From NCBI RefSeq assembly GCF_042453785.1, contig NC_091664.1:6659001-6723000 (forward strand): a stretch of 64,000 bases of DNA, given 5' to 3'. The translations under genes and the position numbers were made by a program. This stretch comes from Malus domestica (taxonomy: Eukaryota > Streptophyta > Magnoliopsida > Rosales > Rosaceae). Below, one piece after another: positions 1 to 64,000 of this stretch (the stretch's first letter is position 1; every line of letters begins with the position of its first letter). Below the pieces are notes generated by a model that did no database searches, was not told the DNA's origin, and saw only the letters and a list, made by a program, of their open reading frames with translations.

Positions 1-494
1 TGGTGAGAATAAGGGTAAGGTGTCGAGGCACATTGTAGCAAGTGTCGAATGACACAAAGTATGTTGAACCCTTTCGAAGCATAGTTGGCTTATGTATGAA
101 TGTGTTGGAATGTATGATTGAACGAATATACTGTGAAGCTGTTTGTTTATTTATATAGTCTTGTTGACATATACTTAGACTTTGTTTCATGTTGTTAACA
201 TTCATGTTGAAGCTTTGAACCCGAGTGTTTCATTGCTAGGAATGTAAGAGGATTAGGACCGAGTTGTCTAAATCACCTCTTTATTGAATTCCTGCCAAAT
301 AGTCTTCGTTACATAGGATGCCGAACAGCTGAAGCTTAACACTTGTACAATGTGAGTTTACTTGTAATAGTACTTCAAGTGATCAGTGTTCCATGGATGG
401 CCAAAGGTCTTGCCATCGGAGCTTTTAAGCTTGTAAGAGCCAGGCGACTGATGCCAACAACTTCAAACGGTTCATCCTAGTTTGGACTAAGTGT

Positions 495-1480
495 TCATTC
501 ACTCGGGACTCTGTCGCAGAGTAATCTTTTCTTCAATACACAGTCCCCCACTTTGAAAGAACGAGGTTTGACCCTTGAGTCATAGTAGTTGGAGATGCAC
601 TGCTTGTAGGCGACATTCCTCAAGTGAGCCTGGTTTCTGTGTTCCTCGACTAGATCTAAGTTGAAGGTAAGTTGTTTGTCATTTTCACTTTGCACGTAGT
701 TTTAGACTCGGAACGTTGCTTGCTCAAGCTCAGTTGGGACAACTGTCTCTGTACCAAAGGCAAGTGAGAATGGGGTTTCTCCTGTTGATGTTTGATATGA
801 AGTGCGGTATGACCAAAGAACTTGGGGTACAAATTCTAGCCAACAACCTTTAGCCTTGTCCAAACTGGTTTTCAAAAGTCGCTTGATTATTTTGTTGATG
901 ACTTAGACTTGTCCATTAGACTAGGGATGAGCTGGGGAGGCAAAACTTAAGTTGATGTTGAACTTAAAGCAGAACATCATGAGCTTATTGTTGTCGAATT
1001 GTCGCCCGTTGTTAGTGATTATCGCATTGGGAATGTCGAATCTACAAAGGATGTTCTTCCATACGAAATCTTCTATTTTTACCTCAGTAATGGTTGCCAA
1101 GGGTTCTACTTCAGCTCACTTTGTGAAGTAGTCAACTGCAATGATGGCATAGCGGACCTTGCCCTTCCTTGCAGGCATTGGGCCAATCAAATCAAGTCCT
1201 CATTGGGCGAAGGGCCAAAGGCTGATCATAGGAGTGAGCGGCTCGGGAGGGGAATGAGGAATAGTTACTTAGCGTTGACATTTATCACATGAGTGAGATA
1301 TTCTGATGGCATCTTGGTGGAGTGTTAGCTAGTAATATCCTGGGCAAAAAGCCTTGTGTGCTAAGGATCGAGATCCAGCATGATCTCCGCAGACTCCTTC
1401 ATGTATTTCCCGAATGACAACTTCCGCCTCCGCGAGCGTAAGGCATCTTAGGTATGATAGGTTAAAACCCCGCTTGTAGA
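495..1480 (-). pseudogene. Gypsy integrase region (decayed)
   Basis: A 66-residue open piece at 495-695 matches the C-terminal part of Gypsy integrase, with a run resembling NLDLVEEHRNQAHLRN and then a basic segment SRVKPRSFKVGD. Upstream on the minus strand (about 700-1480) the catalytic core and zinc-binding region can be followed piecemeal through stops, for example the stretch that reads like a target-DNA segment near 1010-1160. No continuous frame spans the domain. No chromodomain is seen after it. Confidence 0.8.
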
Positions 1481-1546
1481 GTTAGTCATTAATGATCAAG
1501 TAACGGGTAGCCTTGTATCAAATTTGCTTAGCTTGGACTTTATCAT

Positions 1547-2248
1547 TTATGAGGGTGCCATGCGTAAGGAATTTATAAATCGAGGTAATCCAACTATCCC
1601 CTTGTTGTAAGTTGCACACTTCCACTGCCATGGTGCTTGGTGCTGCCAACAATTTGACCTAAATTTTTCTCCCAATTTTGTCTTCCATTGTTGAGGCGAG
1701 GCGAGCCAAAGCATCTGCATAACTGTTTGCCGCTCGAGGAATTTAGGTGATCTGGTAGTGGAAGTGCTTGAGCAACAATTGTGTTTGTGCCATATACGCT
1801 GCCATGGTGCTATGTTTAGCGTCAAAGTTGTTGGTGACCTGGTTAACCACCAATTAGGAGTCACTGAAGATATTAATCGTTTAACCCCAAGGTGTTTGGC
1901 TAAATGTAAGCCTACTAGGAGGGCTTCATATTCGGCCTCATTGTTTGATGCCTTGAATTTGAAACAAAGAGCATACTCCATCGCCACTTTGTCAGGGGTC
2001 GTAAGGACTAGTCATGCTCCACAACCTTGTTGGTTGGACGAGCCATCAACATATAGACTCCATGCTGGGGCTGTTGGTTCTATTTTCTGAGCATCCGAGG
2101 GTAATGAAACCACTTTTTTAGGAGTATAAACAATGTCAACAGGATATGTGAAGTCGGCGATGAAGTCTGCCACTGCTTGGCCCTTCTCAGCTGGCTTTGG
2201 TTGGTAGAAGATGTCAAACTCACCCAATGCTATCGCCCATTTTATCAT
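1547..2248 (-). pseudogene. Gypsy RNase H region (two frames)
   Basis: Two open pieces, 2012-2248 and 1547-1987, cover RNase H. The first ends in a WSLYVDGSSN-type motif that carries the first catalytic Asp. The second has a SNNEAEYEALLVGL-type motif with the next acidic residue. They lie in different frames, so a frameshift sits near 2000. The layout directly after reverse transcriptase fits the Gypsy pol order. Confidence 0.85.
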
Positions 2249-2472
2249 TCACCCCGAAGTGTCAGAACTTTGGAGTATCTGTCGAAGAGGATGATTGGTA
2301 AGCACAATGATAGAGTGTGCTTGGAAGTAAGGGCGAAGTTTTCGAGCAGACATGACCAATGCTAGAGCCAATTTCTCAATGTTGGAGTATCGTGTCTTCG
2401 CATCTTGTAAGGCCTTGCTAGCATAGTAGATAAGTCGTTCGACATTACCATCATTTAGAATAAGAACGGAAC

Positions 2473-3477
2473 TTATGTTGAAGCTGATACCGATAGATAG
2501 ATAATGAGAGTGCCACCAACCTCAGCTTTGAAGAGCAGAAAGGCTTTACTCATGTAGTCATTGAGGTTCTTGAATGCCTCGGCACATTCATCAGTCCATG
2601 TAATGTACTTCTTACTTCCCTTAAGTGCTTTGAAGAAAGGAGCACATCTATTTGTGGTCTTAGAGATGAACCTAGTTAAGGCTGCCACCTTGCTAGTAAG
2701 GCTCTGGACGTCTTTTGAAGTTATTGGTTCCTTCATGTCGATCTTCTCGAGATTAGCCTCAATGCCTCATTGGCTGATCATGAAGCCTAAGAATTTTCCA
2801 GAGCCTACGCCGAAGGCACATTTGTTGGGGTTCAACCTCATTCGATACCTCTTCAGAATGGTGAAAGTTTCAAATAGGTTGGTGATGTGTTGGTCAGCAT
2901 GTTTTCTCTTAACTAGGATATCATCAACGTAAACTTCCATGCTCTTCCCAATCTGTTCAACGAAGATTGAATTGACCAGTCTCTGATAAGTCGTTCTTTC
3001 ATTTTTTAGGCTGAAGGGCATGACTTTGTAGCAATATAGTCCTCTATCAATAGTGAAGGCTGTGTGTTCTTGGTCCGGAGGGTTCATGAGGATTTGGTTG
3101 TATCCTGAGTAAGCATCCATGAAGCTCAGAAGTTCACACCTTGTCGTATAGTCTATAAGTCTGTCTATAAGAGGAAGAGGAAAGCTAGCCTTCGGGCATC
3201 CTTTGTTTAGGTCGGTGTAATCGACACACATTCTCCACAAGACCTTTTGGAGCAAGAGATTTTCCTTGGTCGGATTCTTCTTAACAAGGACAACATTTGC
3301 TACCCATGTTGGATAATTGACTTCGCGGACGAAGCCTATGCCTTTGAGTTTTTCAACTTCTGCCTTCATTGCCTTGTACCGTTCAGCGTTATAAGATCTT
3401 CGCTTTTGTCTCACTAGCTTGGTCTTGAGGTCAATACTTAAGCAATGATAGATGATATCGGGCGAGATGCCTGGCAT
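2473..3477 (-). pseudogene. Gypsy reverse transcriptase (broken)
   Basis: The 236-residue piece at 2767-3477 has the expected reverse-transcriptase blocks: CVDYTDLNKGCPK, FMDAYSGYNQ and the catalytic MEVYVDDILV box. The connection subdomain continues in another frame at 2473-2736 with VAALTRFISKTTNRCAPFF. The RT palm is intact in this stretch, but the break near 2750 and stops on either side make the polyprotein non-functional. Confidence 0.9.
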
Positions 3478-3636
3478 GTCCTCATATGACCAGGCGAAGA
3501 CCTCAGTGTTCTCTTACAAAAAAGAGATCAATGTCAACCGAATGAGTGGTGACAAGGTGGTGCCAATCTTTACCATGCGATCTGGATAATCTTTTGATAT
3601 AGAAACCTTATCCAACTCTTCAGCAGGTTGTGCTTG

Positions 3637-4355
3637 CTAGGTGAAAGAGTCATCTCGAGGATCGTCGAGTTGACTGTTGCCACCGTGAAGATCCAAGTTG
3701 GCTTCGTCCGGGCTGGTCTTTATGACTTGGTCATGTATAGAAAAGGTTTCCTTGGGCACAGGCAGGTGTTGTTGCTTAACTGAAGTGTTGTAACATAACT
3801 GTGCACTAAGTTGATCTCCTATGATGTAACCATTGCCATAGGGGGTTGGAAATTTCATTAACAACATATGTGTGGATATCATGGCCTTAAGATCATTGAT
3901 GCATGTGCGTCCAAAGATGACATTGTATGCCGTTGGGCAATCGACTACCAGGAAGTTAGTGGTAATGACAGCTGTGTAAGGGCCTGTATCAATGGTGAAA
4001 GGTAAGTGTATGCTCCCTATAGGTTGGACGATATCACTGGAGAAGTTATCAAAGGAGAAATCGAGCGATCGAGCAAGTGTTCGGCTACATTAAGTGCCCT
4101 GAAAGCTTTATCAAACATGATATTGACCAAAGCCCCAACGATCAGTGGGTTGTTGTGAGGGTAGATGATACCTCTTTCTTCCTGAAGGTAGAAACATATT
4201 GGATCCCAGTTAGGCTTTTGATACTTGCCTCCCCTGATGTCTTCCACGTGAAACACTTGGTGGCCAAGCTTTAAAGCTCGTTTGTTGTTTTTCATGGCCC
4301 TATTAGAAGATTCAGATATGGGTGTGCCGCCACTTATGGAATATATCACATTCAC
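3637..4355 (-). pseudogene. Gypsy protease and linker region (broken)
   Basis: Two pieces, 4017-4355 and 3637-3882, with the stretch between them readable only across stops, sit between gag and reverse transcriptase where the aspartic protease belongs. A stretch near 3900 reads as a typical end-of-protease segment (NVIFGRTCINDLKAM type) followed by a hydrophilic linker with HDQVIKTSPDEANLDLHGG. I do not see an intact DTG or DSG active site in an open frame. The assignment rests on order and similarity of the linker to this Gypsy group. Confidence 0.65.
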
Positions 4356-4464
4356 TTGACGTTGGTTATGGTTATCCCTTGAAGGGTGAAGGAGGAATCG
4401 ATTAATTTTTCCTTCACTACTTAAAGCTTCAATATGATCACGAAGGGTGATACACTTTTCACCA

Positions 4465-5674
4465 TCATGGCCGTTTTGTTCGTGGTAGCAGCAAAATGTG
4501 CCCGTGTTCTTCGTGGGCTTGTAACCCGACTGCCTCGATTGGCTTCGATATCAGGTGTGCTATGCTGGGGTAAATGGCCACACATGTGGCGTTCAAAGGC
4601 ATGTATGTCTCATACCTTGGGGCAGGACCTGTCCTGACATGTGTTTGGCCCACTGTGTTGACTGCCCTGGGGTGGGCATTATCGTGGCGATACCCTTGGT
4701 TATCGCGATAGTGTCCCTTACTCATTTTACTAAAATGAGACTGGTAAGGATGGAAATCTTTCCTTTTGTCCTGAGATTGATATGTCTGTTGACTTGGCGA
4801 AGTATTAAGTAAGGCAGGAGGAGGCACCGTTGCCTTTTGGAAGGTCGAGGTCTTCTCATTTGGTTGGATCTGGCTTCCACTCCCTACTTGCTGAAAAGGG
4901 GTGGCTGTGGGGGGTTTCCCTTGATATATCATTGCCTCAGCGGAGGCATGGTTGTAAGCATGTGCCATCACCTCAGACTAAGTCTTTCAAGTGTTGGCAT
5001 TAATCATGTACTTGAAGAAAAAATCACGTATGCCTACCGTGAAGGCTTTGAGAGCAGTTTTGTCGTCTGCCTCAGCATAACGGGAATACTCATGGCTGAA
5101 GTGGCCAGCATACATACGTAATGACTCGTCTGGCTTCTGGTAAATAGTTTACAAGTCATCCGCAAAGTGCAAGCGATCGATCTGGAAAATGTGTTGAGAA
5201 ATAAACAATTTCCTCAATTCTTCAAATGAGTCCACCGTCTCAGGTGGAAGACAGCAATACCAGTTTAGAGCTCCGCCAAAGAGGGTAGAGGGGAAGAGAA
5301 GACATCGCTCTTCGTCGATATGCATCCGGTATGCCATGGTGGACTCGAAGAGGTTAAGGTGTTCAATAGGGTCCTCATTTCCAGTATAGTGTTGCAAGCC
5401 AAACTTCTGCTTTGTCTTTGCTTGGAGGGGGTGTCATAGGAGGGCCAGGCCTAGGTTGGTTCCAATCAGGTATCTCAGCTTGTTGTTCAGCCTTCAACTT
5501 GTTTACTTCCTTAAGGAGCTGTAGGACAAGAGGGTCATGAGTGGAGTCATGTACCACTGGAGCTTTCTTTCGTAAATCTCCATCTCCTTTTGGAAGTAAG
5601 AAGGTTTGATCAAGAGCATGTGATTTTTCCCTGGATTCACCGTACTGACTTCTAAGGTATGTTTGTCGGAACAT
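4465..5674 (-). pseudogene. Gypsy gag (three frames)
   Basis: Open pieces at 5375-5674, 5149-5397 and 4465-4971 together form a plant Gypsy gag. The middle piece carries the retrotransposon gag core (DPIEHLNLFESTMAYRM, then GGALNWYCCLPPETVDSF). The last is a Gln/Pro/Ser-rich tail with a possible degenerate zinc knuckle. The break between the first and second pieces is a frame change with overlap at 5375-5397. A stretch of about 170 bp between 4971 and 5149 is readable only with stops. Confidence 0.85.
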
Positions 5675-6023
5675 CTTTGAGTCCCCTATACCTTCGTGTT
5701 ACTCTAGGACTTGTTGCCCTTTCCCTAAATTGGTAGTCGACCTGGGACATGGGAGGGGACCGAGTTTTTCAGAGACCCTTGGGTCATTGATCTTCTTTGC
5801 TTACCTGGATGGGATTGTCTTGACGTTGCTTTAGGAAGTCTCGACAGTCGCGAAAGACGGCTTTCGATCATTCCACTCCTTCTGTAAAAAGGTGCCTTCC
5901 TCCACTTCTCCTACTTCGGGTCGAAGCAGCTAGGTTGAGAAAAGTCTCATGTTGGTCGCCATTTCGATGAGTAGCTCGCTCTTCAACAAGAATACCCATG
6001 TCGAGGGCAAATGACCCTCCGTG

Positions 6024-6392
6024 TTAGGGGGCACCCAGTTGATGGTTAACTTCCATATGGGTGATGAGCTCGTGTGTTTTAGTATATCTAGCCTCGTGGA
6101 GCATCTCGAAAACCTTCTTATACTGCTCTTGGAGGATTTCATTCTTCATCGTTATCTTGTTGTTCTGAGCCTCCAGCTCATCGACTTTAGCCTGAAAAGC
6201 AAACTTCTTTTGTTCCTTCTTTCGTTGCTTCGCACCAGGTGCAAGAGGGGTGTCATTCGGTGTGTTGTGGCTTCCTTCGCTCCCCATGTTGGAAAAGGAT
6301 GCCTGGTCAAAAGAGAGTGTACGAATGGTGGAAACCAGCTTAACAAAGTTGAAGAGAGTGGGAATAAGTGCCATTCCCACAGACGCCGCCAA
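6024..6392 (-). pseudogene. Gypsy gag N-terminal coiled-coil segment
   Basis: This 122-residue open piece begins a few bases inside the 5' LTR, where a gag start is expected. It carries a Lys/Glu/Gln-rich stretch (KQRKKEQKKFAFQAKVDEL and following) predicted to form a coiled coil. It ends before the rest of gag and is joined to it only through stops (5680-6020). Two other open frames over the same bases are shadows. Confidence 0.65.
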
Positions 6393-6395
6393 ATG
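6377..6395 (-). other. primer binding site of the Gypsy element
   Basis: On the minus strand the LTR end (GTGCATCA) is followed by CATTTGGCGGCGTCTGTGGG, the kind of TTGGCGCCGTCTGTGGGA sequence found just inside the 5' LTR of many plant Gypsy elements. Confidence 0.7.
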
Positions 6396-6938
6396 TGATG
6401 CACAAAATCAGTGGGACTTTGGTACAACAGAAAATGTTAAGTTTGTGACCTTCGTTAGATTGCTCGGGTCACTAGTGTGGATAAGTATGTAAATGGATAG
6501 AGACAGGGAAGCAAACACAAGATATACGTGGTTCACCCAAATTGGCTACGTCCACGGAATAGAGGAGTTCTCATTAATTATGAAGGGTTGACACAAGTAC
6601 ATAGGTTCAAGCTCTCATTTAGTGAGTACAAGTGAATGATTTAGTACAAATGACATTAGGAAATATTGTGGAAGAATGATCTCATTTTATAGAAGAGTTT
6701 CTAGCTTTGTTCTGACATTGACACGTGTCATGTTATGATTGGCTTCTGATGTTGACACGTGTCATGTTGTGATTGGCTTCTGATGTTGAGACGTGTCACG
6801 CTGTGATTGGCTTCTGATGTCAACACGTGTCGCACTATGATTGGCCTCCTGGTTGGAGGGAAACTCTTCTGGGTCCTTAACAGTATAACGTTGATCGATG
6901 CTCAGTAGTTTCGGGATTGGTCAAGTATGGTACAAACA
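6396..6938 (-). repeat. 5' LTR of the Gypsy element (543 bp)
   Basis: Minus-strand reading begins TGTTTGTACCATACTTGACC and ends TTTTGTGCATCA, so it has the usual TG...CA ends. It is closely related to the plus-strand LTR at 8439-8958 (same start, same middle, same end). The U3 part contains four tandem copies (about 6720-6850) of a roughly 36-bp unit that pairs a GACACGTGTCA-like palindrome with GTGATTGGCTTCTG. Confidence 0.85.
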
Positions 6939-7166
6939 ATAATTATGCTGAAACTTATGTATTTGTGTAAACTCTTCACTATTAGTGAGAACTCCTCTAC
7001 TCCATGAACGTAACTAGACTTAAGGGTGAACCGCGTACATCTTGTGTTTGCTTCCCAATCTCCATCTATTTACATATTATCCACACCAGGTGACTGGAGC
7101 AACCGAGCGAATGTCACAAACTTGACATTTTACGTTGTTCCAAAGTCTCCCTGATTTTGTGCATTA
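6939..7166 (+). repeat. partial plus-strand LTR (3' 228 bp)
   Basis: This matches 8725-8958 nearly base for base (ACTCTTCACTATTAGTGAG, then CTTGTGTTTGCTTCC, ending TTTTGTGCATTA). It starts exactly where the minus-strand Gypsy LTR ends, so it looks like the right half of an LTR split by that insertion. The bases after it (7167-7235) also resemble those after 8958, so the copies share their 3' flank. Confidence 0.8.
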
Positions 7167-7277
7167 ACAAAATAAAACAAAATGATAAATTAATAAAAGA
7201 AAATAGAAAGTAAAAATAAAAAATATTTAAAATATACTTAAAAAAAAAAAAGAACAAATGCACACACTTTTAGGATA

Positions 7278-7432
7278 TATTATTTTTATAGGAAAACTAA
7301 CGAAAAGTTAAAAAAAAATGGTTATAATAAAAAATGACAAATAAAGGTGTAGTGAATAGTACAAGGGAAAGGTAAAAATGTGGTTTTTCGTTAAAAATGA
7401 ACAATATCAAAAGGGTTTCGTTAAAACTCCCT
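7278..7432 (-). mobile_element. MITE-like repeat, copy 1
   Basis: This short AT-rich unit starts GGAAAACTAACGAAAAG and contains AAAAATGTGGTTTTTCGTTAA. It is the reverse complement of the unit at 13497-13682, so two copies of one family lie in this window in opposite orientations. No coding capacity. The family looks like a short inverted-repeat element common in Rosaceae DNA; that comparison is from memory. Confidence 0.6.
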
Positions 7433-7840
7433 ATTTTTATTTCTCGAAAAGAAAAAAAACAAATCCATATATCATTATTTAAATAAAATAATAATCACAT
7501 GATGGATTTCAAGTCAAGAACGATTTATATGATATGAGCGATTTTTCTAAGTATAAAGTATTCAAGCGTTTTTTCAAATGTTATAATACAAATAGATAAA
7601 ATGATATATTTTTCGATATCCTTCAATTTATTTTATAACACATGGAGTATCTGCTTGAATACCGAGCACATAAAAAATTTCTCGTATGACACGGTATATC
7701 ATCATGGTGACATTGAGTGCTAATATAATAAAAATACGTGTAAATTTTTATTTTAATGTCTTTGTTTTATTGACACAAAATGTTAAATGGCAGTATTAGT
7801 TGTTGTCATTATGGTCACACCAAAAAAATCTATGACAAAA

Positions 7841-8079
7841 TTAGTGGAAGTTGTGATGATGTACACACTAATGATGTTCAGCTTAGCTCTCATGTCCCAT
7901 CTTCTTCTTAAACATTCTACGCACCATTAGAATTCTCCACACGAGTGACCAGACATTGAAATTAGTGGAAGTTGTGATGATGTACACACTAATGATGTTC
8001 AGCTTAGCTCTCATGTCCCATCTTTTTCTTAAACATTCTACGCACCATTAGAATTCTCCACAAGAGTGACCAGACATTG
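7841..8079. repeat. 120-bp tandem duplication, two copies
   Basis: Copy one is 7841-7960 and copy two 7961-8079. Both begin ATTAGTGGAAGTTGTGATGA and end CCAGACATTG. They differ at only a few bases and one indel, so the duplication is recent relative to the surrounding decay. No open frame. Confidence 0.9.
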
Positions 8080-8438
8080 TTTTCTTAGTACACACTTAAT
8101 GGTGCCTACTTTGAGGTCATAAACTCAGGTAATATGCTTGATGGAGTAGGTGGTCAGCTTAAAAATCATAAATTCATACTGCCCTAACAATGAAAGCAGA
8201 ACAAGTCAATTTTTGGGAGGCTTCGTCAAGCTTGGTCCACAATATGTCCATTTTAAAAAGTTTCATTACCGTGACAATTTGGCAATGAATAAGACATTTC
8301 CTTCGGTAACTCTCCTCGACTGGAGACTTAGGGGACACCTACACCCCGGTACTTAAAAGTTTCATGATTACTTAGTGACTTGGATTTGTCAAGTCCCCAA
8401 CCGAGAAGCTTTCCTCACTCAGAAACTTAGGGGAGGAC

Positions 8439-8958
8439 TGTTTGTATCATACTTGACCAATCCCGAAACTACTGAGCACCGATCAACGTCATACCTTCAA
8501 GGACCCACCGAGGGGTTCATGTTAAGGCACTCCTGCTGAAGCACAAAAGTTTTCTTCCAACCAGGAAGTCAATCACAACACGACACATATCAACGTTAGA
8601 ATAAAGCTCACAAAGTCCAACATCAACCGCAGACAAAAGCTGGAGACTTCCATCAACTATAAAAGAAGGCCATTCTCTTACAATTAATCTCTAATGTCAT
8701 TATTGTACTTAAACTAGTAACCCACTGATGATAATTATGCTTAAATTTATGTATTTGTATAAACTCTTCACTATTAGTGAGAACTCTTCTACTCCATGGA
8801 CGTAACCAGACTTAGGGGTGAACCACGTACATCTTGTGTTTGCTTCCTAATCTCTATCTATTTACATATTATCCACACCAAGTGATCGGAGCAATCGAGC
8901 GAAGGTCACAAACTTGATATTTTACGTTGTTCCAAAGTCTCCCTGATTTTGTGCATTA
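8439..8958 (+). repeat. plus-strand Gypsy-family LTR (520 bp) with upstream polypurine tract
   Basis: It starts TGTTTGTATCATACTTGACC directly after a purine-rich AACTTAGGGGAGGAC stretch (about 8423-8438) that looks like a polypurine tract, and ends GTGCATTA. A TATA-like ACTATAAAAG lies at about 8657. The upstream 8290-8438 resembles a Gypsy 3' untranslated end, so this is probably the 3' LTR of a mostly deleted plus-strand element rather than a clean solo LTR. Confidence 0.75.
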
Positions 8959-9740
8959 ACAAAATAAAATAAAATAAAATAGAAAGTAAAAATAAAAAAA
9001 TATTATATATATATAATATCTGTTATAATCAAGGGTAATACCTATAACCGTCCATTTAAATTTCACAGATAAACAGTTATACCTATAACCATTTGTTTGT
9101 TTAAACGGTTACTTATAACCGTAACTGTGAACTTTAAATAGGCGGGTACTGCAGTAACCCCCCATATGTATTTTACCCATCCTTGTCCATAGTAGTAAGC
9201 TTCAAGTTTGTGGGAAAGGATGGACCACTAACTCCTCAACAGCCTCTCCAGCCATGAGTATCTGAAATAACTGTCTCACGGAAGAGCCAGACAGAGAAAA
9301 ACGACCAAGAATCACTTGAAACTACTTGCAGATAAGCTGTATTTGTTTTCTTTGTCTTGTCGTCCTGCTTGCTGTTCTCAAACTCCGAATGGAAATAAAG
9401 AAGAAGCACCAACAGAAAAAAAGGTGTTTGTATACAACAATCAAGGGAGAATTTGGATCGTACCTTGTCTTTAATGTCTGAGTGAATGTTATCTTTAACT
9501 CTGTTTTTGCAGATGGCTGAAGGTCATGCTGTCGCAAGATGGAGCCCTGAAGTAGTTGGGAACATTTATGATTCCCTTGTTCAGCTACGCTTACCCATCT
9601 GCCTTGAGCTGAAGTGTCCCCTTGGCATTTATCGCGGGTGATTGGGTTTTCCCTCTTACCATCGCGACCGATGGGACACCCGCGACCCAGATTCGCACAG
9701 GAGTCGGTTTGAATTAACAAAGAAAGAACAAGGTTTGAGT
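8959..9740. other. intergenic, AT-rich, no gene recognised
   Basis: The first part (8959-9010) repeats the 3' flank of the partial LTR at 7167-7235. Then 9020-9180 has several TAACCGTT/ATAACCG repeats in both orientations, as seen near ends of short DNA transposons. A 132-residue minus-strand open frame at 9322-9720 has no recognisable domain and a low-complexity middle. I do not call it a gene. Confidence 0.5.
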
Positions 9741-9749
9741 CGGTGGACC

Positions 9750-10205
9750 AAAACTGAAAGCAGAAGGGACGATCAGAGCTAAATTGAATTTGTTTTTGGT
9801 TGGTGGATAATAAATGGTATTGAATTCTCAGAACTGGATTTCCTGACGAACAGAGAACCTAAGCGATTGTTAAGTAAGATTTCCTCACAGTGGAGGTACT
9901 CTCACAGAGGAGAGAACAGCTCTCATGGAAGAGAGAGATATCTTTTAGCCATCTTTTGTGCCTATATAAGGAGCAGGCAGAAAGGCATTTGTTCCTTAAC
10001 TAAAAGGGTCTCGGAGAATCGTAATACCATCTTGTATTGGTTATTTTCTCTTGTATTGCGACCCGAAAACTCTTTGCCGACTAAGGCAGAAATTTGCTGA
10101 ACTGAATCACACGAATCTTGGCGTGTTTTCGTAATTGATCATTATCTTCTTCGCTTACTGTCGACAGAATTTTACATACAACTAAAACATCACGGTAATG
10201 GTATC
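9750..10205 (+). repeat. Copia-like LTR remnant (boundaries uncertain)
   Basis: The stretch has a promoter-like TATA box (GCCTATATAAGGAGCAGG near 9960) and a U5-like T-rich segment. It ends near 10170 with ACATACA, followed by AATGGTATCGCAAGC, which resembles the TGGTATCAGAGC primer site used by Copia elements. No flanking coding region is present, so it is a solo or truncated LTR. The start is a guess. Confidence 0.4.
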
Positions 10206-10499
10206 GCAAGCTTATCACGGTGACTCAATGTTGTGATAAGGGTTCATTCCCAACAATACAATCTCATTTTCCCCTCGTGGAACGCCACTCTATTTTAACA
10301 AGGAAATCAGATTTACCGAAAATTTCAAAGTTAACTTGTCAATGTAAACACACAGGTACTAACAAACGGGACCATAATACAGTGGTTGAACACCGAATCT
10401 TCATTATCCACTAGCACATATAAATTACATAGAATCCCGAAGGAATAAAGAAGAAGACAACCCAAATTCAAAAGTCCAAACTCAACATCAACAATTCAA

Positions 10500-12396
10500 C
10501 TACTTATTCTTGCTACTGCTAGCCGGCGTCTCGTCCTGCCAGGTTGCTTGCCATTGCTTATCATAAAACGTCGTCTCTTCAAGTAGTTTCTTTAGGTTTT
10601 CAACATCCTCGTTCTTGCGGATCAGAAGCACTCCCCCTACAGCTACAAACAATAATGTTTTGCAGAAGAAATTGCCCATTTGGTCAACTAGGCCAACTCC
10701 AGTCAAGCTATCAACAAAATACGCCATGAAAAAACCTATCATGGCAGCACGACCTGCAGGAAACTCATAAAATTACAGAAAGGATGTTAGTTTAGAGTAT
10801 GTCCTCTTCCTTCATTACACTTGAGTTAAAATAAGTGGATCTGAACAGACCGTTAAGTAGTTCAGCTTCAGGTAAATGGTATCTCTTTATCCATGCCCAC
10901 CAAGGTACAATGGAGGTGTCAAAAAACACAGGGTTCTCATTACTGGATGATTCCGGGTTGTCCTGGAGCCATTTTCTCCTCCTGGCCTCTGAAAATGGTG
11001 ATGCATTAGAAATCATGTATTTTCTGAATTATCAGGAAATATAACAAGTTCAGATAACAGGTTATTTGTCAAAGGAATACTTCAAAATGAATCACAGATT
11101 CATCTCGGCTGTTTTTCTTCTTTGTAAACTGAAACCTCGGAAATTCACAAAATTGTTTAGGTAAATACAAGGGTGCACAAACATCCAAGAGATGTTCATT
11201 CAATCCTATTCATTGGGGCGGAAATTGATGCTCTACTGCAAACAGAATCAACAAAAGACTTGGATAGAAGATCTTATTCTCAAATAATATAAAGCTAATA
11301 TAGAAATTTGGGTCATGCTTAGTGTCTAAGAACTCTTTAGAACAAGGAATGTGTAAATCCTGAAGAAATAACACCCAAATTCTGAAGTGAACGATTTATT
11401 TTCCATACAGTTTCCGATGCCCGAATGAAGCCCGAAAACATGTATTGGTTGAGAAACAAGGGAATGAGTGCAAAGTGAGCACACAACCATCTATGAACAC
11501 CAAAACCAACATAAGAAAATGAAGCAGCACAAGTTTGAGGATCAAGGTAAATAGAACAGTCTGAGATAAAGGATTTCGACAAAGCACTAAGACAAAGCCA
11601 ATTCAGTTTCTTGGCAACTTCATAGAAATTTCTTCATCTAAGTTAACATTTGGGGAGGAAAACCCATGAGTTTATTAGCTCGAAAATTAACATGCAAGTT
11701 CAGAAATCAGATTAAACCGCTTGTGTCTTGCAAATTCAGCAGATATTCCCCCCGGCCTACACAAACATTCTCAATCCAGCATAATCATGCTTCCCCCTCA
11801 CCCAATACTTCAAGTACAATTCAATGTTCCTTATGGAGCAGGGGAAAAAGTTGAAAACTTAATCTCAAAGTTTAATATGGAAAAAAATAATCAATGTAAA
11901 AAATAAAAATCTGCTGCCAAATCAAACAGTTGCAAGAGCTAAACAAGGAACAATTAGAGAATTAGACAATTACAGAACAAAAGGAAAGAAACCCAGAAGC
12001 CATACCAGCATCAATAACAGCATCCCAGTCAGTTTTGCCACTTTTCTCAAACTGCTTCAAATCCCAAGTCCCATTGACCCATCTCCCATCTTCAAACAAA
12101 TTCCCCACAGTCACCTCCTCAGCTGGTCCAGCTGACCCGTTAGCCCCAGCAGAGCTCTCACTCTTCAAGGGAACCGCCTTGGCGCCGGGTTCCGGGACAT
12201 CGGGCTCTGCTTTGGACTCCACGGTAGTGGCAGCTGAGTTTCCAGCTCCATTCTCAGCCGAGGCTCTGAGGAGGTTCTTGGGTCTGAGAGAGAGATAAGG
12301 CTTGTGGGTCAGGAGGGGTTTGAAGTGTGATGAGGAGGAAGGAGAGAGGGTTGGGAGATGGGTTGTGGGAGAAAACAAGGCCATGGAAATGGACAT
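10500..12396 (-). CDS. LIL3: Light-harvesting-like protein 3 (LIL3), chloroplast
   Basis: Three exons: 12396-12006, 10988-10851, 10753-10500 (783 nt, 260 residues), all with GT-AG introns (1017 and 97 bp) and matching phases. Residues 1-45 are Ser/Thr/Leu-rich and low in acids, a plastid transit peptide. An acidic, Ala-rich linker follows. The conserved core has [27 protein letters not shown] and the chlorophyll a/b-binding type helix [16 protein letters not shown] across the exon 2-3 junction. A second membrane segment ([14 protein letters not shown]) and a short charged tail follow. In Arabidopsis LIL3 sits in thylakoids and holds geranylgeranyl reductase and protochlorophyllide oxidoreductase at the membrane during chlorophyll synthesis; the same role is inferred. 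The ATG of MSISMALF is chosen as first in frame; the next Met five residues on is possible. The copy looks intact. Confidence 0.95.
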
Positions 12397-12399
12397 TGT

Positions 12400-14580
12400 T
12401 CTGATTGATTTGCGGCAAAAGGAAAGGGGGATTTGGTTGCTGCTACTCAGAACATGGTAGCTTTTCTTCCTTGGCTATCCTCACTCGCTCCTCAGCCTTG
12501 GAATTGCCCAAAATCCAAATGGGCAGGTTTTGTATTTTTTGCAGGTTTTTATCTTATTTTATTTTATTTTTAAGTACAAGTGGAAAAGTGTTGTAAATTA
12601 TGGATGCCACGAGATCGGAGCTCTTCACCTTGTTGGATTGTTTAATGAAATTAACTTCGCTCAGTGGATGATAATGAATTCTTTTTTATTTTATTTTGTG
12701 ACCGTTTTATGAAATTTTAGCTTTATAGTTGGAGCGTTAATGTTATAAATTATTCTATTAAAATTATTTCTACAAAAAAATATAAAATATAAGATCATTT
12801 AACTATCAAACTTTCATTTAAAAAAAAACAAACAAACTAACTAACAAACTATACAAAAACAAATGAACGAATTCGGTAACACTATTATAAATTGTCTACC
12901 TTTTTGTTATTGTTGATTGACTATACGATAACTGATTACGATTATAAACACAAAAATTTGTGAATCAAATCAATCACTAAATAAATAAAGAGAAATTTTA
13001 TTTAAACTCATATAACATCTTTCTACACTCAACTTATTTTTTACACCCATATAGTTTTTAATTAAATTATCAATATCTCTTTAAACCCAATTTTACTACC
13101 TAAACTACTCTCACAAACCTAATATAATATGCAAATTTATCTTTACACCCATTTTAAAAATAAAAATCCAAAATCAGTGTTCTACAACTTGTTTTCCACA
13201 ACTCGTTGATTGAGAGTGTAATGTCCATACATATATGGAGTCATGTTTGATGAATTGGTCAAACAAGTAATTTGGAACCGGGAAGTTATGTGAGCAGGCA
13301 AGATTAGATGAAGTAATTAACTCATATGTTACGGTGTTTTTGTGCTTATTTGAGATTGAAATGTTAAACCAATATGCTTATTTCTCTTACAATAGAAATC
13401 GAGTTGGTTTTAATCCTTGTGTGCTTTATCTGAATTGCATTCCCATTGTTTTTATCCCATCGCCGCTTCATAAACAAATGCAGTAGCGTTTTTCAAAGGG
13501 AACATTAACGAAAAGCACCTGGTATTGTTCACTTTAACGAAAAACCACATTTTTACATTAAAAAGTCAATCCTGATACTATTCACTTTACCCTTTATTTT
13601 GTCCTTATCATTAAAACTCAAAGTTTTCAAGCCATTTTCATTAATTTTCATTTTTTCAAATGCCTTAATCTCAAGTTTTTACCTCGGTTTTAAGATAGGT
13701 GTATTGGGTGGTGGAATTGTAATCTGTAAATCCATATTCTTAGGCATCACTTGGGTTTTAGCCAAGTAATTCAAATCTGCATGAATTATAGGACTCAAAA
13801 TCATTTTATACATACACATACACTAGTAATAATAATTAACTTAGGCCCTCAGTTGTCAATGGAACCGGAAGTGGGTATATTAATTAGTGAGTTTATTGAT
13901 AAATTTTAGTTTGATTTCTGATTTCATTTTGTATTTGATGGTAATTATACAATAGGGTAAAATTGACCATTCACATTTTAAATTTAAGTTGAGTGTGTAG
14001 TGAGATTATATGGTTTCCCATAAATAAATTGGAGAGAAGGAACTACTCCTCAACCTTAAGGAGCCAAGCTCCTCTCGTTATTTTGCAGATGAATTTATAT
14101 GATATATACAAACAAGAAAATCGCTTTCAATCTTAAAATATCTCCATTTGGTAGGTCAAATTTTTTTTTCTTTTCAAATGAATTTGCTTGATTGTTGTCG
14201 GTATTTTTTTTTTTCCCAAGAGATCGACATAGTTCATTTATGAGAAGGGCAAATATAAGATTTCAATTCTCTCCGCTGTGCGAGCTTTCTCTCTACCAGA
14301 GAGCTACCCCGTCTTTATACTTTCCTAATCAATTTCCAATCTGAGTCAGGTCTAAGAGCTTAGCCCTTCCAGTTTCCATATTCCAATCTGAAAATTGATT
14401 ACCTAGGGACATACCTCAACCACTCTGAACTGAGTTATTCTCTGGGTAGGAGTGCTTTAGTGGCGAATTTATTGGGGGAAAGACAGCCAAAACTACCAGG
14501 GAACCCAACCCAACCCCTTCGACAAGACAGCTAACTACCGGAAGAGAAGCATTTAATTCCTGATCTGGTTACAACAAAGG
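12400..14580. other. non-coding stretch upstream of LIL3
   Basis: It holds the likely LIL3 promoter next to 12400 (on the minus strand) and then AT-rich DNA with A and T runs. One MITE-like repeat lies at 13497-13682. No open frame with a recognisable domain is seen. The segment 14250-14550 has pyrimidine-rich tracts and short CTCTC repeats but no gene. Confidence 0.6.
13497..13682 (+). mobile_element. MITE-like repeat, copy 2
   Basis: It contains TTAACGAAAAGCAC, CACTTTAACGAAAAACCAC and ATTCACTTTACCCTTTATTT, ending in a run that is partly the reverse complement of its start. The same unit occurs inverted at 7278-7432. Non-coding. Confidence 0.6.
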
Positions 14581-14798
14581 AACCCAAGACAAGAGGGCCA
14601 ATATTCCAAAATTACTCGTGTTCCTGGCCTTCAGATCTGTTCTCTGGCTATGCTTGTGTCTAGGATTCAAGAATTTTAACCATCTGTTAAATATCCAGAC
14701 TTTGCAGATGCGTTGTTGGGGGTACAAAAAGTTAATTCTTTTGGAAGATCTTGGTTGGTGGGAAGCAAAAATCAGAAGAGAATCTACAGTGATGGCAC

Positions 14799-16230
14799 AA
14801 ACGGCGGGGGATGAATTAGCGGTACGGTTGGAAGGATCTCTTGAGTTATCGACCATGGAACAAGGAGTGAAGATGGTCGGTGCGGTACTGGCGGACCAAC
14901 AGCTCAACAAATGGGACATCCTCTGTAAACCTGGCATTTTCAACCCGACCTGACCTGATCCTTTAAAATTAGTTTTTGGATGAGTGATAAACAAGTTGGG
15001 TGGTTAATGGATCAACTAGTTAAATAACGGATCATTTTAGGTGATCCCGTGAAATCCGTTTCACCCGTTATATGTAATTTTAATAGTCCTAATAGAAAAC
15101 CCTTAGTCCCTCTCCACTCTCTCTTGCGCATGCCATTGCTCTCTGAGAGATCGGTGTGCTCATTCCCTTCTAGCTCTGGTTATCTCCCTCATCTTCTTCC
15201 CTAAAATTTTTTACTGAACTCCACCACTCTCTCTCTGGTAAGCTCCGATTCCCTTCCACCTCTTCTTTCATTTTTTACTTTTGTTGTGCAAATTATGCTT
15301 TCAACTTCCTCAAAAGCCACACTACAAGCAAAACAACACAAAAGAACAGAGAGAGACAGCCATGGAGCCTCTGGCTCAGCAATTCACAGGCTTAAGAGTT
15401 AAGATGATCATTACTCTCCACCTCGAGGCTCTCGAAGCCCTCAATCCTACCGAAGCAAAACAAAATGCCGGGTTTGCTCCCCATCGTCTTCGCCGCGGTC
15501 ATGTTGAATGCATAGACCAAAGAGTGCCTCAAGCTCAAGGAAATCTTTGAGGATACTCACGAACGGGCTATAATTGATTTGGATGAAATGTTAAAAAAAA
15601 GAAAAAAAAAAGGGTTAACGGGTCAAACGGGTTGAAACGAATGACCCGCTAACTTAATGGGTTGGGTTCGTATGACTTGTTGGGTTGAATCCGACTCAAA
15701 CCCAGTAAACCTCACCCGTTTACATGTCTACTCTGAAGTGTATGGAAAGATTTGGGAGATGTCACGATTAACTGGGCGAAGCATTACACATTCATCATCA
15801 TTGTTAAGGATGAAGAGACAACCTCTCGAATTCTGAACCAGGTTCCATGGGTTGTTGTGAAACAAAACTTCTCGGTTAAGAGATGGCCTAGCTATTTGGC
15901 TGTAGATGAAGTTCTAGCACAGATGGTCCCCTTTTGGGTACAAATGAAAAGGGTACCCTTGTTCTTAAGTATGGAGGAGAATGCCAAAAGACTTGCTGGG
16001 GAGGTGGGAGATTTCATTGTAATGGAGGATCTGGCTAAAGCAAGAGGATTCTTGCAAGTCAAAATATACTAAAAACCTGTTGGTGGCTAGGTGTTGGCTT
16101 CCCAGGGTTAAAGATAGAGACACCTGAATAGAATTTAACTTTGAACGCCTACAAAACTTCTGCTATAAATGTGGGAGAATCGGTCACTCGGACATGGAAT
16201 GCTCCTCTGAGTAAAGCAGGGGAGGTGGTG
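14799..16230 (+). pseudogene. LINE ORF1 (DUF4283 and zinc knuckle), split by an insertion
   Basis: The ATG at 14791 begins VMAQTAGDELAVRLEGSLEL and runs to NKWDIL at 14923, where an insertion begins. The frame resumes at 15730 with SVWKDLGDVTINWAKHYTF, the conserved DUF4283 block of plant LINE ORF1 proteins (to about 16072). A CCHC zinc knuckle (CYKCGRIGHSDMEC) follows at about 16157-16203 in another frame. A CGA to TGA change sits just after the insertion. ORF1 binds element RNA in the family. Confidence 0.8.
14924..15724. mobile_element. small DNA transposon (hAT-like?) with captured coding fragment
   Basis: The ends are inverted: TGTAAACCTGG on the left and the reverse complement TGTAAACGGGTG on the right, with inner (A)CCCG/CGGGT repeats on both sides. 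It splits LINE ORF1 at ...KWDIL/RSVW. Flanks read ACATCCTC and GTCTACTC, a weak match for an 8-bp duplication. Inside, from 15363, is a coding-like stretch starting MEPLAQQFTGLRVKM, with FAPHRLRRGHVECIDQRV later and, after a frameshift, KEIFEDTHERAIIDLDE. I do not recognise the source gene. A CT-rich untranslated-like leader precedes it, so a host gene end may have been captured. Confidence 0.55.
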
Positions 16231-17199
16231 TGGTGTATAAGGAATAAACTAAAGCAAAAATGATCATGGAGGAACAAGAGGAACCACGACTATGCAAAGA
16301 ACCAATGCTCATTGAACGTCGACATCTAAGAATGGCTAGACCTATGCAAAGAACCAATGCTCAGAGGAGGGGAAATCACACGTGCGAGGAAAGGCCTGGG
16401 CAAAGTACCCTAGTGCCTAGTAGGTTCAGCAATTTTCACCAGATGCATGGGCAAGTTCAAAGCACGAGGTATGCTCCTCATATTTCCACAGATGAAAATA
16501 GCAGGTTTACATCTTAGAATGGAGCTTACCACATGCTCGTTGGGGAAATAACCCCACATGGGCTTAAACAAATAATTGAAGGAAGTGGGGTGAGGTAAAA
16601 GCATGTAATGCACATATTCAGAATGGATAATGTAGCCTAATCTAACGGGGTTGTAATCCAAGAGTTGGGAGGTGAAACACAAAGCATGCCAATATGACAT
16701 AGCTGCAAATTTAGGGGCACCCAAGCAGGACGGCAAAACACACTTATGATTGGAAGGAATTAAAGTGATCCATTGCCCCAGCAGAGCTCAACCTTTACCA
16801 CTGAGGCACAAAGCACCCAGGACACTGCAGGTAAAAAACAAATCGAGAAACTTGACGAGGGCTTGGGATTGAAAAGAATCGGTGAAAGCATGATCACTGA
16901 TGCATGTCAATCACTAACAAAAAAAAAACAAAAGAATGAGTGCCAAGGATATCCAAGGGTAGCGGGAGAGAGCGTAAAAGTAGTGCAGGAAATCAGACTA
17001 ATGGAATGGGTGGGCAACAGAAGCCATTTGATGAAAAAGACCTTCATGAGGTACTTGTTCGACATGATGAAGTATGGACATCAACCGAATGAAATGAAGG
17101 AGAGGAGTCTGACCCTATTATAACTAGGAAGAAGGGGAAATCACCCCAAGGCGGTGGCGGTGGCGGTGGCGGCTGGCCTAGGACAACAACAGAATCACC

Positions 17200-19980
17200 A
17201 TGATATACCTCCTATATAACTGTTGTGGTCTTGGGTCGGACATGATGGTTCGAGCTCTACATGGGTTCATAAGGAAACACAGACCCTTTTATGTGTTTTC
17301 TATCATAAACAAAAATGAAAAACCATATAATAGAAGGACTCAGACGGCGAATGGGCTTCAATAAAGGCTTTGACGTTCCGCCTAATGGTGCCGCAAGGGG
17401 ATTAAGCCTTTGGTGGAATGATCTTGTGGAGGTGAATGAGAAACTCTCTTCAAAAAATTTGATCCACACAGAGATAAGAATTATAGGGGTTTGTGATTGG
17501 ATTCAAGCTTTGTTGATGTATGGGAACCCTTATAGGGCTGAGAATGAGGACTTTTGGAAATAGGTTATGGTTGTGCTACAACCTTCGGACCAACCTTGGT
17601 TTTATGGGGGAGACTTAAATGAATACCTCTGGGATTTTGAGAAATTGGGAGGATGTGAAGGATCACACTCGAGGCCTCGATATCTATAGGACTTCATGTC
17701 AAATTTGGTTCTAATTGATTTGGGATTTAGCTGTCTGAGATTCACGTGGAGGGGCACTCAGAATAACCAACTGGTTCAAGAAAGATTAGACAGAGGCTTG
17801 GTTAATGGCCATTGGCAGGAGCTCTGGCCTTACATGAATGTCATCCATGAGACAGTCCGGGGGTCTAATCATTGCCCCTGATTGTTTCAACTAATCATGC
17901 CAGGCCACGTGGGAAACCCTCATTACGCTTTGAAGCTTTCTGGGTTAAAGAGGAAGGCTACAGGGAAATGGTGGAAAGAAGTTGGGAGACTCTAGTTGAT
18001 GGGTGATGAGGATACAAATGGAGAAGAAAACCAGAAACTTGTAAAAAAAATCTAGTGGAGTGGAGTAGAGACAAGTTTAAAGCTAGAAGGCTGGAAATTG
18101 CGAATCTCACAACAAAACTCAAGGATCTCCAAATGGATTGGGAGGCAAATATGGAGCAAATAAAGGATACATCAGCACACGTTCACATGCTGAAGGCACA
18201 AGAGGAACTGTATTGGCAACAAAGATCTCGGATCAGGTGGTTACAAGCCGGTGACTCCAATACTTCCTTTTTTCATCAATGTACTATTCAAAGAAGGAGA
18301 CAAAATATGATTGCAAAAATTAAGAATGCCAATAGTCAGTGGATGAAGGATGAACAAGGTATCAGATGTACGGTGGATGATCATTTCATGAACTTATTCA
18401 CTACTAATAGTCAGCTTGATTTGGGGTCCCTCCTGGACTATGTGAAACCAGTTGTTACGACGGAAATGAACAAAAATCTGACAATGCCAAATGATGATGA
18501 GGAGATGCAGAATGTTGTTTTTCAGATGGGAGGCTTGAAAGCGCTTGGACTTGATGGGGTTAAGGGTGTTTTTTTTTTCAATCTTTCTAGGAGATCATTT
18601 CGTTGGAAGTTCGGGGTCTAGCAGCTGGGCTTATTCTTAATGAAACCAAAACAAGAGATTTTAATTCGACTCACATTGTATTATTACCGAAAGCTTCTCA
18701 TCCTAAATCGATCAATGTCACCCTATCTATTTCTGATTGTTAGCAAGGTCTTATCGTTGATCATTCAGAATGCTTCGGAGATGGGCTTTATTGAAGGAAT
18801 ACAAGTTAGTGGAAATGGACCATGTTTATCCCACCTTATTTTTGTTGATGATACTTTGATATTTTTAAAGGCTACAAAGACAAACTACATCAATATTGTT
18901 AAGCTCCTAAATGCCTATTGCCATGCTTCGGGGAAAGAAGTAAGCCTTCAAAAGTCCATTGTCTACTTCAGTACAAAAACTCCACCGACGATCTATGAAG
19001 AACTTTGTGACATCCTTCATATGCCGAAAGTGGAGGATCCCAGGAGTTATCTTGGCATCCTGACTATATGGGGAAGATAAAAAAGGAATGCTCTTGCATA
19101 TGTAAAGAATTGAATTATGACGAAAATCATCTGGTGGAAGCAACAATTTTTATCACAATTTGGAAAGGAGACCTTGATTCAGGCGGTCGCACAAGCTGTG
19201 CCGACTTACCCTATGAATGTATTCAAACTTTCGAAAAATTTGTGCAGAGATATTGATGCAGCTATTGCCAGGTTCTGGAAGGGCCAGAAAGAAAAGGAAC
19301 GACGCATTCACTGGGTCAATTGGGATATGTTGGGATCTGCTAAAGCTGGGGGATTGGGTTTTTGGAATCTGAGGGAGTTCAACATCGCCCTCCCCAACTC
19401 TCCTTGGGCCAGGGTTTTAACGGACCGCTAATTTCCCAATATATCGTTTTTAGAAGCAAAAAAATGCGGTAGAGCCTCGTGGGCTTAGTCTAGTTTATTG
19501 GAGGGGAGAGATTTGCTATTGAAATTAGCCCACTGGAAGATTATGAGTGGGGATCAAACACGACTTTGCGTTGATAGATGGATCCCGAATATCCCTATTG
19601 GTCATCCCACTCCTATTCCCGAAGTTTCCATGGATACAAATCAACGGGTCTCCTCCATTATTCAGCCAGATTCCTATGGCTAGAAGTGGGATTCCATTGG
19701 TGGCATTATCCCGAAGGTGGAGTGTGCGGCCATCTCCTTAACTTAGGTGGGAAATCCCAGGTGCATGGATAGGTTGATTTGGCCGATTGATAAACGAGGT
19801 GTATACTCCATTAAGTCTGGGTACTGATGGTTGCATGATAAAGCCCAACAACGTAGATCTCAGAGGCTCTCTTCCTCTAGAGCAACTGACCCTTCGGTGT
19901 GGAAGTGCATATAGGGCATTAACGCTCCCCCCAAAATTAGAAATTTCTTGTGGAGAGGGTTGAGGGGTGTATTGGTGACG
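17200..19980 (+). pseudogene. LINE ORF2: endonuclease, reverse transcriptase, zf-RVT start (decayed)
   Basis: Endonuclease pieces are readable at 17209-17880, for example GAARGLSLWWNDLVEV and FTWRGTQNNQLVQERLDRG. The 188-residue piece at 18055-18621 has LYWQQRSRIRWLQAGDSNTS and then the start of RT. The RT core between about 18560 and 18700 is collapsed: GLDGVKGVFF jumps nearly to MSPYLFLIVSKVLS, so the middle fingers and palm blocks are missing. The catalytic box reads IFVDDTLIF (18838-18864), where many plant L1s have FADD. Downstream SYLGI, WWKQQFLSQFGKET and ARFWKGQ belong to the thumb and linker. Confidence 0.85.
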
Positions 19981-20003
19981 CAATTGAATCTATTCAAGAG
20001 AAG

Positions 20004-21300
20004 TGATAACTCATATATTTCATACATTTATACCATCAATTCCTAGTCCCTTTGTGATATTTTTGAGTTAAACTAGTTGCATTTTACCCTCTTTTGTGTT
20101 AGTGTGTAGCTAATTGTATTTTGGAGCTCAGTTGAGGACAAATAAGGCAAAATTGTGCTAAAAGTGGAGAATTTAATAAAGATGCTGATGCAGACAAAGA
20201 ATTAAAAGTGGAAACTAAATATGGTGATGAATATGGCTCTTTATAAGACCAATAACAGCAAAAAAATGTGGGAATTAAATGCCCAATTACTGGGATGTAT
20301 TGGCAATCTATAACAACATCTTTAACATTATAAAACCTAGCCTTTTAGCCACTTTTACAGACACCTTTCATTCTGAACGAATTCTGAGTGAATTTCACAA
20401 CTCCGGTCACTATTTTTCCCTCCTTTCATCCACACTCAAACCTCCACCCATTCTATACACTTCAACATCATGGAAGACTCATCCCGACAGGCTGTTCTTA
20501 GAGAAGTTCAACATCAGAATTGCTTCAAGGGTTTCCTCTCTCCTGAATTTATTTTCACTCATGTTGTGTATTTTCGTTTTAATTTCTGTGAACATGATGT
20601 GTAACTAAGTTCATAGCTAGGGATTTCGATGTAGCCTTGCAAAATTGATCCATGTTTTTACATTAAAGTATTCAGTTCATCAATATGCTTCCTGTTTCAT
20701 TCACTGAATCTATTGTTAAATTTGTTTGTTGATTTTAATGTTTGATCACCATTAGGGTTAACTACAGATCATTTAATCAAGATTATAGTAAACATCATGC
20801 TTAATCTTGGTAGACATGAGAATGAATGAAGAGAATGCTATGCAAACATCCTACCATGTATTTTCTTTGGTTCTTTAACGTTTTCTTGCATGCTAAAGAC
20901 TCTTAATTAGGAACCGAAGTTGAACATCCCAATTAGGTTCCAGATTAGGAGAATTTGATCAAAACCACACATCATATAACTGATCATATATATGTTAAAT
21001 GAACTCAAGAAACAGGTTGGTAGTTGAATGCGGCATAACTTTATAAACATGGAATTGGTTTTGTAATGGTGAATTCAAATCCCTGGCTTTATCTCCATTG
21101 TTTCTACATCACTATATTATTTGTTGCTGCATTCTTCTTGCATTTTAAGTTATTTAAGTTTACAGCACAAAAAATATTCTCAAGTGGTTACTTTCATTCT
21201 TTAGTTAGGGTTATTTCAAAGTTAGTAATTTATAGAGGTCCAATCAGTTCCTGTGGTTCGACACCCATACTTGTGCCATTATACTAATCATATTTTTGCA
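20004..21300 (+). repeat. solo LTR of a Gypsy (Athila/Tat-like) element in the LINE
   Basis: It starts TGATAACTCATATATTTCAT and ends in TATTTTTGCA, so it has TG...CA ends, and its 3' part carries CCTGTGGTTCGACACCC, typical of long Athila/Tat LTR ends. A TATA-like CATTATAAAACC is at about 20326. The LINE zf-RVT domain ends at LFKR just before it and resumes as NITRRCSLSL just after it. I could not find a clear 5-bp target duplication. About 1.3 kb with no coding content, although several AT-rich open frames occur. Confidence 0.65.
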
Positions 21301-21970
21301 CTAGGAAAGAACATAACAAGAAGATGTTCCCTCTCCCTCATCTATTATTTATGCAATGAACATAAGGAATCAGTTGAGCATGTTCTTCTTTTTTGCCCAT
21401 GGACTATTCGGGTTTGGTTTAGAGGACCGCTAAACTACAGGGTGGATCGGAAGGTAGTGACAACTCTTGATGCATGTTTCCTCATGGTTTCTAAGGAGTG
21501 CTCTGGCAACTTGGATGACAAGAAGTTTCTCCTTACAATTGTGGTATTTACATGCTGGAATATCTAGAAGAATCGGTGCAAGACAATTTTCAATCGAAAG
21601 CCTCTGTCCCCTATCCGAACAATTAATGCCATAGTTTTTGATGTGGAGTTGTTCTTGAAGTCCAAAGCTTTGGTCAATATCCCTCATGTCCCTAGCTCTC
21701 GTCCTTAGGTGCATCGATGCTCGTGGACCCCTCCACCCCCATATATGATAAAAATGAATATGAATGCTAGTTGGAAGGCAGGTAATTTTCGTGGTGTTGT
21801 TGGGGGTGGTGATAAGGGATTATTTGGGTAGGTGCCTAGCGGTTCGAAGAAAAGAGATAGCTACGTGAAGTGCTCATGCAGCCGAGGCAATTGCGATTCT
21901 GGAGGGATGCTTGCTTGCCCAACAGGAAAATTTATCCCAGGTTGTTGTGGAATCTGATTGCTAACATATA
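21301..21970 (+). pseudogene. LINE zf-RVT and first half of RNase H
   Basis: The first part reads CNEHKESVEHVLLFCPWTIRVW, the conserved zf-RVT block of plant LINE ORF2. From about 21740 the RNase H-like domain begins (PPHPYMIKMNMNASWKAG, near 21735-21785). It runs with a frameshift to EGCLLAQQENLSQVVVESDC at about 21955. A TAA follows, then HI, where the Harbinger transposon is inserted. Confidence 0.8.
21968..21970. repeat. target-site duplication ATA, left
   Basis: Left copy of the ATA duplicated on insertion of the Harbinger element. The right copy is 28536-28538. Harbinger elements usually duplicate a 3-bp TWA target, so ATA is a near variant. Confidence 0.75.
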
Positions 21971-22285
21971 GGGCGTGTTTGTTTGACCTTCTTAGGGGGG
22001 ATTGGACTAGACTACACTAATTGGTATTGTAGTCTGATGTTTGGTAGGGGCAAGGATTACGTTTAATGGGATTAGATCTGACTCGCACGGATTAAACCCT
22101 TCGCTAGCAGTTCTTAGCGAACCACCCCAAAAACGTCCGGATTCGTAAGACCTCCTCCCTCACGTCGTCCTCCTCATCCTCATCTCTGCGTCCTGCTCGC
22201 CGTCAGCTGCATCCTGGTCGCCCTCATCTGCATCCTACTCCTCATCTGTTCCTCTCGTCGTCCGCTCCCTCGTCTTCACGTAACA

Positions 22286-22569
22286 GATCTGCTCCGAGAG
22301 TTCTCCAAGGACAGCATTCGCCTCGTCAAGCGCTGCCACAAGCCCGATCGCAAAGGTAATTCAGCATTCGGGTCGGATCTGTGTTTTCTCACAAGTTATA
22401 TTCTTTGATATACATGTGTAATTGATGAGATTTGATGGTTGATTGTCGTGTAGAATTCTCCAAGGTCGCGCTCCGGACAGCGATCGGGTTCGTCGTGATG
22501 GGTTTCGTCGGGTTCTTCGTCAAGCTGATCTTCATCCCCATCAACAATATCATCGTTGGATCTGTTTAG
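22286..22569 (+). pseudogene. SEC61G: captured SEC61 subunit gamma gene, lacking its start codon
   Basis: Two exons, 22286-22355 and 22454-22569, with a 98-bp GT-AG intron in matching phase, encode 61 residues and a stop: [20 protein letters not shown], then the membrane helix region [19 protein letters not shown] ending INNIIVGSV. This is nearly the whole plant Sec61-gamma (usual length 69), the small tail-anchored subunit of the ER protein-translocation channel. The first eight residues and the ATG are absent; the sequence just upstream (CTTCACGTAACAGAT) is open but has no Met. The intron argues for capture at DNA level, not from an mRNA. Reading-frame preservation suggests recent capture or a selected use as a fusion. 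It lies inside the Harbinger, between the left end and the satellite. Confidence 0.88.
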
Positions 22570-23190
22570 GTATTTATTGGATCTAATCAAATCCATTGAT
22601 TGAAAATTATTGATGGAAATTGTGGAGATTTGATTGGTTTGCTTGATCGATGTATGATTTGATTAGGTTGTTTATTAGTTGGAATTCGGATTAATTTGAT
22701 TTTGGTAATTGTTGTTTGTTCAATTTTATAAACGAATCAAAAGTTTCGATGAGGAATGTAGTGGTTGAGTTGCATATGTATACACACACACAGACGTTTG
22801 GTTTTTCTTCTATGCCAATATAGTTGAAATGGTTCTTTAATGTTGAGATTTTTATCAACTTTATGTTTAGATGTGTGCATCGCTCTTGGTTTTGAGTGTT
22901 TCATTCGGATTACGTTAATGGTTTGGAACGGATAGTCTGCATCGTGATATTTGGTAGAAATGGATGTGGTGAATCTGGTGATATGATCTAAATAGGGAGA
23001 TCTTCTTGAGGCACGATTGATTAGTTTGAGTTCTGGTTTTACTCTGTTGCTCTATTATTCTGCTTTATGTGTCTTAGGAAATTGATACCGAATCAAGGAC
23101 GTTTAACAGAATATTGATTCATAAAATTGGTCCAAAGATCTTGTATCTTGAATTTATTCGATTCGTATGTAATAATATAAGATTACGGTG
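22570..23190 (+). other. possible 3' UTR intron of the captured gene
   Basis: A GT donor (22570-22571) directly follows the SEC61-gamma stop codon. An acceptor TTGGTTGCAG ends at 24635, followed by a 49-nt exon-like piece (24636-24684) and a second GT. The gap fits a 3' UTR intron now swollen by the satellite. Otherwise 22570-23190 is T-rich non-coding DNA. Inference. Confidence 0.45.
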
Positions 23191-23194
23191 TCAT

Positions 23195-24575
23195 TTGTGT
23201 ACTGTGTGTGCAAGGTGTATACAGTGTGTGTTTGTGTACTGTGTATGCAGTGTGTATGTATGCAGGGTGTATGCAGGGTGTATGCAGTGTGTGTATGTAT
23301 GTATGCACTGTGTGTGTATTGCAGGGTGTGTGTGTAGTGTATGCAGTGTGTGTGTGTAGTGTATGTAGTGTGTGTGTGTGTGTGTAGTGTATGTAGTGTG
23401 TGTATGTATGTACTGTGTTTGCAGTGTGTATGTATGCAGTGTGTGTGTGTAGTGTATGTAGTGTGTGTGTAGTGTATGCAGTGTATGTAGTGTGTGTATG
23501 TATGTACTGTGTTTGCAGTTTGTATGTATGCAGGGTGTATGTAGTGTGTGTATACTTGCAGGGTGTGTGTGTAGTGTATGCAGTGTGTGTGTGTAGTGTA
23601 TGTAGTGTGTGTGTGTGTAGTGTACTGTGTTTGCAGTGTGTATGTATGCAGTGTGTGTGTAGTGTATGTATGCAGGGTGTAGTGTATGAAGTGTATGTAG
23701 TGTGTGTAGTGTACTGTGTTTGCAGTGTGTATGTATGCGGTGTGTGTGTGTAGTGTATGTAGTGAGTGTGAGTGAGTGTGAGTGTGAGTGTGTGTGCAGT
23801 GTGTGTGTGTGCAGTGTGTAAGCAGTGTGTGTGTGAATAAGTGTGTATGTGTGTAGTGTATGCAGTGTATGTAGTGTGTGTAGTGTACTGTGTTTGCAGT
23901 GTGTATGTATGCAGTGTGTGTGTGTAGTGTATGTAGTGAGTGTGAGTGAGTGTGAGTGTGAGTGTGAGTGTGTGTGCAGTGTGTGTGTGTGCAGTGTGTA
24001 AACAGTGTGTGTGTGTGCAGTGTGTGTGTGAATGAGTGTGTATGCAGTGTGTGTGTGTGTGCAGTGTGTGTGTACTGTGTGTGCAAGGTGTATGCAGTGT
24101 GTGTGTTTGTGTACTGTGTATGCAGTGTGTATGTATGCAGGGTGTATGCAGGGTGTGTATGTATGTATGCACTGTGTGTGTACTTGCAGGGTGTGTGTGT
24201 AGTGTATGCAGTGTGTGTGTGTAGTGTATGTAGTGTGTGTGTGTTTGTGTACTGTGTGTGCAAGGTGTATACAGTGTGTGTGTTTGTGTACTGTGTATGC
24301 AGTGTGTATGTATGCAGGGTGTATGCAGGGTGTATGCAGTGTGTGTATGTATGTATGCATTGTGTGTGTACTTGCAGGGTGTGTGTGTAGTGTATGTAGT
24401 GTGTGTGTGTAGTGTATGTGAGTGTGTGTATGTATGTACTGTGTTTGCAGTGTGTATGTATGCAGTGTGTGTGTGTAGTGTATGTAGTGTGTGTGTAGTG
24501 TATGCAGTGTATGTAGTGTGTGTATGTATGTACTGTGTTTGCAGTGTGTATGTATGCAGTGTGTATACAATGTGA
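23195..24575. repeat. 1.4 kb TG-rich satellite
   Basis: Almost entirely TGTGTG with interruptions such as AGTGTATGCAG, GTATGTATG and GTGAGTGTGAG, arranged as higher-order repeats: blocks near 23760 and 23935, and near 23190, 24080 and 24245, repeat one another over tens to hundreds of bases. It has few stops, so open frames of up to 485 codons occur on both strands. These are composition artefacts, rich in Cys-Val or His-Thr. Confidence 0.95.
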
Positions 24576-24796
24576 ATGTTTTGTATTGTGTGGGGTTGAT
24601 GCTGAATTGCAATTTGTTGTGGTTGTTGGTTGCAGAGAAGAGGAGCATAAACGGAAGGCTAAGGCTAAGGCTACTGCATTACAGGTGTCCTTTAATTTCC
24701 CTTTTCACATGCAATGCCTAGCAATGATAGCAATCCTCATACTAGTGTTCTTAGACACATGTTTATAGATGTATAAGAGTAGAACATTTTGAATAT

Positions 24797-25312
24797 GATG
24801 CCTCGGGTTAATGAAAACTTTTTTTTTTCAACGCCACCTGTATATTTGTTGCCTCGGGTTAATGAAAAGTTTTTTTTTTCAACGCCACCTGTATATTTGT
24901 TGCCTCGGGTTAATGAAAACTTTTTTTTTTCAACGCCACCTGTATATTTGTTGCCTCGGGTTAATGAAAACTTTTTTTTTTTCAACGCCACCTGTATATT
25001 TGTTGCCTCGGGTTAATGAATTTTTTTTTTTTTATTTGTTGCCTCGGGTTAATGAAAAGTTTTTTTTTTCAACGCCACCTGTATATTTGTTGCCTCGGGT
25101 TAATGAAAACTTTTTTTTTTTCAACGCCACCTGTATATTTGTTGCCTCGCCTCGGGTTAATGAAAACTTTTTTTTTTCAACGCCACCTGTATATTTGTTG
25201 CCTCGGGTTAATGAAATTTTTTTTTTTCAACGCCACCTGTATATTTGTTGCCTCGGGTTAATGATAACTTTTTTTTTCAACGCCATATGTATATTTGTTG
25301 CCTCGGGTTAAT
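24797..25312. repeat. 51-bp minisatellite, about 10 copies
   Basis: The unit contains TTGCCTCGGGTTAATGAAAA, a run of T, then CAACGCCACCTGTATATTTG. The marker CCTCGGG occurs at 24801, 24852, 24903, 24954, 25006, 25042, 25093, 25150, 25201, 25251 and 25301, so units are 50-52 bp except one of 36 bp and one of 57 bp. It ends about 45 bp before the transposase start codon and could be its promoter or leader. Confidence 0.95.
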
Positions 25313-25356
25313 GATTTAGTTAATTTGTTTATTGTTTTTTTTTTGTTTGGATAGAT

Positions 25357-26737
25357 ATGGATCGAAGGAAGCTTTTATTGATCTTATTGTTAGAGATGTC
25401 TTATTTGGAGACAATTTGTATTTGTACGATTCTTGTGGTGATGATGCTACGTGGCAAACAGAGACATGTTGAACGACTCACATTGACTAACCGTTCACTT
25501 ATTAGACGAGAGATTAGTTTGTGTTATCTGAATGGTATAATAGGGAATACTGATACTGAATGTGTTAACGAATTGAGAATGGATAGAAGGACTTTTGGCA
25601 TATTATGCGACTTACTTCGTCAAGATGGGAGGGTAAAAACTGATGGTTTGGTGTCTGTAGAGGAACAGGTGTGTATGACTTTACAAATATTAGCACATCA
25701 TACTAAGAATCGTAGTGTTGGCGGTAGATTTTATAGGTCGGGAGAGACTATAAGTAGGTATTTCAATAGCGTATTGCAAGGAATTTTGCGATTACAAGGT
25801 ACCCTACTAAAAGTCCCCCAGCCTGTGCCTATTGATTCTACAGATGCTAGGTGGCGATGTTTTAAGGTATGATGAGAAATTTTTTTCATTTTCCCTAAGC
25901 TTTAACTCTTCATTCCCTTTGTATAAATTAACAAAAAGTTTATTATTTTTGGTTTTTAAGAATTGCTTGGGAGCATTGGATGGAACACACATTGATGTGC
26001 ATGTACCTGAAATTGACAAACCAAGATACCGAACAAGAAAGGGTCGAGTCGCAACTAATGTGTTAGGTGTGTGTTCAGGAGATATGCAGTTCATATATGT
26101 GTTTCCGGGGTGGGAGGGTTCCGCATCAGACTCTAGAGTGCTACATGATGCGATTAGTAGGCCTAATGGTTTTAAGGTACCAGCGGGTAAGACTATTACT
26201 TAGTCTCAACTTTGTAAGTTAGGTTTAGTTTTGTTTGTCAACTACAAAACACTAATAAGGTCTGTTTTTTTTTCATTAGGTTGTTATTACCTTGTAGATG
26301 GTGGTTATACAAATGGTGAAGGATTCCTTGCACCCTATAGAGGAATACCTTATCATTTATCTGAATGGGAGGGACGAACACCTTCTAATAAGGAAGAATA
26401 TTTTAACATGAAGCATTCTAAGGCAAGGAATGTAATTGAACGCTGTTTTGGCTTGCTAAAAGGAAGGTGGTCGATACTAAGGAGTCCATCTTTCTATCCA
26501 ATAAGGACACAAGGTCGAATAATTACCGCTTGTTGCCTACTACACAATCTTATTAGGCAAGAGATGTCAGTAGATCCAATGGAGAATTTGCCAATAATAG
26601 AAGATGGACAAAATACAGAAGAAGGTGAATATGTTGGTAGTGTTCAAACATCGGACCAGTGGACTGCAATGAGGAATGATATGGCTCAGGAAATGTATAA
26701 TGAGTGGAGAGCAATTAGGAACCAGCAACCGAACTAG
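25357..26737 (+). CDS. PIF/Harbinger DDE transposase
   Basis: Three exons, 25357-25866, 25961-26186 and 26280-26737 (1194 nt, 397 residues), with GT-AG introns of 94 and 93 bp in matching phases. The DDE catalytic residues lie in [11 protein letters not shown] (first Asp), [11 protein letters not shown] (second Asp) and [14 protein letters not shown] (Glu); all three blocks are intact. Upstream is the helical N-terminal region [15 protein letters not shown] with a helix-turn-helix-like segment. The nuclease cuts and pastes the element and in the family needs the Myb/SANT partner encoded 180 bp downstream. The start MDRRKLLL follows a minisatellite. No stop or frameshift is seen, so the gene appears functional. 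Confidence 0.94.
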
Positions 26738-26917
26738 CTATATGTTTTAATGATAACATTTTATTTTAGTATTCCTTTTTATCATGCATTTGTTAGATAT
26801 TAGCACAATGATTGGATGGTATGCAAATTAATTGGATATTATGCAAGTTGATTGGATATTATGCAAATTGATTATTTGTATGGTATTTTCCTTCATTAAA
26901 ATATTTTTTGTTTAGGT

Positions 26918-27908
26918 ATGGATAACGATAATATTTTGAATGCTACTCAAGAGCCAAAAGGAAGAAGGCGTAAATGGGAAGCATTTGAGGAAGAAGTATT
27001 ACTAGGAGTTCTTGAGGATTTTGTTGCTCGGAAGCAACGGTGTGACACCGGTGCTTTCAAACAAGGTACTTTGGTTGAAATAGCAAAAGCTGTCAATGTT
27101 TTATGTCCTCATTCAAATATAAAGGCAAATCCACATATTGAGTCCAAGTTGAAGAAATGGAAAAAAACATATAGTATGGTCGTTGACATGATAAACACAA
27201 GTGGATTTGCATGGAATGATGTCAAAAAGTGCGTTGAAGTTGACAGTGATGACGCATGGCAAACTTATGTGCAGGTTCATATCCTATTTTATTTATGCAT
27301 TAGTTATATTCTTGCTGCTATATTTGTTACGCATGCTAAATTTTAGTTTTGCTATGTTGATATAATCTTAGAGAAATAAAGAAGCCGATGGATGGAGAAG
27401 CAAACCTTTTCCACTGTTTGATAGATTTGCATATATATTTGGAAAAGATCGGGCTACGGGTAATGTAGCCGAAACCCCTGCTCAAATGGTGGAGGAACAA
27501 AGTCATGATCATGTTGGTGAAAGTGATATTGGAGGTGAAAATTTTGTTTCTTCAATGAACCAACAAAGCCAACAAAGCACCCCATCTGAAAATAGCCAAA
27601 GAAAGAGGAAAAGAGCTGTGGGAAGTTCAAGTGATGGAACCGAGGCACTTATCAGTGGACTGAAAGATTTTTATGTTGAAAGTGGGAAGAGGATGCAAAT
27701 GGTAACTGAAGCTTTAGTTCAAGGTACTGCAGATCATACTGACATAGCTAATGAACTTGAAGCAATGGGTCTCTCTCCTATGGATCAAATTGATGCATTG
27801 TCTCTTATTTTGGATAAACCAAAAAATGTGGGAGTGTTCAGGGCAATCAAACCGGAACTCAAGAAAGTGTTCGTCCAAAGGCTTTTAAGCGACAACGCAA
27901 GCGGATGA
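26918..27908 (+). CDS. Harbinger Myb/SANT-like DNA-binding protein (ORF1)
   Basis: Two exons, 26918-27274 and 27372-27908 (894 nt, 297 residues), with a 97-bp GT-AG intron in phase 0. Residues 15-120 form a Myb/SANT-like domain (RRKWEAFEEEVLLGVLEDFV, later LKKWKKTYSMVVDM and GFAWNDVKKCVEVDSDDAW). After a Gln/Ser-rich linker and the basic RKRKRA, a C-terminal helical part (EALISGLKDFYVESGKRMQM, then DILNEL-like AELEAMGLSP) resembles the tail common to these transposon proteins and plant Myb_DNA-bind_3 proteins. In Harbinger and PIF elements this protein helps bring the transposase into the nucleus and to the element ends. Same strand as the transposase. Confidence 0.9.
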
Positions 27909-28535
27909 GGATTTTGGCTAATGTTAACATGGATGTATTTTATTAACGTTAACATGGATGTATTTTATTAATCATACAATCTTATGTTATGACTTATAAC
28001 TTAGCTTTGCACTAGTATTTTGGCTTATGTTAACTAGCCATTTTGTACATTATGGAGATCTATTTTGGCTAATGTTAACTAATGTTAACTAGGATTTTCT
28101 AAATTATGGAGATCTTATGTACTTGTATTTGTTGAAGTTGCATGTATTGGCCACTATTATTTTTCTTCTGTTGGGTGATAGAGTTTAAATCAAGCTACAT
28201 TTGCAAATTAAACCCAATTCTATTAGCAGGTAATAGAAACAAAACAATTGTCAATTTTTTTTAAGATTCATAATATACATGGCAAAAATATGCTCCAATT
28301 AACCCATATCATGAGATTTGTAGCATTACTCTATTACACAATGGCAACAATTTGTAGTTCTAGTCTAAGCAAACACAAATCTGGTGAACAGTACTGTTTT
28401 TCTTATCCTGCTTCTTAGTCCGAGACTGCACCAAACGCTTCACTAAGTTAGTCCAGCTTAGTCCAGTCTAAGCCAGTCCAGCTTAGTCCCGGCAGCTAGT
28501 CCAGTCCGAGACAGTCCGGCGCAACAAACGCACCC
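27909..28535 (+). other. 3' part of the Harbinger element, no gene
   Basis: It contains a short tandem repeat of TTAACATGGATGTATTTTATTA (27920-27970) and repeated TTTTGGCTAATGTTAACT. The end (28410-28535) is dense in AGTCC and its complement (for example TTAGTCCAGCTTAGTCCAG), as expected for transposase-binding subterminal repeats. Confidence 0.75.
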
Positions 28536-28538
28536 ATA
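28536..28538. repeat. target-site duplication ATA, right
   Basis: Right copy of the ATA. It is followed by ATTTCTTGTTTATTGG, which is the continuation of the LINE RNase H coding sequence (ISCLLD). Confidence 0.75.
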
Positions 28539-28960
28539 ATTTCTTGTTTATTGGATAGTATGGACAATGCACACTGGGAGGTGAACCCCATATTGTCTCG
28601 GGCAATGGATATTGGTAATTCATTACTCACATGTACCTAGTCTTGGGTCCCAAGATTGGGGAATGAAGTGGCGGACTTCGTGGCGTCGTTCTAGTCTACA
28701 GAGATGTGCAACTCTGTCTGGGTCGAAAAACCCCCATCTTCGTTTGTAAGAATTTTAAACAAGGACGGGTTACCATGTCTTCCGTAGTTTTTTGGCATTG
28801 TGGGGTAGGGTCAACATTTGTGCCATGTTTGGCGGCGTCTATGTATGCCCTGACCTCATATATCTTTTGCTCTGTTTGCCGTTTCTTTGCCGTTTCTTGG
28901 TTCCCCTGGTTATAATACTTCCAGTTTATCAAAAAAATAAAAATAACAAGAACATAATTC
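28539..28960 (+). pseudogene. LINE RNase H end and 3' tail
   Basis: The LINE resumes as ISCLLDSMDNAHWEVNP, then (after an in-frame stretch) SWVPRLGNEVADFVAS, the conserved end of plant LINE RNase H. A 3' untranslated part with CGTTTCTTTGCCGTTTCTTG follows, and an A-rich tail (AAAAAAATAAAAATAACAA) near 28930. Confidence 0.8.
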
Positions 28961-29651
28961 CAACGCTAGGGTTCTTGCAAATAAAAATCCGAAACTGCAA
29001 AATAATAATCCCAAAAGTAGTAAGAAACTAAAAGAAACTCTATAAAAATCATTTGCATATAGTGCTACACGTAAATATGAAAGAATATATTATGCTTTTA
29101 TCTGGATTGTGCATGGAAGGACATCTCAGCTCTGAATCATCTTGTGATCCCAAAATCACCATATAACAGTAGATCCAACAAACTCAACCAGCTCACCTTC
29201 AACACTCTAGTGAACTACCAAATAGACCACACAATAGCCAAATTCACCTATAAAAAGAATATTTAAATTGTCTAAAGCTAGATTACAAAATTGCATGTGG
29301 ACACAATATCGCTTGTATAAAAGAAAAAGGAATTCACTATGTACATAAAAGTTATTTTAATCGTGATGAAGAGTAACCAAACAAAAAATAATCTTAATCT
29401 GATGGACACAGTTCAACATCAGATGAAAACTTATTCATCGAATCACAAGATTCTATTAGGGTTGTTTAGTATGGGATCCCGAAACCCGAACTAACCCTTT
29501 CCAAAATAGGAATCCGAATATCGATTTTGAACCAAAATTTTGGAATTCTCGAAATGTTTTCGATTTTTCAAGACGGATCAGGATTGAATTTTGGCTTTTG
29601 GGCTGAAATTTGAGATCTTGACCTGAAATTTTGTCAGCCCAATTTCATACA
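28961..29651. other. non-coding, no gene seen
   Basis: AT-rich DNA with no long open frame. The last part, 29465-29640, has CCCGAAACCCGAAC and TTTCGATTTTTC runs resembling the ends of small DNA transposons seen elsewhere in the window (31640, 32900). Confidence 0.5.
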
Positions 29652-31636
29652 TTTGACAACCCGTCCCTAATTTTACAATTTTATTAATTTTAAATGAGTG
29701 AATGGACGAAAATGCCCCTAGAGGCGAGATTGTTGACTTTTGTTAATAGTCATTTCCGTACGCATATGAGCTATTATTTTACCTTAGCCTTGAAGTACTC
29801 GACGATACAAAAGCATAGGCGCAAGCAGAATCGAATTTGGAGATACGATAAAGATTTTACCTAACTACGAAATTTAAGGGTGTTTCATGAAATTTGAATT
29901 TTGGGTATTTTAATATTTTCTGAGTGGATATTTTAATTATTTATAATTTTTCTGGCCTATAGGGCCCACACCCACACAAACTCTCCACTATCTTCTTGCC
30001 ATCTTTCATCTTTTCCACCACTCTTATACGCTCTTTCTTCTCTCGATCTTCTCTCTCTATTACTCTCACTTCTCCCTCACTTCTCTCTTGTGTCTCACCC
30101 TACAACAACAATGGTGACACTAGGGTCCATCAACTCGCCATCTTTTTCGGTGAGGTCAACCAAACCACCACTTGGGTTTTCTTTCTCTTCCCTCTTCCCT
30201 CAGTCTTTCTTTCATCCCCGTCAAACTCTTTTACTCTCTCGTCTTTTTGCGATGCACCAAGATGGTGCAGTAGCAAACACCGAGCCACCACCATCATCGT
30301 TTTGACGAGTTTCAACCACAAAATAACTCACTCCATTCTCTCATTCGATTTTTTCACTCTCTGGACCTCGTGCACATTGCATAGAAACGTAACAGGGAAA
30401 GCCGCCATATTTTCCGCACAAGCTCGCAAACTTCCTACAAGGAACCGTTATGGGGAAGACTTTCCAGATTTTTTGGCTACTTTCAAGCCCTTTTGGCCAA
30501 CTCTAGCCACGGTTGAGGAACCCAATGGTGCGATTACTATTGGAGACTCCGGCTTTCCTAGTTCAAACGGCTGCAACCTCGCAAGTATCTGTGAGTGGGC
30601 CTTTTCTTTTATATAGTATATATATTATTTGAGTTTCCATACATAGATTAATAATGCAGTTTCTAAGTAATGCCATAATTAAACTGACTTTATAAGAATT
30701 GTCGTGATGATGAAAATTGTGAGATTAATATGAATCCTACGAGGATGCACAAGTATGCATATTATTACGAGATACCTTATTTATATTTACAGTGGTGAAT
30801 AGTATTATGTTGAGGTAAATTATTAATTTACCATTGTATGATTTTATTTATGTTCGTTGCTACACCAATATTAGTACTCGCCCAGGTCAGGGCTAGTCTT
30901 TCATGTGTATGTTCAAATTGCACACACGCTCACTTTGGATCCATTGTAGGTGTCAGTCTTGTCCTAGATTGCTATAGGCAATTAGGACTTATATGTGATG
31001 CGCATAACACCAGTCTTCATGTGATTGTAGTATTAGAGCGTATTACACTTAGTCTTGTTCATGTCAGAATATATTTGCATGAACTCGTGTGTCAGCATAT
31101 GTCGATGAGCACACAATATGATATATTTGTTATGTGAGATTATTTGATTACTGGACGTTAGGTGTTTATTTAAGAATTATTGTGATGTATTGAATTCTTG
31201 AGATATTGAAGGCTACGGTAAGTATTTTCATACTATACGTGATATCTATATTTGGAAACTATATTTGTTTTACGGCGAGGGGTTATTACGTTTTGAAAAG
31301 ATTTTTACAAAACTTTATTTTTAGGCCCACTCACCTTTGTTTTTCGCCCCTCCAGGTTTTAGTAGCTGAGCTTTCGTATCGATGAGGGTTCTAAGCAAAT
31401 CTTGGTATGGGAGGTTACTTTCGATGGTATAATTTTCAACCTACTCTACTGTACTTTACTTATGCTCTATTATCACATGTGAAATGAGTTCATTCCCGCT
31501 CACAAGCGCACTTTTTCATTTAGGCACTTTTAAGTTTAAATTTACTCACATTTTCCACATCACTACACCTTATGGCTTCGTCACCCTCCTGGTGTTGGCC
31601 AGCACAGCTCGATTCGGAGCCCAGGTGGACATTCCG

Positions 31637-32918
31637 GGTAAGGCTGGGTTCGATACGAAACGGTTCAATTTTTTGCCACAACCGAAATGGAACCAAAATT
31701 TTGATTCGTTGCAAAATTTTTTTGGTTTTTTTGCTTTGATTTTTTTTTGGTTTGGTTTTTTCCGATTCGGTTTTGGCCTGGTTTTGGTTTTTTTTTTTTC
31801 CTTCTTCTTCTTCTTCAACAATAAGGAAATAGCCAGATGAATCACATAGGGGATCATACCACTATGGACTAAAAGGAAACTGACCAGGAAACAGAAACAG
31901 AACTCGAATAAGCAGTAGAAACAATAGCTTGAAGGCAGTGAGATAGCCATAGTAAGCAATGTATGCAAGCAGGTTCTACCATTCAGGGAATCAAGCATCA
32001 ATACCAAATAAATATCCCACATCAAATTGATAGTTAATATTTGGAAATAAAAACCAAATTTTCAAATCTAAGAAAAAAAAGTTCGGATTTTCACATGCAT
32101 TTGCTCCCGCATCAAGAAGCTTTTGGACGCAAGAGATCTTGCCATGCATTGCAGCCAACGTCAATGGAGTCTGAACAATTTTCGACCAAACAAATCACAA
32201 GATAATTAGAACAAGAAATAAAACAGAAAAACCCAGAAAACCCATTTGCCCAAAATCCAGAAAAACTCAGAACAATAATTGATTTGGTGAAATCCCAATG
32301 AAGCAAATGAAGAACCCACCTCAATCTGGCCATTAGCGGTGGCGATATGAAGAATAGAGTGCCGGTCGTAAATAGGGGCAATATTGCACACAGATGTAGC
32401 ATAACCCAATCAGAACCTATTTGAATAGATAAACAGAATAGAAAATTAAACAGAGAGAAGTGAGAGTGTAAGACTAACCTGTTGTGACAGAGAGAAAAAA
32501 AGTTTGAGAGAGTGAGAGATAGAGAGTTTCAGAGGAGGTTCAGAGGCTGTGCGAACTGGGAAAATGGGAGACTCTCTACGTAGGGTAGAGTTAATCTACG
32601 GGGTAGATGGGAATTAATCTGTATAAATATGCCACTGATAATGGTATTACCAAGAAACAACCTGCTGTCAAAATGGTTTAAGGGAAACGCACTCAACAAA
32701 AGGGGAATGGGTTTGAACCTCTTTGGCTATAATTGTTTTTTGTGTTTTTTTATAATTAAATATATTTTGGTTTGGTTCGGTTCAATTCAGTTTTCGAACC
32801 TCAAAAATCAAAACCGAACCAACCAAATTCTGTTCGGTTCGATTTGACAGTTTCGGTTCTATTTTTTTCGACCTCGGTCCGATTTTTTTTAGTTTTCGGT
32901 TTTTTGAACCCACCCCTA
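31637..32918 (-). mobile_element. hAT-like non-autonomous transposon carrying an ankyrin gene fragment
   Basis: Ends are inverted: GTAAGGCTGGGTTCGATACG on the left, and the reverse complement of the right end reads TAGGGGTGGGTTCAAAAAAC. Both flanks carry ATTCCG (31631-31636 and 32919-32924), a candidate duplication. Subterminal runs of GGTTTGGTTCGGTTC occur on both sides. Between the ends lie exons of a host gene on the minus strand, so this looks like a gene-carrying (Pack-type) transposon. The class (hAT) is inferred from the end motif. Confidence 0.65.
31930..32409 (-). pseudogene. captured XBAT-like ankyrin repeat gene, three exons
   Basis: Minus-strand exons: about 32409-32320, ending at a GT donor after ...HSILHIATANGQIE; 32170-32098, beginning after a CAG acceptor with TPLTLAAMHGKISCVQKLLD; and about 31995-31930, with MLDSLNGRTCLH. 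The order and motifs match the ankyrin repeats of XBAT-type plant RING ubiquitin ligases, where such a GQIE/TPL junction and a LNGRTCLH repeat are found. There is no RING domain. After LNGRTCLH the frame is lost. No start codon can be assigned. It is a gene fragment carried by a transposon. Confidence 0.75.
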
Positions 32919-32939
32919 ATTCCGAGTCAAGGTGTGTCA

Positions 32940-32954
32940 GTTTGTTATCAGAGC
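32940..32954 (+). other. primer binding site of element A
   Basis: The bases GTTTGTTATCAGAGC directly follow the LTR end. They match the initiator tRNA-Met-complementary TGGTATCAGAGC with one change in its first bases. Here the match stops after about 12 nt and the next bases (ATAAGTTTGGGC) are not tRNA. Contrast the array at 45682-51488. Confidence 0.7.
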
Positions 32955-35900
32955 ATAAGTTTGGGCTGTATTGCATTCATCACACATATGATGTACGCAC
33001 CCTTTGTTCTTGAACCTAATTTTTGAATATTGCCACCTTGTTAAGCACGAAAAATGTACTAGCTTTCCTAAATTTTGGGCAGTTAGGCGACATTTCGACA
33101 TTGTAGAAGATCATTTTGGTAAATGCCTTTAGACTTAAAGCGAAGAAATTCCCTGCCAAGGAAAGATGTAGATTTGAGACAAGTTGATGGCCCTGAAACA
33201 GGGCTAATTTGCCAGTAATTGAGTATCACCATAGATTTATCAACCAATCCCACTACTATTATCTCGTCATCATTACCAACCTTTCGAGTTAGGAAACCCA
33301 GAAATAGTTGATCCCTTGGCAGTATATGTTAGTATACCACCTATCATAATTCCCACGAAGTTTTACTTTTCGTCGAAATCTCTGGAATGTCTTGAACGAC
33401 AATGTGTTGCTAAAGTGGTTGCACTCGACGAAAGAATATCTGGAGGACAATCACTTTTGGTCCCCGACTATACTAATCTTTTAAGCATAGTTATAATTTT
33501 GGATCTTTATAAGGAAGATCGATTTTTGTTAAAGTCCATTCTAAAGTAAGTTATTAGTAATTCCTTCTCCCGACCTTAGGATGTTCAACCAACATTAGTT
33601 CCTAGAATTCCTTTTGATGTTGTACTCGTCATTTCGATGAGTATAGGCATGAGAGTACGAGTTATTATACCTTCGGTTAGCAGAAAATTCAAGAAGCAGT
33701 AATCAATTTTCCCTTGATCCAGTGAGACTAACTCTTAGGATCAGTTCCTTACCAATCGTTCGAAACCATCCACCCGAGCAGGCTCTAACATGTAATCAGC
33801 CTACGGTGGCACTACTAATTGACAATAGTATCCAATATCCAGAAGTTGTCAACCAATATTCAGGTGGTATGATTTTTGATATCGGACACATGCTAGTATT
33901 TGGGAGTGATACCTTTGTGCCAGAACGCCGATTCACAGTTTCAGGACAACGAACAATATCAAAATATCTTAAATGTGTTAGTTAGTGACGTGACCGATAG
34001 ACTGATTAACAGTGACTTCCTGAGCCGAAGAAATTACAATCGTGGATACTTAAGAGCAAGCTTTATAAAAGGACCGTAAACTCACAGTTGTGTTAACCAT
34101 TTACCCATCTACTTAACCAGAACATTCTCGACCAGTCACCTTTCTGATCACCTTCACAGACAAACATTAGAATTGAAGCAAGCGTTGAATTCTCACTGTA
34201 ATAGCGAATTGAGTATCGAGAAAGCTGTGAAGACTTATTAATATGTGTTGTAGAGAAAGGAAGTAGTATTGTACATTTTGAGGACGCATATCTCTAGTGT
34301 CATTTCCAAAATTTTACCTAGGATATCACGAAATTATAAAGTGAAGTACACCATTGATTCAATTTTTCTAATATCACACCTATTCTCCTTTCATCTTATC
34401 AAATGACTCCTTCGGCTTTGAGAAAACTTAGTTACAAGAGTTTAGCGATTAGGAATTTACCGAACCGGGAACCAAACAATTTATCTTAGGAACCTCAAAC
34501 CTAGTCATGAAGACAAAAGACTAAACCGTAGGATCGTACCTAGATTCTAGCAACTCAATCGGGTGATGATTAAAAACCGTTAACCCCTACATCAAGTTGA
34601 AGGTCTCTCCGACCAACTTATGGAACCTAAGTTTTCTTCCATAGCCTAACGAATTCGTGGTAGTCTTACAGACGGCTTTCCTGCCTATTTCAGCAACGAG
34701 ATCAAATTTTATAAACACCGATAGTCAACTTTATACCAAATTTCTCAAATGTTAGTTTTATTTAAATTGATACTCTTCTTGGAGATGTGATCTCAGTAGA
34801 CAATATTCTTTTCTTTTTCCCAAAAAGGTTTTAGTGGAAAAAAGTTGAAATCCTCACAAAGTGTTGTGAAATATGTGATATCCTTGGTTTTGTCAATTTT
34901 ATCGGCCGTTTGTTAGTGATTTTTTGGCTATGGCATTTTTCTTCACATGTCAACCGAGGAAAGTTAGTTTAGTTATGATGTTGATTATGAATAAAGTTTC
35001 TAACAACTAAACTGTCACCTCACATTTGTTTTACACTTTTCGATGACATTGATTATTCGAAATCCACGATGACGTTTTCTTTGGAAGTTTTGGCTGTGTA
35101 GATGTAGTATGACGGAGTATTGCTTTTACTTCTAAATGGTTAGAATCATTTGAAATGAACCATCTTACTCATGACTTAAAGTCAACAGTTGCAATTTTTA
35201 CTTGAAAATTGGATGACACTTCTCTGTGGAGAACGTGTCCAAAATCTTTACCAACCATAGACTTCTCAAATATATCTTCACTTGAAATAAGCTAAATTTA
35301 TGACAACGACGATGGAAGAACCAAATCAAAGTCTACGATTGCATTTTCGTGTATTACACTGGTTGTGCAAACGTAGTTACTGTTTACCACAGCAAAAGAC
35401 ATATCAACCCTTGAACACCTTCATTTTGTCCTACCTCATTTTAATTGGAAATTCATGAATATTGATATGACGTTACCTACAAATCACCAAGAAATCGTTT
35501 GAGTGGTTATAATCACTTCCTATATCCAAATGAAATGGGGAAATATCACCATAAAGTTTTCGATACGAGGTATCTTGTACGTATGGAGATTATGGTGATT
35601 TTTCAGTGATTATCGACCGACTTAACAAGCTAACTCACTTTTCGTTGGTCCAGAGGGACTAAATTTTTTACCACTTGGTGAAATTTCTCATTTTTGAATT
35701 TATCGATTTTTTTGGCATTCTAATCGACATCTACTTTGACTATGATTCCATAGTCATCTCCTTGTGCCTAAAGCCATTCCAGTCAACCTTGAGTACATGT
35801 CTACCCTACTGGACTTCGTATTGTTTCTAAAGCAGACAAATCGTTTAGGAAAATCGTTCGGACATATTATTTTTAATTATGACCATTCATTCTTCAATCA

Positions 35901-37181
35901 CTGAACAAATACTTTGCTGAATGAATCTTTACCGTTGGTGATTGAATATTCCGGAAGCTACCATTGTAACGAGATGTTATGCATTCAATCCAGTTATCTT
36001 GTACTCTAGATTTGATGGACTTGTCTTGACCCTCAAATTCTCGAGTGTTTTTTTAGCCTTCTCGACATAGTTTTTGCTAAATCTAAGAGAAATTCAATAT
36101 GAATCTGCTCACTGAAGCGTTGTGAACCACATTGTTTCGTTACATGGTGTGTCCAACACTACTGTATCTCACCGTGATACGCATTTCATCTCCAAGTCTT
36201 AGAAGTCATCTTGAAAGCCATGGTACTAAGTTGTTATTCCATACCACATTTCACCCTTAGACCAACGGCCAGTCTGAATGAACTATCAAGACCTTGGAAA
36301 ACATATTGCCTTTGTCAATTTTGCAGTCTTAGCAAGGTTATGATGGACACCTATCTCTATTTAAGTTATGTACAATGATAGTTATTAATCTGGTTTGGCT
36401 ATAGTATTGTTTAAGCCGTTGTATAGAGATGTTACACACAGAACACGATTGACTGATGAGTATTGCAAACAGGTATTAGAATGATCAAGATTACGACATA
36501 GGAAATTATATAATATTGACGACATTGGCCGAGAGGGTAGTGCGTGAGTGCAATCGAGGCCTTGATCGGACGATTTAGGTGTATTTCCCAATGGGTGGCA
36601 TGATGGAATATTGCACCCTCGAGAATTTATTACTATTGAGGCAGTAGTGCTTTGTTGGTATTACAGACTGCAAACCGTAATGTTGACAACTTATTTGTTG
36701 GACTCGTTAAGCAAGTGGATAGATAGGCTTGTCTACGTTAGTATTTGTATTTGTTTATTTAATTAGTTATTTATTGGTTGTGCTTTACCCAAAGATACTA
36801 CACATTTATCTACGAAGTATGTGCTGCTACGAGTGTGCAGTGAAAAATCATTTTTATGTTTAGTTTTGATTTCAGTACAACTATTTTGAATCTTACATTA
36901 TTATATATGTATTTAGGCGTTATGTTATTATATACCTATTTTAACTTTCTGTTTTTATAAAAGTATCATATTATAGTTTTGTACTGAAGGAGAAGGAAAA
37001 TATGAGTTTGGAGGCATGAAAGAGGAATCATTGCAATCCGATCGCGACTGAATGACATTCCTTTTTATGCAACAGCTCTAACTTGATTTCTTCTTTATAT
37101 ATTTTCTTTCTATTTTGAGTATTTTCTGTATAACAACTTATTTCAAATTTCAGGGACAAATTTTTTTTAAGGTGGGTAGAT
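32955..37181 (+). pseudogene. internal region of Gypsy element A (heavily decayed)
   Basis: No long open frame remains. The only clear signature is integrase: near 36170-36310 the plus strand reads in pieces like DTHFISKS and, after HTTFHP, a TNGQSE-x-TIKTLEN string, the catalytic-Glu block of Gypsy integrase, with stops inside. Upstream reverse-transcriptase and gag parts cannot be read with confidence. A polypurine tract (AAGGTGGGTAGAT) ends it. Confidence 0.7.
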
Positions 37182-37665
37182 TGTGACAACCCGTCCCTAA
37201 TTTTTACGATTTTATTAATTTTAAAGGAGTGAATGGATGAAAATGTCCCTAAAGGTGAGATTGTTGACTTTTGTTGACCGTCATTTTGGAACGTGTATGA
37301 GCTATTATTTTACCGTAACCTCGAACTATTCGATGATACGAATGCGTAGGTGCAAGCGGAATCAAATTTGGAGCTATGATAAAAAACAATTACAGAACTA
37401 CGAAATTTGAGGGTGTTTTATGAAATTTGAACTTTAGGTATTTTATTATTTTAATATTTTCTGAATGGATATTTTATATATTTATAATTTTTCTAGCCTG
37501 TGAGGTCCACGCCCACTCAACTCTCCATTCTCTTCTTGCCACGTTTCATCTTTTCCACCACTCTTAGACGCTCTCTCTCTTCTTTCTATCTTCTCTCTTT
37601 GTTACTCTCACTTCTCCCTCACCTATCTCCCGTGTCTCACCCTGCAACAACAATGGCTGCACCGA
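37182..37665 (+). repeat. 3' LTR of element A, first part
   Basis: It begins TGTGACAACCCGTCCC and is homologous to 29652-30120 of the 5' LTR. It is interrupted at 37665 by element B and continues at 43614. Confidence 0.85.
37661..37665. repeat. target-site duplication of element B, left (ACCGA)
   Basis: ACCGA precedes the first LTR of element B; ACCGG (43614-43618) follows the second. One base differs. Confidence 0.65.
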
Positions 37666-38284
37666 TGTGGAGTAAAAAATAATCAAGAAAATTATGGAGG
37701 TGACATGTGGACTTTTGGGTTAAAATGACAAAATTACCCTTGAGACACACTGGAAGTCCCACGCGCATGCAACAGACAATAACGGCTCAATCAAAGAAGA
37801 GTCAAAGGTGATCAAAATGGTATTTATTCAAATCTCTCTCATCACTCCTCATCAAATCCTTATTCAAAAGGTATCTCCCAAAACTTCTTATTTAATTTGG
37901 GATTAATTACCATGTTAATTGCAAGATATTATTTCACATAATATCTTGCAATTAACATGGTAATTAATCCCAAATTAAATAGGAAAATAATATCTTGCAA
38001 TTATTCTCCAATTACACCATATATGGTGGGCCACTATTCTCCAAATAGGGTCGACCACCCTCCTATAAATACCCCTCTTATCCCGCTAAAATGGAGACAC
38101 ATCTGCTACCCACTAACTCTTAAACACATTCTTTTCAGAATTCTAACTTTGGCATCGGAGATTCTTCGGCCAAAGCCTCCCCATTCATTATGGGCACGTG
38201 AGGCTTTTGGCCTTAATCAAATGTGTTATTATTTTGCAGGTGCATTTTTGTCAAAGGAAGAGATGGTAGAAATTTGCATCCACA
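37666..38284 (+). repeat. 5' LTR of element B
   Basis: About 619 bp, TG...CA ends, with TATAAATACC near 38062. It contains the perfect palindrome at 37889-37981 that the other LTR lacks. Confidence 0.85.
37889..37981. repeat. perfect 44-bp-arm palindrome in the 5' LTR of B
   Basis: Left arm 37889-37932 and right arm 37938-37981 around a 5-nt loop (TTCAC). The right part repeats ATAATATCTTGCAATTA, which recurs just beyond at about 37988. The other LTR of B has only the short hairpin GATATTATTTCACATAATATC, then goes directly to TTCTCC. The extra 63 bp is thus a templated addition. Confidence 0.9.
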
Positions 38285-41200
38285 AATTGGTGCTTTCATT
38301 GAGAGTTTGATTCACACACTCGAAGAAGACTCTCGCATTCAAAGTTTCTCATTTCTCGTTCGTTCGTAAATTTTTCATACATTCTTATTCCTAGAATTTT
38401 TAATTCTTCGAATAGACGTAGGAGAAAAATACAATGGAGAACACAATGAACATAACTTCCTACGTTCAAAGATCCGGATCAAATGATAGAAAACACGATG
38501 TAGCCCCACCACGACGATTCACGAAACTCATCGTGACAAGAGGAGTAACCTTGCCACCACGGAGCACCACCATCATGGTAGCCGTTGTAGTGGATAGTGG
38601 GACAGCTCGGCCATGAAACAACGACAACTGCAGCCCAGCAATAACCTAGCGATTAGCTGCAAAGCAGCAAGCCCAAAAGGCAGCCAACCCAAGACTCACA
38701 GGCCCATGACAAGCCCAAGCCATGTCGAGAAAAAGAAATACCCAGGGCTCGTATGCCTTGGCGGCCTAGCCTGTGCTCGGGATCCGGCCTATGCCCGCGA
38801 TCCGACCTGCACTCGAGGTCTAACCCACTCTCGTGGCTCACCTAACTGCCTAGACCGATTCAACTGTCATGACTTCAAATTTTTGGACCTACAATTGAAC
38901 CAGGGGTATTTTCACCCCATTTTTCTGCAAATTTGACATATCCCAACTCAAATCCCATGCTTGGAGTTTATTACACTTCCACTACTCAATGAGACGCATA
39001 TTGTCCAAGCTTTTTCATCCTAAATGACGAACAGCACTTGTCTCGACAAGTAATAGAGTTAACAAGTGCCCTCGCGGAGCAGACGATCTTGGTGAATCAG
39101 CTTTTGCAGTGCACTGAGATGCAGCGTGCCCCAAACGAGGTATCCTGAAGTAGGACAAGGGCAGATGACGAACCTCTCCAACATCTTCCCGGCAAGCAGC
39201 CATTTGACCATCCACGAACCAAGCATTCAGGCAGTGTACACTTTTGTCTGGGCCCTCAAGATAGCGTATACTCTTGTCATAGTGCGCGAAGGAGCGTGCA
39301 CTCCCTGGTAGCCCCACGAACGAACATATATTCACAGTTAGGGGCACACTCTGATAATCAACATGGATAACCTTCCAAGCGAAGTGTTCATTTGCGGCTA
39401 GGCCCACAAGGGGCATCCTTCACCTTACAGTGGAGTAGGCAGCACAACGAACGGAGAGAAGCAATCACTCAATCTGGCTTAAGTTTAACAGGCAGTCTGC
39501 GAGTGACTCGCTCGCCTGCCAAGAATGTACCACATGCACCGCAACCGTAACATAGACGAGCTAAGCATAGGGAAGAGCAGCCTAGATCGGCAGTCGAAAA
39601 CTTTGCTTCTCAAATAGGCAAATTCAGGAATAAGTTAAAAGGCTTCTGATTGCACGATTGCATGATTTCCAACGCAACAAAGCTACTAACAAAGCACTCC
39701 GACAAGACATAACCATCCCACAGTATAAACAGGTCACCTTTCATTGATAAGATCGAGCAGACGGAACCATCCCACATACACTGGAGGATACAATGATTAC
39801 TTATGTTCTGACAAACGCATCAACTCAGCCTAATCGCACGTTAGGGGCAGACAGGTACCAAAATGACACACCGACCCAACCACCAAGAACCAAGGGCATG
39901 TCTTGTTTTCACCATAACTTTGCACTCAAAGTCGTGCCTACTTGCTTCAGAGCTCCTAATTGTTCTTGATCTGTCACCATGGCTCCCAACGGTGCTGATC
40001 TTGCACCCTTACACGGGTTCCACAAGTAGTTCGAAGTCTCAAGCAGATCACCGAACAAGATCTCATAGGGTGAGGATTATTTCAGTTGTCCAGCTTTCCT
40101 CACTTGCGCTCACGACATCGACTTCCATGCTCTTTAGTGCGAGAGGATAAATCAATTCCCTAACACACATATGAGTTAGCTCTTCAGTGTAAATCAATTC
40201 CCTAACACTCATATGGGTATGCTCTCCATTGCGAGAATGTAAACTAATTGCTCTCCAGTGTGAGAGGGTAAACCAATTCCCCGAAACCCATATGGGTCAG
40301 CTCTCTAGTGCGAGAAGGTAAACTAATTACTCTCTGGTGTGAGAGGGTAAACTAATTGCTCTCCAGTGTGATAGGGTAAACTAATTCCCCGACACCTATA
40401 TGGGTAAGCTCTCAAGTGTGAGAGGATAAACTAATTCTCGGACACTCATCTAGGTAAGCCAGAGGGAACACCAATTCTCGGACACCCATCTAGGTAAGCC
40501 AGAGGGAACACCAATTCCCCGACACCCATCTGGGCTACACAGCTCAAATGATCGAATACTCGATACTAGTTAAGCAACAAATGGTCAGGAGGCAGCAGCT
40601 GACGACGAACTCAACAGCTCGAAGCCCCAATAAGCCAAAACTCACGGCCGTAGTGACTCTGTGAGATCGTCAACCTTTTTCGAAGCAGCGTGCTCAACCG
40701 ACAGTTTTATGCCTAAAAGTTTTGCAAGATGCTTCAAGCAAGCAAAGTTTCAAGAAAAACAAAGATGGAGTAAAACGAAAGTAGTTTATTAAATTTCTAG
40801 CAAATTGATAAACTTATATGAAGCAGACTACTCATTTGGCAGCTTGGATGACCTTGGGCTCTCCAGTAGCCATCCTGCCTTCAGCAGCCACTTCGCACTC
40901 AGCAATTTTCTAACCTGACACTTCATCTTTAACAGCTCCAATCTTAGTAGCACTATCTTCGATTACTCCATCTACGACAGCTGAGAAATCAAATTCAAGC
41001 TGTTTCTTCCTTTTTGACAAGCAGCATAAATGTGGTAGCCTAAACTATGGCCTTTGCCACACCACTTCCTTGACATATGCCGAGCAGCCCAAGTTGTGGC
41101 CCTTGCCACACCACCTCATCAGCTCATGCCGTGTCAACTCCTGACCCCTGTCAGCTGAAGTGCCGCACCACCTCGATGGCTGCCTCGCAACACCACTACC

Positions 41201-41524
41201 CAAGAAGAAGACAAAGAAAATTAATTTTTTTTTACCTTGGTGTGGCATGGAGAAGACAAAGAAATCAACGGAAGGCGGTTCTTTACAAGGGCCCTCTGAG
41301 CAAATATCCTCTAGCTTTCTCTCTTTCTTGTAGAGATAAATAATTGCCCTCTGAAGTTGATTTAATCCCCTACTTAAGGTAGGCTTAAATAGGTTTTGGA
41401 GGTGATTTATTTCCCTTTCCTAGAAGAATCTAATTCCAAGTCCAAGTTGGAATCTGCATCAAAGTTGGAGATCTCTACACCTACTGCCCTTTCATGTCAG
41501 CAACCCAGCATGTGTGGGGGCATT
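38285..41524 (+). pseudogene. interior of LARD element B
   Basis: Short open frames only: 38434-38616 (starts MENTMNITSYVQRSGSND) may be a gag remnant; 38613-38936 and 39015-39416 are not recognised. No reverse transcriptase or integrase motif is seen. The stretch 40140-40530 is a tandem repeat. The interior is GC-rich compared with its neighbours. Confidence 0.6.
40140..40530 (+). repeat. degenerate tandem repeat in element B
   Basis: Units of about 45-65 bp mix GCTCTCCAGTGTGAGAGGGT, AAACTAATT and CCCGACACCCATATGGGTAAG. At least seven degenerate copies occur. The last part alternates GCCAGAGGGAACACCAATTC units. Confidence 0.75.
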
Positions 41525-41770
41525 TGTGGAGCAAAAAGTAATTAAGAAAATTATGGAGGTGACACGTGGACTTTTGGGTTAAAAGGACAAAATTACCCTT
41601 GAGGCACATCGGAATTCCCACACGCATGCAACAGACAATAACTACTCAATCAAGGAAGAGTCAAAGGTAATCAAAATGGTATTTATTCAAATATCTCTCA
41701 TCACTCCTCATCAAATCCTTATTCAAAAGGTAATTCCCAAAACTTCCTATTTAATTTGGGATTAATTTCC

Positions 41771-41775
41771 ATGTT
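41771..41775. repeat. target-site duplication of element C, left (ATGTT)
   Basis: ATGTT precedes element C; an identical ATGTT at 43303-43307 follows it. An exact 5-bp duplication, so C inserted as an LTR element and has not been rearranged since. Confidence 0.9.
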
Positions 41776-43302
41776 TGATGCAGGACAGAACCAAGGGTAT
41801 CAAGGAGATGGGGATAGATAACTTGGGATTCGCTTAACCAGGGGCAACAGAGCTCGCTCACGTCGTTAATCGTGGATTCACTCACACAACCAAGCCAAAT
41901 GCTTGATTGGGGAAGGAGAAATCACTCACTTCAATTGCACAAAGCAAAATATATTTTAATTCATTCAAGTCTCCATTCAAGGTTTTCTAGTACAATATTT
42001 TTAAGCGTTTACAAATTAATAGACTTTAAGTTTCCATGACACCTTTACAACTCCCAAAATAACTTAACAAATTCCTAAGTAATTAAAATACAAAACCTTT
42101 GTTATTCCAAAGTATATTAATGGTTTCAAATTGTTTTCTCCAAGTCTTCCTCCCACATCATTCTCATATTCTCGAAAGAAAAAAACTCGTCCTCAAGTTT
42201 CAATTGACCTATTCTTCTTTTTTTCCATTTTTTTCCTCGATCTTTTGGATGTCCAACCAAGATGTTCCACAATACCCAATTTAGCACCAAAATTTTCCAA
42301 TTCCTTGAGCAAATCCAAATAGTAGAATATTCCAAGTATTTTGCTTTCCAAAACTTTCTCAAGTTCTGTGCACCGCTTAATCGTTTCATGATAGCAACAA
42401 TTTCTTTTGAAATATGCTCGTCAATCTTCCAGATTTCCTTTTGATATTGATGACTTGGAAAAATGCTTTGGTCCAAGTATATTTTCCTACTATGGAAAGC
42501 AATAAAGGATTCCCAAATGTAGTCACATATATAATGGGTATCACGGTCAAATATTACCTCTTTATGATGATGCATGCACCGTTCTTTCACAGAGGAACTC
42601 ATTCCTTTGTCACCATAGCAGTATTCATAAAAAATTGGAGCAAGATTGGCATTGACTCCAAGTTGCAAGCAACATTGGTGATTAACCACCATAAGCATAA
42701 CCTTGTAATCTTGATCTTGCTCGCCTTAAATTAGTAGAGAACACCCATCGAAAAAGATCTCTTTGAGGTTGACATCATCATCAACGTACTCATCATAAAT
42801 TGGTGGTAAATTCCAATCAATGAAACTAGTTTCTTCGACAGTGTGCTCTTCAAACAGATTGTAAATCACAGCCATGGTCTTCAACCGCAGCGAATAACCT
42901 GCTCTGATGCCACTTGATGCAGGACAAGCCAAGGGTTCTCGAGGAGACAAGGGATAGATGACCTGAGAGTCACTCAACTAGGGGCAATGGAGCTCGCTCA
43001 CGTCACTAATCGTGGATTCGCTCACACGACCAAGCCAAACGCTTGATTTTAGAAGGAGAAACAACTCACTTCAATTGCACAAAGCAAAATATATTTTATA
43101 ATTCATTCAAGTCTCCATTCAAGGCTTTCTAGTACAATATTTATAAGTGTTTACAAATTAATAGACTTTAAGTTTCCATGACACCCTTACAACTCTCAAA
43201 ATAAATTAACAAATTCCTAAGTAATTAAAATACAAAACCTTTGTTATTCTAAAGCATATTAATGGTTTCAAATTGTTTTCTCCAAGTCTTCCTCCCGCAT
43301 CA
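41776..43302 (-). mobile_element. TRIM-like mini LTR retrotransposon C (1527 bp)
   Basis: Direct LTRs at 41776-42160 (385 bp) and 42915-43302 (388 bp) start TGATGCAGGAC and end C(A/G)CATCA. On the minus strand the first LTR is followed by AGTGGCATCAGAGCAGG (about 42898-42914), a primer site close to TGGTATCAGAGC. The interior (42161-42914) is about 750 bp. Exact 5-bp duplication ATGTT. Confidence 0.85.
42126..42977 (-). pseudogene. TRIM C interior, residual coding-like frames
   Basis: Two minus-strand frames: 42726-42977, containing PPIYDEYVDDDVNLKEIFF, and 42126-42698 (190 codons), with WESFIAFHSRKIYLDQSIFP. The first looks like a worn pol-related piece seen in many plant elements; the second is unrecognised. 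Both overlap LTR sequence at one end and are not treated as genes. Confidence 0.45.
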
Positions 43303-43613
43303 ATGTTAATTGTAAGATATTATTTCACATAATATCTTGCAATTATTCTCCAATTACACCATATATGGCCGGCCACTATTCTTCAAATAGGGTCAGCCAC
43401 CCTTATATAAATACTCATCTTATCCCACTAAAATGGAGAGCCATCTGCTACCAAACACATTCTTTTCAAAATTCTAACTTTGGCATTGGAGATTCTTTGG
43501 CCAAGCCCCCCATTCATCATAGGCGCGTAAGGCTTTTGGCTTTAATCGAAGGTGTTATTATTTTGTAGGTGCATTTTTATCAAGGGAAGAGATGGTGGAA
43601 ATTTGCATCCACA

Positions 43614-45022
43614 ACCGGCGTCCACCAACTCGCCATCTCCTTCAGCAAGCTACACCAAACCACCACCTGGGTTTTCTCTATCTTCCCTCTTCCCTCTGTC
43701 TTTCTCTCATCCCCTTCAAACTCTCTTACTCTTTCGTCTCACTGAGATGGTGCAGCGATGAACACCGAGCCACCACCATCGTTCGTTGTTTCGACGAGTT
43801 TCAACCACAAAATAACTCACTCCATTCTCTCCTTCAGATTTTTCACTCTTTGGACTCCATGCAAATTACACATAAACGTAATGGGGAACGCCGCCATGTT
43901 TTCCATGCAAGTTCGCAAACTTCCTACAAGGAACCACTGTGGGGAAGACTTCCCAGATTTTCAGACGACTTTCGAGCCTTTTTTCGGCCAACTCTAACCA
44001 CTGCTAAGGAACCCAATGGTGCGATTACTATCGGAGACTCTGACTTTCCTAGTGCAAACAACTGCAACTTCACAAGTATCTGTGAGTGAGTCTTTTCTTT
44101 TATATAGTATATATATTATTTGAGTTTCCATATATAGATTAATAATGCATTTTCTAAGTAATGCCATAATTAAATTAACGTTATAAGAATTGTCGCGATG
44201 ATGAAAATTGTGAGATTATTATGAATCCCACGGAATGCACATGTATGCATATTATTACAGGATACCTTATTTATATTTACGGTAGTGAATAGTATTATGT
44301 CTACGTAAATTATTGATTTACCCTTGTGATTTTATTTACGTTATCTGCTCATCTTTGCTACACTGGTGTTAGTACTCGTTCAAGCCAAGGCTAGTCTTTT
44401 ACATGTATGTTCACATCGCACCGTACGCTCACTTCAGATCTATTGTAGATGCTAGTCCTATCCTAGATTGATATAGGCAATTACGACTCATATGTGATGC
44501 ACATATCATTATTCTTCATGTTATTGTAGAACTAGAGCGTAAATTAATATTACACCTAGTCATGTTCATGTTAGAATATCTCTGCATGAACTCGTGTGTC
44601 AGCATATGTCAATGAGCAATCGATATGATATGTTTGTATCCGAGATTATTTGATTATTGGACATTAGGTGTTTATTTACGAATTATTAATGTGATGTATT
44701 GAATTCTTGAAATATTGTAGGCTACGATAAGTATTTTCATACTATAAGTAGTATGTATATTTGGAAACTATACTTGTTTTATGGCGAGGGGTTATTACGT
44801 TTTGAAAATATTTTTACAAAAACTTTATTTTTAGGCCCACTCACCCTTGTTTTTCGCCCCTCCAGGTTTTAGTAGCTGAGCTTTCATATCGACGAGGATT
44901 CTTGGCAAATCTTGGTATGGGAGGTTACCTTCGATGGTATAATTCTCAACCTACTCTACTGTACTTTACTTATACTTTGACATCACTTGTGAAATAGGTT
45001 CATTCCAGGTCGAGGTGTATCA
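43614..45022 (+). repeat. 3' LTR of element A, second part
   Basis: It continues the LTR of A: CGTCCACCAACTCGCC here matches GTCCATCAACTCGCC at 30126. It ends GGTGTATCA; the flank ATACC matches the ATACA left of the element. About 100 bp near the 3' end, present in the 5' LTR, is missing (TTCATTCC joined to AGGTCGAGG). Confidence 0.85.
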
Positions 45023-45681
45023 ATACCAATTGAAAATGTAAAAAATTCATAAATAGAAAATAATAACACATGGCCAAGGATCATAGACTACACAGTTGTT
45101 GAGAAAAATAAAGGATGGCAAGCCAACAACAATAATATATGAAAAGATGTAGAGACTGGGTAATTGGACTTAATCTGAAAAAAGTCTAAGAGTGAGGGAA
45201 AAATCACAAGTCAAACTCCAGCCCCCCACACATAAACAAAACACATAACACACACACACACACACACATAATACACATAACAGATAATACAGAACACACA
45301 CAAAACAAGCAACACATATTGCATATATAACAATACATAGATTCAAACTCACACCAATGTTCCACTTTCATTATATCAAGACTAGGTGCAGCCAGAACTG
45401 AGCTTTTTCATACTTTATGCACTATGGTACACAAACACCTACAACAATGACATGAAGAAAGAAAGAAAGATGTTAAAATATCGACATCTTCCTCCCACAT
45501 GCCATGTTACATGTTTCATACCTCATCTTTCCAACAAACAAATCACTCATAAGATTATTTTCATCAACAACTACCTTAGACCTCAGACCTCAGGCATAAC
45601 TGAGATCTCTATGCCCCTATCTCCCTCTCTCTGAGAAGAGAAAAGCAACAAGAAGAAAACAACAAGAAATGATCCCCTTTC
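45023..45681. other. spacer with a CA microsatellite
   Basis: About 660 bp with a (CA)n tract near 45249-45268 and no gene. CTCTCTCTGAG and GAAGAGAAAAGCAACAAG runs precede the array. Confidence 0.55.
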
Positions 45682-46419
45682 TACACCGAATCGAGCTGTG
45701 ATGGCCGACACCCGGAGGAATAAGCCATAAAGTGCAATGATGTGGAATATGTGAATAAATTTAAACCTAAAAGTGCCTAAATACAAGAGTGCGCTAGTGA
45801 GCGGGAAGGAACCCATTTCACACGTGATGTCAGAGCATAACTAAAGTGCAGTAAAGTAGGATGAGAATTATACCACTGAAGGTGATCTCCAATACCAATA
45901 TTTGCCAAAAATCCTAATCGATACGAAAGCTCAGCTACTAAAACCTGGAAGGGCAAAAAACAAGGGTGAGTGGGCCTAAAAAGAAAGTTTTATAAAAACC
46001 TTTTCGAAAAATAACCCCTTGCTGCACAATAAGTATAGTTTCCAAAATATACATACTACGTATAGTAAGAAACTACTTACTGTAGCCTACAATACCTTAA
46101 GAATTCATTACGGCATAATATCTCGTAAATAAGCGCATGACGACCATAATCACAAAATCTCGCATACGCAAACATATTATATCAAGTGCTCATCGACACA
46201 TGCTGACACACGAGTTTAAGCGGAGGTATTCTGACATGAACAGGACTGGGTGTAACAATGATATACGCTCAAGTACTACAATCACGTGAAGACTAGTGCT
46301 ATACGTAGCGTATACGAGTCGGATTTGCCTACGGCAACCTGTACAAGTCATTATACCTACAGTCAGTAGAAGTCCCCGAAGTAGTAAGTATTTTTCCCTA
46401 GAATATATTGAAACCATCT

Positions 46420-46491
46420 ATCAGAGTGGCGTAGCGGAAGCGTGGTGGGCCCATAACCCACATGTCCGAGGAACGAAGCCTAGCTCTAATA
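46420..46491 (+). tRNA. initiator tRNA-Met(CAT) copy 1, with CCA, pseudogene
   Basis: 72 nt resembling plant initiator tRNA-Met (starts ATCAGAGTGGCGTAGCGGA; anticodon CAT in GGGCCCATAACCC) with several substitutions in the T arm. CCA follows (46492-46494), and then AACTGACACACC, the LTR end complement. Genomic plant tRNA genes do not encode CCA, so the CCA here comes from a primer-site junction. Confidence 0.8.
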
Positions 46492-47270
46492 CCAAACTGA
46501 CACACCCCAACCTAGAATGTCCACCTGGACACCGAATCGAGCTATTCTGGCCGACACTCGGAAGGTGACGAAGCCATAAAGTGTGGTGATGTGGAAAATG
46601 TGAGTAAATTTAAACCTAAAAGTGCCTAAATACAAGAGTGCGCTGGTGAGCGGGAATGAATCCATTTCACACGTGATGTCAGAGCATAAGTAATGTACAG
46701 TAAAGTAGGATGAGAATTATATCATTGAAGGTGATCTCCAATACCAATATTTGCCAAGAATCCTCATTAATACGAAAGCTCAGCTGCTAAAACCTGAAGG
46801 GGCGAAACAATGGTGATTGGGCCTAAAAATAAAGTCTTGTAAAAGCATTTTCGAAAACATAATAACCCCTCACTGTAAAACAAGTGAAGTTTCCAAAATA
46901 TACATACTACGTATAGTAAGAAAATACTTACTGTAGCCTGCAATACCTCAAGAATTCATTACGGCATAATATCTCGTAAATAAGCGCATGACGACCATAA
47001 TCACAAAATCTTGCATAAGAAAACATATTATATCGAGTGCTCATCAACACATGCTGACACATGAGTTCATACAGAGGTATTCTGACATGAACATGACTAG
47101 GTGTAATAATGATATATGCTCTAGTACTACAATCACGTGAAGACTGATGCTATGCGCAGCACAAACGAGTTGAAGTCACCTATGGCAACCTGTATGAGTC
47201 GTTATACCTACGATCAGTAGAAGTCCTCGAAGTAGTAAGTAGTTTTCCCTAGAATCATCTGAAACCATCT

Positions 47271-47342
47271 ATCAGAGTGACGCAATAGAAGCATGGTGGG
47301 CTCATAACCCACAGGTCCTAGGATCGAAACCTGGCTCTGATA
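47271..47342 (+). tRNA. initiator tRNA-Met(CAT) copy 2, with CCA, pseudogene
   Basis: 72 nt starting ATCAGAGTGACGCAATAGA, with anticodon loop GGCTCATAACCC and T arm GGATCGAAACC. CCA at 47343-47345. Changes in the D arm and acceptor neighbour probably spoil folding. Confidence 0.8.
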
Positions 47343-48122
47343 CCAAATTGACACAACCCAACCCAGAATGTCCACCTGGACATCAAATTGAGCTGTGCTG
47401 GCCGACACCCGGAGGGTGACGAAGCCATAAAGTGTAGTGATATGGAAAATGTGAATAAATTTAAACCTAAAAGTGCCTAAATACATGATTGCGCTGGTGA
47501 GCGGGAATGAATCCATTTCACATGTGATGTCAGAACATAAGTAAAGTACAGTAAAATAGGATGATAATTATACCATTGAAGGTGATCTCTAATACCAATA
47601 TTTGCTAAGAATCCTCATAGATACGAAAACTCAGCTACTAAAACCTGGAGGGGTGAAAAACAAGGGTGAGTGGGCCTAAAAATAAAGTTTTGTAAAAGCC
47701 TTTTCGAAAACATAATAACCTCTTGCTATAAAACAAGTATAGTTTCCAAAATATACATACTACGTATAGTAAGAAAATACTTACTATAGCCTGCAATACC
47801 TTAAGAATTCATTATGGCATAATATCTCGTAAATAAGCACATGACAACCATAATCACAAAATCTCGCATAAACAAACATATTATATTGAGTGCTCATCGA
47901 CACATGCTGATGCACAAGTTCATGCAGAGATATTCTGACATGAACAGGACTGGGTGTAACAATGATATACGCTCTAGTACTACAATCACATGAAGACGAG
48001 CGTTATGCGCAGTGCATAAGAGCTGGAGTTACCTATGGCAACTATACAAGTCGTTATACCTACGGCCAGTAGAAGTCCCCAAAGTAGTAAGTATTTTTCC
48101 CTAGATTCATCTAAAACCATCT

Positions 48123-48194
48123 ATCAGAGTGGCGCAGTAGAAGCATGGTGGGCCCATAACCCACAGCTCCCAGGATCGAAACCTGGCTCTGATA
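48123..48194 (+). tRNA. initiator tRNA-Met(CAT) copy 3, with CCA, pseudogene
   Basis: 72 nt starting ATCAGAGTGGCGCAGTAGA, anticodon GGGCCCATAACCC, T arm GGATCGAAACCTGG, acceptor end CTCTGATA, then CCA (48195-48197). It is the closest of the four to the expected initiator sequence; CGG-to-TAG and GCG-to-GCA changes in the D arm are of the C-to-T/G-to-A kind. Confidence 0.85.
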
Positions 48195-48960
48195 CCAAAC
48201 TGACACACCCTGACCTAGAATGTCCACCTGGACATCAAATTGAGTTGTGCTGGCGGTGACGAAGCCATCAAGTATGGTCACATGGAAAATGTGAATAAAT
48301 TTAAACCTAAAAGTGCCTAAATTCAAGAGTGCGCTGGTGAACGGGAATAAACCCATTTCACACGTGATGTCATAGCATAAGTAAAGTACAGTAAACTAAG
48401 ATGAGAATTATACCATTGAAGGTGATCTCCAATACCAATATTTGCCAAGAATCCTCGTTGATACGAAAGCTCAGCTACTAAAACTTGGAGGGGCGAAACA
48501 AGGGTGAGTGGGCCTAAAAATAAAGTTTTGTAAAAGCCTTTTTGAAAACATAATAACCCCTCGCTATAAAACAAGTATAGTTTCCAAAATATACATACTA
48601 CGTATAGTAAGAAAATACTTACTGTAGCCTGCAATACCTCAAGAATTCATTACGGCATAATATATCGTAAATAAGTGCATGACGACCATAATCACAAAAT
48701 CTCGCATCAACAAACGTATTATATCGAGTGCTCATCGACACATGCTAACACACGAGTTCATGCAGAGGTATTCTGACATGAACATGACTGGTGTAATAAT
48801 GATATATGCTCTAGTACTACAATCATGTGAAGACTGGCACTATGCGCAACGCATACGAGTCAGAGTTGCCTATGGCAACTTGTACAAGTCGTTATACATA
48901 CGGTCAGTAAAAGTCCCCGAAGTAGTAAGTATTTTTTGCTAGAATCATTTGAAACCATCT

Positions 48961-49032
48961 ATTAGAGTGGTGCAGCGCAATCATGGTGGGCCCATCACCC
49001 ACAGGTCCCAGTATCGAAACCTAGCTCTGATA
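48961..49032 (+). tRNA. initiator tRNA-Met(CAT) copy 4, with CCA, pseudogene
   Basis: 72 nt starting ATTAGAGTGGTGCAGCGCA, anticodon loop GGGCCCATCACCC, then CCA (49033-49035), AAC and the end of the full LTR (49039). This is the copy directly next to the complete LTR. Confidence 0.8.
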
Positions 49033-49038
49033 CCAAAC

Positions 49039-51488
49039 TAACACACCTCGACCTATAATGTCTACCTGGACAACGAATCGAGATGTGCTGGCCGACACTC
49101 GAAGGGGGAAGAAGCCATAAAGTGTGGTCATGTGGAAAATGTGAATAAATTTAAACCTAAAAGTGCCTAAATACAAGAGTGCACTGGTGAACAGGAATGA
49201 ACCCATTTCACATGTGATGTCATAGCATAAGTAAAGTACAGTAAAGTAGGATGATAATTATATTATTGATTTTTGCCAAGAATCCTCGTCGATACAAAAA
49301 CTCAACTACTAAAACTTGGAAGGGTGAAAAACAAGGGTGAGTGGGCCTAAAAATAAAATTTTGTAAATACCTTTTCAAAAACATAATAACCCCTCGCTGT
49401 AAAACAAGTATAGTTTCTAAAATATACATACTACATATAGTAAGAAAATACTTACTGTAGCCTGCAATACCTCAAGAATTCATCACGGCACAATATCTCG
49501 TAAATAAGCGCATGACGACCATAATCACAAAATTTTGCATAAGCAAACATATTATATTGAGTGCTCATCGACACATGCTGAGACACGGGTTCATGCAGAG
49601 GTATTCTGACATGAACATGATTGGGTGTAACAATGATATACGCTCTAATACTATAATCACGTGAAGACCGGTGCTATGCGCAGTACATACGAGTCGAAGT
49701 TGCCTATGGCAACCTGTACAATAGGACTAGCACCTACAATGGACCCAAAGTGAGCGTACAATGCGATGTGCGCATACACATGAAAGACTGGCCCGGACCT
49801 ATGCAAGTACCAACACCGGTGCAGCAAACGATGAGCAAATAACATCAATTTAGTCATGCCATAGTAATTCGATAATTCTAGTCAATATAATAGTAATAAA
49901 TATGATATTACTCATGGTTGTAATTAAAACTCCATATCAGTATGCATACATGTGCATCCCGTAGGATTTATGATATTTTCGTAACTTTCTGTTATTTTGC
50001 AAATTCTTATAAGCATTAGTCTAATCTAGGCATGCATAGGAAATTCTTTTTCAAATGTATAAATGGAAACTAAATAAATATATATAATATGTAGAAGCAA
50101 AGACCCACTCACAGATCATGTCGTTGAGTCGAACCCATTCGAACTAGAATAGCCGAAGTCACCGATAATAATCGCACATAAGCATAATATTAGGACCCAT
50201 TAGTAAAACTCCACTAAAATGATTAAATTTGGGAAAACGGAGTGCAAATTTGAAATCAGGGTGTCGAAATACGCTAAGGAGGGTCCCTGACATATTTTAC
50301 AAAAAGTCAAAGGTTAACCCTAAAAGTCAATTGAGACACCCCAGTGGTTAACTACGTTAAAACTTCGGGATTTCACTAAATGGATGTGAAAAACGGACTC
50401 AGGACGTCAAAATTAATCTATGAGGGTTTCCGAGACATTTCCGAAAAGCCAACATAAGAAATATCCCAAGAATATTCCAGAGAATATCCCAAGAATATTT
50501 CAAAGAATATTCTTAGATTATTCTGAGCCCAATTAGGTAAATGGGCCAATTGGACCTTGGGTTAAAGGGTCATGGGGCAATGGCCTAAAATTCAGGGCCC
50601 CCTTTTCCTTTTTTTTTTTTTTTTTCCATCTTCTTCTCCTGCTGGTTGCCACTGCAACCGCCAGATTCCACTCAGTTCCGACCACACCAAAACTTAACTA
50701 AACCTAGCCTTCCAATATATCAAAACAAAGCTCAGAGAACAAGGAATCGAAATATACCTTTGACTTCCTCTACCATGGTCGGAGGTGGTCGAAAAACAGC
50801 TTGAAGTCGTTGAGCTCTTGCTGGAAAATCTGGAAAAGTACACCTGAGGTGTTTTGTCGTCGAAACTTGAGATATCACCGAATTCCGTTGGTGTTCATAT
50901 GCAGCCAGCACAAAGGAAGAAAGAGAGATGGGAGTTTGTGATGAGGGAGAAGGGACAATGTAGTGATGATGATGATGGCTGGTGGTGGAAGAGTTCGCCA
51001 GAGTGGCGACCGAGATGGTGCCTCAGGTCTCGACGTACTTGTTTTGCAGAGGGAGGAGAGAGTTAGAGAAAGACGTAGAAATGAAAGGTGGAGAGGCATG
51101 AGAGCCTGAGGGAGAGAGAGTTTGCCAGGTGTCAAGAGAAGGGTGGAGAATTTATGTGAGTGTGGACCCCATGGGCCAGAAAATTTATAAAATATTTAAA
51201 ATATCCACTCAAAAATATTAAAATAATAAATTATCCAAAAATTCAAATTTTATAAAACACCCTCAAATTTCGTAATTCTACAAAATCTTTATCGCAGCTT
51301 CAAATTTGATTATGCTTGCGTCTACGCGTTCGTACCGTCGAGTACTTCGAGAATACGATAAAAGAATATTTCGTAGGTCGCAATATACGCTGGTCAACGA
51401 AAGTCAAAGCCCTCGTCTCTAGGGACATTTTCGTCAAATCATTCATTTAAAATTTATAAAATCGTAAAATTAGGGACGGGCTGTCACA
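49039..51488 (-). repeat. complete LTR at the head of the array
   Basis: Minus strand starts TGTGACAGCCCGTCCC (51488) and ends GGTGTGTTA (49039), 2450 bp. It is homologous over its length to the LTRs of element A, with an extra GC-rich, pyrimidine-rich part at 50580-51130 that includes a long T run at 50610. The five bases beyond it (51489-51493) are GTCAG. Confidence 0.85.
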
Positions 51489-51800
51489 GTCAGTTGGCAT
51501 AACTGTCGAGTTTTACTTATTTTCCATGCAGGTTCAGATTTCTCATACTTTTAGAGAGGGTAACCACGTTGCTAATTGTTTGGCCAATTATGGTTTTGAT
51601 CACCCCGGTGTCCATTGGTGGGATTCATGACCTCCTTATGCTGCAGCTGCTTATTCTCACAACCTTTCTAAGCTCCCTTGTTATAGGTTTTGCTAATAGA
51701 GGTTTTGACTTGTTGTTATGAATTCTTTAATGGTCCAAGTTTGGCCTCATGTTCCCCTTGACATATTGTATTTTTCTTGTTTATCAATAAATCCTCCTCA
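51489..51800 (+). pseudogene. LINE RNase H remnant
   Basis: The plus strand reads HTFREGNHVANCLANYGF at about 51550-51602, the conserved end of the plant LINE RNase H domain, with a W-rich end and a stop. A 3' untranslated T-rich end follows. It is not the continuation of the LINE at 14580-28960, which has its own end. Confidence 0.75.
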
Positions 51801-52253
51801 AAGTCACTTCCTATGATAACAATTTTGGAGTGGAATGGACTTTGGGCCAAATTTGAAATAAAATAAAATAAAATTTAGTTTGCAAATTTAGTCTACCTAG
51901 CATTACTTTTCTTTATTATTTATGCAATTAAAATGTAATGAGTAAGATTTTGAATTGTAAGCAAGCTATGATTGTCTACCATTTAAGTAGATTAAAAGCA
52001 GAAATAATTAGTGGTTAATTATATAAGAAAAACCGTAGACATTAGACAATGTTCACTATTCAATGAAAAATTACAAATACTATTTGACAGCCAAACATAT
52101 CATTCAATTCAGTAAATGTTGGTCATTTGAATTCGTAACGGTCTACTACATGACAGGTATTTTAAGGTTGAATTCTGCTGCCATTTAGCTCTTGCTTGCT
52201 CTCTTAACTCTTGGGTTCTCCTTCCTCCGTAAACGTGCTTAAACTAGCAGGAC
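51801..52253 (+). promoter_or_regulatory. upstream region of the NAT gene
   Basis: About 450 bp of AT-rich DNA with AAAATAAAATAAAATA runs, then a pyrimidine-rich leader (GCTCTTGCTTGCTCTCTTAAC) just before the start codon. No distinct TATA box can be named with confidence. Confidence 0.4.
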
Positions 52254-55200
52254 ATGGCTCAAGGCTGTTGTGGCGGTGGTAACAATAACAACGGAGGTAG
52301 TAATGGTGGTGGTGGAAATGGTAGTGGGAATGGTGGGAGTGGTGGTTGCAATGGTGGAAATGGTGGTGGCAACAACAACAACAAAACCGAGGAGTTACAA
52401 CCACACCCACTGAAAGAGCAATTACCAGGCGTCCAGTATTGTGTTAACAGCCCGCCACCATGGCGTATGCATTCCCCCTTACCCTTTTTCTCAAATATAA
52501 ATTACTAAATGTTTCATGTTCATTTTTGGGATTCCGTTATACTCCATGTTTACCATTACTAAACAACATATAATATATCTTCCGTCGTTGTGCAGCTGAA
52601 GCAATCATGCTGGGTTTCCAGCACTACCTATTGACTCTTGGGATTACTGTCCTAATTCCAAGTATGCTTGTCCCCAAAATGGGTGGAGGAAATGTAAGGA
52701 TTTAATACTTGCTTGCCAACTTTTATGACTCTCTTTTATTTTTTGTGCTTGCATTCTTTTGATTAACTTCACTCCCCTTTTGTCACAGATTGAGAAGGCT
52801 AGGGTGATACAAACCATGCTCTTTGTTTCGGGGTTCAACACGCTCTTCCAGTCTCTATTTGGAACCCGACTTCCTACTGTGGTAACGGCTTCATATACAT
52901 ATGTAATCCCCACAACATCCATACTCCTAGCCAGTAGATACAAGGATTATTCAGATCCTCATGAGGTCAGGCTTAATTGGTTGAAGAATAATTTCTACTA
53001 CCTAGGGATTTCACTTTTTTTTCTTTTTTTTTTTCTGTACGAATCTAATTTTTTTTTTATTTGGCCTTATGAATGAATCTTTCAGAAGTTTTTGGACACT
53101 ATGAGAGGTATACAAGGTGCCTTAATCATTACCGCCAGTTTCCAGATGATCATCGGCTTCCTAGGCTTGTGGAGAAATGCAATAAGGTGAAGTTATTTTG
53201 AACTGAAGGTCTGGTTTCTTGGATGGCAAGAAATCGTTTAAAATTCTCAGATTATTAGTACTAGTGATAGTTGATACTTTGTGAGTTGTGGCCAAGACTT
53301 CTTATTTTACTTGATTCAGGTGCCTTAGCCCTCTTTCTGTTGTCCCATACATAACTTTTACTGGACTAGGAGTTTATCGTCTCGGTTTCCCTACGGTAAA
53401 GAGTTCTTGATCGATCCCTCATTCTTTTCTCATACTTTTGCTTCCCCACTTCCTTGCTCCCAATCCACTTAAAACTACATTCAAGTATGGAAATTCATGA
53501 AGTAAACATTGATTCATGAATAGCTTCATCATCCTAATCTGGTGTTTTGTATTATGACAATTGTGTTTCGGTTACTCTTCACCATTAAATTTGATAGGCA
53601 GTGCATTCACTATCCACCTCTCGTTTCCTTTTCTTCTAGTTGGCCAGATGTGTTGAACTCGGGGTTCCAGAGTTGATCGTCATGGTTTTCATTGCACAGG
53701 TAAATATTGATCAATTATAATTAGTTATTACCTCTGTCTACCCCAGATAACGAACAGTGTATGATATCGAATGAGAGTTGTTTCCGTTAGTTTTCTCATG
53801 GAAATAGGTAATGTTATATATGATTAAATGTTTTGCAGTATCTTCCTCATATTTTAAATACCAAGAAGAAAATATGCGACAGATTTGCAGTGTTGTTCTC
53901 CATCCCAATTGTATGGTTGTTTGCACAACTTCTAACCTCAAGTGGTGCATATAATAACAAACCTACAACAACTCAACTGAGTTGCCGCACTGATCGTTCT
54001 GGCCTTGTTGGTGCAGCTCCCTGGTCAGTCTCGATATGCAAATCTGTAATTCTGTATTAATTCCTGTTGACTCTCAAGTACATTGACAACAGTGAACTTC
54101 TTGTCCTTTTTCTGTGTAAATATGCAGGATATACATTCCATATCCATTTCAATGGGGAAGCCCTACTTTTAATGTAGGAGAAGCTCTTGCAATGATTGCT
54201 GCTTCTTTCGTTTCAACCTTTGAGGTCCATTCCTTTTCCCTAAAGTCATTTAGAAATGCGTGTAGTGCAGTAATAATTCAAACTAGATTCATGTTAAAAC
54301 TTCTACACTCGTACTGTTGCATTAACTTCATTTCACAATTAGCACCGGGTTTGCTTAGAGAACATGTCAATACAAATTATATTTATATTGATAGTGTACC
54401 TGCAATGTTTACAGTCGACTGGTACATTTTTCACTACAGCAAGATACGGGAGTGCCACACCTGTACCACCTTCTGTTGTTAGCCGTGGAGTTGGCTGGTT
54501 GGTAAGACATCGTTGCCTGTTGCCTTTTTACTTCAGAATTGTAAATTTTTCATTATAGGTGCTTTTGCTGCTTTGTTCAGTATCCGACTTTGATATGTTT
54601 TTCTGGCTTTCAGGGTATAGGAGTTCTATTTGACGGGATGTTTGGTTCCCTAACTGGTTCTGCAGCATCAGTGTAATGAACTCACACTAATCTCTGTTTG
54701 CCAAAAAAAATGTCTTGTTTCAGACGCTTTCTTCTTATTACATCCTTCTGATTTCGGTGTAGTGAGAATGCTGGCCTATTAGCATTGACAAAAGTTGGAA
54801 GCCGTAGAGTCATCCAAATTTCAGCTGGCTTCATGATTTTCTTCTCAGTATTTGGTATGCAGACGATTTTACTTACAACCTAGTTTCGTGTTGATTATTG
54901 TACTTGAAATGTGTTAAACAAGTATCTCATGTTGCCAAGATGGTGTTCTTAACCAGGAAAATTTGGAGCCCTATTTGCTTCTATTCCAACACCAATCATA
55001 GCAGCTATTTACTGCGTCTTATATGGCTATGTCTGTATGTATCTCTGTTTCCTCAGACATCTGCTCCTTATATTGACATTTGCAATATGATGATTTCACA
55101 GAACATGCATTATGATGATTTTGAATCCACGTCCTTAGTAAAGATTAAAATATCGCTCGAATAAAAGATAACTAAGTGCGATAGTTGCTGGACAAACTGC

Positions 55201-55728
55201 AACAAAAACAGAAGATGCTAGCAATGCCTCATATTTAACAGTCGCCTACAATGTCCTTTTGCAGCTGCTGCAGGGCTTGGCTTTCTTCAGTTTTGTAACC
55301 TGAACAGTTTTAGAACAAAATTTATACTGGGGTTCTCTTTCTTCTTGGGGATTTCTATCCCACAATACTTCAGAGAATATTATCACAAAGGCGCCGAAAG
55401 CAGTTCTGGATGGGTGAGAATATTTTTCGACTAGTCTATTAATGTTTGTGTCTTGCTTCCATTAGAATGTTACTGTTGGCCTTATCAAATCTTGTTCAAT
55501 TACTTTCAGTTCGACGATTTAGTTACTGTGATCTTCATGTCTCACACGACGGTAGCTGCAATTGTAGCAATGGTCTTGGATTGTTCACTGGCCCGGGAAG
55601 ACAATGCATCTCGAAAAGACAGTGGTTTGTACTGGTGGGAGAAGTTTAGCTTGTATGGTTCAGATATTAGGAATGACGAGTTCTATGCATTACCATGCAG
55701 ATTGAACAAGTTTTTCCCGGCCCTTTGA
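52254..55728 (+). CDS. Nucleobase-ascorbate transporter (NAT6/7-like)
   Basis: Fourteen exons: 52254-52464, 52596-52693, 52789-52965, 53086-53186, 53320-53395, 53640-53699, 53839-54023, 54128-54224, 54415-54501, 54614-54672, 54763-54854, 54957-55034, 55265-55413 and 55510-55728 (1689 nt, 562 residues), all joining in phase at GT-AG sites. Family marks: GFQHYLLTLG in the first membrane segment and the substrate signature ENAGLLALTKVGSR in exon 11. About twelve hydrophobic segments are seen, then a basic tail ending LNKFFPAL. NATs are plasma-membrane permeases that carry purines, uracil or related bases. Oddity: residues 5-43 are Gly/Asn-rich (GGGNNNNGGS and so on), absent from typical members; the rest is normal in length. 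NAT6/7 is the closest group I can recall. Confidence 0.94.
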
Positions 55729-56193
55729 ATTCATGTATAAAATTTGTCCGAGTGCTGTGCTATGTGGTTAAGTGGTTGAAATTTGTAATTCACAACTGTC
55801 TTGACAAAAAAGAAAAAGAGAAACTCCTACCGGTGAACCTTAACTTGTTATTTCTTCAGCCAGTAACAGAGTTTGATGAAAATCTTTCCTGTACTAATCT
55901 GAGCAATGCATAAACATACACAGGCAGACATGCAAAGAGAAGGATGCGTAATTGTTTGGACCCAATTTTACACCATCGGCCCAAGTAATCGAGGCCGTTG
56001 AATGAGCATGGTTCTTAACCATCGGATGAGAAAGTTAAGATAATTTGCTATTGTTAAGAGATAATATTATGGTTTTTAATCATAATAATTATCATTCAAT
56101 AAATTATCTCGATTTTCTTGTACAAAATAAATGGGATAAAAGTCATAGCCCCAACGAAGAGACAGGCGAAACAGTCCGATTTAATTTGGATTT
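55729..56193 (+). other. NAT 3' region
   Basis: It holds the likely 3' UTR with AT-rich DNA and no other gene. A poly(A) signal cannot be fixed; TGCATAAACATACAC near 55905 and ATAATATTATGG near 56070 are candidates only. Confidence 0.4.
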
Positions 56194-57240
56194 GTTAGCA
56201 GTGTACCATGTGGATTAGAGCAACTCGGCTTGGATTCTTATCACGTGGCATATCATGGGATTTGCAAGGCTTGGATAATGGTGAGATAGGAGACCTAAAT
56301 AGGCTGGGTTATTTGTGGATGTTGTCAGATGAATTGAATTGATGATGGACTTGGCCTGCATGCCGTGTGAAAGGCTACCAGCTATATATAATTGGTGGCT
56401 GTTTAGATGAACGTTATTTGTTCAATTCCAAGCATGCAGGTTATCTTGGGATTCGATGTGATAAGACTAAACACAAGGATCAAATTTGGTTGCATTTTTT
56501 ACTAAGTTCAGAGTCTTGGGAGTAGTAAGGCTTATCCGAGGCTCAAGTCAGTGGAAGAGTTTTAATGGCTTAGGAGTCTTTATCAGCTTATCAACCAGTG
56601 CATACTCGTCCCTATAAATACAAGACACCGTGCAACATTTTAGGCTCTCTCCAATTCAACACACAAATTGCCCTGCTCAAACCTTCGCTCTACGCGAAAC
56701 CTCTCAACGACCTTGAGATTTTTATTTTCATTTTCGCCAACACATCTTCAGTTTGGATAAACAACATTGTGAAGGCAACCGGCGAACATCTTCAGTTTGG
56801 ATAAACAACATTGTTGTCGTAGAATCAGCCGACCGCGAAGCACCTTCAGTTTGGATAAACAGCACTGCGACGAGGCTGACTGGTTATCTATCCAAGTCTC
56901 GGTCGAGAAGGATTTTCAAATCCTTATTGGCAGAGGTCATCTCATCAGTCTTCTTGGTGAAGTGAGGTGTTACCAGGTTACTACATTCAGCACCCTGTGA
57001 GCTGAATTTGATATTGAACTTCGCAGAACTAGCAGCCTTGTCTTTAGGCTCTAGAACCAGAAGGCTGAGACGTGTTCCTACCTCGGCCGCAGTCGCGAGA
57101 TTCAGAAGTTAGCAGCCCTCCCAACGCAACATCAACAAATTTTACTCACCGGCCAAGCTCAGCCGTCTAGTTGGCATGCCCTGCACACAACCGAATGACG
57201 TAGTTAGCTCATTAGTTACTCGGTCTGCGCGTCACGTAGA
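56194..57240 (+). repeat. LTR-like sequence, probable solo LTR
   Basis: It starts near TGTTAGCAGTGTACC and has a TATA box with downstream leader (CCCTATAAATACAAGACACC, at about 56610), followed by CTCTCTCCAATTCAACACAC. CAGTTTGGATAAACA is repeated three times at 56749, 56790 and 56848. This is the layout of a promoter-bearing LTR. The 3' end is uncertain. No polyprotein frame flanks it. Confidence 0.5.
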
Positions 57241-57520
57241 CTTGGTGGTTTTTAGAGTCAACAGTAATTCCAAGAACCTTGTGACAACAGGTTGATATTG
57301 TCAAGAGAGTCCTGAGAATCATACGAGCAGAGATGATGAAAAGATGTGTCTGACACCTACGATGTTGTGATTCACACACACCTTTTTTGGTCACTGTGTT
57401 TATGCTAGAATCTATTGAGTGATTTTCCATCCCCTTGTTTAAAAAAAATACACAACGCGAACAAAGGCTATGATGACAACATTGACAAGTCTCAAGAAAT
57501 AGTAAAAGCCCAGAACCAGG

Positions 57521-58024
57521 TTCTTATAATCGTATAGGAAAGAATATTATGAGTTTTTTATGAGTAACAATTTCATTACATGAATGAAAAATAAAAAAGC
57601 AGTATAGCTTGGCGATGCAGTATACCTTGTTGATGCATTGGATGCTTGTAACCTGATAAGCTCCAATACTGTTTTGCCTTGAAAAGTGTAGAGCATGTAG
57701 CGCTAGAAAAATGTTGCAATAGCACCGGCCTGGGGTACTCACATAAACCTGTGTCGGAATTCCGTGTCTGCCGTTCAGTTGTTGGCATTGAGTTAGAACT
57801 TGAAGTAGTGCAACCTTATTATCCGTTTGTGCATGAGTTCCTGCTCCAAGAGTTTGTAAAATTTGTCTCACTGACCAAATACAGCTTCCCATCATCCAGT
57901 CCGCATCAAGAATTTTATCTGCATCTTCTGTTACGATTATACCGGAACCACACGGTAAAAATTCTAGTTGCTCACTTGCTCCCCTGCTGCTCTGATAAGC
58001 TCTCCAATGGTAGTCGGGACCCAT
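57521..58024 (-). CDS. unidentified exon-like open frame
   Basis: A 166-codon minus-strand frame begins MGPDYHWRAYQSSRGASEQL and holds NKVALLQVLTQCQQLNGR. A strong donor GTGAGT follows QVY at 57742, so the coding part may end at 57743 and the rest be intron. I do not recognise the protein, and no upstream or downstream exon could be linked. It may be an orphan exon or a gene fragment. Confidence 0.35.
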
Positions 58025-58099
58025 AAGATGGTTCCAGGGTCCTCTTACGTCTTCTTTCCCATGGGTGGATAAAGTGTACCGTGCTCGTGTAGGGGTAAA

Positions 58100-58858
58100 T
58101 ATTATAATTTGTAAAATAGGTGGGGGGTATATGTGCTATTTAAACATTTCTTTAAATGAGCAATGATTATTATGTTTTGAAAAAAGAAGCACTTTTTTTA
58201 GAAACATGGTAGATTCTCCTTTTGCTTTTCTGTACTATTCTACTGTCAATTGACAACAGTTAAAAAAAAAAAGTTTTTTTGTTTTACCAAACACCTTTGA
58301 TGTTCTGGATTTTTGGATAAGCTGTTTTTTTTAGTATCACAATCCCAAACCAACCTTAAGGCCCATCTGGAAAATAGGCAACTCGATCCCCTTAAATGAA
58401 TAGTAACTACCTGTAGGCCATGCCACTCCAGGGCAACGGTAACTAAGTGGGCTGCCACATGGGCCCTACCTCTTGAAACATTGTCGGAGACACACCCCAC
58501 GTGCGCGTAAACAACGCAAAATACTTTTATAACTTAGCTAACTTCAGCCTTGCATCACATCCACTCAAGTGTTCGGGCCATAAACTTTCACCTGACTTCT
58601 TCCTCGGGTTTGCCTTGAGCCCAATTGCCCGACTGAGCTGGAGTGTTTTGGGGTTGGGGGTGGGCAATGGATTTCATTGCCCAGCAATAGGGCAATTGCC
58701 TACGGTGGAGTTGCTCTTCGCAAACAATGTTTCAACTTTCAAGTGACAAAACATGAGATAAATCGGTTACTAGAAAAGATGATTAATCACTAATCTGAAT
58801 CCATCATTTGGCTCGACAATAGAGCAGTAAGAATACTAGACCGTAGTATTAATCCGGC
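58100..58858. other. non-coding stretch
   Basis: AT-rich with poly-A and poly-T runs. Around 58580-58700 the bases GGGCAATGGATTTCATTGCCC form a local inverted repeat. Short frames here (58246-58500, 58501-58746) have no recognisable domain. Confidence 0.5.
58850..58858. repeat. 9-bp target-site duplication, left (TAATCCGGC)
   Basis: An exact match to 59704-59712. Nine bases is the usual length for Mutator-like elements. Confidence 0.85.
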
Positions 58859-59703
58859 GAGGAAATGGGAGGAATGGTCCCTTAACTATCCTAGAATTGT
58901 AGCTTTAGTCCCTAAACTAAAAAATTATTATATTTGGTCCTTGAACTTGATAAGATGTGGAGCGTTAGTCCTTCATTACCAATTCCGTTAAGTTTTAGTT
59001 AAAAGTGTTTACGTGTTAGTTTCACCTATATATAATAGAAAAGATGAAAATTACAACAAAAATTGCAAGCCTACCTCATCCACCAACACTCGCAGCCCAC
59101 CCCTTCAACTTCAATCTTTGATACACTTCCCGCCAACCTCCCACTTCCAACCCCCAATCGTTAATCCCCACTCCCTAGCCAACCCCAACCTGTAGCCCAC
59201 GAAGTACATCCTTCACCAAACCCCGAACCCGCATCCCACAAAATTCTTGAATCTTACCTGTCGAGACAGCGTTGATGTATGTCATTGTGAATTCGTTTAC
59301 AAAGGGAGACGTGTTCGAAATTTGGATAAGAAACTTTCATTTGTTTTGGTTGTTTGGAGAGTGCTACAATGCTTTGGCTGGGGTTTGGAGGAGGCGAGGC
59401 AGAAGGGAAGACGGGAGAGAGAGAAAGTTAAGTTTTATATTTTTAGTATTTTTATTTCTTTTCTTTCTCTATGTTTGTATTTATTTTTATTTTGAATTTT
59501 AAAGCCACGTGGCATATAGTTAACTAAAATATGAAGCCCACAAAGATCACGTCATCAAACTAACGGAAAATCTCACGGTGTTAGTATGGAGGGATCAATG
59601 ATCTACATTTTATTAAATTCAAGAACCAAATCTAATGAATTTTAAGTTTAAGGACCAAAACTACATTTCGATCATAATTCAGGACCATTCCTCCAATTTC
59701 CTC
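58859..59703. mobile_element. non-autonomous Mutator-like element (845 bp)
   Basis: Inverted ends begin GAGGAAATGGGAGGAATGGT on the left and GAGGAAATTGGAGGAATGGT (reverse complement) on the right; similarity extends for about 120 bp (GTAGCTTTAGTCCC against GTAGTTTTGGTCC). Nine-base duplication TAATCCGGC at both sides. The interior has small frames (59013-59195, 59247-59495) but no transposase; a C-rich, Pro-rich stretch at 59080-59200 may be captured sequence. Confidence 0.88.
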
Positions 59704-59813
59704 TAATCCGGCTATAACTCTATTTAGATCCAAAATTGGACTATTTTGTCCAAATTTCCCGTGTAAGATCCCTCATAAACCCTTGAAACGCCCCGAACCC
59801 CAATTCCAAGAAA

Positions 59814-60002
59814 ATGGAGAAAACCTTCACACTCCTTCATACAATTGTCACTGCAACTGTCTTCTCTGCTGTTTCCGGATGGTACGGATTCATGTTCGGA
59901 AGAGAATCTGCTCGCAAAGAACTCGGAAGTTTGATCGAAGACCTTCGCCGCCAGAATCCCAACTCCGATCCGCCACATTCACCTCCGCCTCCACATGCTT
60001 GA
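59814..60002 (+). CDS. small single-span membrane protein, function unknown
   Basis: A 62-residue single-exon frame. It has one hydrophobic segment (about residues 5-28: LLHTIVTATVFSAVSGWYGF), then FGRESARKELGSLIEDLRRQ, an amphipathic basic helix, and a Pro/Ser tail. It resembles small conserved plant proteins with the GWYGFMFGRESARKE motif, to my memory. It is flanked by the Mutator-like element 100 bp upstream; ATG is the first in frame and follows AAGAAA. The role is unknown; location could be an organelle membrane. Confidence 0.7.
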   Translation: MEKTFTLLHTIVTATVFSAVSGWYGFMFGRESARKELGSLIEDLRRQNPNSDPPHSPPPPHA

Positions 60003-61920
60003 AGTTGAATTGATTTGGGGTAATTCTACTCTCCCACTCTCCAAATTTATCTTGTATTCAATTTTTTAATTGGGATAAGTTAACTGTTGTTTTTTTGTTT
60101 GCAAGTAATTGTGGGTTACTGATTCTGCAGAATGCCATGAATTTGTGTTTCCGTTTCGTGTCTAAAGATTGTAATTGATTTTGGAGTGAGGAAGGTACTG
60201 GAATTCAAAATTTAACAGTTGCATAATATCTTCATCAAAAAAGAAGAAGAAGCTAATATATGATATGAAAAATCCTCTGACCAGCAGGCTATGATTCACT
60301 GTTTTTCCTTGAACTATGGCGTACTTATTACGTACCTAACGTTGTGGTGACTGAACCGAAAAAAAAGATAGGATGCTTGTGATATTCCTGTCAAAGTACA
60401 TTTTCCAACAGTTTTGTTTATAGTAATGCTGATAAAATGCCAAGAACAAAGCACTGGAGTATGATTGCAATAGGGTTACTCATCAATATGCTTCATCGTT
60501 AAAGGTTTCTGATGGTATCTTGGAGGATGAACATGAATCGGAACCATATGTTCTTATTTCAGTATTGGAAGTTATTAAGGGAATGATGTATCTGTTCTGT
60601 GCCTTTTCTTTGACAACCACATCTTGCTTTAATAGTCTTCTTACTCCTTATTAGAATTGTGTTGAAACCTAAACGTTCTTTGTCATATGTGTTAATTGGT
60701 CTTTTATGGTTCTTATATTGTTTTCTCAGTGTTCATCTATATAATAAATATGGTTGAATACTTGAATAGCTGTGATGTTTGTCCGAAACACAAGTTTAAT
60801 TATTGAATAATGTATCAATTATAGAACTTAATTTAGGTTGTGACATGTTCAGGTGCTTGGATCAAGGTTGATGGCATCAAGTGGGCAGTGAGAAAAACCA
60901 CCTTCATCCATATAGCTTGGGACTGAGAAAAGAAATGTCTTCAGGGCTTTCACAAAACGCTCTTCTGTGGGGGGCATATTTGACCATGTTCTGAAGTCTT
61001 CTAACATTATCCTTGATGGTGGAATGTGCCGTCTTGTAGAGTTCAAATAACATTCGATCCTTTTGTATGTTGTGAGATAGTTGTTGAAGTATGAATGAAT
61101 TTGGATTGTTCTGTTTTCGAAGCCGTTTGTTTTACCTTTATCATTAATGAAACTTGTTTTTCTTGTCAAAAGCAAGAAATTGTTACGGTTCATGCTATTT
61201 GTCCTCGAATTCGAATTAATGGAAAGCATTCTCTGCATTAACAAGGCAGTCTTACTTGGTTTTGATCAGACTTTGGCTAACCATCGTCATGATTTACTTA
61301 TGAACGTTGTTCTTTGCATTTTTGATGCAGTGTTTCCTTTAGTTTCATCAAAAGCTAAAATCAAGTTGCCCCAACGACCTCTCTAGCAGACAAATTGGCT
61401 TCCACATATTGTTCTGGCAGTCAAACCGAGTGGCTAAGTGATTGGGGTATGTAATATGTTTCTCATCCCTGTTACTCTTGGTTTGGTTGTGTTGTCAATA
61501 GTTTTCAGCTAATATGTAAATAACAAAAGAAGAGTACAATAAATCATTTGAACGGAGAAATACAGGTATATTGAGGCATTAAGCAAAGAACAAACAGAGA
61601 AATTGAAGAACATTATGTCGAAGTACTTGGATGTTGCATACTATTATTTAACAAACCGGACTTACAACCTTTTCAAAAGAGTCAGCCAAACATCCTCTAA
61701 ACTAAATTTATGAATACCTGGAAAGGATTGAATGAACATCAACTGCCATTCATGTAGCGGATACATATACAATTAATTTTTCTTTAACCATCTTACATCT
61801 CAGTGATGCAAATTATGGTGTTTGCATATAATTATACTTTTGTTTTCATTTTTTATATTACAGTAATTAAACTATACTCTGTTTGTACTAGAAGCTGCAC
61901 ATAAATAATTTCTAACATCT
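60003..61920. other. 3' region of the small gene and intergenic DNA
   Basis: No recognised gene. A minus-strand open frame at 60849-61244 (131 codons) ends VPSYMDEGGFSHCPLDAINL and has a coding-like C-terminal half (PPSRIMLEDFRTWSNMPPTE), so it may be a remnant of a gene I cannot name. A plus-strand frame at 61147-61386 overlaps it. The rest is T-rich. Confidence 0.45.

Positions 61921-64000
<2,080 letters not shown>

Follow-up and report, generated by a model that had tools for sequence, protein, structure and literature searches.

Layout of the LTR-tRNA array

The window, a 64,000-nt stretch of Malus domestica DNA, carries on its minus strand a complete LTR of 2,449 bp (49039..51487) followed by four LTR-tRNA units spaced 833–853 bp apart, in agreement with the LTR of 2.45 kb and the four units of about 850 bp described in an earlier note on this DNA. 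The complete LTR, delimited from the letters and by self-comparison, begins TGTGACAGCCCGTCCC (start TGTGACAGCCC) and ends in TGTTA, its CA being mutated. Read on the minus strand, each unit runs through GTT or ATT, TGG joined to the whole 72-nt antisense tRNA-iMet, a 75-bp spacer and the 3' part of the LTR. Read on the plus strand, each tRNA copy is complete to its 5' end and is followed by CCA, by AAC in three copies and AAT in one, and by the reversed LTR end; the earlier note was thus right about the whole tRNA copies with CCA, but its AAC after every CCA holds for three of them only.

The first unit opens with the GTT spacer at 49036-49038 between the complete LTR and tRNA copy 1, which together with its CCA occupies 48961..49035 on the plus strand, antisense to the LTR, and is followed by spacer 1 (48886..48960, minus strand) and an LTR 3' part (48201..48885, minus strand) that covers LTR positions of about 1767-2447. 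The second unit consists of tRNA copy 2 with CCA (48123..48197, plus), spacer 2 (48048..48122, minus) and its LTR part (47349..48047, minus), and the third of tRNA copy 3 with CCA (47271..47345, plus), spacer 3 (47196..47270, minus) and its LTR part (46498..47195, minus). In the fourth, tRNA copy 4 with CCA (46420..46494, plus) and spacer 4 (46345..46419, minus) are followed by an LTR part (45683..46344, minus) that matches LTR positions 1767-2418 of 2449 and is cut off at 45683, about 31 bp short of the LTR end. The sequence GTCAG adjoins the complete LTR, and the opposite end of the array, where the second copy of a target-site duplication would lie, is truncated; this weighs against the explanation favored below, in which insertion of the array itself as cDNA is only presumed.

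Compared over 75 positions with the iMet genes of the same genome, tRNA copies 1 to 4 show 8, 4, 7 and 7 differences, respectively. ARAGORN called one of the four (copy 2), and the Rfam tRNA model detected one in a search of the whole window; when the array was searched alone, three copies (2, 3 and 4) scored above the gathering score and the other was not reported at E up to 0.1. A functional tRNA gene cluster was ruled out, given that every copy departs at 4-8 positions from the genomic genes, nine of which are identical, that CCA is encoded and that none of the gene flanks compared gave a match. Among themselves, copies 2 and 3 are the closest, with 5 differences in 75 positions against 10-13 for all other pairs; the units do not form a perfect star, which counts against the explanation favored below.

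The ordinary primer site and the spacer

Reverse transcription normally copies no more than the terminal 12-18 nt of its primer tRNA, because the enzyme is stopped there by a modified base. This ordinary arrangement is seen in element A of the same window, whose 5' LTR with GTT and primer site lies at 29652..32954 on the plus strand and contains, by eye, an insert of about 1.25 kb near the LTR 3' end. The sequence reads LTR-GTT-TGTTATCAGAGC, the last being the 12-nt primer site (32943-32954, plus strand), after which the tRNA match stops, as the earlier note had observed. The array LTR is 75–84% identical to the LTRs of element A, and the genome matches longer than 450 bp that do not belong to the array are 83–87% identical. 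With TG...CA-type ends and these recognizable relatives, the array appears to belong to the LTR retrotransposon family of element A. Open frames gave 0 matches in one Pfam search; in another they gave a single match below the cut-off and, on the other strand of L024, a single retroviral SH3-like domain.

Ordinary family members were read at 12 places in the 651-Mb genome, and all 12 have the 12-nt primer site only, with 0-2 differences, followed by ATAAGTTTGGGC or a close variant. Where these members have the primer site and leader, the array has 75 nt of tRNA; as none of the 12 places has a longer tRNA match, the tRNA part of the array is not an ordinary primer site. It is the family's own primer, starting exactly at the primer site (GTT-TGG) and reaching the tRNA 5' end. 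The encoded CCA, regarded earlier as a link to a mature tRNA end, together with GTT ties the tRNA copies of the array to the primer site.

The bases beyond the tRNA 5' end had been described as not clearly LTR, and the 75-bp spacer between this end and the next LTR part is indeed not LTR. In all four units it corresponds to a stretch of the family's internal leader in inverted orientation, as found in 10 of 10 ordinary loci read. The source of this stretch mostly lies about 730 bp behind the LTR, at 712-756 bp in eight of the nine loci measured and at 514 bp in the remaining one. The tRNA and spacer were matched jointly by the four array units only, among the 41 matches listed (100 candidates, 40 scored). 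The joint between spacer and LTR falls inside a microhomology of up to 7 nt. All 7 nt are present in only two of the 10 ordinary loci read (L054 and L015), L049 shares 6 nt, and the remaining seven have ACTCGTA at this site, with fewer nucleotides shared; this scarcity of the full microhomology also counts against the favored explanation.

For the four array units and for eight fused loci, we compared the sequence beyond the tRNA with 12 flanks, each taken from an iMet gene or a gene-like copy, and the array spacers matched none of the 12. The sole match in this comparison was a 23-bp stretch (E 0.03) for L061 only, and a tRNA gene flank was rejected as the source of the spacer.

Genome-wide census of LTR-tRNA fusions

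A tRNA core pattern was found at 22 sites in the 651-Mb genome, comprising 10 iMet genes, one gene-like fragment, three array units, seven LTR fusions (L057-L063) and one tentative fusion (L064). The reversed core pattern, used as a control, gave 0 genome matches, and chance is therefore excluded. Other searches added L016, L056 and L068, with L066 as tentative, bringing the fusions outside the array to ten firm sites and two more tentative ones, in which the tRNA is complete or partial. These loci involve at least three LTR families. The LTR-tRNA junctions that the earlier note proposed to look for exist elsewhere, so that neither of its two grounds for a single recombination event holds, namely a gene flank beside the tRNA, which none of the flanks compared provides, and the absence of other such junctions.

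The tRNA copy runs from CCA, placed directly on the LTR-primer-site spacer, past nt 58 in the array and likewise in L056, L057, L058 and L068. This is not the case for L060, where the first nucleotides of the tRNA copy are missing (no TGG), and it is only partly so for L059, L016, L061, L062 and L063. In L059, L016, L061 and L062 the piece ahead of GTT or ATT is not an LTR end; for these four loci and L060, further switches are therefore needed. In L063 the tRNA lies in the opposite sense. In L016, L061 and L062, tRNA and LTR meet within one region, in which the two look alike by eye, and these three fusions may not be independent of each other; like the departures just named, this counts against the favored explanation.

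The copies end inside the tRNA at nt 9, 9, 10, 18 and 19, and in L068 at nt 36, while the remaining ones end at or near the tRNA 5' end; the tRNA match is 67 nt long in L057 and L062 and 66 nt in L016 and L056 (the latter by BLAST). Modification of G9 has been shown in plants for other tRNAs (PMC10298058, in part), and a clustering of endpoints at modified G9 was considered but not upheld, as L016 and L062 join where LTR and tRNA look alike. Perfect 5-bp target-site duplications surround five of the six fused inserts tested (L016, ATATT; L059, GTCAT; L060, CTTTA; L061, TTTTA; L068, CCCCT), L062 being the one without. Three of these inserts, L059, L060 and L068, of which the smallest measures 147 bp, are bounded on either side by LTR 3' (U5) ends, which fits a cDNA taken up by integrase. 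Taken together, the array and the roughly ten other fusion sites suggest that reverse transcriptase at times copies a long way into its primer, and that DNA misbuilt in this manner is then inserted.

One of these loci, L058, matches the tRNA over 58 of 58 nt with the next LTR directly after, in an element unrelated to the array family. This element is Cassandra-like, having a tRNA-Met primer site and 5S-derived boxes A and C in its LTR (motifs taken from PMC7215508): box C has three exact matches against 0.03 expected, and box A has four matches at one mismatch against 1.04 expected, a number reached by 7 of 200 shuffles. The Rfam 5S model gave no match in L058.

Three further candidates were set aside. 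L067 was read as a normal member of the L057-type family (18 nt exact, 27 nt with two mismatches, then other sequence), L065 is too short to call (25 nt, one mismatch), and a repeat 0.2 kb behind the tRNA of L057, first taken for a second LTR, looks like a reversed Cassandra-like stretch. Viral and prokaryote collections gave only five matches, which follow the tRNA for just 12-13 nt.

Origin of the array and comparison with known systems

We consider it probable that the array is the fossil of an aberrant reverse transcription, in which read-through of the primer tRNA and template switching were followed by amplification of the unit. Within this, the claim that cDNA synthesis went on along the primer tRNA, far past the primer site, is well supported. 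The earlier note had coupled such read-through with head-to-tail joining of the strong-stop product, and it is this second part that fails in its simple form, since the inverted leader piece between tRNA and LTR points to template switching instead. Plus-strand DNA synthesis would have copied U5 and carried on through the whole of the primer tRNA, which was still joined to the minus strand, with the reverse transcriptase passing the modified A58 that is its normal stop. After run-off at the tRNA 5' end, the enzyme would have switched to a plus-sense template in the leader, probably genomic RNA, and then a second time, from the leader back onto the LTR minus strand at the microhomology of up to 7 nt. 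Read-through alone does not account for the expansion in copy number. Since the junctions of all four units are identical, four separate double switches are unlikely, and the explanation has the drawback of requiring an additional amplification step. This step may have taken place upon insertion or shortly afterwards, through renewed cycling on a short LTR-tRNA template, rolling-circle copying, or slippage or unequal exchange.

Alternatively, an aberrant cDNA might have founded the fusion alone and the array might be the result of much later growth in the DNA, through slippage or unequal exchange, in which case it would be uninformative on tandem reverse-transcription products. Two junctions common to all four units, the closeness of tRNA copies 2 and 3, and the proposal that unequal exchange alters the copy number of LTR-internal arrays (PMC7215508, in part) all favor such late growth, but the corresponding part of the complete LTR is as distant from the units (0.102-0.117) as they are from one another (0.090-0.113). 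Given these similar distances and a tree of the five LTR parts in which no inner branch is resolved, amplification is placed close to the origin of the locus, and we regard late growth as unlikely.

Less probable still is the earlier note's own alternative, in which a primer site recombined once, at the DNA level, with a genomic tRNA-iMet gene and unequal crossing over came afterwards. In its favor, a crossover within the 12-nt primer site would also yield CCA and the full tRNA, since this site equals the gene end plus CCA, and a later bout of unequal exchange would agree with the similar inter-unit distances. However, this course of events predicts a gene flank past the tRNA, where the array has the family's own inverted leader and no compared flank; moreover, other loci stop inside the tRNA, several LTR families are involved, and most fused inserts tested have target-site duplications. 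Given the identity of the spacer, it appears largely refuted for the array. That the family normally has a primer site extended to the full tRNA complement, and that its 5' end was simply duplicated in tandem to give the array, is hardly credible and was rejected, since in each of the 12 family copies that have a primer site ordinary leader sets in after 12 nt and only array units match tRNA plus spacer among the 41 matches listed, even though Ty1 is reported to use primer interactions beyond the primer site (a reference title in PMC5371799) and tandem arrays of LTR and internal piece are known for Cassandra (PMC7215508, in part).

Read-through and switching of this kind would have recurred in the Malus domestica genome, with integrase inserting several of the products. 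A broader and more tentative proposal is that primer-tRNA read-through may be a regular output of LTR-retrotransposon reverse transcription in apple, yielding integration-competent mini-cDNAs composed solely of U5 ends and a primer tRNA copy, that a short LTR-tRNA template may be cycled into tandem products, and that genomes may record how far the enzyme got along the modified primer. Chromosomal LTR-tRNA fusions with target-site duplications make a hidden read-through step countable in the genome of any plant. They reveal the frequency with which the stop is passed, the points at which the enzyme leaves the tRNA and at which switches occur, and the kind of misbuilt cDNA that integrase accepts, namely one with U5 ends on both sides. 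They are also a route for tRNA-derived sequence and new tandem repeats into genomes.

No description of chromosomal fusions between an LTR and its primer tRNA was found among the best-ranked open-licence literature matches, and Ty1 and Ty3 are described in an excerpt of PMC5371799 as not inheriting tRNA sequence. Among the closest known systems is a cloned murine leukaemia virus circle with a tRNA between its two LTRs (Colicelli and Goff 1986, via an excerpt of PMC12220202), in which, as in the apple fusions, a reverse-transcribed tRNA adjoins the LTR end in a cDNA product, attributed to a tRNA that was copied while serving as primer. That case is one cloned circle with a spurious primer (tRNA-Gly), whereas the apple fusions contain the family's own primer tRNA, are chromosomal, recur in several LTR families and include one array. 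Cassandra and other plant LTR-internal-LTR arrays are likewise built of LTR-derived units in head-to-tail order, whose short internal piece opens with a tRNA-Met primer site (PMC7215508, in part), but there the internal piece is the element's own, while the apple array has a full primer tRNA copy and an inverted leader fragment. Helenus, a TRIM with tRNA-derived LTR sequence, also combines tRNA with LTR-type DNA, and L016, L061 and L062 are superficially similar to it. Helenus, however, is a repeated family in which each of the two LTRs contains the tRNA-like part, and this part has no primer-site complementarity (PMC10886601, in part), whereas the array has the primer tRNA itself, with encoded CCA, between LTR parts, and its tRNA-spacer junction occurs at this locus only, among the 41 matches listed; a Helenus-type TRIM, a short multicopy element with tRNA in both LTRs, was thus rejected for the array. 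Finally, the replication step concerned, the copying of primer tRNA into plus-strand DNA, is the one addressed by Lauermann and Boeke (1994), to judge from the title, and the apple fusions differ in that tRNA sequence is inherited in chromosomal copies that look like by-products rather than working elements.

The array and its constituents

On the minus strand, the array began with a complete LTR (51487 to 49039), behind which lay four units spaced 833–853 bp apart. Each unit started with GTT or ATT and TGG, ran through the whole tRNA-iMet in antisense and then a spacer of 75 bp, and closed with the LTR 3' part, which began at LTR position ~1767; the final LTR part ended at 45683, which is LTR position 2418 of 2449. 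The 651-Mb assembly containing the window (19 contigs), which was the genome searched, carried nine identical 72-nt iMet genes and a tenth that showed one difference, and array tRNA copies 1–4 differed from these genes at 8, 4, 7 and 7 of 75 positions, respectively. Rfam reported one copy from a whole-window search and three of the four from a search of the array alone, and one was called by ARAGORN. Judged by sequence, the identity of the copies as tRNA-iMet is secure.

Among 24 locus identifiers examined for normal family members, 12 distinct places showed the LTR end, GTT, the 12-nt primer site TGGTATCAGAGC with 0–2 differences and a leader starting ATAAGTTTGGGC or a near variant; the remaining identifiers duplicated one of these places, had an LTR end but lacked a primer site (some being fused loci), or yielded no LTR end that could be used (L041, L049). 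A tRNA match beyond 12 nt was found at none of these 12 primer-site places, and element A, an ordinary retrotransposon of the array family in the window, showed the same pattern with its match ending at 12 nt. Since normal members follow the tRNA for 12 nt only, the array tRNA positions past the primer site derive from the tRNA itself.

Element A (29652–45022, plus strand) had LTRs interrupted by further insertions and an imperfect 5-bp duplication, ATACA/ATACC, at both ends. No stop-to-stop open frame of at least 150 aa occurred across 9.0 kb of L022 or 8.0 kb of L023, two normal members that thus look non-autonomous. The window also contained putative Ty3/gypsy-type polyprotein fragments seen by eye (1547–4977, minus strand) and an extended, imperfect tandem region rich in (GT)n beside a 50-bp tandem repeat (TGCCTCGGGTTAATGAAAACTTTTT...), together ~2 kb (23188–25333). 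Open frames at 25324–26737 (plus strand) resemble the transposase part of a PIF/Harbinger-type element and are accompanied by a trihelix-like frame at 26900–27908.

A query of spacer plus tRNA against the genome returned 41 listed matches (100 candidates, 40 scored). Among the matches listed, spacer and tRNA occurred together at 4 places, all of which were array units, and the spacer occurred alone at 15, one of which reached 5 nt further. In the ten spacer loci that we read (seven of the 15 plus L015, L017 and L022), the spacer was always inverted relative to the LTR, lying 712–756 bp behind the LTR end in eight of nine measured loci and 514 bp behind it in the ninth. This orientation and position identify the spacer as a fragment of the internal leader of the family, in antisense and, by eye, lacking ~38 bp inside. 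The earlier note had described the bases beyond each tRNA 5' end as not clear LTR, which holds; they are the family leader read backwards, and no tRNA-gene flank compared matches them. The far end of the array spacer joined LTR sequence ...CTATTGTACAGG, at which point two of the ten normal loci (L054 and L015) read ...ACTTGTACA, a 7-nt overlap with the LTR joint; L049 shared 6 nt, and the remaining seven read ...ACTCGTA, sharing less.

Fusions elsewhere in the genome

A 31-nt tRNA-core pattern (up to 3 mismatches) matched the whole genome 22 times versus 0 for a reversed control: at ten iMet genes (L030–L038, L040), a gene-like 5' fragment (L047), three array units, seven LTR fusions (L057–L063) and L064, a tentative fusion of 45 nt with 6 differences behind what by eye is a copia-like LTR end. 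The other pattern, TGG with 22 further nt and up to 2 mismatches, matched 15 times versus 0 in the control. Three array units, L056, L057, L058, L059, L061, L062 and two genes accounted for 11 of these matches; the other four lay at previously unseen places (L065–L068), of which L068 (40 nt) was a fusion and L066 (41 nt) a tentative one, L065 and L067 being left out of the count. L016 entered from other LTR/spacer searches and not from either pattern. The search for LTR ends joined to tRNA-iMet that the earlier note had suggested yielded ten firm loci besides the array, plus two tentative ones, a census that depends on the patterns chosen and, for older copies, gives a minimum. The fusions involved at least three LTR families, namely the array family, a family comprising L057, L056, L063 (by BLAST through L067) and L068 (by eye), and a Cassandra-like element.

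At L057, the LTR end and GTT were followed by 67/67 nt of tRNA and then by other DNA with an open frame seen by eye, for which Pfam gave no match. L058 was a tandem of Cassandra-like LTRs with outer flanks in a CA repeat, where one internal piece was replaced by 58/58 nt of tRNA, the next LTR following directly. Three inserts began with a reversed U5 end, finished with a forward U5 end and held the tRNA copy inside, each within a perfect 5-bp duplication: L059 (741 bp, GTCAT), L060 (253 bp, CTTTA, tRNA copy without the TGG end) and L068 (positions 45–191, 147 bp, CCCCT), the last being the smallest of six inserts measured and composed of three U5-end pieces and its tRNA copy. L016 and L061 were LTR-like inserts with tRNA inside and flanking duplications of ATATT and TTTTA, respectively, the LTR start of L061 carrying changes; L062 resembled both, but a target-site duplication was looked for and absent. 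GTT was retained in L059, L016 and L062 although the LTR end was not adjacent, which would fit a primer to which three nucleotides had already been added when a switch occurred. At L056 (C1:4726000-4732000, positions 2640–2878), an antisense tRNA copy of 66 nt (BLAST) lay behind an LTR end with a sense copy ~110 bp further, and the two would form a hairpin-like pair. L063 matched the primer site over 11 nt before turning into the sense direction of the tRNA; by its bases, this turn is a switch that used ATCAGAG, a self-complementary sequence of the acceptor.

Origin of the fusions and growth of the array

The earlier note had offered plus-strand read-through of the whole primer tRNA or, alternatively, recombination with a tRNA gene. 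The tRNA copies ended inside the tRNA at nt 9 (L057, L062), 10 (L016, and L056 by BLAST), 18 (L058), 19 (L061) and 36 (L068), and at or near its 5' end in the array, L060 (BLAST) and L059 (nt 4). The 200 bases past the ungapped end, taken from all four array units and from eight fused loci (L016 and L056–L062), were set against 400-bp 5' flanks from a panel of 12 genes or gene-like copies. Up to E 0.1, the array units matched no iMet gene flank, and the fused loci gave nothing beyond one 23-bp stretch at L061 (E 0.03). Target-site duplications were present at five of six fused loci tested. Together, the scattered endpoints, missing gene flanks, target-site duplications and involvement of several families favour a cDNA origin over gene recombination. 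Reverse transcription would then have passed the modified A58, a step that we infer from general knowledge of primer tRNAs, and the growing strand would have left the tRNA at its 5' end, switched to a plus-sense template within the leader and then returned; an inverted leader beyond the tRNA is as would be expected of such template switches.

The LTR parts of the array differed pairwise by 9.0–11.7%, with the complete LTR neither closer to nor farther from the units, and ~10% divergence from unit to unit speaks against a duplicate created by the assembly. A maximum-likelihood tree of the five LTR parts resolved no branch, which, with the near-equal distances, suggests that amplification was probably quick and close to the origin of the array. 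The 35 two-against-three sites among these parts fell into eight groupings, the commonest of which (7/35) united units 1 and 2, and tRNA copies 2 and 3 differed at 5 of 75 positions, versus 10–13 for other pairs; both patterns speak against a perfect star. Amplification may have taken place either on cDNA, by cycling on a short LTR–tRNA template or as a rolling circle, or within the chromosome.

Relation to known systems

As described in an excerpt of PMC12220202, Colicelli and Goff reported a circle of murine leukaemia virus in which a tRNA lay between the LTRs. Excerpts of other sources state that Ty3 does not perpetuate its primer site from the tRNA (PMC5371799, whose references include a Ty1 paper with a title saying likewise), survey plant primer sites comprising tRNA 3' ends, half-tRNAs and self-priming (PMC6317226), and treat Cassandra arrays (PMC7215508) and Helenus (PMC10886601). 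Among the open-licence literature matches listed, we found no earlier report of chromosomal primer-tRNA fusions. Cloned cDNA had already shown this kind of event; the novelty lies in its chromosomal recurrence, in the inserts bounded by U5 ends and in the array.
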